DNA of 38,330 nt. Source: Bacteroidales bacterium (GTDB lineage Bacteria; Bacteroidota; Bacteroidia; Bacteroidales; UBA932). The stretch is from assembly GCA_017634595.1 (NCBI GenBank), contig JAGBNC010000033.1:1-38330 (forward strand). Reading direction: 5' to 3'. The notes beneath the pieces are model-generated. The model worked only from the letters and a program-made list of their open reading frames with translations. It was not told where the DNA came from and ran no database searches. A program made the position numbers and the translations under genes. Numbering within the stretch: the stretch's first letter is position 1; each line of letters begins with the position of its first letter. Below are positions 1-38,330 of this stretch, in pieces.

Positions 1-38
1 AGATAGGCTTTTTTTATTCTCATTTCGCTAAAAAATGA

Positions 39-46
39 TAATTTTG
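39..46 (+). promoter_or_regulatory. Bacteroidetes -7 promoter box upstream of the OmpA-like barrel gene
   Basis: The sequence TAATTTTG matches the Bacteroidetes housekeeping -7 consensus TAnnTTTG. It ends only 7 bases before the ATG at 54, so the transcript should have almost no leader. No good -33 TTTG is visible, but the window begins only 38 bases upstream. Confidence 0.6.
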
Positions 47-53
47 CACCATT

Positions 54-764
54 ATGAAAAAATTATTATTGGTTGTTTTGCTTTCTGTCCTTGCGACAAC
101 AGCCTCAAAGGCACAGTTTTATTATGGTTTTCAATTCGGTATTTATTCTGACACCAGCTCTACTCTGGACAATGGCTCCGGCAGTGTCTCCCAGGGCGGT
201 TCATCTTTCAACTATACTCTCAAGCCCAGTATCGGGTATTATTTCACTCCCCGCTTGACCGCAGGCCTCAAATTCAACTATACCAACTGCGCACGCAACC
301 GTTCTGACTCCGGCCAGATTGCAAGCAGTGTAAATGGTTATGCTATAAATCTTCTCATGGGCAACGGACTGGATACCGATTTCCAATCCTGGACCATTTC
401 TCCTTATATCCGTTACCGCCTCCTTTCCGTGATATCGGACAAATTGAACATCTGGGCTGAACTCGACGGATATTATGGCATGCGGACGCCCAGGAACATA
501 AGCGACAACAGTCTGGATGTGTCACGCCGTAAGACCATCTTCGGCGTTGAGCTGCACCCGCTCATAAGCTACGACATTACCGACAGTTTTATGCTTTTCA
601 CTTCGTTTGACCTGCTCTCATTCTCTTGGGACGGCACGGCGCGCAATAAAACCAAGTCGGACACTGCTGAGACCGTCAACGAGAACATATTCGTTCTTCA
701 GAGCAATCCGCTCGTGGCAGTGGCGAAGTCGCTGTTCAACATTGGTCTAATCCGCAGGTTTTAG
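54..764 (+). CDS. Small outer-membrane beta-barrel protein
   Basis: This 236-residue protein has a clear Sec signal peptide (residues 1-20, lysines then a Leu/Val core, cleaved after SKA). Alternating aromatic and polar strands follow (YYGFQFGIY, SIGYYFTPRLTAGLKFNY, WTISPYIRYRL), and the last residue is Phe in RRF. These are the features of a small porin-like or OmpW/OMP_b-brl type barrel of about 8-10 strands, exported to the outer membrane. No catalytic motif is seen and the ligand is unknown. Its stop codon shares one base with the start of the nuclease gene (TAGTG), so the two genes are translationally coupled in an operon that probably extends to deoD. The barrel call is firm; the exact family is not. 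Confidence 0.75.
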   Translation: MKKLLLVVLLSVLATTASKAQFYYGFQFGIYSDTSSTLDNGSGSVSQGGSSFNYTLKPSIGYYFTPRLTAGLKFNYTNCARNRSDSGQIASSVNGYAINLLMGNGLDTDFQSWTISPYIRYRLLSVISDKLNIWAELDGYYGMRTPRNISDNSLDVSRRKTIFGVELHPLISYDITDSFMLFTSFDLLSFSWDGTARNKTKSDTAETVNENIFVLQSNPLVAVAKSLFNIGLIRRF

Positions 765-1591
765 TGAAGAAAGTTAAAAAGTATCTGCTTGGAGCAGCCC
801 TTGTCGTCGCCGGAGGAGTGTATTACTTCACTGGTGGCGGCGGGGCGCATGAAGCTGAAGTGGCTGAACCTCAGCCTATTGAGGTGCAGGCCACCCTCCA
901 GGGTTTGGAGATCCCCGCGCGGGTGTCCGGTGGCAGGGTGGTACGCCACGGCGCCTACGTCACGTCCTACAATACCGACACCCTCATCCCGGACTGGGTG
1001 GCCTATGAGCTCACTGCCGAAGAGGCGGAAGGGCGAAGGGAGCGTGACGGTATAGAGTTCCGTATGGATCCTGACTTGCGCGGCTGCACCCAGGCCATGC
1101 GTGAAGATTACAGCGGCTCCGGATGGACCAAGGGACATCTTATGCCCGCTGCCGACGCTGCCTTCAGCAGTTCTGCCATGGCAGAGACTTTCTATTTTAC
1201 CAACATCTGTCCTCAGAACGAGGTGCTCAACGCCGGCGACTGGCAGTATCTTGAGAAACGTGTCCGCTCCTGGGCCAAGCGCTACGGCAGCGTGTGGGTG
1301 GTGACCGGCCCCATCGTGGGGGAGAATCGGTACGGGACTATAGGAGAGCGTGATGTGGTGGTGCCCGATTCTTTCTACAAGGCCCTGCTGGTGCGCCGTA
1401 ATGATGGCTCCTACAGCTCAATTGCATTCGTCATGGACAACGACGAGGGGCGGTACTACTTGAAAGACTGCTCCATGAGCGTCAACGACCTTGAGGCCCT
1501 CACGGGGCTGGATTTTTTCCCGTCGCTTGACGACAAGATAGAAGATAAGGTCGAAGGCAGCGTGCGCCTGTCAGACTGGGGAATTAAATAA
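764..1591 (+). CDS. Membrane-anchored DNA/RNA non-specific endonuclease (NucA family)
   Basis: The 275-residue product begins with an N-terminal hydrophobic anchor or signal (residues 7-22) and a Gly-rich spacer, so it should act in the periplasm or at the cell surface. The fold signature of the DNA/RNA non-specific (beta-beta-alpha metal) nucleases follows: KGHLMPAAD at 123-131, with His125 as the expected general base, then FTNICPQNEVLNAGDW, in which Asn156 is the expected Mg ligand, and YLE at 162-164. The usual Arg before Gly-His is Lys here. It starts at GTG, overlapping the preceding stop by one base; no in-frame ATG precedes the hydrophobic segment. Purine nucleoside phosphorylase lies 13 bases downstream, which suggests scavenging of external nucleic acid, although the coupling is inferred only from gene order. 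Confidence 0.85.
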   Translation: MKKVKKYLLGAALVVAGGVYYFTGGGGAHEAEVAEPQPIEVQATLQGLEIPARVSGGRVVRHGAYVTSYNTDTLIPDWVAYELTAEEAEGRRERDGIEFRMDPDLRGCTQAMREDYSGSGWTKGHLMPAADAAFSSSAMAETFYFTNICPQNEVLNAGDWQYLEKRVRSWAKRYGSVWVVTGPIVGENRYGTIGERDVVVPDSFYKALLVRRNDGSYSSIAFVMDNDEGRYYLKDCSMSVNDLEALTGLDFFPSLDDKIEDKVEGSVRLSDWGIK

Positions 1592-1604
1592 TAATCAATC
1601 AAAT

Positions 1605-2312
1605 ATGGCTAAAGTACCTACTCCGCACATCGGTGCGCAATACGGCGAGATTGCCCCTACGGTGATCATGGCCGGCGACCCTCTGCGCGCCCAATTCATG
1701 GCAGAAAGTTTTCTTGAGAATGTAGTACAGTTTAACAATGTCCGCGGCATGCTGGGCTTTACCGGTACTTTCAAGGGCAAGAAGGTCAGCGTGATGGGCC
1801 ACGGCATGGGTATCCCGTCCATCGGTATATATACTTACGAGCTGTATAATTTCTACGATGTCAAGACCATCATTCGTGTTGGCTCTGCCGGGGCATACAG
1901 CAAGGACCTTCACGTCGGTGACCTTATCCTGGCTCAGGGGGCATGTACCGACTCCAACTATGGCAGCCAGTATGGTCTGGCGGGTACTTTTGCTCCTATA
2001 GGTGATTTTGACCTGATACGCAGGGCTGTCGATGAATGTGAGAGGCGCGGGATACGCTACAAGGTGGGCAATGTGTTGTCGACCGATATTTTCTACCGCG
2101 ATACTCCTGCGCTGGATGGCTGGCTTAAGATGGGTGTGCTCGGTGTTGAGATGGAGGCTTCGGCCCTGTATATGAATGCTGCGCGCAGCGGCAACAAGGC
2201 CCTGGTTATCTGTACTGTATCCGATCATGTCCTGACCGGGGAGGATACTACTTCTGAAGAAAGGCGGACTTCCTTCACCGATATGATGGAAGTAGCCCTC
2301 TCGTTGCTTTAG
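1605..2312 (+). CDS. deoD: Purine-nucleoside phosphorylase (DeoD type)
   Basis: This hexameric-type purine nucleoside phosphorylase (EC 2.4.2.1) cleaves purine (deoxy)ribonucleosides with phosphate to the base and (deoxy)ribose-1-phosphate in the cytoplasm. The 235-residue length is normal for the family. Visible signatures are TPHIGA at 6-11, the phosphate-binding GDPLRA at 24-29, RVGSAGA at 91-97, VEMEASALY at 181-189 for ribose binding, and SDH at 206-208, with Asp207 matching catalytic Asp204 of the E. coli enzyme. The start ATG follows the nuclease stop by 13 bases with no promoter box between, so it is probably the third gene of the barrel-nuclease-deoD operon. A strong hairpin follows the stop. 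Confidence 0.95.
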   Translation: MAKVPTPHIGAQYGEIAPTVIMAGDPLRAQFMAESFLENVVQFNNVRGMLGFTGTFKGKKVSVMGHGMGIPSIGIYTYELYNFYDVKTIIRVGSAGAYSKDLHVGDLILAQGACTDSNYGSQYGLAGTFAPIGDFDLIRRAVDECERRGIRYKVGNVLSTDIFYRDTPALDGWLKMGVLGVEMEASALYMNAARSGNKALVICTVSDHVLTGEDTTSEERRTSFTDMMEVALSLL

Positions 2313-2356
2313 TCCTTTAGTTTATTCACCTCCTGGGTTAATCTAATACTGTAAAA

Positions 2357-2423
2357 ATAAATTTACTGCACTCCGGGGCCCTTTTACCCAAACTTTACGG
2401 GCCACGGAGTGCAGTAAATTTAT
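2357..2423. terminator. Long bidirectional hairpin between convergent genes
   Basis: A perfect 19-bp inverted repeat (2357-2375 with 2405-2423) continues after one mismatch into a further 5 bp (2377-2381 with 2399-2403) around a 17-base loop. It lies between the converging ends of deoD and the lipoprotein gene at 2441. The outer ends are A/T rich on both strands, so it can terminate transcription in both directions. It shares the core CACTCCGG with the hairpin at 10847-10961. Confidence 0.8.
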
Positions 2424-2440
2424 ATTATTATCAGAATCTG

Positions 2441-3496
2441 TTAAAGCTGATGAACCTTGATACTCTTGTACAGAGCCTTGAAGCCTTCGTTGACATTAAG
2501 CCTGGCACCGTTGCTTGCAGCCTTGAACTGAAGAGTAATCACAGCATCCTCAACCACACTGTTGGAGCTATTGTCCACAACGTTGATGGTAACCGAACTC
2601 TTGACAGGAGCCGCCTTGGTGCCGGCTGCGATGGGGTTAGCCATGGTAGCCTTGATATTCTGCTCGGACTCACCGGTACCGGTGATCTCGAAAGGCATGC
2701 TGTTGGTCACATCGGCAATGATGTCGTATTTCTTCGACTTAACAGTATAGTCGGCAAGATTGAGACCGAGGTTGGATAAAGTCGTGACAATCTTGAAACC
2801 TTCGTTCTTCTTGAAGCTGAATCCGCAGAGGGCCTTGGCGTTGGCTTTGACGGTAACTGCGGCAGCAGCGGGGGCGGCACCGGCCTTGGTTCCGGGCAGC
2901 ATTGCATCCAGGGAAATCCTGAGGGGCTTTTCTACAATAGTAGTTCCGTCCATGATGTCACCGACGGAGGGCTCCATGTTCACTTCCAGATCGGCCCTTT
3001 CAGCGATCACGGCACCGGCTTTGCGCAGGAGGACGCGGAATCCAATCTTCTGTGCGGGGACAGTAAACTCAAAGTGACCAGTCTTCTCGACCGCCTTGGT
3101 AGTAGCAGATGCGTTGAGATCCCCCTTTACAAGCATAGGAGTATCGGAAGGGTTGTCAATCTCGATCAGTATCTGACCATCGCTGAGCTCGGCACCATTG
3201 GTGATGGAGGGCTTTTCATCTACGGCAATCTCAAGAACACCGATGTTCTGTGCGGTGCTTGAAAGTGTAATGGACTTGGATACAGGCTTTTCTGCCTCAT
3301 AGCTTATAATCAAGTTTCCAGAGGGATCTGTTGCCAGGTTCTTCTCTTTCTCAATGCCGATGATCTTTGATGCAGAGGTTTCGGCAGTCTTATCGACTGT
3401 TACGTCGATATCCATATCAAGAGGCTTGAAAAGGTTGCAGGAAACAGCTGCTACAGCCGAAACCGTCAAAAGAAGGATAGCGTTTCTGATGTTCAT
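2441..3496 (-). CDS. Lipoprotein of unknown function
   Basis: I do not recognise a family. The reading frame is open further upstream, but the start is placed at the ATG at 3496 because it begins a lipoprotein signal peptide (MNIRNAILLL...AVSC) and because the -7 promoter box lies inside the longer frame. The mature protein is about 330 residues, rich in beta-strand and Ala/Val/Thr, with an Asp-alternating segment after the lipid Cys (LDMDIDVTVD). It looks like two or three immunoglobulin-like or barrel-sandwich modules with no enzyme motif. It is probably tethered to the outer membrane. It is monocistronic, divergent from the DUF4230-like gene and convergent with deoD. Function unknown; the lipoprotein nature is well supported. 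Confidence 0.7.
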   Translation of the reverse strand: MNIRNAILLLTVSAVAAVSCNLFKPLDMDIDVTVDKTAETSASKIIGIEKEKNLATDPSGNLIISYEAEKPVSKSITLSSTAQNIGVLEIAVDEKPSITNGAELSDGQILIEIDNPSDTPMLVKGDLNASATTKAVEKTGHFEFTVPAQKIGFRVLLRKAGAVIAERADLEVNMEPSVGDIMDGTTIVEKPLRISLDAMLPGTKAGAAPAAAAVTVKANAKALCGFSFKKNEGFKIVTTLSNLGLNLADYTVKSKKYDIIADVTNSMPFEITGTGESEQNIKATMANPIAAGTKAAPVKSSVTINVVDNSSNSVVEDAVITLQFKAASNGARLNVNEGFKALYKSIKVHQL

Positions 3497-3523
3497 ATCC
3501 GTAATAATTAGTTTATTAAGTAG

Positions 3524-3531
3524 CAAAGATA
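3524..3531 (-). promoter_or_regulatory. -7 box of the minus-strand lipoprotein gene
   Basis: On the minus strand the sequence TATCTTTG fits TAnnTTTG and lies 27 bases upstream of the ATG at 3496. It forms a divergent pair with the plus-strand box at 3563-3570. Its position inside the longer open frame supports the internal start. Confidence 0.65.
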
Positions 3532-3562
3532 CGATAATTGAGAAATAATCCAAAAAATTAAG

Positions 3563-3570
3563 TAGCTTTG
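3563..3570 (+). promoter_or_regulatory. -7 box of the DUF4230-like gene
   Basis: TAGCTTTG matches the Bacteroidetes -7 box and ends 5 bases before the ATG at 3576, predicting a leaderless or near-leaderless mRNA. Confidence 0.6.
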
Positions 3571-3575
3571 CAGCA

Positions 3576-4424
3576 ATGTCAGAAAAACTGAAATACAAAC
3601 AAATAGCGTTAATTGCCGTTGCCGTGCTGGTTCTGATCGCAGGTGTACTGATGCTTTTTGCCTCTTCTACCCTTAAGTACGGCCTGATTCTGATAGGCGG
3701 TCTTCTGCTTGGCTACCTGGTGTGGAAGGCCTTTGTGAAAAACGGCCGGGAAGAGCTTAAGAGAAGCCAGGAACGCAATGATGAGCTTGAGCATCAGCTG
3801 GCCGACCTTAACCGGCAGCTGAATGAACTTCGCAACAGCCCCATCAACGTGGCATCCCTGACACCGGTCCTGCATTTGGCTGTCCTTAATGTAAATACAT
3901 CTTTTACACGTACTTACGTCCGTGAAGACGAGCCCCGCTCCCTTAGCTTCAACGGTGCCCTGCGGGCTGAGATCAATGCCGATTACGGAGTGCGCCTGGA
4001 GGATATGCGCTTCAAATACGATGACGCAGGCGACACCCTTTATGTGGCCGGCTTCAAGCCCGGGATCATCTCTTATACCCACAAGCATCTGGAGTGGGAC
4101 CTGGCAAGGACAGTGCGGAGCCGCTCGTTTTTGGGATTTGAGCTCGCTCCGGTAGATGATAAAGTGGCGGAAGACTTTACGAACAAGATGAAGGAGAGCC
4201 TTCTCCGCGAGGTGGATATGGAGATAGATGAAAGGAAAATCCGTGAGTTTGAGTGGCTTGAGCCTGTAGTGGCTCGGCAAGTCAAGGACATACTTAAAGC
4301 TGCAGTGTGCGGGCCTTCTACCAAAATTGTAGAACTGGAGGATATTCCAGCCGAGGGCTTCGTGACCATCGACGACTTGTACCGCAGCCGGCAGGCAGCT
4401 CTCCCGCTCCGGCAATCCCTATAA
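3576..4424 (+). CDS. DUF4230-like membrane protein
   Basis: This 282-residue protein has two closely spaced N-terminal hydrophobic segments (about 8-30 and 34-51), then a charged heptad-rich coiled coil (about 56-87, with repeated Leu and Glu). A soluble alpha/beta domain follows to the end. The globular part resembles DUF4230 proteins of Bacteroidetes, whose function is not known, in its alternating strand pattern and the KxxIxExEWLEPVV-like helix near 220-232. I base this on resemblance only. It is a single-gene unit with its own promoter; the next gene, feoAB, has another. It probably sits in the inner membrane with the soluble domain on one face. Confidence 0.6.
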   Translation: MSEKLKYKQIALIAVAVLVLIAGVLMLFASSTLKYGLILIGGLLLGYLVWKAFVKNGREELKRSQERNDELEHQLADLNRQLNELRNSPINVASLTPVLHLAVLNVNTSFTRTYVREDEPRSLSFNGALRAEINADYGVRLEDMRFKYDDAGDTLYVAGFKPGIISYTHKHLEWDLARTVRSRSFLGFELAPVDDKVAEDFTNKMKESLLREVDMEIDERKIREFEWLEPVVARQVKDILKAAVCGPSTKIVELEDIPAEGFVTIDDLYRSRQAALPLRQSL

Positions 4425-4454
4425 TTTGGTATTGCGCAGCTTGGTCATTCGTAG

Positions 4455-4462
4455 TATTTTTG
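4455..4462 (+). promoter_or_regulatory. -7 box of feoAB
   Basis: TATTTTTG fits the Bacteroidetes -7 consensus and ends 7 bases before the feoAB ATG. No Fur-box-like palindrome is obvious between 4425 and 4470, so iron control is not directly visible. Confidence 0.55.
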
Positions 4463-4469
4463 CAGCGCA

Positions 4470-6833
4470 ATGCTGACGATAGACCGACTAGAGCATAATC
4501 AAAATGCTAAAATCCTGAAAGTAGGGGGCGAAGGAGCCACCAGAATGCACTTCCTTGACATGGGACTAATCCCCGGAGCGGAGCTCAAGCTTGTGGGCAA
4601 GGCTCCAACCGGAGACCCTATTCAATTGCAAATCAACGGCTATGCCCTGACCCTCAGGCAGGCAGATGCCGCCAATATAGAGGTTGCTCCAATACTGGAT
4701 AAAAGCCAGGACCCAGATTCAGAAGGCTCCGGAGAGGAATCGGGGCGTAATGCCTATCTTCATGAAGTGAATGCCCACCCGGGTCTTGGAGAAGGCGGTA
4801 AGTATCACTCCAAAGACCATGAGCATCCCCTCCCCAAAGACGTAGTCCTGAGCTTTGCCCTCGCCGGGCAGCAGAACTGCGGTAAGACTACTTTATTCAA
4901 TGTCCTTACCGGTTCCAACCAACATGTGGGCAACTTCCCGGGCGTGACGGTCGATCGTAAAGAAGGTGCCATAAGGGGCTGGGCGGGCACCAAGATTACC
5001 GACCTTCCCGGCATATATTCTCTGTCGCCATATACCGCCGAGGAAATCGTGTCCCGCGAGTTCATACTCGACCCCGACACCCGTGGCCTCATCAACATAG
5101 TGGACGCTTCCAACATCGAACGTAACCTCTATCTCACCCTGCAGCTGATGGAGCTGGAAGTCCCTATGGTGCTGGCTCTTAATATGATGGACGAGGTCAG
5201 AGGCAACGGCGGCTCCATCAGGATCAACGAGATGGAACGTATCCTCGGCATTCCTGTGGTGGGCATTTCGGCCGCAGGCAACGAGGGCATTGACGAACTC
5301 GTGGACCACGCCGTGCATGTGGCGCGTTACCAGGAGACCCCGGGACGCACAGATTTCTGCGGCAAAGACGACGACGGAGGCTCTGTGCACCGTTGCATAC
5401 ATAGCGTGATGCATCTGATTGAAGATCACGCAGTCGCGGCAAAGATCCCTACCCGTTTTGCGGCAACCAAACTGATTGAAGGTGACGACTGGGTGGAGAA
5501 GGCCCTCGAGCTGGGGCCGGAGCTGAGCCGTACTATTGAGCAGATTATACTTACTATGGAAAATGAGCGCGGCATGGACCGTGCGGCTGCCATAGCGCAG
5601 ATGCGTTACACTTTCATCAAACGTCTCTGCAGCCAGACAGTAGTCAAACCTAGGGAGAGCCGTGAGTACAAGCGCAGCCGGCGTATCGACAAAGTGCTTA
5701 CCGGCAAATGGACGGCAGTCCCTATATTCGTGATGGTCATGGCGTTGATAATATGGCTGACCATCGATGTGCTGGGAGCCCCGCTACAAGATCTGTTGGA
5801 CCGCGGGATCAGCGCTCTCGGAGCCGGCGTCGACGACCTGCTTGTGCGGTGGAATGTAAGCCCTGCCGTGCGTTCGCTGGTCGTCGATGCTGTGTTCGGA
5901 GGCGTCGGGTCGGTGGTAAGCTTCGTACCTATCATCATCATTCTCTTCTTCTTCCTGTCCATGCTGGAAGACAGCGGCTACATGGCACGCGTGGCTTATG
6001 TCACCGACAGCTTCCTGCGCAAGCTCGGTCTGTCGGGGCGCAGCATTGTCCCGCTCCTCATTGGCCTTGGATGTTCGGTGCCGGCAGTTATGGCCTCGCG
6101 CACCCTGCCTTCCGCACGCGACCGCCGCAAGACCATCCTGCTCACGCCTTTCATGAGCTGCTCAGCCAAATTGCCCATTTACGCCTTCCTCAGCAGCGCC
6201 TTCTTCCCGGGACACGGGGGCCTGGTGCTGGTGTGCCTGTATCTGTTGTCCATCTGCGCGGGCATAGTGGTGGCGCTGGTCAGCAAGCACATAGGCAGCA
6301 AGTCCGAAGCCGCTCCGTTTGTGATGGAGCTTCCTAACTACCGCCTGCCGCAGCTGCGTAACGTAGCGCATCTGCTGTGGGACAAGACCAAAGACTTCCT
6401 CCAGAGGGCATTTACCGTCATTTTCGTAGCCACCCTGGTGATATGGTTCCTGCAGACCTTCGACTTCCGGTTCAATATGGTCGAAAACGGTCAGGGAAGC
6501 ATCCTGGCGTGGATTGCCGGGCTCATAGCTCCTGCTTTCGCTCCGCTCGGACTGGGTGACTGGAGGGTGGTGACGGCGCTGATTTCCGGCTTCCTCGCCA
6601 AGGAGAGCGTGGTGTCCACCATGGAAGTGCTCGACGTGCTGGGCTCCCTTACCGTGGTCAGTGCCGTGCCTCTGTTGATATTCTGCCTGCTCTATACTCC
6701 CTGCGTTGCGGCAATAGCCTCTGTCAAGCGGGAGCTGGGAGGACGCTGGGCTGTGTTTATGGTCGTTTTCCAGTGCCTGGTGGCCTGGGTCATTGCTTTC
6801 CTTGCATATCGTCTGGCTCTTCTGCTGTTATAA
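4470..6833 (+). CDS. feoB: Ferrous iron transporter, FeoA-FeoB fusion
   Basis: This 787-residue fusion carries the SH3-like FeoA domain at residues 1-75 (RMHFLDMGLIPGAELKLVG), an acidic and His-containing linker at about 76-122, and then a complete FeoB. The cytoplasmic G domain shows G1 GQQNCGKT at 133-140, G3 DLPG at 178-181, G4 NMMD at 238-241 and G5 SAAG at 267-270. The membrane part begins near residue 405 and contains the two gate motifs, LGCSVPAVMASRTLPS and YTPCVAAIASVKRELG, each with its conserved Cys. It imports Fe2+ across the inner membrane using GTP. FeoA-FeoB fusions are known in Bacteroidetes. The gene has its own promoter, and its stop codon lies inside the palindrome that precedes psuK. 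Confidence 0.95.
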   Translation: MLTIDRLEHNQNAKILKVGGEGATRMHFLDMGLIPGAELKLVGKAPTGDPIQLQINGYALTLRQADAANIEVAPILDKSQDPDSEGSGEESGRNAYLHEVNAHPGLGEGGKYHSKDHEHPLPKDVVLSFALAGQQNCGKTTLFNVLTGSNQHVGNFPGVTVDRKEGAIRGWAGTKITDLPGIYSLSPYTAEEIVSREFILDPDTRGLINIVDASNIERNLYLTLQLMELEVPMVLALNMMDEVRGNGGSIRINEMERILGIPVVGISAAGNEGIDELVDHAVHVARYQETPGRTDFCGKDDDGGSVHRCIHSVMHLIEDHAVAAKIPTRFAATKLIEGDDWVEKALELGPELSRTIEQIILTMENERGMDRAAAIAQMRYTFIKRLCSQTVVKPRESREYKRSRRIDKVLTGKWTAVPIFVMVMALIIWLTIDVLGAPLQDLLDRGISALGAGVDDLLVRWNVSPAVRSLVVDAVFGGVGSVVSFVPIIIILFFFLSMLEDSGYMARVAYVTDSFLRKLGLSGRSIVPLLIGLGCSVPAVMASRTLPSARDRRKTILLTPFMSCSAKLPIYAFLSSAFFPGHGGLVLVCLYLLSICAGIVVALVSKHIGSKSEAAPFVMELPNYRLPQLRNVAHLLWDKTKDFLQRAFTVIFVATLVIWFLQTFDFRFNMVENGQGSILAWIAGLIAPAFAPLGLGDWRVVTALISGFLAKESVVSTMEVLDVLGSLTVVSAVPLLIFCLLYTPCVAAIASVKRELGGRWAVFMVVFQCLVAWVIAFLAYRLALLLL

Positions 6834-6846
6834 GAAATTTCTTATA
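6829..6846. promoter_or_regulatory. 18-bp perfect palindrome overlapping the psuK promoter (candidate operator)
   Basis: TATAAGAAATTTCTTATA is a perfect dyad. It contains the feoAB stop codon and overlaps the first four bases of the psuK -7 box. This is where a dimeric repressor would block RNA polymerase. No regulator gene is adjacent, so the binding protein is unknown. Confidence 0.5.
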
Positions 6847-6850
6847 TTTG
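6843..6850 (+). promoter_or_regulatory. -7 box of psuKG
   Basis: TATATTTG matches TAnnTTTG exactly and ends 7 bases before the psuK ATG at 6858. It gives psuKG a promoter independent of feoAB. Confidence 0.65.
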
Positions 6851-6857
6851 TAGAAGT

Positions 6858-7733
6858 ATGAAGATTTGCGTTATCGGCGGAGCCAACATGGACATCAGCG
6901 CCAGGGCGGCCGCAGCCTTCGTGACCGGGGATTCCAATCCTGGCAGTGTAAGCATTACACCCGGCGGAGTGGGCCGGAACATCGCTCACAATCTGGCACT
7001 TCTTGGCGACAAAGTGCAGCTTCTGACCGTTTTCGGCGACGATAGCTTTGGCCGTCTGTTGCGTCAGTATTGTACATCGGCCGGGATATCTGTCCGGCAC
7101 AGTGAAGTCGTCAAAGGGGCGCGCAATGCTTGCTTTGTGAGCCTGAACGCCTGCGACGGCGAGCTTCTGGGCGGTGTGGCCGATATGGCTGTTACCGGGC
7201 TCATGACCCCTGAGTGGCTGTCTGCCAGGCTCGATGTGATAAACGCTTCGGATGCAGTTGTGGCCGATACCAACATCCCTGCCGAGACTCTCGGCACCCT
7301 GGTGGCCGGCTGCCTTCCCCCTCTGTACATCGATGCGGTGTCTTCCGCCAAGGTGGCGCGCCTTCCCGAGGCCCTTGGCTCTCCGCGCCTTCCCGATTGC
7401 GGGCCCTTGTACCTCAAATGCAACCGTCTGGAGGCGGAAGTACTCGGACGGGCCGACCTGGGCGCAGTGGACAGATTCTATGTAAGCCTTGGATCTGAGG
7501 GACTTAAGATAGTGGAGGACGGAGTAGAGACGCCGGTGCCGCCGCTTCCGGTGACGGGCATAGTCAATACTACCGGAGCCGGCGATGCTCTGCTTGCAGG
7601 CATTGTGCACTGCGGGCCTGACGCCGATCCTGTAGTAGCTGCCAACTTCGGGCAGAAGTGTGCCGCATACGCCATGAAGAGCCCTGCGGCAGTATCCGAT
7701 TATCTAAAATCACTTGCTGGACAATATGAATAA
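6858..7733 (+). CDS. psuK: Pseudouridine kinase (PfkB family)
   Basis: This PfkB/ribokinase-fold kinase has 291 residues. Visible motifs are the N-terminal VIGGANMD, the PfkB signature 1 region PGGVGRNIAHNLALLG (35-50), KCNRLEAE (187-194) and the anion-hole motif TTGAGDALLAG (238-248), with Asp243 as catalytic base. The family phosphorylates many sugars and nucleosides. The specific call rests on the 8-base overlap with psuG, the partner enzyme that splits pseudouridine 5'-phosphate to uracil and ribose 5-phosphate. It is cytoplasmic. It is probably controlled at the palindrome overlapping its promoter. Without the partner I would call it only a PfkB kinase. Confidence 0.88.
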   Translation: MKICVIGGANMDISARAAAAFVTGDSNPGSVSITPGGVGRNIAHNLALLGDKVQLLTVFGDDSFGRLLRQYCTSAGISVRHSEVVKGARNACFVSLNACDGELLGGVADMAVTGLMTPEWLSARLDVINASDAVVADTNIPAETLGTLVAGCLPPLYIDAVSSAKVARLPEALGSPRLPDCGPLYLKCNRLEAEVLGRADLGAVDRFYVSLGSEGLKIVEDGVETPVPPLPVTGIVNTTGAGDALLAGIVHCGPDADPVVAANFGQKCAAYAMKSPAAVSDYLKSLAGQYE

Positions 7734-8637
7734 GTACCTTGACATAGCCCCCGAAGTGCAGGAAGCTTTAGCCTCCGGCCGTCCCGTGGTGGCGCTTGAA
7801 TCGACCATTATCTCCCATGGCATGCCGTATCCGCAGAACGTTGAGACTGCGCTGCGCGTGGAACAGACCATACGCGACGGCGGTGCCGTACCTGCCACGA
7901 TTGCCATTATAAGCGGGCGTCTTAAGGCGGGCTTGAGTCACGAAGAAATAGAGCACCTGGGCCGTAAGGGCCGTGAGGTGGCCAAGGCGTCACGCCGCGA
8001 CCTGCCGGTGCTGGTGGCTCGCGGGGCCGACGGAGCTACCACCGTTACAACTACCATGATAATTGCCGCCATGGCCGGAATCAAAGTGTTCGCCACCGGC
8101 GGTATAGGCGGCGTGCACCGTGGAGCCGAGACCACTATGGACATATCGGCGGACCTCGAGGAACTGGCCCATACGCCTGTCATGGTGATATGCGCCGGTG
8201 CCAAATCGATTCTGGATCTGGGACTTACGCTGGAATACCTGGAGACCAAGGGCGTGCCTGTGATAGGCTATGGTACCGATGAGCTGCCGGCTTTCTATAC
8301 CCGCCGGAGCGGCTTCAAGGTGGATTACCGTATTGATACTCCCGAGGAACTGGCGGCCGCTTTCCGCGCTGAACTTGAGATGGGCCTGGGTGGAGGCATG
8401 CTGGTCACCAACCCCATCCCCGAGGAGTACTCTATGGATCCCGATCGCATTGACGCCGCTATTGAGCAGGCCCTGAAAGAGGCTTCGGAGCAGGGCATCC
8501 ACGGCAAGGACACAACCCCCTTCCTGCTGGCCCGCATTAAGGACATCACCGGCGGCGACAGCCTCGCCTCCAACATTCAGCTCGTGCTCAACAACGCCAG
8601 GCTTGCAGCCGCCACGGCCCGCTGCCTGACCGCTTAG
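7726..8637 (+). CDS. psuG: Pseudouridine-5'-phosphate glycosidase
   Basis: PsuG (EC 4.2.1.70) reversibly cleaves the C-C glycosidic bond of pseudouridine 5'-phosphate, giving uracil and ribose 5-phosphate. The 303-residue protein shows VVALESTIISHGMPYPQN near the N-terminus. The catalytic residues of E. coli PsuG (Glu31, Lys93, Lys166) correspond to Glu25, Lys87 (VAKASRRDL) and Lys160 (GAKSILD) here, all with the same offset of six. GVHRGAE and TNPIP are also conserved. An in-frame TTG exists at 7714, but the ATG at 7726 fits the family N-terminus better and gives an 8-base overlap with psuK, so it was chosen. A terminator follows. Confidence 0.95.
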   Translation: MNKYLDIAPEVQEALASGRPVVALESTIISHGMPYPQNVETALRVEQTIRDGGAVPATIAIISGRLKAGLSHEEIEHLGRKGREVAKASRRDLPVLVARGADGATTVTTTMIIAAMAGIKVFATGGIGGVHRGAETTMDISADLEELAHTPVMVICAGAKSILDLGLTLEYLETKGVPVIGYGTDELPAFYTRRSGFKVDYRIDTPEELAAAFRAELEMGLGGGMLVTNPIPEEYSMDPDRIDAAIEQALKEASEQGIHGKDTTPFLLARIKDITGGDSLASNIQLVLNNARLAAATARCLTA

Positions 8638-8679
8638 CTTTCTGCCCCCTGCAGTGCTGTTTCGTGCCTTTTGCTATTG

Positions 8680-8715
8680 GCGAAGACGAAAAACCAGCAC
8701 GTTTTTAGTCTTCGC
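8680..8715 (+). terminator. Rho-independent-like terminator after psuG
   Basis: An 8-bp stem GCGAAGAC/GTCTTCGC continues after one mismatch into AAAAAC/GTTTTT around the loop CAGCAC, 43 bases after the psuG stop. The U-rich part is inside the stem and not after it. It separates psuKG from the sufB promoter. A smaller CCGG-cored hairpin follows near 8740-8757. Confidence 0.6.
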
Positions 8716-8761
8716 TGTCTCCTGCGGGCTAGCGAGGGCGCCGGCAGCAAACACCGGCAGT

Positions 8762-8794
8762 TTTGAAAAACGCCCGATGCTTCCTATATTTGTA
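8762..8794 (+). promoter_or_regulatory. sufB promoter with -33 and -7 elements
   Basis: TTTG at 8762-8765 and TATATTTGTA at 8785-8794 are separated by 19 bases, matching the Bacteroidetes promoter TTTG-N19-21-TAnnTTTG. The core -7 box ends 7 bases before the sufB ATG at 8800. It is the most complete promoter match in the window. Confidence 0.7.
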
Positions 8795-8799
8795 GCATA

Positions 8800-10248
8800 A
8801 TGACAGATATAGACATCAGGAAATTTTCCGAACAGGAATACAAAGAGGGCTTCGTGACCGAAGTCGAACAGGAGTATGTACCAAAGGGCCTGAACGAGGA
8901 TATCATACGCCTCATATCGGCCAAGAAGGAGGAGCCGCAGTGGCTGCTTGACTTCCGCTTGGACGCCTTCCGCAAGTGGCAGAAGATGAAGGAGCCCCAC
9001 TGGGGGCACCTTAAGCTGCCCAAGATTGATTATCAGGACATTATATATTACGCAGCTCCCAAGAAAGATAGTGAGCGCCCCACTGAAATTGACCCGGCTC
9101 TTATGGAGACCTTCGACAAACTGGGCATTCCCCTTCGCGAGCGTGAGGTTCTGGCCGGCGTCAAGAGCAAAGAGGTGGCCGTAGATGCGGTGTTCGATTC
9201 GGTGAGCGTGGCCACCACGTTCCGCAAGACTCTTGCCGACAAGGGCATAATCTTCTGCTCTTTCTCCGAAGCCGTGCGTGAGCATCCCGACCTGGTACGC
9301 AAATACTTAGCGACGGTGGTCCCTGCCGGCGACAATTTCTTCGCCGCCCTGAATTCCGCCGTATTCTCCGACGGTTCATTCTGCTATGTGCCCAAGGGCG
9401 TTGAGTGCCCCATGGAGCTGAGCAGCTACTTCCGCATCAATGCTGCCGGGACCGGCCAGTTCGAACGCACTCTAATTGTGGCCGACGAGGGCGCCAAGCT
9501 CAGCTACATGGAAGGCTGTACCGCACCCATGCGCGACGAGAACCAGCTTCACGCCGCAGTGGTAGAGATAATAGTGGAGAAAGGCGCCGATGTGAAATAC
9601 AGCACCGTACAGAACTGGTATCCGGGCGACGCCCAGGGCCGTGGCGGCATACTTAACTTGGTGACCAAGAGGGGCTTGTGCCGCGGCGAAGGCTCGCATC
9701 TGAGCTGGACGCAGGTCGAGACGGGATCGGCCGTGACCTGGAAGTATCCCAGCACAATACTTATGGGCGACTACAGCAGTTCCGAGTTCTATAGCGTGGC
9801 CATGACCAACAACTGGCAGCAGGCCGATACCGGCACCAAGATGATTCATCTGGGCCGGGGCACCCGCAGCCGTATCGTGTCCAAAGGCATCTCTGCCGGC
9901 CATAGCGAAAACAGTTACCGCGGCCTCGTACGCATGGGCCCCGGCGCAGTGGGAGCAAGGAATTTCTCTTCCTGCGACTCTCTGCTCATAGGCTCGCAGT
10001 GCGGCGCCCATACATTCCCCGTCATCAAGAACTTCTGCCCGCAGGCGGTGGTGGAGCACGAAGCCACCACCTCCAAGATCAGCGACGATCAGCTCTTCTA
10101 CTGCGGCCAGAGGGGAATTGGCTCTGAGGACGCAACGGCTTTGATAGTAGGTGGTTACGCCAAGGATGTGCTGAGCCGCCTGCCTATGGAATTTGCAATC
10201 GAGGCGCAGAAGCTCCTTAGCATTTCACTTGAAGGAGCTGTAGGATGA
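8800..10248 (+). CDS. sufB: Fe-S cluster assembly scaffold protein SufB
   Basis: SufB forms the SufBC2D scaffold on which Fe-S clusters are assembled in the cytoplasm. The 482-residue length is normal. Cys240 ([10 protein letters not shown]), Cys392 ([10 protein letters not shown]) and Glu421 (VEHEATTSK) fall at a constant 13-14 residue offset from Cys254, Cys405 and Glu434 of E. coli SufB, residues implicated in cluster building. RGIGSEDA near the C-terminus is also typical. The striking point is context: sufC and sufD, normally adjacent, lie about 22 kb downstream on the same strand. Instead sufB is followed, with an ATGA overlap, by a PnuC-family transporter. It has its own promoter. Confidence 0.97.
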
Positions 10249-10844
10249 GCTGGGTGGAGATTATATCGGCCGTCCTGGGTCTGAGCTGCGTATTCCTTGC
10301 CGGGCGAGGTTCCAAGTACAATTTCTGGGTGGGATATGTGTACAACATATTCCTGTTCATACTGTTCTGGCGCCAGCATCTGTACAGCGCCATGCTCATA
10401 CAGCCGGTGGCGTTCGCCATCAACGCCTGGGGACATTGGCGCTGGACCCATCCCAAGGAGGAAGAAAAGAACTCCAAAGGGGATCTTAGGATCGGTAAGA
10501 TGCAGACTTGGCAGTGGGTGAACTTGTTTACCGTAGTCGTCCTGTGCGGCTTCCTGTGGGCTAAAGCCCTGCAGTGGCTCCCGGAAAGGTGGCCCGGAGT
10601 TTTCGCTCCCGACCCCCAGCCCCTGCTGGATTCCTTCATCCTGATGCTCACCCTGAGCGCCCAGTTCCTGAGCGCCCGCAAATGCTGGGAGTGCTGGATT
10701 GTGTGGCTGGTGGTAAATGCCGCCAACATAGCGCTTTACATCAGCTCCGGCCTGTACGTTATGCCTATTGTCAGCGCTTTGTATCTTGCCAACGGCATCT
10801 GGTCCCTCATCTCATGGCGCCGTAAATTCCGCCAGAAAGAGTAG
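10245..10844 (+). CDS. pnuC: PnuC-family vitamin transporter
   Basis: This 199-residue inner-membrane protein has about seven hydrophobic segments and the family motif region NAWGHWRW (W-x-x-W) after the third. PnuC proteins move nicotinamide riboside (for NAD), and related PnuT/PnuX forms move thiamine or riboflavin, by facilitated diffusion with intracellular trapping. The substrate cannot be told from sequence, and no TPP or FMN riboswitch can precede it because its ATG lies inside the sufB stop (ATGA, 4-base overlap). Cotranslation with sufB is therefore expected. A pairing of vitamin uptake with Fe-S assembly is unusual. The gene ends just before a 28-bp inverted repeat. Confidence 0.85.
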
Positions 10845-10846
10845 AA

Positions 10847-10961
10847 AGGTTTTAGTTATATCACTCCGGCAGACGTCGCTACGCGACCCCTCCCTGAAGG
10901 GTCCCTCCCTCTTATGTTGCCGAGGGTGGCACAGTCTGCCGGGGTGATATAACTAAAACCT
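10847..10961. repeat. 28-bp inverted repeat with multibranched loop between convergent genes
   Basis: Arms 10847-10874 and 10934-10961 pair over 28 positions with a single G:T-type mismatch. The 59-base interior can form smaller hairpins: GTCGC/GCGAC at 10875-10887, a CCCTGAAGGG, and a GCC/GGC stem near the right end. It sits between the ends of pnuC and the minus-strand lipoprotein gene, so it can act as a bidirectional terminator, with a T run (10967-10972) following on the plus strand. The stable, cloverleaf-like interior is more than a terminator needs and suggests a REP/MITE-like intergenic element or structured RNA. Confidence 0.7.
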
Positions 10962-10975
10962 CTATCTTTTTTCTA

Positions 10976-13900
10976 CTACAGTTGAAGATCTACTATGATC
11001 GGACGGTGGTCGGAAGGCGTTTTTACGTTGGTACCGCTTACAGTCCGTATTGTGGCAACGTGGGTCCACTCGTCGTTGAGCACGAATGCGTTCACCATTT
11101 TGTCTGTCAGGGCAGGGGACAGATAGACGTAGTCCTTGCGGTCTTTCTCGCCGTAGGTGCTGGCCACGAAGTCTCCCTCGTTGTATGACTCTTTTATTGC
11201 GTCCTTGAGGTTGGTATTGTCGAGGACAGCTTTCTGGCAGAGGAACTTGGCGTCCGATGCCGAGCCGCTGACAATCGGAATGTCAAGCGGGGAAGCGGAG
11301 TTGAAGTCGCCCACCAGAATCCAGTTGGTAGTAGAAGCGTAAGCGGAATTGTTGATGGTCTGTCCAATGATATACTCAATCTCGAACTGACGGTACTTGT
11401 CGCCTCCGTTCTCGGCCGTGCTGGCGCTCTGCTGCGAGGATGAGACGCCGTTGGCATAGCTGAACGGCCACATGTGGACTGTGACTATGTCGACTGTTTT
11501 ACCATTGACGTTGAGCCTGTGCATGCCGGCGCCTCGTGTGATAGGCTTGCCGCTGACGTTGGTAGTGGTGATTTTCTTGATGGTGCTCAGCGGGTACTTG
11601 GAAGTGACCACCTGCGGGTACTGCCAGTTGCCGCCGATAATACCTCCGCAGGAGGTGTATGAGTGACCGTACCTGGGGGCCACGGTGCTCCATCCCTCGG
11701 GGAAATACTTGTTGCTGACGGCTACCTCTTTAAGCGAGTTGTTGGCATAAATGGTTGATGCCTCGCACCATACGCACACGTCGGGATCGTAGCGCTTTAC
11801 GAACTCCACAAACTTGTCGTAGTTGTTGGCCTGGTCGGCCCACATTCCGTTGGCAATGTTCCAGTAGAGTATCCTCAGGGAGCCTTTCTTCTCGGTTCCG
11901 GGGACGGCCGTGACCTTTATCTCGTCGAGATAGAATCCGTGCACCTTGCCTGATGTGGTGGTGCTGCCGGCAAGGTAGATGGCGGTTGCGTCGGTGAGGT
12001 TCTCGGCGGTTATCTCGCATGTATGCCACTGCTTCTTCTCGGCTGCCGAGGCGGGAATTGTTACATTGTTCTTGCTGATGTAGTTTCTGGAAGCGGTGGA
12101 GTAGTAGATAGAGGTGTACTGTGCGTCGGAGCCGTCAATCTTGACGGACTTCACATTGCCGGCGTACATCAGCTGCAGGTACAGGTCGTCGTCGCATCCG
12201 TCCTGCAGGCAGTAGCGGAAGCTGATCACTGCGTCGGTAATGCTCTTGATATGTCTCATGGGAGGAGTCTGTACGACGCCCCTGTTGACAATCAGTCCCA
12301 CGCCGATGGCACCGTGGTACTCCTGGCAGCGGTACAGGTAGGTCCAGTCGGCTATGTTGCGGCTGGTGACGTAGGAGTCGGGAAGCTGGTGGGAAGTGCC
12401 CACGGTAGCCGACTTCACATCGTTCCATGTGTTGGGCTGGATGAATGCTGAACCCGGATAGTCGTACGTTACGCTGGTGAATGCATCGGCATATCCGTCA
12501 CGGTCTTTGGCATCGTTCCATGCCGATATCTTCTTGGAATCGGGGGCATATCCGGTAGAGCCTTCACCGTTTATGATGTCGCCGCCCCACACGAAGTTGT
12601 CGAAGCCCTCGTAGAAAAGCAGGTTGTCGTCAGGATTCCAGGTCATGGATACCGGATAAGTCTGGCCGGCGGGTATGGTGCCTGGATTGACCACCTTTTG
12701 CACCATGCGGTGTTCCGAATCGCATACGGTGATCTCCAGACCCTGGTAGGAGCCGGGACATATGAACACTGGAATGTCGTTGGACAGACTGACGAAGCTG
12801 CCGTTGTTGGTGCAGTTGACCACTGCCCAGTCCACGCTCTCGGTCATGCTGAACTGGCCGTCACGCACTTCGGCCTTGCCGCTGATCGGCTCGCCGCCGG
12901 TGGCTCGGACTTTTACCGAGCTTATGGAAGCGGAGCCTGACATACTTACGTACAGCACCGCCACAGCTTCGGTGAAGGTAAGGATATTGCCCGTTGAGGG
13001 GCTGTAGGCGGCATATCTGGGATAATCGCTGAAAGCATCCCTGGTGGTGTTCCAGAACTGGGAAGCAGGTACGATGACGCCCTCAGTGGCGCTTGCTCCG
13101 TACCATTTTGAGGAGCTGGAGTTGTACAACACCGCCTCGTATTTTTTGTCGGAGGCCTCATTAACCTCTATGTAGTTGCGTCCGTTGGCGTCTGTCTGGA
13201 CGGTGTATTCGCTCCCGTTGACCGATACTTTCCAGGAGCTGAGGGCCTTGTCGCTCAGCCCGAGATCCTGGCGCAGGCTGCTGTCAAGCTCCAGGTAGAA
13301 GCGCACTTTGCCGGCAGATGCGGTGATGGAATTGAGCCCCTCGAGGATGCCGAACATACCTCTCTTGATGGTGCGCGCCTTAGCAGACACCAGCTCAGAG
13401 TCGGGCACTCCGTTATTGTGACGGAGCGTAACGTCGATACCGCCGGGCAGGGATACCGGCAGAAGGACTGCGTAATAGTAAGTGCCCGGGACGAATCCGC
13501 CAGGGGCGGTAAGTACAATCTCTTTCTGCCCGCCGGTGACTGACTTGAGCACGGGAACGCCGCCCTCGAAAGCCACGGAGGCGGTTCCGGCTATGTCTTC
13601 ACCGCCGTTACCCTTGAGCACAATCTCGCTGACGCCCTCTTCGGAAAGGGCGAACTTGATGCCTCCTGCCACGTTGTAGAAAGTCATGGTCAGGCTGCCG
13701 GACTGGGCCACGGTGGGGAAGGCCTTGGGATCGAAGGATCCGGCCTCAGCAGTCTGGGCGGCAGGCACTTCGACAGTTATCAGACCATCGGTGCTCACGG
13801 CAACGTTGTCGCCGGCAGGATATACTCCGTAGTACGTCGAGGCCTCGCCTATGTCACCCCTGAAGGTGGCGGTCCTGCTTGGCTGGGATTCGGTAGATGT

Positions 13901-14137
13901 GAAAACCTTGCCCTGGCTTCCGCCGCCGGCGAACACTGTTATCTCGTCACCGACGCTCCACCATACGCTCTTGCCGTCGGGCTGGACGGCTGTGCGGGTG
14001 GAGGGGTCAAGACCCTCTCGTTCGGCGATTACTGTTGACCTTCCGACCGGTGCGTAGTCGGTACTGGCTTCCTTTGCGCAAGAGAATGCAGCGGCTGCGG
14101 TCAATGCCGCGAGGAGAATATAGCTGATCTTTTTCAT
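10976..14137 (-). CDS. Fimbrillin-like lipoprotein with C-terminal endonuclease/exonuclease/phosphatase domain
   Basis: The start is set at 14137 because the lipoprotein signal MKKISYILLAAL...FSC begins there; the frame is open further upstream into the small ORF region. The 1053-residue protein has two fimbrillin/Mfa-like segments (about 30-300 and 310-520, containing SVWWSVGDEITVFAGG and ATGGEPISGKAEV), a jelly-roll-like domain at about 525-740 (LLFYEGFDNF... FYLDEIKV), and an EEP-fold domain from about 750 to the end. EEP motifs are ILYWNIANG, VCVWCEAS, VTVHMWPF, VGDFNSASPLD, DYVYLSP and SDHRPIIVDL, so the metal ligands and the DFN and SDH catalytic residues are present. This fold hydrolyses phosphodiesters in nucleic acids or phospholipids, or phosphate esters. 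It is the last gene of the SusCD operon, probably surface exposed. Substrate unknown. Confidence 0.8.
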   Translation of the reverse strand: MKKISYILLAALTAAAAFSCAKEASTDYAPVGRSTVIAEREGLDPSTRTAVQPDGKSVWWSVGDEITVFAGGGSQGKVFTSTESQPSRTATFRGDIGEASTYYGVYPAGDNVAVSTDGLITVEVPAAQTAEAGSFDPKAFPTVAQSGSLTMTFYNVAGGIKFALSEEGVSEIVLKGNGGEDIAGTASVAFEGGVPVLKSVTGGQKEIVLTAPGGFVPGTYYYAVLLPVSLPGGIDVTLRHNNGVPDSELVSAKARTIKRGMFGILEGLNSITASAGKVRFYLELDSSLRQDLGLSDKALSSWKVSVNGSEYTVQTDANGRNYIEVNEASDKKYEAVLYNSSSSKWYGASATEGVIVPASQFWNTTRDAFSDYPRYAAYSPSTGNILTFTEAVAVLYVSMSGSASISSVKVRATGGEPISGKAEVRDGQFSMTESVDWAVVNCTNNGSFVSLSNDIPVFICPGSYQGLEITVCDSEHRMVQKVVNPGTIPAGQTYPVSMTWNPDDNLLFYEGFDNFVWGGDIINGEGSTGYAPDSKKISAWNDAKDRDGYADAFTSVTYDYPGSAFIQPNTWNDVKSATVGTSHQLPDSYVTSRNIADWTYLYRCQEYHGAIGVGLIVNRGVVQTPPMRHIKSITDAVISFRYCLQDGCDDDLYLQLMYAGNVKSVKIDGSDAQYTSIYYSTASRNYISKNNVTIPASAAEKKQWHTCEITAENLTDATAIYLAGSTTTSGKVHGFYLDEIKVTAVPGTEKKGSLRILYWNIANGMWADQANNYDKFVEFVKRYDPDVCVWCEASTIYANNSLKEVAVSNKYFPEGWSTVAPRYGHSYTSCGGIIGGNWQYPQVVTSKYPLSTIKKITTTNVSGKPITRGAGMHRLNVNGKTVDIVTVHMWPFSYANGVSSSQQSASTAENGGDKYRQFEIEYIIGQTINNSAYASTTNWILVGDFNSASPLDIPIVSGSASDAKFLCQKAVLDNTNLKDAIKESYNEGDFVASTYGEKDRKDYVYLSPALTDKMVNAFVLNDEWTHVATIRTVSGTNVKTPSDHRPIIVDLQL

Positions 14138-14148
14138 GTCCAAAGTCG

Positions 14149-14280
14149 TTAAAAATCCCAATTCTCTTCTGAAAGGTCTTCCGAGCCTCCGTTGATGAGG
14201 CTTTCGCAAATAATGGAGGGGATGTATTCGCCAATCTCAATTTCAGGACGACTGTAGTCTTTTGAGGATTTATTTTTCAT
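14149..14280 (-). CDS. Small ORF of the acidic Trp-tail type (43 codons) upstream of the EEP lipoprotein
   Basis: This is a 43-residue reading frame starting MKNKSSKDYSRPEIEIGEY and ending GGSEDLSEENWDF. It lies 11 bases before the EEP lipoprotein start, in the same orientation. The plan is shared with the small ORFs at 27682 and 30324: basic N-terminus, Tyr-x-x-Pro-Glu/Leu, a hydrophobic centre with one Cys, and an acidic tail ending in Trp plus one or two residues. It has no signal peptide. Short proteins of this kind are familiar upstream of Bacteroidales surface lipoproteins but I know of no assigned function. The recurrence in three places, always coupled to a lipoprotein gene, argues that it is real. 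Confidence 0.7.
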   Translation of the reverse strand: MKNKSSKDYSRPEIEIGEYIPSIICESLINGGSEDLSEENWDF

Positions 14281-14352
14281 TTCTAAATATGTGTTACTTC
14301 GGAGCAGGAACCGCGGTCAGGCGGAACCTGCCAAATTGTGTTACTTCAGTTG
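14281..14352 (-). repeat. Intercistronic hairpin flanked by an 11-bp direct repeat
   Basis: In the 72-base gap, the minus strand can form GCAGG-TT-CCGC/GCGG-TT-CCTGC (about 14304-14331) with a 6-base loop. The hairpin is flanked by two copies of TGTGTTACTTC (14290-14300 and 14337-14347). No T run follows and no -7 box is seen, so an intercistronic processing or attenuation element is more likely than a terminator or new promoter. It is the largest gap inside the operon. Confidence 0.45.
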
Positions 14353-15945
14353 CTATTTAGCAACGAAGCTGAGGTTGGAGATCTTCTCTGCGGCTCCGTC
14401 AACCACGAAACCGATGTAATCCATGAAATTGGATGAATTAACATCAGCGAGGTTGCTTGCATCGGTGCCTATCTTACCGCTGACGGTAACACCGCTTACA
14501 TGGTCGAACTTGCTGAAGTTGGCGCCGAGGAGTCCCTTGTAGCTTGCATTTGTGCAGAGAATGGTACCGTAGTTGGCACCGCCCTCGATGTAGCAGCTGT
14601 TGTCGTTAAGAAGGGCGAACATTCCGCCTGCGGTGGTGGCAGAGTCGGTGGTGGTGAGGTTGCCGTTGTTGACGCAGTTGATGATAGCGCAATTGACAGC
14701 TATGACGCACACGAGACCAGCCTCACGTCCGTTGGCGAAGTTGTTGACCTGGTTTGCGTTGTTCACGCAATTCTTGAAGATGGTTCCGGCGTTGCCGACA
14801 CCGGCAAGACCAGCGCAGCGACCGCAGTCAATGGCGAGTGAACCGTTGACGGTGCAGTTCTCGATATTGACCCTGGAGTCGTCCTTGGGATTGGTGCAGA
14901 AGCCGCAGATACCGCCGAAGTGTACGGATGTAGCTCCGTTCTTGGTGTTTGCGCCGCTGTTACCCTTGACCTCGAGGTTGACTTCGCAATCCTTAATGTT
15001 GGTATCGTAAGCTATGCCTTCTTCAAGGATGGCGAATGCAAATCCTGCGATGCCGCCGATGGCAAAACGCTTGCCCTCAGTCTTGGTGCCCTTGACGTTG
15101 ACCTTACCTTTGACTTTGACATTCTCGATGATGCTGCAATATACGGTACCGGCGAGCACACCTGCGTCTGCAGTGGCTTCAGCTTCGAGGGTGACGTCTG
15201 CTTCGAGGGTGAGGTTCTTGACAGTAGCGAACTGGATGCAGCCGAAGAGTCCCCAGGTGCGGCCGTCGGCAATTGCGCCGCTGCTGGCCTTGAAGTTCTT
15301 GATGGTATGGCCGCCGCCGTTGAAAACGCCGGTGAAAGGAGAACCCTTGGGTGCGCTGGCATTGTTGCCATTGCCTGTGCTCTCGACGGCTCCGATAGGG
15401 GTCCATTCGCTGTAGGAGGAGAGGTCGATGTCGGCGAGAAGCTCTATTTCGCCGCTTGTATTTTTCCAGCGTGAAAGAGCATTGCCTTCGTTGACTGCAG
15501 CTACGAATTTCTCAAACTCAGCGAGGTCGGTAATACCACCGATGCTGGCGTTGGGATCGACGACTGCGGTGTGTCCGTTCTGGCTGATGGGGATTTCAAG
15601 AGTCACGCCGGAGCCGCTGAACTTGAGGGAGCCGCTGCGGGGTGCGGTGTCGGTAGCCTCATTCTTGTAGTTGGAGGCAATCTTGAGGGTGATGATGACG
15701 CCTTTTTCATTGCCGGCGCCTGCGTTGGGCGTAGCTGTGACCCAGTCGGGAGTGAGCACGAGCCAGTTGGCGACGTTGGTCTTGAGAACCAGGGTCTCAT
15801 CGTTGGGGTTGTTGGCAGCGATGTCGCTAATGGCTGCCCTGTCGGCAGTCATGGTGTATTCTACTGCGGGCTCTTTTTGATTGCAGGACGCAATCAGGGC
15901 AACTCCGAAGAGAAGCGCAAAAGATGTACGGATTAATTTTTTCAT
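14353..15945 (-). CDS. BACON/GLUG-repeat lipoprotein
   Basis: The 530-residue protein starts with a lipoprotein signal (MKKLIRTSFALLF...ASC, lipid Cys at about 21). An N-terminal BACON-like beta-sandwich follows (about 30-130, with WLVLTPDWVTATPN and ending IPISQNG). The module ELLADIDLSSYSEWTPIG...FTGVFNGGGHTIKN comes next (about 165-220), and then a right-handed beta-helix of GLUG-type repeats (GGIAGF, GGICGF, AGLAGV) with many Asn-Cys-x-Asn-Asn-Gly turns. No catalytic head is present, unlike its operon neighbours. A role in binding glycan or scaffolding at the surface is plausible but inferred. It is cotranscribed with SusCD, 17 bases after the phosphodiester-glycosidase gene. Confidence 0.8.
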   Translation of the reverse strand: MKKLIRTSFALLFGVALIASCNQKEPAVEYTMTADRAAISDIAANNPNDETLVLKTNVANWLVLTPDWVTATPNAGAGNEKGVIITLKIASNYKNEATDTAPRSGSLKFSGSGVTLEIPISQNGHTAVVDPNASIGGITDLAEFEKFVAAVNEGNALSRWKNTSGEIELLADIDLSSYSEWTPIGAVESTGNGNNASAPKGSPFTGVFNGGGHTIKNFKASSGAIADGRTWGLFGCIQFATVKNLTLEADVTLEAEATADAGVLAGTVYCSIIENVKVKGKVNVKGTKTEGKRFAIGGIAGFAFAILEEGIAYDTNIKDCEVNLEVKGNSGANTKNGATSVHFGGICGFCTNPKDDSRVNIENCTVNGSLAIDCGRCAGLAGVGNAGTIFKNCVNNANQVNNFANGREAGLVCVIAVNCAIINCVNNGNLTTTDSATTAGGMFALLNDNSCYIEGGANYGTILCTNASYKGLLGANFSKFDHVSGVTVSGKIGTDASNLADVNSSNFMDYIGFVVDGAAEKISNLSFVAK

Positions 15946-15962
15946 AAACTATTAGTGATTTA

Positions 15963-18416
15963 TTAGTGTTTTTCGCGTAAAATCATATAAGTAAGGCAGC
16001 TGCGTTCGCCCTTGCTGTCGGAGGGACGGTTTACGAGTCCTCCTCTGGAGGTGGTAGGGTTCCATACCCACATGGCGGAAGATCCGCCGCCGTCCATTCT
16101 CGTCACGCTCCATCCTCCGAGTTTTCGGGCAATGCGGTACATCTCGTAGGCTTTGACGCCCATGGAATACCACAACTGCCGGCCGTCAATCTCTACCAGC
16201 CAGACCTTCTTGCCGTCCTCGCTTACCACGGGGAAGGTGAGTGGATCGTAATTCGTGATGGATTGGTTGGTAACGGGTATTGTGGAAGTGCCGTCCTTGC
16301 CCTTGTCCATGATCTGGAACATGGTGGATTCGAGGGCCAGGATTGGCGTGCTTGCGTGGCCTTCCACGGTGATGTCGCACCTTAGCTCCACCGTATCACC
16401 CACCTTGACCGACTCCAGTTTGGAGGCGGCGCTGCCGCTGGCAGCAATGCCCACGCGGTTCTTCTGGCTGATGTAAGGCAGCTCGGAAATCAAGGACTTG
16501 CGGCCGTCGATCATGCTCACCACTTTGGCGGAGGCGTAGCCGGCATTGACCTTCATTGGCTCGGAGGAGTACTCGCAGATGATGTAGAGCACGTCCCTTG
16601 CCAGGTCGTTGACAAGCTTGGGATGGGCCGCGTGCGGCACGCGTACGTAGCGCGAAGTGAAAAGGTTGACGGGCGATACCGACGGGGAAGAGTGCCTCAG
16701 GGTGGTATCGTTGACCGAGTAGAACGGGTGCTCGGTGCCGCCGGTGCGGAGCTTTCCTGTGAAGGCCTTCTTGCCGCAGGCGGCTGTGCCGTCGGTGTAC
16801 ACCGCAAAGCACCAGGAGTGGTTCACGAGCCTGTTTACCACGGACGGATTGTTGATGTACACAGGCTCGCAGTCCTCTACGTGGAAGCCGCGCGAGATTC
16901 CATTGTTGGAGTCGAAAAAGCAGCAGTTGGTGCCGGCCAGTATGGCCTGTCCTTGATTGCGCTTGCGGGTGCAGAGCTGCGAGAGGGTCTCGCGTATATT
17001 GTAGCCGTTGTTGTTGTTTCCGTTGCCGTTGGGGTTGGGGAACACGTCGTCGGCCACTGCGCTCGAGAGCTCGATTCCGGGGTCGGAAAGGTCGATTTCA
17101 AGCACATGCATGTGGCGCGGAACCAGTGAGAATGAGTAGTGTGTATAGGTGGCTCCGCTGTGCAGCGGGATACTTTCTACCACGTCCCAGTCATAGTAGG
17201 ACTCGGCGGTCCAGTCGATGTGGTTGTCTTCGATTTCGTATCCCGCGGAGGCGTTCATCATCGAGTTGAGGATGGCGTCGGATGGCGCGGCGGATGGGTT
17301 GGATGCGTATTTGTCGTAGTCGCCCACATGGCCGGCGCCTGTATTACCGGTGAAATTCTCCCTCACTTTGTTATACGAACATCCCCAGCCGGGACCCAGG
17401 ATTCCGGATATCTTGCCGAGTATGGCTCCGTTGTTGGTGCATTTGGAGATGACTCCATCGTTGTGCCCAACCAGGCCGCCTTCCTTGCATGGAACGCTGA
17501 CCAGAATATTGCCGTTGTTGACGCAACCGAAGTTCTGCATGTCGTTTCCGAGCTTCGAGAGGGCGTCAGTGTAACCGGCTATTCCGCCGATGCTGATGTT
17601 CTTGCCGGGGCCGCCGTTTTCCTTCATGACGAGTGTGGCATTGTTGGTGACCTTCTCAATCTTGGTTGAAATCGCCGTTCCTACTATGCCGCCGATCTGC
17701 GCTGCCTGCGCAGATGTGCCTTTGAATTCTACCCTGCTGCCCTCGCTTCCGAAGCTGAGATTCTCAATAGTGATGCCTTTTGCATAACCTATGAGTCCTG
17801 CGTACGGATACTTGGACAGATCGACGCTCCAGTTGACGTTCTTTATGGTGTGTCCGTCGCCGTCAAATCTGTATGTCAGCGGGTTGGACTGCGAACCGGC
17901 AGGGATCCATTCTTTGATGGAAGAAGCGTCGATGTCGTTCATCAGCTTCACGACGCCGTCCACAAGGTAGAGGGCTATGGAGCCTTCTCCGTGTGTGGCT
18001 TTGGAGAAGCCCACAAGGTCTTCTGCGGTGTAGATGCCGCGACGGCCGGTGTCGCCGTTGCCTGCTTGTTGGTTGACGATTACCTTGGCGGATTCTCCGT
18101 CAAGATTGCTGATAGTCAGTTCTGCGGTGCGCTCGCTGGTGGTCTTGTTCTCTTCGACCGCTATTGTCATCTGCTGCGGCTCAGCCGAACCCTTGCCGCT
18201 TACCGTGACAGCCTTGAGCCAAGCCTTGCCGGAACGTGCGTACCAGTCGGAAGACGACGAGAGAGTGATGGTCTTCTGCTCCCCGAGCGCCGCCACGTTC
18301 ACGGAGAGAAGGGACACCACAAGAGGAGTTTTCTCCTCCTGCGGCTGCCTCTCCGCGCAGGCCGTAAGCAGCGCTGCGGACAGTAGAATAATAAATGAGT
18401 TACGAAGTATCGTCAT
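15963..18416 (-). CDS. GLUG-repeat lipoprotein with C-terminal phosphodiester glycosidase (NAGPA-like) domain
   Basis: The 817-residue lipoprotein (signal ending LLTAC) has a BACON-like domain (about 30-120, with SSSSDWYARSGKAWLKA and VIVNQQAG) and a GLUG beta-helix (about 125-400, opening with LMNDIDASSIKEWIPAG and RFDGDGHTIKNVNW). From about 420 to the end comes a domain with the hallmark of phosphodiester glycosidases (DUF2233/NAGPA): TRMDGGGSSAMWV near residue 775, followed by NRPSDSKGERSCLTYMIL. NAGPA, the mannose-6-phosphate uncovering enzyme, removes GlcNAc from a sugar-phosphodiester; bacterial members act on other sugar phosphodiesters. It is encoded 3 bases after susD and is probably displayed on the cell surface. 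The family call is strong, the substrate is unknown. Confidence 0.85.
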   Translation of the reverse strand: MTILRNSFIILLSAALLTACAERQPQEEKTPLVVSLLSVNVAALGEQKTITLSSSSDWYARSGKAWLKAVTVSGKGSAEPQQMTIAVEENKTTSERTAELTISNLDGESAKVIVNQQAGNGDTGRRGIYTAEDLVGFSKATHGEGSIALYLVDGVVKLMNDIDASSIKEWIPAGSQSNPLTYRFDGDGHTIKNVNWSVDLSKYPYAGLIGYAKGITIENLSFGSEGSRVEFKGTSAQAAQIGGIVGTAISTKIEKVTNNATLVMKENGGPGKNISIGGIAGYTDALSKLGNDMQNFGCVNNGNILVSVPCKEGGLVGHNDGVISKCTNNGAILGKISGILGPGWGCSYNKVRENFTGNTGAGHVGDYDKYASNPSAAPSDAILNSMMNASAGYEIEDNHIDWTAESYYDWDVVESIPLHSGATYTHYSFSLVPRHMHVLEIDLSDPGIELSSAVADDVFPNPNGNGNNNNGYNIRETLSQLCTRKRNQGQAILAGTNCCFFDSNNGISRGFHVEDCEPVYINNPSVVNRLVNHSWCFAVYTDGTAACGKKAFTGKLRTGGTEHPFYSVNDTTLRHSSPSVSPVNLFTSRYVRVPHAAHPKLVNDLARDVLYIICEYSSEPMKVNAGYASAKVVSMIDGRKSLISELPYISQKNRVGIAASGSAASKLESVKVGDTVELRCDITVEGHASTPILALESTMFQIMDKGKDGTSTIPVTNQSITNYDPLTFPVVSEDGKKVWLVEIDGRQLWYSMGVKAYEMYRIARKLGGWSVTRMDGGGSSAMWVWNPTTSRGGLVNRPSDSKGERSCLTYMILREKH

Positions 18417-18419
18417 CTG

Positions 18420-20255
18420 TTAGTCGTCGAATGAAACACCATCGTCCCATCCGGGATTCTGGGTCAGTGCTCCGTGAGTGATGGAGCGCTGGTCGGCGGG
18501 AATCGGCCAGAGGTAGTCGCGGCTGTCGTCCCATGCGTAGTCCTCTGCAGCATAGTAGGTAAGGAATCCCTTGTCACCTTCCGACAAGGTGAAGTTGCCT
18601 CCTATCTCTATTTGATTGGTGGCTGGAGCTTTAGTCGAAGGCTTGGAACCCTTGTAAAGCAGGAGGTCGATGGAGCCGTCACCGTCGAGGTCATACTCTC
18701 CGAGGCCGGGCACATAGATGCCCTGTGCGCCTGCGGTGGCCTTGGGTGTGAGCCACTTGCCTTCGCCCCAGCGCAGCAGGTCCCACTGACGGAAGCCCTC
18801 GCAGAAGAGCTCTACGGTGCGCTCGCGGCGGATTTCCAGTATGGCTGCCTTCTGGGCGCCCTTGGCGTTGGGATAATATGCGGCCATGAGTGCATCTTCG
18901 GTGGCGGGGACGCTTGCCATAGCGGGCATTCCCACGCGGGCGCGAAGTACATCAATAGTCCTGGCCACGTCTTCATTGGTAAGCTCGCCCAGTTCGGCCT
19001 TGGCCTCAGCATAGTTGAGGAGCACTTCTGCGTAGCGGAGCAGGGGATAGTCGGTGGTGGAAGTGGTAGCTGTCTCGTGGTTGGAGTCGGAGATGAACTT
19101 AATCACCCTATATCCGTTGAAGGTGCGCTCGAACGAAAGCTGCTCGTGGGCGCTTGCTCCGAGGGCTACGTAGGAAGGTCCGTGAAGCGACTGGGCCATA
19201 CGGGGATCCCTATTGGCAAATGCATCTGCATAGGAGAGTGTCTGCCAGCCTGTACGGTTCTGGATGGGAGTGCCGTCGCTCTGCAGGTAGTGGTTCACGA
19301 AGCGTGCAGTAGCGCTGCGGTGCTGGTTCTTGAAGTCGAACTGGACGCCGTGGCGAACCAGTACATCGACGCTATAGCGGCGTGAGAGTATGGTCTCGTC
19401 GGTCTCTGCATCCTCGAGGATGAAGTACTCGCGATAAGATGCATTGGTGGCTTTGGGGGCCAGCTTGAGGGTGTTTCCGGTGTAAAGCTTGCGGGTGCCG
19501 ATGAGCTTGCCTGCGGCATCGGCCGCCTGGCGGAGGAACCATTCGGAAGAGATGGTGGCTTCGTCGTAGGTCTCGGTTTCGTTCGGGACATATGCTGTGC
19601 CAGCATGATACTTGCGGAACGTGCCTTCATATAGTGCAATACGGCTCTTGAGTGCAAGGGCGGCGTCCTTGGACACGTGATATACTGCCTGCTCCGACCA
19701 CTTTGCAGGAAGGAGTTCGTATGCCCTGTCGAGGTCCTGGATGGCTTTCATCATCACGTAGCCTCTGTTGTCGCGGGGCCTCTTGAGGTCAAGCGAATCG
19801 CTGGAGCCGATTACATGGTCGTACCAAGGTATATCGCCGTACATACGGACTTTGTTGAAGTAGAACCAGGCGCGGAAGAAGTAGCATACACCGTCGTACA
19901 TTCCCTTTACGGATTCGTCGGGGCACTTGTTGTTCTCCAGCATATAGTTGATGTTGCGCAGCGGCTTCCAGGTGCCTTCGCTCCATGATTTGGACGACGG
20001 GGTGCGTGTGCCTTTCTGGATTGCCGACAGCGATGCTGACGAATAACTGTCGTCGGCACTGAGCTCGGCAAGGTCGTCGGCGCTGGGAAGTATGTCGTTG
20101 TAAAGCTTGTTGGCCCAGAGGTCAAGCTCTGCCTTCGAGGAGAAGAAAGAACCTGGCGAAAGGTAAGTCTCCGGAGCCTTTGTAAGGAAGTCATCGCAAG
20201 CAGTTAACGAGGCTGCTGCGGCAAATATGGCAAGAGGTATAAATATCTTTTTCAT
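18420..20255 (-). CDS. susD: SusD/RagB-family surface glycan-binding lipoprotein
   Basis: The 611-residue lipoprotein (signal ending LTAC, then DDFLTKAPETYLSP) has the typical SusD start and TPR-like helices. The C-terminal region ILEIRRERTVELFCEGFRQWDLLRWG is diagnostic of the RagB/SusD family. SusD proteins form a lid over the SusC barrel and capture ligand at the surface. It begins 5 bases after susC, and its stop lies 3 bases before the phosphodiester-glycosidase gene, so all three are one transcript. The ligand cannot be predicted from this sequence, but the enzymes downstream suggest a phosphate-containing glycan or conjugate. Confidence 0.95.
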   Translation of the reverse strand: MKKIFIPLAIFAAAASLTACDDFLTKAPETYLSPGSFFSSKAELDLWANKLYNDILPSADDLAELSADDSYSSASLSAIQKGTRTPSSKSWSEGTWKPLRNINYMLENNKCPDESVKGMYDGVCYFFRAWFYFNKVRMYGDIPWYDHVIGSSDSLDLKRPRDNRGYVMMKAIQDLDRAYELLPAKWSEQAVYHVSKDAALALKSRIALYEGTFRKYHAGTAYVPNETETYDEATISSEWFLRQAADAAGKLIGTRKLYTGNTLKLAPKATNASYREYFILEDAETDETILSRRYSVDVLVRHGVQFDFKNQHRSATARFVNHYLQSDGTPIQNRTGWQTLSYADAFANRDPRMAQSLHGPSYVALGASAHEQLSFERTFNGYRVIKFISDSNHETATTSTTDYPLLRYAEVLLNYAEAKAELGELTNEDVARTIDVLRARVGMPAMASVPATEDALMAAYYPNAKGAQKAAILEIRRERTVELFCEGFRQWDLLRWGEGKWLTPKATAGAQGIYVPGLGEYDLDGDGSIDLLLYKGSKPSTKAPATNQIEIGGNFTLSEGDKGFLTYYAAEDYAWDDSRDYLWPIPADQRSITHGALTQNPGWDDGVSFDD

Positions 20256-20260
20256 AATCG

Positions 20261-23200
20261 TCAGAATGTAATGTCAACACCGAAGGAGAAGGTCCTGGAG
20301 TAAGGATAAACGATATCCTCGGCGACGCCGGTGGTGGCGACTTCGGGGTCTATGTACTTGGTTGCCTTCTTGAGGGGTGACCAGTAGAAGAGGTTCTCGC
20401 CAGAGAAGTATATGCGGGCTTTCTCTATGATCTTGTTCTCGGGCAGGGGCAGGGTGTAGCCCACGGTGAGGTTCTTCAGACGCAGATATGCTGCGCTCTG
20501 CAGCCAGTAGTCGGAAGCAAAGATGTTGCTTCCGGTGCAGATGCGGCCGCGCTGCCTTGGATAGATTGCCTTGCTGTTGTCTGCGCCGGGTTCGGCCGAC
20601 CAGCACTTGCTGAGGAAGTCCTTGGGGATGAAAGAAGGACGATGATAGGAGTAAGGTCCCCAGTAGTAGAGGCAGTTGGATGCAGGCATCCAGTCCATCT
20701 TGCCTACGCCCTGGAAAAATACGCTGATGTCAAGTCCGGCCCAGCTCACATCGCCCCTGAATGCATAATTGTAACGGGGAAGGCTGTTTCCTATGACCAT
20801 ACGGTCGCCGGGGTCGTCGAGGGTATTGGCTCCCGAGTTGATGGCGGGGTTGTCATCAATGTTGACATACTTGATATCGCCAGCCATAAGGTGGTTCCAT
20901 GGAGCCGCCTGGCCTTTGATGCCCTTGTTGACAGTGCCGAAAGAGTCGTGTGCGGCTTCCCAGGCGGCAGCTTCTTCATCGGTGGCGAAGAGGCCGTCGG
21001 TCTTGTAACCCCAGATCTCTCCGAGTTCTTTACCGATGTAGCTGTCACTCAGGAGTTTGTCGGGGTTGTTGAACTTGGTGATAAATGTGCGGAAGTCGCC
21101 CAGTGTGGCGGTGACTCCATAATACAGAGGCTTGCCGGCCAAGCTTACGTTGTCTTTCCAGCTGACAGCGATTTCGTATCCTCTGGTAGTAAGGTCTGCG
21201 GCGTTCTCCTTGGGAGCGGCCTCACCATATACGTAGGGCAATGTCATTGCTTTGGTGAGCATGTTCTTGGTGTCGCGGATGAAGAAGTCGGCAGTGAGGG
21301 TGAGACGGTTGCGGAAGAAACCGAGGTCGATGCCTATATTCTTTGAAATCACGGTCTCCCAGGTAAGGCTGCTGGAAACGGGGGAGCTTGCGTAAGCCTG
21401 TCCTGCATTCGTGGTCCCGTCGAAGGTATAGCCGCCGAGTGTGCTTGTTTTGATGGTATCCCAGTAGTAATAATCGTCAACCTGCTGATTTCCAAGTGTT
21501 CCGTACGATGCGCGGATCTTGAAGTTGTTGACTATCGGTCTGATGTTGGTCCAGAAAGGCTCTTCAGATATTCTCCAGCCCACAGATGCTGAAGGGAAGA
21601 AGCCCCAGCGGTGGCCTTTGGGGAAGCGGGAAGAACCGTCGTAGCGCCCGGAGAGTTCCAGTAGATAGCGTCCGTCGTAATCGTAATTGATACGTCCGAA
21701 GAAGCCAAGCGTACGGTAGGCTGATACGTTGCCGGAAGCCTTCTCGATCTCGCCGTTGGCCATGTTGATGTAAGCAAGGCTCGGGCTCATGGAACCTTTC
21801 TGCTGAATCATCAGGCTGCGTCCGTAATAATCGTCATAGTTGGCGCCGAGAGTCGCGGACACGTTGTGTGCTCGGCCGAAGGTATTGTGGAAATTGAACC
21901 AGGCGTTGGCGACGTTGCCGTTCTGATAGTAGTTGTACTCTCGGTAGAAGTCGTACACGGAACCGTTGGAGAAGTATCCGCCGGACAGACCGTTGCCTTG
22001 GTACATCCTCTTGTTTACGTTGTCGTAACTGTTGGGAGTGGGGTTGCTGCGGTATCCTGCCTGGCGGTCACGGCGACGATATGTGTAATCGGCTGTGAAG
22101 TCGAGCCATTTTGTGATGTGGGCAGTCAGGCGGCTGGTCCAGGTCCAGTAGTTATTGACGTTGGAGTTGTGATTGGAGTCGGCAAGCATCACGCCGGCAC
22201 GGCCGCTCATGAGGGGAGATGTGGCGCCGGTCATGAATCCCGGTACCATGTTGATGGTTCCGTCGGGGTTGTAGGGGACGTAAGTCGGGCTTACGTTCTG
22301 GGTGATGTTCCAAGTTATGCCCTGGTTCACGAAACCGGTGGAGCCGTCTATTTCCCAGAATCCGCCCCAGTCATAGTCGGTACGCTGCAGACTTACGTTG
22401 GTGGAGAAGTCGAGCCAGGAGGTGATCTTGGCGTCAACCTTGCTGCGCAGGGACAGGCTGTTCAACATATCGGAAGCATATCCCTTGAATACGCCCTCAC
22501 GGTAGAGGTAACGTCCGGATACATAGTACTTTACCTTGTCGTTGCCGCCACGTACGGTGATGTTGTGCTCGGTCTCGGGACGGGTCTTCTTGAACAGGAA
22601 GTTGTACCAGTCGAAACTGGCAAGATATACGTAAGTGTTGGTGCCGGTGGCGTCGGGGATGACCCAGGGACGGGCGGGATTTTCGCTTACGTCTCCGTGG
22701 CGCTCCTTAAGCATCTCGAGCTGCTCGTCCGAATAGGTAAAAGCGCCATCTCCTGTAAGGGTCTTGTAGAAACTGTTGCACAGGGTCACGTAGTCGTAGC
22801 CGTCGGTGATGAAGTCGGTGCTGGTGGTGTTCTGGGACAGGCTGTAGCGGCCGTTGTAGCTGATCTGGGCCTTGCCTGTCTTTCCGCTCTTGGTGGTGAT
22901 GAGTATGACGCCGGCGGAGGCCTTTGCACCATAGATTGCGCATGAAGAAGCATCCTTGAGGATGGAGACGCTCTCTATATCGTTGGGGCTGACCTGCGTG
23001 AGGGAAGCCTCGATGCCGTCGACGAGTACCAGAGGGGAACCGCTGTTGAGGGACACCTTGCCTCGGATGTTCACGCTGTAGTTGTTGCCTTCGAGGGAGC
23101 CGGAATTCTGGGTGAGCACCAGCGAAGGATCAGCACCCTGAAGGGCCATGGCTGCGTTGGTAACGGGACGGGCGTTGAGGTCCTTGCCGTCGATGACGCC

Positions 23201-23575
23201 CACGGCGCCGGTCAGGTTGACCTTCTTCTGGGTGCCGTAACCCACCACCACAAGCTCTTCGAGCATGGTGTTTTCAGTGTCCATAGTGATGACGAACGGG
23301 GAAGTCTCATGACCTGTGATGGTGATGACCTTGTCGTCGAAGCCGATGAAAGAAATTGTCACTTCTGCAGGGAAACTCATTCCGTCCAGAGTGAATTTTC
23401 CGTCGTTGTCGGTGAGAGCGTACTTGCCGCTCTTGTCAACAAGCGAGGCGCCCACAAGAGGCTCTCCCATCTTGTCGACCACAGTACCGGAGACGGAATC
23501 CGGGGTCTGTGCCTGAAGCTCTGCGCTCAAGCTGAGAGGCAGAAGCATCGTGAGCAGGATTAAGATTTTTTTCAT
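20261..23575 (-). CDS. susC: SusC/RagA-family TonB-dependent outer-membrane transporter
   Basis: The 1104-residue protein has a signal peptide (1-23), a carboxypeptidase-regulatory-like domain (27-103, SGTVVDKMGEPLVGASL), the TonB-box-like EELVVVGYGTQKK (106-118), and a plug with VNIRGKVSLNSGSPLVLVDG and SILKDASSCAIYGAKASAGV. A 22-strand barrel ends in FSFGVDITF. It imports bulky ligand across the outer membrane with SusD, powered by TonB. No TonB, ExbBD or anti-sigma/ECF pair lies nearby, and the N-terminus lacks the signalling extension used with such pairs. Control must therefore come from elsewhere, probably through the operator upstream of 27804. It starts 26 bases after the DUF4886 lipoprotein gene. 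Confidence 0.97.
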   Translation of the reverse strand: MKKILILLTMLLPLSLSAELQAQTPDSVSGTVVDKMGEPLVGASLVDKSGKYALTDNDGKFTLDGMSFPAEVTISFIGFDDKVITITGHETSPFVITMDTENTMLEELVVVGYGTQKKVNLTGAVGVIDGKDLNARPVTNAAMALQGADPSLVLTQNSGSLEGNNYSVNIRGKVSLNSGSPLVLVDGIEASLTQVSPNDIESVSILKDASSCAIYGAKASAGVILITTKSGKTGKAQISYNGRYSLSQNTTSTDFITDGYDYVTLCNSFYKTLTGDGAFTYSDEQLEMLKERHGDVSENPARPWVIPDATGTNTYVYLASFDWYNFLFKKTRPETEHNITVRGGNDKVKYYVSGRYLYREGVFKGYASDMLNSLSLRSKVDAKITSWLDFSTNVSLQRTDYDWGGFWEIDGSTGFVNQGITWNITQNVSPTYVPYNPDGTINMVPGFMTGATSPLMSGRAGVMLADSNHNSNVNNYWTWTSRLTAHITKWLDFTADYTYRRRDRQAGYRSNPTPNSYDNVNKRMYQGNGLSGGYFSNGSVYDFYREYNYYQNGNVANAWFNFHNTFGRAHNVSATLGANYDDYYGRSLMIQQKGSMSPSLAYINMANGEIEKASGNVSAYRTLGFFGRINYDYDGRYLLELSGRYDGSSRFPKGHRWGFFPSASVGWRISEEPFWTNIRPIVNNFKIRASYGTLGNQQVDDYYYWDTIKTSTLGGYTFDGTTNAGQAYASSPVSSSLTWETVISKNIGIDLGFFRNRLTLTADFFIRDTKNMLTKAMTLPYVYGEAAPKENAADLTTRGYEIAVSWKDNVSLAGKPLYYGVTATLGDFRTFITKFNNPDKLLSDSYIGKELGEIWGYKTDGLFATDEEAAAWEAAHDSFGTVNKGIKGQAAPWNHLMAGDIKYVNIDDNPAINSGANTLDDPGDRMVIGNSLPRYNYAFRGDVSWAGLDISVFFQGVGKMDWMPASNCLYYWGPYSYHRPSFIPKDFLSKCWSAEPGADNSKAIYPRQRGRICTGSNIFASDYWLQSAAYLRLKNLTVGYTLPLPENKIIEKARIYFSGENLFYWSPLKKATKYIDPEVATTGVAEDIVYPYSRTFSFGVDITF

Positions 23576-23601
23576 TTATGCTTGTTATTTGTTTTGATTG
23601 G

Positions 23602-26600
23602 TTATTCGTTGTAGAACTTGATGTTGGCGGATGTCATGGTGCTGTTGGAGCTGTTGGCCTGGCCAGCATACTGGAAGTAGTTGTCTGCGGTGAGGGTGAC
23701 GTACTCGGTGCCGGAAGTGCTGTATTTGCCGACCCGGCCGCTGACGTGGCAGTTGCTGAATGTCGATTTTTTGTTGCACTGGCCATAGAGGGCGCCGGTG
23801 TAAGTCTGTTCGCCTGTAAGATTGAAGTTGCTTGACACTATGTCTGCGCCTATGCTCGAGCAGTCCTTCATCTGGACGCTGTCGTGGTTGATGAGGCATA
23901 TTATGCCGGCTGCGCTGGCGCTCTGGCTGACTATGTTGCCTTTATTGACGCATCCTTCGAGTGAGCAGCCGACGGCGGCAATGCATGTGATGCCGCCTAT
24001 GCGGTAGTTTCCACCCTGCATGAAATACAGATTGCCGTTGTTGGTGCAGTTCTTGAGGATAGCGTACTGCTGTGCCGCGGACAGAATGCTGGAGGTGCGT
24101 CCGGCGGTGCTGTAAATGTCGGCATCGTTGACGCATTCAGTGAAGGTCGCTGTCTTGGTGTTGCCTTGGTTTGTGGACAAGCCTGCAATGCCTCCCAGCT
24201 GTACTCCGTTGCCGCCGTTTCCTTTGTTGCCGCCGCAGGAGAACGGGGCGTCAGCGCTGCCTATTGCTCCTGCATTGTACAGTTTGCTGAGAGTTGCATT
24301 CTGGTCTGAAGGATGTACCCAGCCTACGAGACCGCCGACCACAACTCTGCCGGCTGCGGCATTGTTGGTCAGTGAAGAAGTTCCGCCACCGCTTACGGGA
24401 GCGTAGTTCTTGACGTTCTCAATCTGGGCTCCCTTTACGAGTCCCGCAAGCGTTCCGAAGCACCCTGCCACTCCGGTAGAAATGCTCATAGAGCAGGTGG
24501 AGTCGAAGGTGAGATCTTTGACCGCGGCTCCGTCACCTATGCCTCCGAAGAAGCCGCACACCGTGTTGGCTTTAGTAGGGGCGAACGACATATTGAGGCC
24601 CTTGATGGAATGGTTCTGGCCGTCGAAGGATCCATTGAAAACGTTTCCTGAGATGGTGATAGAAGTTGCCCCCCAACTTGACAAGGTGCAGTTGCCGATG
24701 GGGGTCCAGTCTGTTATTGAAGAACAGTCTATGTCGGCGCTAAGGGTGACTTCAGCATTTATGGCATCGGAATCGCCGCTGTTTACGCTTGCTGCGAAGG
24801 CGAGAAGCTCTTCTGCATTGGAAATGCTGATTTTCTTGGTCTCAGTGGGAGTGTCTTCTCCGCCGATTCCGGTCATGTCGGTCACTGTGTAAGGATTGGC
24901 AATTGCGTAGCGTGCCGCCATGAGAGCTACTGGAGCGTTGGCGTCGGTTACGTGAGTTCCGTCCGCGCTGTAGCGGTAGCTGTTGGAATCGAGTTTGAGA
25001 TTGCCGTTGAAGGGACCTATGATAGTCTCGAATACGGTGCAGGAAGCGCCGTAACGGGCGATTCCGAGGTCCATGTGGTAACCGTCACGGGTCAGGCCCA
25101 TGTCGTTGTTGAGCTTAGAGGTGCGGAGGTTCTGGAGCATGGCTCCGGTAGAGATCACCCCGTCGAATCCGCAGGTCTCCACGGCGGTCTTTGCCTGTGC
25201 GGCTATGACTTTCCACATGCCCGCCTGGTCGCTGAAAGGCTTCGTAACGTTTTGGGCCCTTGACAGATCGTGATATGCCTGCGACAGTATGTAGTAAAGC
25301 TTGGGGTTGCCGCCCAGGCCTGCCTGAGCCTCCTTGATTTTGCTGACTATGCCGCTGACGGCTGTCTTCTCGTCGTCGGTCCAGCCCCATGCAAGCAACC
25401 TTCCGGTGTGCTCCTGGACGGTGACCACATCGTATTTCTGGCTTGCTGCGACCTGGCTCAAGGAATAGCCTGAAACGTCTGTCCATGATGTCTCGCCGGG
25501 GTTGCAGATGTAGCAGTGGTAGTCGCTTGATGTGCTCCACCCGTTGTTGTATTCGGGTACGGTGCGGCCGCCGTAGTACATATGGACCATTTGGATCTTA
25601 TTCAGACCTGCCGCCGCGAGTATGCCGGGAAGGTGCTCCACTGCATCTTTTGTGAAGCTGTTGCCGATGAAGAATATGCGGAAGTCGGCTTCCACGTTGA
25701 GGTCCGTAACCGGCTTTTCACCGGTGATGATGTCGTAGGTGATGTTGGTGTAAGTGCCTGCGTTGGAGGTGTTGGGGCCGAGGTAGTTGATCTTGCCGGC
25801 TTCGCTGTAGAGGTCATATTCGTAAGTGCCTCCGTTGTACTTGCCCACCTTTCCGGATGCATGGCAGTTGTTCCATGTGCAGTTCTGGTTGATATAGCCG
25901 AAGAACACACCGCGGTACTGGCTGTCGGAGATGATTCTGCCGTAGTTCTCGCACATTGAGTAAGTTACGCCGGGGGCGTTGGGGAGTGATACCAAGCCTC
26001 CCACGCGGGCCTCGGTGGTCGATACCAGGTCGCCGTAGTTCTTGCAGCGGGTCATTGTAGAACCGTTTGCAGTGATGCAGGTGATGTTGCCCAAGCGGCC
26101 GGCGCCTTTGCTGGCCATTGTGTTCAGCTGGTCGCCGTGGTTTTCGCATCCGGTGATATCGGTGCAGGAGTTGGCGGCCGCCACTATTCCGGAGGTGCGT
26201 CCGGCCTGGGATGTAAGGCTGCCGTAGTTGTTGCAGTCGGCAATCTTGATGCGTTTGGAATTGCCTACAGGGGCATTAGCAAATCCTACTATGCCGGCAA
26301 TGTGTATGCCACTTGCGCCGGCAGCCATGTTTGCGCTGTTGGTGCAGTTGATTTCGCCGTGGTTGTGTACGCTGTCGATGGTCACGCCCTGGTCCTTGGC
26401 ATACACTCCGCCTATGAGGGCCATGTGGAAGAGCCCTGTGGCTCCGCCCTTGTATGTCATGGGAGCGTAGCTGGTGACGTCGCGCACTTGACCGTCATAC
26501 ACCACGCCGGCTATCATGCCTGCGCTCAGGGATACCGAGCTGTTGACGGTAAGGGAGCAGTTGTCCTCTATCACGAAGTTCTGGACGAGTGCTCCGGGGC

Positions 26601-27669
26601 CTACGTATCCGAACAGGCCGAAGTGTTTGCCGGCCGTGGTCTCGTTGCATACAAGACTCAAGTTCTTGATGTGATGGGCGTTGCCGTCGAACTTGCCGAG
26701 GAAAGGGTGGCCTTCGGTGACCTGGGGATTGTAGGATGCCCAGGGGGCAGTGGCGTTGCCTACGGGAGTCCAGTCGGTAATGCCGGAGAAGTCGATGTCT
26801 GCCAGCAGATTGACTACGCCTTCTTCGTTCTCCCAGGGCTCGGTGGACTCGCCTGCGTTGACCGCTGCGGCAAATGCTGCAAAGTCGGCTGCGGACAAGA
26901 TGCCCTTGGCCTGGCCGAAGTCGAGTGCCGGGAGGCTGCGGAGGCTGCCGATGGTGAGGGTGCGGGAACTGAGGTTCTTGCGCATGATGCTGCCGCTGGC
27001 GGTCTCGAAGTCAATCTGAAGGCCCTGAGCATATTCTCCTGCGGGAACGGGCACGTAGATGACTGTGGGCTCCGTGTCAAGTGTAGCGCCGCTCAGTACG
27101 GTGACGGTGTTGCTTCCGCCTTCAGCAGGGGTGAGTTCGGGTGTGCTGTAGTCGATGGCGAAGTCGCCGCTGATCGGCTCGCCGCCAAGGGCTGTGACGT
27201 TTACCTGCTTGAGTGTCTGTCCGGCGCCGGTGACTTGCAGCTTGAGGAGAGCGGTAAGAGGAACAAAGCTGAGCGAGGAGCCCGATTCGGCATAAGCTGC
27301 AAGGGGAGTGGTGCCGCTGGTGGATTCCCAGGTGGCCGGGAGAGTGACGGTGGCGTCGTCTTTGTAGATGGCTGCAGGGTAAACTGCCTTGTACGGTGCC
27401 GTGAGGGCGTCGGTGAAGCTGAAGTTAGCTATTTCCGTTGCGGCCTCGATGGGCTCCGAGTTGCTGCCGTTCACGCAGACGGCGTCGCCCTCCGACCAGC
27501 TGACTTTCACGCCCTCAATGGATGTCTTGCTGAGGGGTTGGAGCTTGGCGGAGAGAACGGTTTTTATTTCTTTTTTGCCAGAGATGACCTGCTCGGGAGT
27601 TTCTTTGTTGCACCCGGCGAGGATGGTTGTTGCGGCGGCAAGGACCGCCAAAATTGTTTTTGCGTTCAT
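23602..27669 (-). CDS. Giant GLUG/DUF4886 lipoprotein with fimbrillin-like N-domain
   Basis: The 1355-residue lipoprotein (signal ending ILAGC) has a fimbrillin-like domain (about 30-260, with VKVSWSEGDAVCVNG). A first GLUG helix (about 265-640) opens with LLADIDFSGITDWTPVG. A central domain at about 660-910 resembles DUF4886, an SGNH-like hydrolase family: FFIGNSFT with a possible nucleophile Ser, TVQEHTGR, and GYHMDLGIARYGAS. A second GLUG helix (about 945-1355) opens with LSADIDCSSITDWTPIG. The hydrolase is thus inserted between two copies of the same repeat module. SGNH-like enzymes usually cleave esters such as acetyl groups; the substrate here is unknown. It is the first large gene of the SusCD operon, 12 bases after a 40-codon ORF. 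Confidence 0.8.
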   Translation of the reverse strand: MNAKTILAVLAAATTILAGCNKETPEQVISGKKEIKTVLSAKLQPLSKTSIEGVKVSWSEGDAVCVNGSNSEPIEAATEIANFSFTDALTAPYKAVYPAAIYKDDATVTLPATWESTSGTTPLAAYAESGSSLSFVPLTALLKLQVTGAGQTLKQVNVTALGGEPISGDFAIDYSTPELTPAEGGSNTVTVLSGATLDTEPTVIYVPVPAGEYAQGLQIDFETASGSIMRKNLSSRTLTIGSLRSLPALDFGQAKGILSAADFAAFAAAVNAGESTEPWENEEGVVNLLADIDFSGITDWTPVGNATAPWASYNPQVTEGHPFLGKFDGNAHHIKNLSLVCNETTAGKHFGLFGYVGPGALVQNFVIEDNCSLTVNSSVSLSAGMIAGVVYDGQVRDVTSYAPMTYKGGATGLFHMALIGGVYAKDQGVTIDSVHNHGEINCTNSANMAAGASGIHIAGIVGFANAPVGNSKRIKIADCNNYGSLTSQAGRTSGIVAAANSCTDITGCENHGDQLNTMASKGAGRLGNITCITANGSTMTRCKNYGDLVSTTEARVGGLVSLPNAPGVTYSMCENYGRIISDSQYRGVFFGYINQNCTWNNCHASGKVGKYNGGTYEYDLYSEAGKINYLGPNTSNAGTYTNITYDIITGEKPVTDLNVEADFRIFFIGNSFTKDAVEHLPGILAAAGLNKIQMVHMYYGGRTVPEYNNGWSTSSDYHCYICNPGETSWTDVSGYSLSQVAASQKYDVVTVQEHTGRLLAWGWTDDEKTAVSGIVSKIKEAQAGLGGNPKLYYILSQAYHDLSRAQNVTKPFSDQAGMWKVIAAQAKTAVETCGFDGVISTGAMLQNLRTSKLNNDMGLTRDGYHMDLGIARYGASCTVFETIIGPFNGNLKLDSNSYRYSADGTHVTDANAPVALMAARYAIANPYTVTDMTGIGGEDTPTETKKISISNAEELLAFAASVNSGDSDAINAEVTLSADIDCSSITDWTPIGNCTLSSWGATSITISGNVFNGSFDGQNHSIKGLNMSFAPTKANTVCGFFGGIGDGAAVKDLTFDSTCSMSISTGVAGCFGTLAGLVKGAQIENVKNYAPVSGGGTSSLTNNAAAGRVVVGGLVGWVHPSDQNATLSKLYNAGAIGSADAPFSCGGNKGNGGNGVQLGGIAGLSTNQGNTKTATFTECVNDADIYSTAGRTSSILSAAQQYAILKNCTNNGNLYFMQGGNYRIGGITCIAAVGCSLEGCVNKGNIVSQSASAAGIICLINHDSVQMKDCSSIGADIVSSNFNLTGEQTYTGALYGQCNKKSTFSNCHVSGRVGKYSTSGTEYVTLTADNYFQYAGQANSSNSTMTSANIKFYNE

Positions 27670-27681
27670 TGCTGTCGATGT

Positions 27682-27804
27682 TTAATTCCAGGTGTCGGGA
27701 ATTTCTCCATAATCTTGAATCTGGCCATTTGAGGCCTGCAGAAATGCATATACGGGGAGTTCCGTCATGTCGAACATTTCAGGTCTAAGATAACGTGCTT
27801 TCAT
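27682..27804 (-). CDS. Small ORF heading the SusCD operon (40 codons)
   Basis: The reading frame encodes 40 residues, starting MKARYLRPEMFDMTELPVY and ending DYGEIPDTWN. It is the first gene after the promoter at 27826, 21 bases downstream of the -7 box, and stops 12 bases before the giant lipoprotein gene. It shares the Tyr-x-x-Pro-Glu start and acidic Trp-Asn end with the ORFs at 30324 and 14149. It has no signal peptide or Cys, so it is unlikely to be exported by Sec. Possible roles, all inferred, are a leader peptide that couples translation, a small regulator, or a modified peptide precursor. Confidence 0.7.
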   Translation of the reverse strand: MKARYLRPEMFDMTELPVYAFLQASNGQIQDYGEIPDTWN

Positions 27805-27825
27805 TTTGTCTTGTAAATAAGGATG

Positions 27826-27833
27826 CAAATTTA
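27826..27833 (-). promoter_or_regulatory. -7 box of the SusCD operon
   Basis: On the minus strand TAAATTTG (followed by CA) matches TAnnTTTG. It lies 21 bases before the small-ORF ATG at 27804. The proximal direct repeat of the operator begins exactly 35 bases beyond its upstream end, as at the 30504 promoter. Confidence 0.7.
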
Positions 27834-27867
27834 AAAAACCTCGCGCGACCGCGTAGACTGATAGGTG

Positions 27868-27901
27868 TGACTATTTATCCCCGATTTGTGATTATTTGTC
27901 C
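27868..27901 (-). promoter_or_regulatory. Paired direct-repeat operator upstream of the SusCD operon
   Basis: Two 13-base repeats, read on the minus strand as GGACAAATAATCA (27889-27901) and GGATAAATAGTCA (27868-27880), start 21 bases apart, two helical turns. With the pair at 30546-30580 they give the consensus rGAcAAATnrTcA. Spacing and position just upstream of the core promoter are those of an activator that binds as a head-to-tail dimer, such as LytTR- or AraC-type proteins. The regulator is not identified. Confidence 0.65.
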
Positions 27902-27918
27902 CAAAAAGCTGTCATTTC

Positions 27919-27969
27919 CGGGCAAGGTCCCCTTTTTGACGGCAGACCTTGCCCGCCGACCGTCAAAAA
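27919..27969. repeat. Two interleaved 10-11-bp inverted repeats (pseudoknot or switch topology)
   Basis: Stem 1 pairs 27919-27929 (CGGGCAAGGTC) with 27945-27955 perfectly. Stem 2 pairs 27933-27942 (TTTTTGACGG) with 27960-27969 perfectly. The arms alternate (a, b, a', b'), so the stems are either mutually exclusive hairpins or an H-type pseudoknot. They lie between a terminator and the operon operator. No gene covers this stretch. Confidence 0.55.
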
Positions 27970-27997
27970 AACAGCCGTCCCGATGAACGAGCGGCTG
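27965..27997 (-). terminator. Rho-independent terminator after the GLUG lipoprotein gene
   Basis: On the minus strand CAGCCG (27992-27997) pairs with CGGCTG (27972-27977), followed by seven T (27965-27971). It lies 34 bases after the stop of the 28031 gene. It separates the two lipoprotein units, whose promoters are therefore independent. Confidence 0.75.
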
Positions 27998-28030
27998 ATA
28001 CAGCTAGTTTTTTAATCTTTACTAAAATAA

Positions 28031-30319
28031 TTAGTTGCTATAGTAGTCGGCTCCGAGAGTCATAAGGGCGTCGGGAATTGCATGGAAATCCGAGGAGCTT
28101 AAGTCTGACCACGTAATGACTTCTCCTTCTGTGGGAGTGTATTTGGAGTATTTTGTGCTACTGGACTTGTCAATATTCAGGACATCCTTCAGATGATATT
28201 CACCGGATGCCAAGCTCTGTCCAAAGCCGGAGAAATCCTTTGCAACAGGTGCCGTCCAGTCCATAGAGACATCTTTTGCGGAAGTAAAGGCCCACTGGCC
28301 GTCTCTGTTTGCGTTTGTTGAATCTTCATTGGTTCCCCAATACTGCCAACCGATGGTTGCTTCTGCACATCCTCCGAAATAGTATGCGCAGAGATTTCCT
28401 GAAGCGACGACTCCAACTATCTGACCGATTTTGCCGGAGCCGGATCTGCCGTGAATGGAGCCAATCTTGATATCCTTGGCATAAAGAGGGGAATAGACGT
28501 TCTGAATAGTTCCACCGGTCTGACGTCCCACAAGACCGCCGACGTTCACCACTGCTTTGGTTTTATCTGTACAAGACGCGGAACACTTTACGGTGATGTC
28601 ACCTGTCGCGCTATTGAAGAGCAGTCCGCCGAGAATACCTACAAGGCCGCCTGCCCCGTAATCTGCAGTATTGGAAGTCACGGTGACATTGGAATTGGAG
28701 AAACAGTTGGCAACGGTTCCGGCTACTTGATACCCTACAATGCCGCCCACACGGTTCGTTCCGGTAATAGTTTTACCCTTGGAAGAATAGCATCTTCTGA
28801 TAGTTGAGCCTGCCCTCAGAGAACCAGCAATGCCGCCGGTGTTAGCGCCACCGTCAATTTCGCCTTTATTGATACACTTGTCGATGGTGCCAGTCATATC
28901 TCCTACTATACCAGCAGCAAAAGCCTTGGATGCATTAACATAACCCTCATTTACGCAAGATATAATTTTACTGGTATTCAGGGCTCTGCCCACGATGCCG
29001 GCAGTATAAGAATTATTTCCATTTGTGTTGGTGATCATAGCCGTATTAGTGCACCCTGAGATGAGACTCGTTCCGCTCATCTGCCCGGCAATACCTGCGG
29101 TATATAAGCCACTTGATGAAACAGTACCGGTTACAGTTAGGTCCTTAATGGTTGCATTCTCGATGTATCCGAAGATACCGGTATTGTCAGTGGTTGTATT
29201 GATTGCCACGTTCAGAATACTCGTGCCATTACCATCATATACACCGGTAAACTTGGCAGACTCTGTTCCAATGGGTATAAGGTTGGCGTTTTTGGTTTGT
29301 ATATCATTTTGCTGCTGATAATTAGCACCAAGGAAACTTGCAGCTTTGATGCTCCCATAACCCTCTACCGTGTACTTCTGGAGGTTCTTGAGGTCGCGGG
29401 CGGTGGCAATCTTATAGGGATTCTCTTGAGTACCCTCGCCGCCGGAGAACAGGCCGGCGTAGAAGGACATGGTGGAAATGGTATTCCTGGAGCGGGCGGC
29501 TTTGCTGGGGTTGGTGATAGTAAAGCTCTTGGTGCCTCCGTTGTGATTCTCTGCAAGTTTGGCTGTAACAGAAAGGCCGCTGGGGAGCTGAACGGTAGGA
29601 ATTAGGAAGAGAACATCTGCAGTTTCTGCGGGGCTCTTAAGCGTTACCTTAACCTCAGTTTTGCTTGTAGCCGTTTCATTATAGCTCATTGTCTTATCAG
29701 AGGCGTTTACTATAAATTTGCCCCCGTCAGCAAAATACACCATTGACCCATAATCCAGCGACATGGATTCGATATTGACATCGGCATTCACCTTGACGCG
29801 AAGAACGGAAGCTAAGTTTCCAAGCTCTACGGTATATGCCCCGGGCTCTCCGTTAATCACGCCGGCCATGGGATTTATGGCGCCGAAATCGCCGTTTGCC
29901 TCAATGCCTGCGGGCATGACAAACAATACGCTGCTCCCACTCACTTCGTACTCTCCTGCAGGGTAGAACACGCTTGCGGTACCGCTCAATGATACTGCGG
30001 TTTCGCCATCTTTGAGGACGAACTCAGTCCCGTTGTATGTGTAAATGGCATGATTATCCTTGTCAACGAAAACGAGAACTTCATCATCGTTCTCAATGGC
30101 GGTAGTACCTGAGGCGAGGTCAACAGAAACCTTTGTCGCGCCCTCTATGACGGCGCCGAAGCTGGTAAGCAGGTTGCCGTCGGCAGCAGGTGTGATTTCA
30201 GTCTGGTCGGCGGGACCGACAGGAGCAAGAGTATTGTCTCCGGTAATAACTGTCTTTTCGCATGAGAAAAGCAGTGCGGCCATAACTGCGAGGCCGAGTA
30301 TTTTAGTCGTCTTTTTCAT
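28031..30319 (-). CDS. Fimbrillin-like/GLUG-repeat surface lipoprotein
   Basis: The start is placed at 30319, where the lipoprotein signal MKKTTKILGLAVMAALLFSC begins; the longer frame runs into the small ORF. The 762-residue protein has a fimbrillin-like N-terminal domain (about 25-290, with NDDEVLVFVDKDNHAIYTYN). Next come a linker GGEGTQENPYKIATARDLKN and a GLUG beta-helix to about 640, with regular AGIAGQ, AGIVGR, AGIVGD, GGIAGS, GGIVGY, GGLVGI and GGLVGR turns. A C-terminal non-repeat region follows. There is no enzyme motif. It resembles adhesin or glycan-binding modules of the neighbouring operon. It is cotranscribed with the small ORF 4 bases upstream and is less GC-biased to the eye than the housekeeping genes. 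Confidence 0.78.
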   Translation of the reverse strand: MKKTTKILGLAVMAALLFSCEKTVITGDNTLAPVGPADQTEITPAADGNLLTSFGAVIEGATKVSVDLASGTTAIENDDEVLVFVDKDNHAIYTYNGTEFVLKDGETAVSLSGTASVFYPAGEYEVSGSSVLFVMPAGIEANGDFGAINPMAGVINGEPGAYTVELGNLASVLRVKVNADVNIESMSLDYGSMVYFADGGKFIVNASDKTMSYNETATSKTEVKVTLKSPAETADVLFLIPTVQLPSGLSVTAKLAENHNGGTKSFTITNPSKAARSRNTISTMSFYAGLFSGGEGTQENPYKIATARDLKNLQKYTVEGYGSIKAASFLGANYQQQNDIQTKNANLIPIGTESAKFTGVYDGNGTSILNVAINTTTDNTGIFGYIENATIKDLTVTGTVSSSGLYTAGIAGQMSGTSLISGCTNTAMITNTNGNNSYTAGIVGRALNTSKIISCVNEGYVNASKAFAAGIVGDMTGTIDKCINKGEIDGGANTGGIAGSLRAGSTIRRCYSSKGKTITGTNRVGGIVGYQVAGTVANCFSNSNVTVTSNTADYGAGGLVGILGGLLFNSATGDITVKCSASCTDKTKAVVNVGGLVGRQTGGTIQNVYSPLYAKDIKIGSIHGRSGSGKIGQIVGVVASGNLCAYYFGGCAEATIGWQYWGTNEDSTNANRDGQWAFTSAKDVSMDWTAPVAKDFSGFGQSLASGEYHLKDVLNIDKSSSTKYSKYTPTEGEVITWSDLSSSDFHAIPDALMTLGADYYSN

Positions 30320-30323
30320 GGCT

Positions 30324-30464
30324 CTAGTTCCAATCATCAGATTCTTCTGTCTCGTTAACATCAAATGTCTCCGTCGAAGGTTTGAATTTAGAGTTCATCA
30401 GTACCCCTTCTGCAGACACGACTATGATGCGGCACAGGGGTGAGGTGTAGTTTGTATTATACAT
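30324..30464 (-). CDS. Small ORF of the acidic Trp-tail type (46 codons) upstream of the GLUG lipoprotein
   Basis: The frame is open from 30506, but the ATG at 30464 (MYNTNYTSPLCRIIVVSAEG) is preferred because the -7 box at 30504-30511 would overlap the longer start. The 46-residue product ends VNETEESDDWN, matching the acidic Trp-Asn tail of the ORF at 27682. It stops 4 bases before the lipoprotein ATG, which suggests translational coupling. It is the first gene of its unit, as at the SusCD operon. Function unknown. Confidence 0.7.
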   Translation of the reverse strand: MYNTNYTSPLCRIIVVSAEGVLMNSKFKPSTETFDVNETEESDDWN

Positions 30465-30503
30465 ATTGTTTAGTTTTGATTGTCGTATTTGAAGGAAAGC
30501 CAA

Positions 30504-30511
30504 CAAATTTA
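30504..30511 (-). promoter_or_regulatory. -7 box of the small-ORF/GLUG unit
   Basis: On the minus strand TAAATTTG, identical in core to the SusCD operon box, lies 39 bases before the ATG at 30464. Exactly 34 bases separate it from the proximal operator repeat, the same as at the other promoter. Confidence 0.65.
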
Positions 30512-30545
30512 TAAATTATAGTATGTGCATAATAATGCCGGGGCG

Positions 30546-30580
30546 TGACCATTTGTCCGCACCCCTATAACAATTTGTCT
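30546..30580 (-). promoter_or_regulatory. Paired direct-repeat operator upstream of the small-ORF/GLUG unit
   Basis: Minus-strand repeats GGACAAATGGTCA (30546-30558) and AGACAAATTGTTA (30568-30580) start 22 bases apart. They match the pair at 27868-27901 in sequence, orientation and distance to the -7 box, while the bases between repeats and box differ. This marks them as selected sites. The site lies 10 bases after the transporter gene stop. Confidence 0.65.
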
Positions 30581-30590
30581 AAAGATGTGT

Positions 30591-31964
30591 TTAAATAACC
30601 TGCTGCTTGCGTTTCCAGTTGAGGATGGGGAGGAGGCAGGAGATGATGGCGGCGCCGAGCCAGAACCAGCTGACGTATGTAAAATCGTGCACGCCGTCCA
30701 CTATATTATTGTCCAGGAGAAGGCCGGTTACTATGTTCTGAAGGCCTGCTGCTGCATACGAGGCAATGCCGACGATACCCAGTGCGGCGCCGCTCGCTTT
30801 GCGTGGTACAAGGTCCACAGCCATGAGTCCGCCCAGGAAACTGATGAGCACGCCTATGGCTATGCCGAACAGAATCATGGCAAGGATGTTGACCCATTTG
30901 GCGGGGCCGCCGAAGAGGAAGAGCGCCAAGGCTACCGACTCCAGCAGGCCGGCGACGAACGCAGGATACTTGCGGTCTCCCTTGAACAGCACATCGGACA
31001 GCCATCCCGAGACCACAGTGCCTATTATACCGAATATAGGATTCACTCCAATAATCGCCGCAGCGCCGGCCAGGTCGTATCCCTTGGCCTCCTGCAGGAA
31101 GATGGTGCCCCATTCGTTGATGGCGTACCGGCTCATATACATAAATGCGCTGGACAGTGCCAGAATCCACACACCGGGGTTCTTGATGACAGCCTTCTGC
31201 ATCTGCTTGGTCTCAAGGCGCTGGGCAGCCTGGGCATCCTTCCCCTGAGTCTTCTCGCCTGCGAGAACCTCAATGGGAGGCAGCCCCTTGCTGTCTGGGT
31301 TGTCATGGAAGAAGAGCAGTACGAGCACGAAGCCGATAAGCCCGGCCAGCGCAGCGCCGAAGAAGCCCCATTTCCATCCGAAGGCGGCCACAATGGAGCC
31401 AACGAACACGAAAGAAAGTCCCTCGCCGATATTGTGCGAAGCGCTGAAAATGCCGTAGTAGGTGCCCCTTGTCTTGAGCGGGAACCAGCGCGAGAGGCTC
31501 ACGATACTCGCAGGCGCCCCCATCGACTGGGCGAATCCGTTGATAGCCCAAAACACGCAGAAGGAGATGAACAGCACTGAATTGGCAATAGTACCGTTGA
31601 GCGCGCTCACGCCGAGCACTCCCATTATGAAATTCATTCCGACCGACAGTATGATGCCGGTTGCCATGAATCGCTTGATGTTGGCATTGTCGGCAAGAAA
31701 TCCGTTGACCAGTTTGCCCACAGCGTAGGTCCAGTACAGGCAAGCGCCCACGATACCGAGCTGTGTGGCGTTAAGAAGACCAGCATCGATGATGGGCTGC
31801 TTCATCACGCCCATGGACAGGCGGCACACATAATATAGAGCATACCCCAGCGTGGCGGCAATGAAAGTCTGCATCCTCAGACGCTTGTAAGTCTTGTCCA
31901 CTTTGTCGGCAGCGACCTTGTCGGGGGATGCCGGACTGATCCTGTAGAAGTCGAGTATCTTCAT
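30591..31964 (-). CDS. MFS transporter of the organophosphate:phosphate antiporter type (GlpT/UhpT/UhpC-like)
   Basis: The 457-residue protein has 12 hydrophobic segments and the OPA-type N-terminus YALYYVCRLSMGVMKQPII, followed by GIVGACLYWTYAVGKLVNGF, close in pattern to UhpC/UhpT/GlpT. These exchange glycerol-3-phosphate or hexose-phosphates for inorganic phosphate across the inner membrane. The exact substrate is not readable. Its ATG shares one base with the stop of the AraC-type gene (TAATG), so the two are coupled. No terminator follows, and the operator of the next unit starts 10 bases later. A sugar-phosphate porter beside a phosphodiester glycosidase locus is suggestive. Some OPA members (UhpC) are sensors rather than transporters. 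Confidence 0.82.
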   Translation of the reverse strand: MKILDFYRISPASPDKVAADKVDKTYKRLRMQTFIAATLGYALYYVCRLSMGVMKQPIIDAGLLNATQLGIVGACLYWTYAVGKLVNGFLADNANIKRFMATGIILSVGMNFIMGVLGVSALNGTIANSVLFISFCVFWAINGFAQSMGAPASIVSLSRWFPLKTRGTYYGIFSASHNIGEGLSFVFVGSIVAAFGWKWGFFGAALAGLIGFVLVLLFFHDNPDSKGLPPIEVLAGEKTQGKDAQAAQRLETKQMQKAVIKNPGVWILALSSAFMYMSRYAINEWGTIFLQEAKGYDLAGAAAIIGVNPIFGIIGTVVSGWLSDVLFKGDRKYPAFVAGLLESVALALFLFGGPAKWVNILAMILFGIAIGVLISFLGGLMAVDLVPRKASGAALGIVGIASYAAAGLQNIVTGLLLDNNIVDGVHDFTYVSWFWLGAAIISCLLPILNWKRKQQVI

Positions 31965-32497
31965 TATGCTTTGTTGATTGCTGGATTGGAGACGCCGCTT
32001 CGGAACTCGGTGGGCGTCAAAGAGTATTGCTTCTTGAAACTACGGCAGAACGACTCGCGCGTGGTGAATCCTGAAGCAGCGGCGACCTTGGACACGGGCA
32101 TGTCCGGCTGCATCTTCAGCAGTTCTTTGGCATATTCCAGCCGGCAGGAGTTAATGAATGCCGGTATCGAAGTGCCGTAGGAAGAGAATGCCAGCCCTAT
32201 TTCCTCTTTGCTGAGGTGGAAACGGTCCATCAGGTTCTGCCGGCAAAGGTTGGGGTTCAGAAAAAGCTTTTCAGACAGTATGGCCTTGCTGATTTCGGCA
32301 AAAACACTTTCGGAGTTTGCTTCCGGAATGCTCACAGGAACTGGCTCAGGAATATTCTGCTGATATCGTAAGTTGCTGGGGGGGGGTAATTTACGTGAAT
32401 GAATGTACTTGTAGACAAAAAACGCCAATAGATTACCGAGGATAATAATTGCCGTCAACTCGATAATCAAAAGTCTTATTAATTGGGTCTCAGTCAT
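31964..32497 (-). CDS. Membrane-anchored AraC-family transcriptional regulator
   Basis: The 177-residue protein starts at 32497; an in-frame ATG at 32521 lies inside the -7 box and is rejected. Residues 7-29 form one transmembrane helix, followed by a Pro-rich linker (35-60) and an AraC-type double helix-turn-helix at about 82-168 (SKVAAASGFTTRESFCRSFKKQYSLTPTEFR). The protein should be tethered to the inner membrane with the DNA-binding part in the cytoplasm. There is no ligand-binding domain, so it may sense through the membrane or a partner, perhaps the cotranslated transporter. Pro38-40 are encoded by an uninterrupted run of nine C, so slippage would cut the DNA-binding domain from the anchor. 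It is the only regulator gene inside the block. Confidence 0.82.
   Translation of the reverse strand: MTETQLIRLLIIELTAIIILGNLLAFFVYKYIHSRKLPPPSNLRYQQNIPEPVPVSIPEANSESVFAEISKAILSEKLFLNPNLCRQNLMDRFHLSKEEIGLAFSSYGTSIPAFINSCRLEYAKELLKMQPDMPVSKVAAASGFTTRESFCRSFKKQYSLTPTEFRSGVSNPAINKA
32378..32386 (-). repeat. Nine-C homopolymer in the AraC-type gene (possible phase-variation tract)
   Basis: Nine consecutive G on the plus strand (nine C in the coding strand) encode Pro38-Pro40 in the linker between the membrane helix and the DNA-binding domain. Loss or gain of one base would frameshift before the helix-turn-helix. It is the only homopolymer of C or G this long that I noticed in the window. Confidence 0.6.
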
Positions 32498-32509
32498 GCT
32501 TTCTGAGAA

Positions 32510-32517
32510 CAAAATTA
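32510..32517 (-). promoter_or_regulatory. -7 box of the AraC-type gene
   Basis: On the minus strand TAATTTTG ends 12 bases before the ATG at 32497. Its overlap with the in-frame ATG at 32521 decides the start in favour of the downstream ATG. Confidence 0.6.
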
Positions 32518-32566
32518 ACATTTTTAAACATATTATGAAAATTTTTCCCTTTAGCGGAAATATGAT

Positions 32567-32574
32567 TAAATTTG
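32567..32574 (+). promoter_or_regulatory. -7 box of sufC
   Basis: TAAATTTG matches the consensus and ends 17 bases before the sufC ATG. It shows that sufCD-ispE have a promoter separate from sufB. It is divergent from the AraC-type gene promoter. Confidence 0.6.
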
Positions 32575-32591
32575 ACGCTCAATAGTTTTTT

Positions 32592-33344
32592 ATGTCCGAT
32601 ATACTGCTTGAAATCAAAGACCTGCACGCCGGCATAGAGGGGCGTGAGATACTTAAAGGGGTCAATCTTACAATACGCCGCGGCGAGGTTCACGCCGTCA
32701 TGGGACCTAACGGAGCCGGAAAATCCACCCTGAGCGCGGTGCTTGCCGGGCGCGCCGACTACACCGTCACGTCTGGCAGCATCACCTACGACGGCAAGGA
32801 TCTGCTATCGTTGGCTCCCGAGGAGCGCTCCTGGGCCGGAATCTTCCTGAGCTTCCAGTATCCGGTGGAGATACCCGGCGTGAGCATTACCAATTTTATG
32901 AAGGCCGCTCTCAATGCACGCCGCAAGGCGGCAGGGCAGCCGGAGTTGAAGCCGGCGGAGTTCCTTAAGCTCCTGAAAGACAAGATGGCTCTGGTGCAGA
33001 TGAAAGGGGAGTTTGCCAAGAGGGAGGTCAACGTGGGCTTCTCCGGCGGCGAGAAGAAACGCAACGAGATATTCCAGATGGCTATGCTGGAGCCGACTCT
33101 GAGCATACTTGACGAGACCGACAGCGGCCTTGACGTGGACGCGCTGCGCATAGTGGCCGACGGCGTCAACCGTCTCCGTACGCCCCGCACTGCTTCTATC
33201 GTTATCACTCATTATCAGCGTCTGCTTGAATACATTGTGCCCGATGTGGTGCATGTGCTCAAGGACGGACGTATAGTACGCAGCGGCGGGCGCGAGCTTG
33301 TGGACACCATTGAAAAGGATGGATACGATGGCATCGACGGATAA
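32592..33344 (+). CDS. sufC: Fe-S cluster assembly ATPase SufC
   Basis: SufC is the ABC-type ATPase of the SufBC2D scaffold. The 250-residue protein shows Walker A GPNGAGKST (38-46), the Q-loop region SFQYPVEIPGVS (87-98), the signature FSGGEKKRNEIF (150-161), Walker B LSILDETDSGLD (170-181) and the switch His207 in THYQRLL, with the normal SufC length. It has its own promoter and overlaps the sufD start by 17 bases. Its partner sufB lies 22 kb upstream on the same strand, an unusual separation. Confidence 0.97.
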   Translation: MSDILLEIKDLHAGIEGREILKGVNLTIRRGEVHAVMGPNGAGKSTLSAVLAGRADYTVTSGSITYDGKDLLSLAPEERSWAGIFLSFQYPVEIPGVSITNFMKAALNARRKAAGQPELKPAEFLKLLKDKMALVQMKGEFAKREVNVGFSGGEKKRNEIFQMAMLEPTLSILDETDSGLDVDALRIVADGVNRLRTPRTASIVITHYQRLLEYIVPDVVHVLKDGRIVRSGGRELVDTIEKDGYDGIDG

Positions 33345-33897
33345 TCAGATTATAGTGGTAGGACGCGATCCTCTGCCCTCTGTGCTGCATATCGAAGGCG
33401 GAGAGGAGTTGCGCATGACCATCATAGTGCCGGAAGGTGTCAGCTGCGAGAAGTCGATGGAGATCCATCTCGATGGCCCCGGAGCATCGCTCGATATTGC
33501 CGGAGCATGGCGCTGCAGCTCGTCGGAAAGGGTGCACCTTCAGGTGATTGTGCGCCACAATGCCCCCCACTGCCATTCGGAGCAGCTCTTCAAGGGCGTT
33601 GTGAGCGGCAGTGCCAGGGCCGAATTCGACGGTCTGGTGTATGTGGCGCCCGGTGCCATGAAGACGGTGGCGCACCAGCAGGCCCATTCGCTGCTGCTCA
33701 GCGCCGACGCCTTCTGCGAGGCACGCCCCCAGCTCGAAATCTATGCCGACGATGTGGAGTGCTCGCATGGAGCTACCACCGGTTATCTTAATCCCGAAGA
33801 GTTGTTCTACATGCGCAGCCGCGGCATACCCGAGGAGGAGGCCCGTGCCATCCAGGTTGAGGCCTTCCTTGCCCCTGTGCTGAACCGTTTGCCATGA
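33328..33897 (+). CDS. sufD: Short SufD-like protein (C-terminal half only)
   Basis: The product has only 189 residues from the ATG at 33328, against roughly 420-450 in typical SufD. What remains is the beta-helix core and C-terminal helices: residues 20-140 are strand-rich, and CSHGATTGYLNPEELFYMRSRG (145-166) holds His147, equivalent to His360 of E. coli SufD. The N-terminal helical domain and the first half of the helix are missing. The frame has no further upstream start that could restore them, since it opens at 33298 within sufC. It sits between sufC (17-base overlap) and ispE (ATGA overlap), so it is under translational selection and does not look like debris. It may be a minimal, functional SufD. 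Confidence 0.88.
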   Translation: MASTDNQIIVVGRDPLPSVLHIEGGEELRMTIIVPEGVSCEKSMEIHLDGPGASLDIAGAWRCSSSERVHLQVIVRHNAPHCHSEQLFKGVVSGSARAEFDGLVYVAPGAMKTVAHQQAHSLLLSADAFCEARPQLEIYADDVECSHGATTGYLNPEELFYMRSRGIPEEEARAIQVEAFLAPVLNRLP

Positions 33898-34703
33898 CAG
33901 TCCGCACATGCACTAAGGTCAATGTCGGGCTCAACGTGATTCGCAAGCGTCCTGACGGCTACCACGATCTGGAGACCCTGTTCGTGCCGTACTACGGTTT
34001 CGGCGACGAGTTGAGCGTGGAGCTATCTTCCGAGCTTTCTGTTACTATCGACAAGGACGGAGGCGTGGACTGGGATCCGATGGAAGACCTGACGGTCAAG
34101 GCCTGGCGCCTGCTGAAGGCCGATTTTCTGTCACTGCCGCCAGTGTCGATCCATTTGGTCAAGCATGCTCCGGTAGGTGCAGGACTCGGCGGAGGAAGCG
34201 CCGATGCTGCCTTCATGCTGAGGGCGCTTAATGAGCTTGGTTCTCTGGGGCTCGACGATGCTGCGCTTGCCGCTTATGCCGCCCGCCTTGGCTCGGACTG
34301 CGCATTCTTCGTGTATTGTCGCGCCATGTTCGGGAGTGGCAGGGGAGAGATTCTGGAGCCGTTCGATATTGACCTCAGCGCCTACGAGCTGCGGGTGGAG
34401 CTGCCGCTGGACGCCTCCGGACGCCCTGTGGCTGTCAGCACGCGAGAGGCTTATTCCGGAATCGTGCCCAGGGATCTATGGCAGTCGGCAGGAGGTTTGC
34501 TCCGACCGACTTTGTCCCTTCGTGACGCCCTCCGCCTCCCCGTCGAGCAGTGGCCGGGCCTCGTGGTCAACGACTTCGAAGCCTCAGTATGCCCGCTTCA
34601 CCCTGAGATTCCAGCACTTATCGAAGATTTCTACCGCCGTGGCGCCATCTATGCCGCCATGTCTGGCTCAGGCTCAGCAGTTTTCGGATTGTTCAGAAAA
34701 TAA
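33894..34703 (+). CDS. ispE: 4-diphosphocytidyl-2-C-methyl-D-erythritol kinase
   Basis: IspE (EC 2.7.1.148) is the GHMP kinase of the non-mevalonate isoprenoid pathway, acting in the cytoplasm. The 269-residue protein shows the substrate site KVNVGLNVIRKRPDGYHDLE (Lys8 onward), the ATP-binding loop PVGAGLGGGSADAA (93-106), Asp135 in LGSDCAFF as the probable catalytic base, and the C-terminal glycine motif MSGSGSAVFGLF. Its start overlaps the sufD stop (ATGA). The pathway's IspG and IspH are Fe-S enzymes, so linkage to suf genes makes metabolic sense, though this is inference. Confidence 0.95.
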   Translation: MTVRTCTKVNVGLNVIRKRPDGYHDLETLFVPYYGFGDELSVELSSELSVTIDKDGGVDWDPMEDLTVKAWRLLKADFLSLPPVSIHLVKHAPVGAGLGGGSADAAFMLRALNELGSLGLDDAALAAYAARLGSDCAFFVYCRAMFGSGRGEILEPFDIDLSAYELRVELPLDASGRPVAVSTREAYSGIVPRDLWQSAGGLLRPTLSLRDALRLPVEQWPGLVVNDFEASVCPLHPEIPALIEDFYRRGAIYAAMSGSGSAVFGLFRK

Positions 34704-34704
34704 C

Positions 34705-34712
34705 TATCTTTG
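34705..34712 (+). promoter_or_regulatory. -7 box of the DUF5686 gene
   Basis: TATCTTTG lies one base after the ispE stop and ends 11 bases before the ATG at 34724. It gives the gene its own start of transcription despite the short gap. Confidence 0.6.
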
Positions 34713-34723
34713 CAGTTCGTACT

Positions 34724-37267
34724 ATGAAACGAACACTGCTCATACTGTTATTGCTCCTCACCGCCATAACTCTTGGCGCCCAGACCACCAAAGTCCGTGG
34801 TACTGTGACGGATGCAGACACGGGCGAACCCATCCCGTTTGCTGGAATCTTCTTCAAAGATACCACCATAGGTCTTACAGCCGACATCGATGGCAAATTT
34901 ACCCTAGAGACCCGTGACCCTTCAGTTAAAGTGCTTGTATGTCAGCTTCTTGGATACGATACACAGGAAATCGAGATTAAGCACGGAGCCTTCACTGAAG
35001 TCAATTTCAAACTCAAGCTTACCGACAACCAGCTGTCGGGAGCCTTCGTCAAGGCCGACAACCGCCTCATCAAGCGTCTGCTTCGTAATATAGACGCTCA
35101 CCGCAGCCGCAACGACCCAGACCTCCGTCCGCACTATACGTGCAAGATTTACAACAAGATGGAGCTGGATCTTACCCACCCGCGCGAGCAACTTACCAAC
35201 AAACGCTTCATCAAAGATTTCGGTTTCGTCTTCGACTTCATTGACACCTCTGTCGTGAGCGGAGTGCCGTACCTTCCGGCCATGATCTCCGAGACGGTGG
35301 TGGAGCGCCGACATACCCGCTCTCCGGAGATGGACAACGAGACCGTGCTGGCCAACCGCATATCCGGAATCAACCCCGACCACAACCTGCTCAGCCAGTT
35401 TACCGGCAGCATGCACCTGAGAGCCAACTTCTACAAGCCCTTCATCAACAGCTTCGACGTCGAGTTCCCTTCGCCGATCCAGAACGGCGGCCTGCTGTTC
35501 TACAACTATTTTATCGTTGACTCCCTCCAGATGGACGGACGCAAGACTTACGTGGTGCGCTATCACCCCAAGCCCGGCATATCCACTCCTGCACTGGACG
35601 GCGAGATGCGTATCGACGCCGAAGATTTCGCCCTCAAGAGCATCAAGGCCAAGATGATGCGTGGCGGCAACGTCAACTGGCTCCGCGACATCGTGCTGGA
35701 GTCTGACTATCAGCGCCTTCCCGACTCTACCTGGTTCTATTTGCAGGACAAGCTCTATGCCGACTTCTCCATTGCTCTGGGCGATTCGTCCCGTGTCATG
35801 TCGGTGATCGGCATGCGTCAGCTCAACTATTCCGACCTTGACTTCGCCCCTATCGAAAGCATCAGCATGGCAGATGGAAAGGTGAAGGTGCTGCCCGACG
35901 CCAACCATAAGGACGATTCGTTCTGGGAGCAGGCGAGGCCGTACGAGCTCAGCAAGAAGGAGACCGACATCTATAAAATGGTTGACCAGATACAGGATGT
36001 ACCGCTCTATAAGTCGGTGTACAACACCATCTACACCCTTGTCAACGAATACTGGGATATAGGCCCGATAGGCATAGGTCCTTACATGCAGGTAATCAGC
36101 AACAATGTACTGGAGGGCTTCAAGCCGCGTCTGGGCATACATACATCCAAGAACCTGAGCAAAGAGTTCCGCTGGACCGGGTTCCTGGCCTACGGATTCA
36201 GGGACAAGGAGTTCAAGGGCGGCATCACTTACGAGAGGCTTTTCAAGCGTGAGCCCCAGCGCAAGCTTACCCTGGATGCATCGTACGATGTGTTCCAGCT
36301 CGGCAAGGGCAGCAGCAGCCTCACCAGCGGCAACCTGTTGGCGTCGATATGGGGCGGTGCCTCAAAGCTTGCCCCGCGCAGCAACTTCTCGGCCCTCTAC
36401 GATCATGAGTTCTCGATGAACTTCAATGCAGTGGCGGAGGTTGCACTCAGACGCTACTATTCCAACATGTTTGTTCCTATGGACACCTGGGAGGAGGGCA
36501 AATCACTCCCGAGCGTGGCCACCAACGAAGTGCGTCTGCAAGCCCGATTCTCCACTCAGGAGACGGTCAACAGGGGCTATTTCACCAAGACTTACGTCCA
36601 CACCTTCTACCCTATATGGACCATCGACCTGTCCGGCTCGATCCCGGGGCTGAGGCCTGGCGACGTGGGCTATTTCAAGCCTCAGCTGTACGTAGACTGG
36701 AAGTTCAGGATACCTCCGTTCGGTATGTCAGATATTCATCTGAACGCCGGAGCCATCATAGGTAAGGTCCCATGGCCCCTGCTCAACATGTTCCCGGGCA
36801 ATGCCACCAACATTCTGGACAAGAGCGCATTCTCCTGTATGGAATACTTCGAGTTTGCATCGGACCGTTGGGCTACGCTTATATGGTACCATAACCTTAA
36901 TGGCTTTATACTCGGTAAGATACCTCTGCTGCGCAAGCTCCAGCTGCGCGAGGAGTTCAGCGCCAAGGTAGCCTATGGCATGCTGAGCGACGCCAACAAC
37001 GGTACGGATCCTTCCTTCGGAGCCATGACGCGTTTCCCTTCGCATGCGTATCCGATTCGAGGCGGCGGCACCTTTGCCTACACTACCCAGTCTATGGGCG
37101 GAGTCCCTTATGTTGAGCTTGGAGTCGGCGTATCCAATATTTTCAGGCTCCTCCGCGTTGATTATGTCCGCCGCATAACCCACACCACCGTCACGGGACC
37201 CGACGGCACCGTGCGCCCCGCCCGCCGCCTCTGGACCATTAACGTCGGCATGGAGTTCCGGTTCTAG
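34724..37267 (+). CDS. Outer-membrane protein with carboxypeptidase-regulatory-like and DUF5686 domains
   Basis: The 847-residue protein has a signal peptide (MKRTLLILLLLLTAITLGAQ, 1-20). A carboxypeptidase-D regulatory-like beta-sandwich follows (about 23-105, KVRGTVTDADTGEPIPFAGI), and then a long DUF5686 region with alternating aromatic strands ending in MEFRF, a terminal Phe signature of outer-membrane barrels. Such proteins are widespread in Bacteroidetes and their role is not established; no TonB plug is present, so it is not a TonB-dependent transporter. It is followed 21 bases later by the decayed sensor kinase gene. Confidence 0.85.
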   Translation: MKRTLLILLLLLTAITLGAQTTKVRGTVTDADTGEPIPFAGIFFKDTTIGLTADIDGKFTLETRDPSVKVLVCQLLGYDTQEIEIKHGAFTEVNFKLKLTDNQLSGAFVKADNRLIKRLLRNIDAHRSRNDPDLRPHYTCKIYNKMELDLTHPREQLTNKRFIKDFGFVFDFIDTSVVSGVPYLPAMISETVVERRHTRSPEMDNETVLANRISGINPDHNLLSQFTGSMHLRANFYKPFINSFDVEFPSPIQNGGLLFYNYFIVDSLQMDGRKTYVVRYHPKPGISTPALDGEMRIDAEDFALKSIKAKMMRGGNVNWLRDIVLESDYQRLPDSTWFYLQDKLYADFSIALGDSSRVMSVIGMRQLNYSDLDFAPIESISMADGKVKVLPDANHKDDSFWEQARPYELSKKETDIYKMVDQIQDVPLYKSVYNTIYTLVNEYWDIGPIGIGPYMQVISNNVLEGFKPRLGIHTSKNLSKEFRWTGFLAYGFRDKEFKGGITYERLFKREPQRKLTLDASYDVFQLGKGSSSLTSGNLLASIWGGASKLAPRSNFSALYDHEFSMNFNAVAEVALRRYYSNMFVPMDTWEEGKSLPSVATNEVRLQARFSTQETVNRGYFTKTYVHTFYPIWTIDLSGSIPGLRPGDVGYFKPQLYVDWKFRIPPFGMSDIHLNAGAIIGKVPWPLLNMFPGNATNILDKSAFSCMEYFEFASDRWATLIWYHNLNGFILGKIPLLRKLQLREEFSAKVAYGMLSDANNGTDPSFGAMTRFPSHAYPIRGGGTFAYTTQSMGGVPYVELGVGVSNIFRLLRVDYVRRITHTTVTGPDGTVRPARRLWTINVGMEFRF

Positions 37268-37288
37268 TGTTGCCGGCTTGATTGAGCT

Positions 37289-38173
37289 ATGAGCTACTTC
37301 AGCCTATTTGACACATCTTCCACTAAAGCGGGGGACCGTAAAAGGCGTTTCTTATTCCTGCTGATCAACGCCATTGTCCTGAGTTGGGTCGTCTGGTCTA
37401 TCGTGAATTTCCGTAACTATGCTGCCCTGCCAAGGGATGAAGTCCTCAAGGAGATCCTGGTGGATATGCTTGAAAGCGTCATTGAGGTCACGGTGTTTGT
37501 GGCGTTGTCTGTTTTGTACAGCAACATCATCTTCAAATTATTCTGGGGACACAAAAGGACACTGAACAAACTGTTTTTCCAGGTCATCACCTTAACCTTT
37601 TTCACTGCTTTGACCTCGCTGGCAATCGGATGGTTGTACAGTGTGATATATCCGACCGATGAAGGTATCATGCTTCGGATATTCATTTCCGATTTTACTG
37701 TTGTGTCCATCCTTTCCACAACCTATTTCGTCTCTTTCCTGATCAGCCGGACGATGCAGAGCAATTCCTCCAAGGGCTTTCTGCAATGTACCGGTATCTG
37801 GTCTGCAACGCCGACAGGCACTTGATTCCTCTCAAGGACGAAATCCGTTTTACGGAGAATTACGCCGCGCTCGTCCACTACCGTTACGACGGTATCAGAA
37901 TTGAGATTGATGAAGCTCAACCGTCACGGAGGCGAGGACCTGCTTCTGGTGAAACTTATGCGGGACGAGGACTATATCGTGGTCAGAAACAACATCCTGG
38001 AACTTATGAGCAGTGATACCGTGAGCACCGGATCAGGGCTGAAAAACCTCTCAGACCGGATCAGGCTGATTTCCGGAAAGGATATCATTGTAGATAATGA
38101 CGGGGCGACTTTCACCGTACGTGTCCCGCTGATTTATGAAGAGGATCTGAGAGATGAAAGTATGGATTATTGA
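37289..38173 (+). pseudogene. Decayed LytS-type sensor histidine kinase
   Basis: Four transmembrane helices are encoded in one frame (37289 to about 37756; roughly residues 21-40, 64-86, 97-120, 130-152). Similarity resumes in another frame as EQFLQGLSAMYRYLVCNAD (about 37760-37912), and returns to the first frame as KLNRHGGEDLLLVKLMRDE to the stop at 38173, ending in ATPase-fold motifs (GSGLKNLSDRIRLISG). Compared with the usual LytS/His_kinase layout, two pieces are missing: the phosphoacceptor segment (HFLFN box) near 37756 and most of the N-box region near 37909. Both catalytic boxes are therefore absent. The short shared strings at the joins (GCAGAGC, GATGAAG) can be read in both frames, as expected for deletion between small repeats. 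Assembly error is an alternative. Confidence 0.75.
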
Positions 38174-38330
38174 AGATGAAAGGGCGCTTTCCAAGGCTCT
38201 CTCGGAGCAGCTGAGGCGGCTCCGGCCCGATATCGAAATCGCCGGAATATCGACAGGGGTAAAGAATACTCTTGCGGCTCTGCGTGGCCATGATGATTTG
38301 GACATTATCTTTGCCGATATTAAGATTGCC
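38154..38330 (+). CDS. Response regulator, N-terminal receiver (partial; probably LytTR type)
   Basis: The first 59 codons run to the window edge. MKVWIIEDERALSKALSEQL has the receiver-domain acidic pair (Glu7, Asp8), and DDLDIIFADIKIA contains Asp55 at the phosphoacceptor position. This start and the pairing with a LytS-type kinase are typical of LytTR-family regulators, but the DNA-binding domain is outside the window. It overlaps the kinase remnant by 20 bases, so it was cotranslated with the intact kinase. LytTR proteins bind paired direct repeats about two helical turns apart, the arrangement seen at 27868 and 30546, but the link is only a hypothesis. Confidence 0.8.
   Translation, partial: MKVWIIEDERALSKALSEQLRRLRPDIEIAGISTGVKNTLAALRGHDDLDIIFADIKIA

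Follow-up and report, generated by a model that had tools for sequence, protein, structure and literature searches.

Paired direct repeats upstream of two neighbouring Bacteroidales units and a candidate membrane-anchored AraC-type regulator

Introduction

In a 38,330-nucleotide stretch of a Bacteroidales contig, hereafter the window, pairs of a direct repeat, GACAAATnrTCA on the minus strand, precede the small ORFs that begin at 27804 and 30464 (Table 1). The question raised by this locus is whether the two pairs serve as operators of one regulon and, if so, which regulator reads them.

Table 1. Features of the two units and of the neighbouring regulator gene, with positions in the window.
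Feature	Position	Strand	Remarks
BACON + NAGPA (phosphodiester glycosidase) protein	15963..18416	-	
SusD	18420..20255	-	
SusC	20261..23575	-	
1355-aa lipoprotein (lipobox by eye), DUF4886, first large gene of SusCD unit	23602..27669	-	
Small ORF of unit 1, 40 aa, ends DTWN	27682..27804	-	conserved in G349, G303 and G481; more distantly in G342
-7 box of unit 1	27826..27833	-	TAAATTTG; 46 bases past the start of the proximal repeat
Proximal repeat of unit 1	27868..27879	-	GATAAATAGTCA; start 21 bp after distal start
Distal repeat of unit 1	27889..27900	-	GACAAATAATCA; motif kept across 14 sites in 6 genomes
762-aa lipoprotein (lipobox by eye), GLUG motif	28031..30319	-	
Small ORF of unit 2, 46 aa, ends DDWN	30324..30464	-	conserved in G349, G303, G481 and L184
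-7 box of unit 2	30504..30511	-	TAAATTTG; 46 bases past the start of the proximal repeat
Proximal repeat of unit 2	30546..30557	-	GACAAATGGTCA; start 22 bp after distal start
Distal repeat of unit 2	30568..30579	-	GACAAATTGTTA; motif kept across 14 sites in 6 genomes
MFS transporter	30591..31964	-	most similar to the organophosphate carriers PgtP, UhpC and GlpT, with matches that fall short of the NCBIfam cut-offs
AraC-type regulator with predicted membrane anchor, candidate binder of both operators	31964..32521	-	HTH_18 at residues 99-175

Two units with a common repeat and promoter geometry

An earlier note had described paired repeats 21 or 22 bases apart, at the same distance from a promoter box in both units and with no conservation of the intervening sequence. 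Both points are borne out on the minus strand: 34 bases separate the end of the proximal repeat from TAAATTTG in each unit, and the repeats, their spacing and the distance to the box are kept although the intervening and surrounding sequences of the two units show no relationship. TAnnTTTG is the -7 box of the Bacteroidota primary promoter, whose -33 element, TTTG, lies about 20 bases upstream; both window promoters match this -7 box at 6 of 6 positions. Given that the units are neighbours and that both encode a small ORF and a lipoprotein, the shared sequence might instead have arisen through the copying of one promoter from the other, with no regulator reading the pairs. The unrelated surroundings of the repeats argue against such copying, as does the second operator, which precedes different genes (GDPD, SusC or a small ORF) in different species, and we find this explanation scarcely credible.

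Scans of the window's 2.59 Mb genome indicated how rare the pair is. At up to 3 mismatches, the paired pattern matched once per spacing, both times in the window and with 1 mismatch each, and a reversed-pattern control gave no match. The single motif at 1 mismatch was found 11 times in this genome. Three of these matches fall within the window, namely the two copies of unit 1 and the proximal copy of unit 2; the remaining eight had no partner in the paired scans. Across 350 genomes of the genus, 89 (spacing 22) and 122 (spacing 21) pairs were detected at up to 3 mismatches, compared to 16 and 18, respectively, for the reversed control. From these counts, stray matches are common at 3 mismatches (0.05 to 0.35 per genome); 9 (spacing 22) and 6 (spacing 21) of the matches were used, many others being stray or part of a palindromic element, and surroundings were inspected for 11 stretches. 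Pairs at 1 mismatch numbered 11 in the same 350 genomes, 7 of them lying in AraC-type loci, 3 belonging to the palindromic element and 1 being of another kind. The exact-consensus pattern proved too strict, with no match in 199 genomes of the family. A further pair, found at 32547 on the upstream side of the AraC gene in the window, was taken as a chance occurrence (4 mismatches, A+T-rich).

The earlier note had also looked to additional sites across the genome. A position-matrix scan, which is circular for the sites used to train it, returned only the two window sites from the window's genome (150 of 262 first-look candidates scored), and the regulon therefore looks local. Extended to eight genomes, the scan gave 12 matches at E up to 1, all of which were sites from which the matrix had been built, and none in G342, G245 and G244, genomes with other AraC paralogs.

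Conservation of the arrangement in related genomes

The same arrangement is found in five related species, before orthologous operons and before the regulator gene itself, yielding 14 sites in six genomes of one genus, which are not independent (two in the window, three each in G349 and G209, and two each in G303, G481 and L184). In front of the lipoprotein, the sites of G303 and G481 are near copies of one another, as are those of G349 and G303 in front of GDPD. Over the 14 sites the consensus is GACAAATwATCAC for the distal and GAyAAATnGTCAC for the proximal repeat, with GA at positions 1-2 invariant in both copies. Among 77 offsets (13 to 89) from the start of the proximal repeat, 46 gave the best mean match to TAnnTTTG, at 3.93 of 6, the mean over all offsets being 1.75 of 6 (sd 0.54). 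At least 5 of the 6 box bases are present at offsets 44-46 in 10 of the 14 sites, and at exactly 46 in eight. The box is poor or displaced in the other four, which lie before the G349 AraC gene, G209 GDPD and L184 SusCD and at G209:C65; the displaced boxes are TAACTTTG at 54 (G209 GDPD) and TAAATTCG at 24 (L184 SusCD). A spacing that varied among relatives had been named beforehand as grounds for rejecting the proposal. The opposite was found, with spacing and box distance both kept, among sites sought at spacings of 20-23 or 21-22 bp.

The repeats lie upstream of, and not over, the promoter core, and in 10 of the 14 sites, both window promoters included, there is no -33 TTTG at a distance of 20-21 bases from the box, a pattern that activation would lead one to expect. 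On the same two grounds it is unlikely that the bound protein represses these promoters instead.

A candidate membrane-anchored AraC-type regulator

Near the two units, the window encodes a 185-aa AraC-type protein, the true start of which may be the ATG at 32497. It carries a full-length AraC-type DNA-binding domain (HTH_18, E 1.7e-16, profile positions 3-79 of 80; HTH_AraC, E 2.3e-06) and one hydrophobic segment within residues 10-40. In relatives, the regulator possesses a signal-like N-terminus, as judged by eye, and about 75 putative extracytoplasmic residues, a part that the window copy has mostly lost. Only HTH_18/HTH_AraC was detected in the window protein and in its 294-aa G349 ortholog, with no histidine kinase or receiver.

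An ortholog of this protein is present in all six operator genomes, and in G349, G303, G481, G209 and L184 an operator is located directly upstream or downstream of its gene. In the window the AraC gene adjoins neither operator, the MFS gene separating it from the operator of unit 2, and the G209:C65 site is likewise not linked to the AraC gene. Examination of 17 loci encoding homologs of the lipoproteins (L075-L091, 267 kb) revealed no pair at up to 4 mismatches, for a first-order Markov expectation of 0.6 pairs per 304 kb; 16 of these loci come from 15 genomes in which no such AraC ortholog was found, the control genomes being MAGs, several of them incomplete. This AraC-type protein, one of two candidates named in the earlier note, is therefore favoured, as the operators track its ortholog in six genomes. 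From sequence comparison, we consider it probable that both pairs are operators of one local regulon, read most likely by this protein.

The other candidate was a LytTR-type regulator proposed at 38154. LytTR operators described in PMC6193735 are likewise direct repeats 21 bp apart, and geometry alone cannot separate LytTR from AraC. The ORF at 38154 is truncated where the contig ends and comprises 58 receiver-like residues, whose match to Response_reg (E 0.008) falls short of the Pfam cut-off; it represents part of a receiver only, ending before any DNA-binding domain, and shows no LytTR domain. Furthermore, no LytTR match was found on the operator contigs of five of the six operator genomes, G000, G349, G303, G481 (a 205 kb contig) and G209, some of the contigs being short (6.5 and 9 kb), and the 19 LytTR matches of these genomes all lie on other contigs. 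That a LytTR response regulator, at 38154 or elsewhere, binds the repeats is accordingly very improbable.

It could also be argued that a hybrid two-component regulator (HTCS) or another AraC-type protein from elsewhere in the genome binds the repeats, the nearby AraC gene being a passenger. HTCS regulators are described as combining AraC-type domains with 21-bp direct-repeat operators (PMC3878776), the window's genome has eight matches to the AraC domain, and some similar pairs occur elsewhere with no AraC gene nearby. Pairs at 1-2 mismatches were found without an AraC homolog in the surrounding stretch at L177 (before SusC), L178 (palindromic), L179, L180 and L181, as was a pair on a cut contig of G410 (L176). 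Also, similarity to the AraC domain of the window protein is 47-50% in G342 and G245, compared to 46% in G209, yet no such pair was found in G342 and G245; the proteins of these two genomes are set apart by their length (about 570 aa) and by repeats of their own. Against a passenger role stand the placement of the operators in the locus of the membrane-anchored ortholog in six of six genomes, their absence from the 16 homologous loci in which no ortholog was found, and the several paralogs that have their own repeats beside them, such that we regard binding by a protein from elsewhere as unlikely.

Proposed mechanism and comparison with known systems

Under the favoured reading, the nearby AraC-type protein would act as a one-component regulator, its single hydrophobic segment tethering it to the inner membrane and its HTH_18 domain facing the cytoplasm. 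Two copies would bind the direct repeat head to tail, and the 21/22-bp spacing would place them two helical turns apart on the same side of the helix. From just upstream of the -33 region, the proximal copy would recruit polymerase to promoters whose -7 box is good and which mostly lack a -33 TTTG. The earlier note had one activator controlling both units as a head-to-tail dimer; the common head-to-tail operator stands, whereas dimer binding and activation are predicted from it.

The geometry itself is known from AraC-type HTCS regulators, and the variant is a kinase-free, tethered regulator. Activators of the AraC/XylS family bind two half-sites arranged as direct repeats, at a spacing of about 21 bp and adjacent to the -35 region, a layout resembling that of the putative operators here; AraC and XylS are soluble ligand-binding proteins, in contrast to the membrane anchor predicted for the present regulator. 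SusR-like regulators are located in the membrane. Their operators in Bacteroides are direct repeats whose centres lie 67 or 77 bp apart (PMC3878776), a spacing not matched by the 21/22 bp of the 14 sites.

The AraC-type HTCS operators described for Bacteroides thetaiotaomicron are direct repeats on average 21 bp apart, as in an example where 9 bp separate two 12-bp sites (Ravcheev et al. 2013, PMC3878776). As portrayed there, HTCS have in common with the present system the direct-repeat geometry, the AraC-type domain and the control (predicted for the present regulator) of polysaccharide-utilization loci, at least some with SusC/SusD. HTCS proteins, however, comprise a periplasmic sensor, histidine kinase and receiver, while the present protein combines just one membrane segment with an AraC domain. 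For LytTR systems, the operators described have two 9 bp repeats with a gap, usually of 12 bp, and are often placed 10 bp ahead of the -35 (PMC6193735). The present system resembles these in its direct repeats, which are separated by two helical turns and precede a promoter, in the coupling of the regulator to a membrane protein, and in autoregulation, which is suggested here by the pair in front of the G209 and G349 AraC genes (weak in G349). LytTR systems differ in their DNA-binding domain, and in having membrane protein and regulator as separate genes (PMC6193735).

Other AraC-domain proteins of the genus

Own repeats of at least 12/14 identity at spacing 21/22 were identified beside 6 of 39 AraC-domain genes (L095, L096, L099, L101, L094 and L175), compared to 8 gene-spacing matches in total over 44 other spacings from 15 to 60, and to 4 of 600 random stretches. 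L174 was left out of this count despite a 13/14 repeat, the composition filter being the likely reason. The flanks of the other 33 genes, including those of the six operator genomes, where the repeats are imperfect, contained no such repeat. At L095 the order is regulator, 22-bp repeat, small ORF ending DEWN, and lipoprotein, with repeats (ACCCCAATTCGTCC) that differ from GACAAAT. We tentatively propose, as a real but not yet favoured possibility, that kinase-free, membrane-anchored AraC one-component regulators form a large undescribed class in the genus, each reading its own 21/22 bp direct repeat beside its gene and controlling an operon for surface proteins, in which the first gene is often a small ORF with an acidic D-x-W-N/F tail. 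Such regulators might sense a signal directly through their extracytoplasmic helical part, and the small ORF product could share in sensing. Searches of open-licence PubMed Central for membrane-bound or TPR-type AraC regulators, GLUG lipoproteins and GDPD-SusCD loci found no relevant paper.

Predicted regulon and significance

The earlier view of the regulon as small ORF, GLUG lipoproteins and SusCD holds insofar as the units share an operator, and needs amending for the lipoproteins: GLUG was detected at E of at most 0.001 only in the 762-aa protein, the 1355-aa protein having DUF4886 only. The small ORF and lipoprotein, SusCD and the phosphodiester glycosidase, together with GDPD and the organophosphate-type MFS of relatives, suggest that the regulated genes take up a phosphodiester-containing substrate. 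The association of this SusCD locus with organophosphate-type genes (GDPD, PgtP/GlpT-like MFS, NAGPA and a metallophosphoesterase lipoprotein) thus points to a testable substrate class. Beyond this locus, direct repeats at 21/22 bp, a -7 box 34 bases further on and a membrane-anchored AraC gene in the same locus make up a sequence rule by which a group of regulators from uncultured gut Bacteroidales can be matched with their operators and targets.

Paired direct repeats in the window and its genome

The small ORFs that lead units 1 and 2 (27804 and 30464) are each preceded on the minus strand by a pair of 12-13 base repeats, whose starts lie 21 bp apart in unit 1 and 22 bp apart in unit 2. In both units a TAAATTTG box lies 46 bases after the proximal repeat start (34 between), confirming the equal distance from a -7 box described in the earlier note. 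Across the 2.59 Mb genome (36 contigs, the window being the complete contig C33), the paired pattern at up to 3 mismatches gave one match per spacing, both inside the window, and the reversed-pattern control gave none at the same threshold. The matrix scan of this genome proposed earlier was also performed, using sequence only and a matrix of 14 sites with both window pairs among its training sites (of 262 candidates, its initial pass scored 150); it returned the two window pairs, and the further sites envisaged did not appear at E up to 1.

Coordinates of window genes and of features at related loci
Feature	Sequence	Position	Strand	Description
Small ORF, unit 1	window	27682-27804	-	40 aa
Following genes, unit 1	window		-	1355-aa DUF4886 lipoprotein, SusC, SusD, BACON/NAGPA protein, protein with sub-threshold BACON match, Exo_endo_phos protein
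Small ORF, unit 2	window	30324-30464	-	46 aa
Following gene, unit 2	window		-	762-aa GLUG lipoprotein
MFS transporter	window		-	upstream; nearest PgtP, UhpC, GlpT (below NCBIfam cut-offs)
AraC-type protein	window	31964-32521	-	upstream of both units
TAATTTTG box	window	32517
Candidate AraC start	window	32497		ATG
MFS fragment	L072 (G349)	14592-14699		36-residue C-terminus
MFS fragment	L073 (G303)	5762-5869		36-residue C-terminus
Transposase gene	L172 (G481)	13449-14585	opposite	PD-(D/E)XK nuclease family
Repeat pair	L177 (G239)	7801		21 bp, before another SusC
Pattern match	L159	1501		near HtpG-like gene

The small ORFs show protein conservation across species. Both also end in an acidic C-terminal D-x-W-N/D/F tail. 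The AraC-type protein contains a single hydrophobic segment within residues 10-40, and its window copy is shorter at the N-terminus than the orthologs, missing ~100 residues that in them comprise a signal-like segment and extracytoplasmic helices. Since the TAATTTTG box falls within the first codons of the ORF, the ATG listed in the table is suggested as the true start.

Conservation of the operators among related genomes

AraC and lipoprotein searches of 200 genomes of the genus identified orthologous loci. Operators occur in five relatives (G349, G303, G481, G209 and L184, on contig CAMJBH010000003.1), all recorded as uncultured Bacteroidales or Bacteroidia MAGs. G349 has the order AraC, operator, small ORF/lipoprotein, operator, GDPD, MFS fragment, small ORF, 1355-type lipoprotein, SusC and SusD, with an additional weaker pair in front of AraC. 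In G303, pairs precede the small ORF/lipoprotein and GDPD, split over two contigs; in G481 and L184, the small ORF/lipoprotein and, immediately, SusC. In G209, one pair precedes AraC and another GDPD-MFS, while a third, located on a different contig, stands ahead of a metallophosphoesterase lipoprotein accompanied by a SusC. Thus, the genes downstream of the second operator differ between species, while repeats and spacing are kept and box distance mostly kept.

As the earlier note had required, spacing is conserved in related genomes: among 14 sites in six genomes it is 22 bp in 12 and 21 bp in two. Mean match to TAnnTTTG was 3.93 of 6 at offset 46, compared to 1.75 (sd 0.54) when all 77 offsets between 13 and 89 are taken together; ten sites had 5 or 6 of the 6 box bases at offsets 44-46, and in the other four the box is poor or displaced. 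A -33 TTTG, sought at 20-21 bases, was absent in 10 of 14 sites. At every site an ORF 35 or more codons long begins 76-130 bases after the distal repeat start.

The MFS fragments of G349 and G303, directly before the small ORF and ~90% identical to the window's MFS, are probably gene-loss remnants. The G481 transposase gene lies between two lipoprotein units, where GDPD sits in G349.

Searching 350 genomes with the paired pattern at one mismatch gave 11 matches, seven of them in AraC-type loci (two in the window, and one each in G209, G481, G451, G369 and G475). Three (G434, G376, G218) are copies of a palindromic element, TGNCAnnnTGNCA, a source of false matches for the operator pattern. This element recurs every 21 bp upstream of Hsp20-like genes in L169, L162 and L149, is found near an HtpG-like gene in L159, and also occurs in further genomes; with gene names taken from reading of translations, it probably serves as a heat-shock operator in this genus. 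The remaining match, in G239, has no AraC homolog listed in the surrounding 10.6 kb.

Linkage to the AraC-type protein

All six genomes with operators encode an AraC ortholog, 58-59% (G303, G481, L184), 54% (G349) or 46% (G209) identical to the window's over the matched part, and the five aligned proteins all share an unchanged GFTTRESF in the HTH region. The LytTR-type regulator, the other binder suggested earlier, is disfavoured: LytTR genes are present in all five genomes tested, and none lies on an operator contig.

Seventeen control loci of lipoprotein homologs (L075-L091, 267 kb) contained no pair when up to 4 mismatches were allowed; at 5, a single weak match appeared. One of these loci is a cut contig of G209, whose AraC gene lies elsewhere. 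For the 15 genomes that supplied the remaining 16, the AraC search showed only proteins that are more distantly related or have a different architecture. Kinship alone does not account for this distribution, because the G342 lipoprotein is closer than that of G209 (62% vs 57%), yet G342, with another AraC type, has no such pair. Compared with the window's AraC domain, those of G342 and G245 are 47-50% identical and G209's is no closer; it is therefore their protein length and the different repeats of their own that set the two apart.

Other AraC-domain proteins of the genus have repeats of their own beside them. Many are ~570 aa, with a C-terminal AraC domain and a long N-terminal part that reads as TPR-like, though not a Pfam match; those of G245 and G369 have a hydrophobic segment ahead of the AraC domain. 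In L095, ACCCCAATTCGTCC occurs twice, 22 apart, immediately after the regulator; next come a 45-aa ORF with DEWN at its end and a lipoprotein. A nearly identical repeat is present in L096. L101 carries TTGCTCATTTTTGC twice at 22, with TACTTTTG 43 later, and L099 has repeats in front of a gene that reads as transporter-like. The regulators of L094, L174 and L175 are preceded by GACAAATAATCA-type repeats at 21, which in L094 and L174 separate the regulator from a divergent gene (in L094 a DUF3575 match, then DUF5119). Across the 39 AraC genes surveyed, repeats with 12/14 identity or better peaked at spacings 21 (three) and 22 (four), six genes in total as L101 counts at both; the other 44 spacings from 15 to 60 summed to eight, and random stretches gave 4/600.

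Comparison with known systems and possible function

According to PMC3878776, AraC-type HTCS regulators of B. thetaiotaomicron use direct-repeat operators averaging 21 bp, one comprising 12-bp sites and a 9-bp spacer; a DNA-binding domain of this kind is therefore already known to use such a geometry. The same layout is described for LytTR operators (PMC6193735). What differs is the regulator, here a predicted kinase-free, membrane-anchored AraC protein. Since operator-led units include NAGPA and Exo_endo_phos in the window, GDPD with an organophosphate-type MFS and a metallophosphoesterase lipoprotein in G209, and GDPD in G349 and G303, it is plausible that the substrate contains a phosphodiester.
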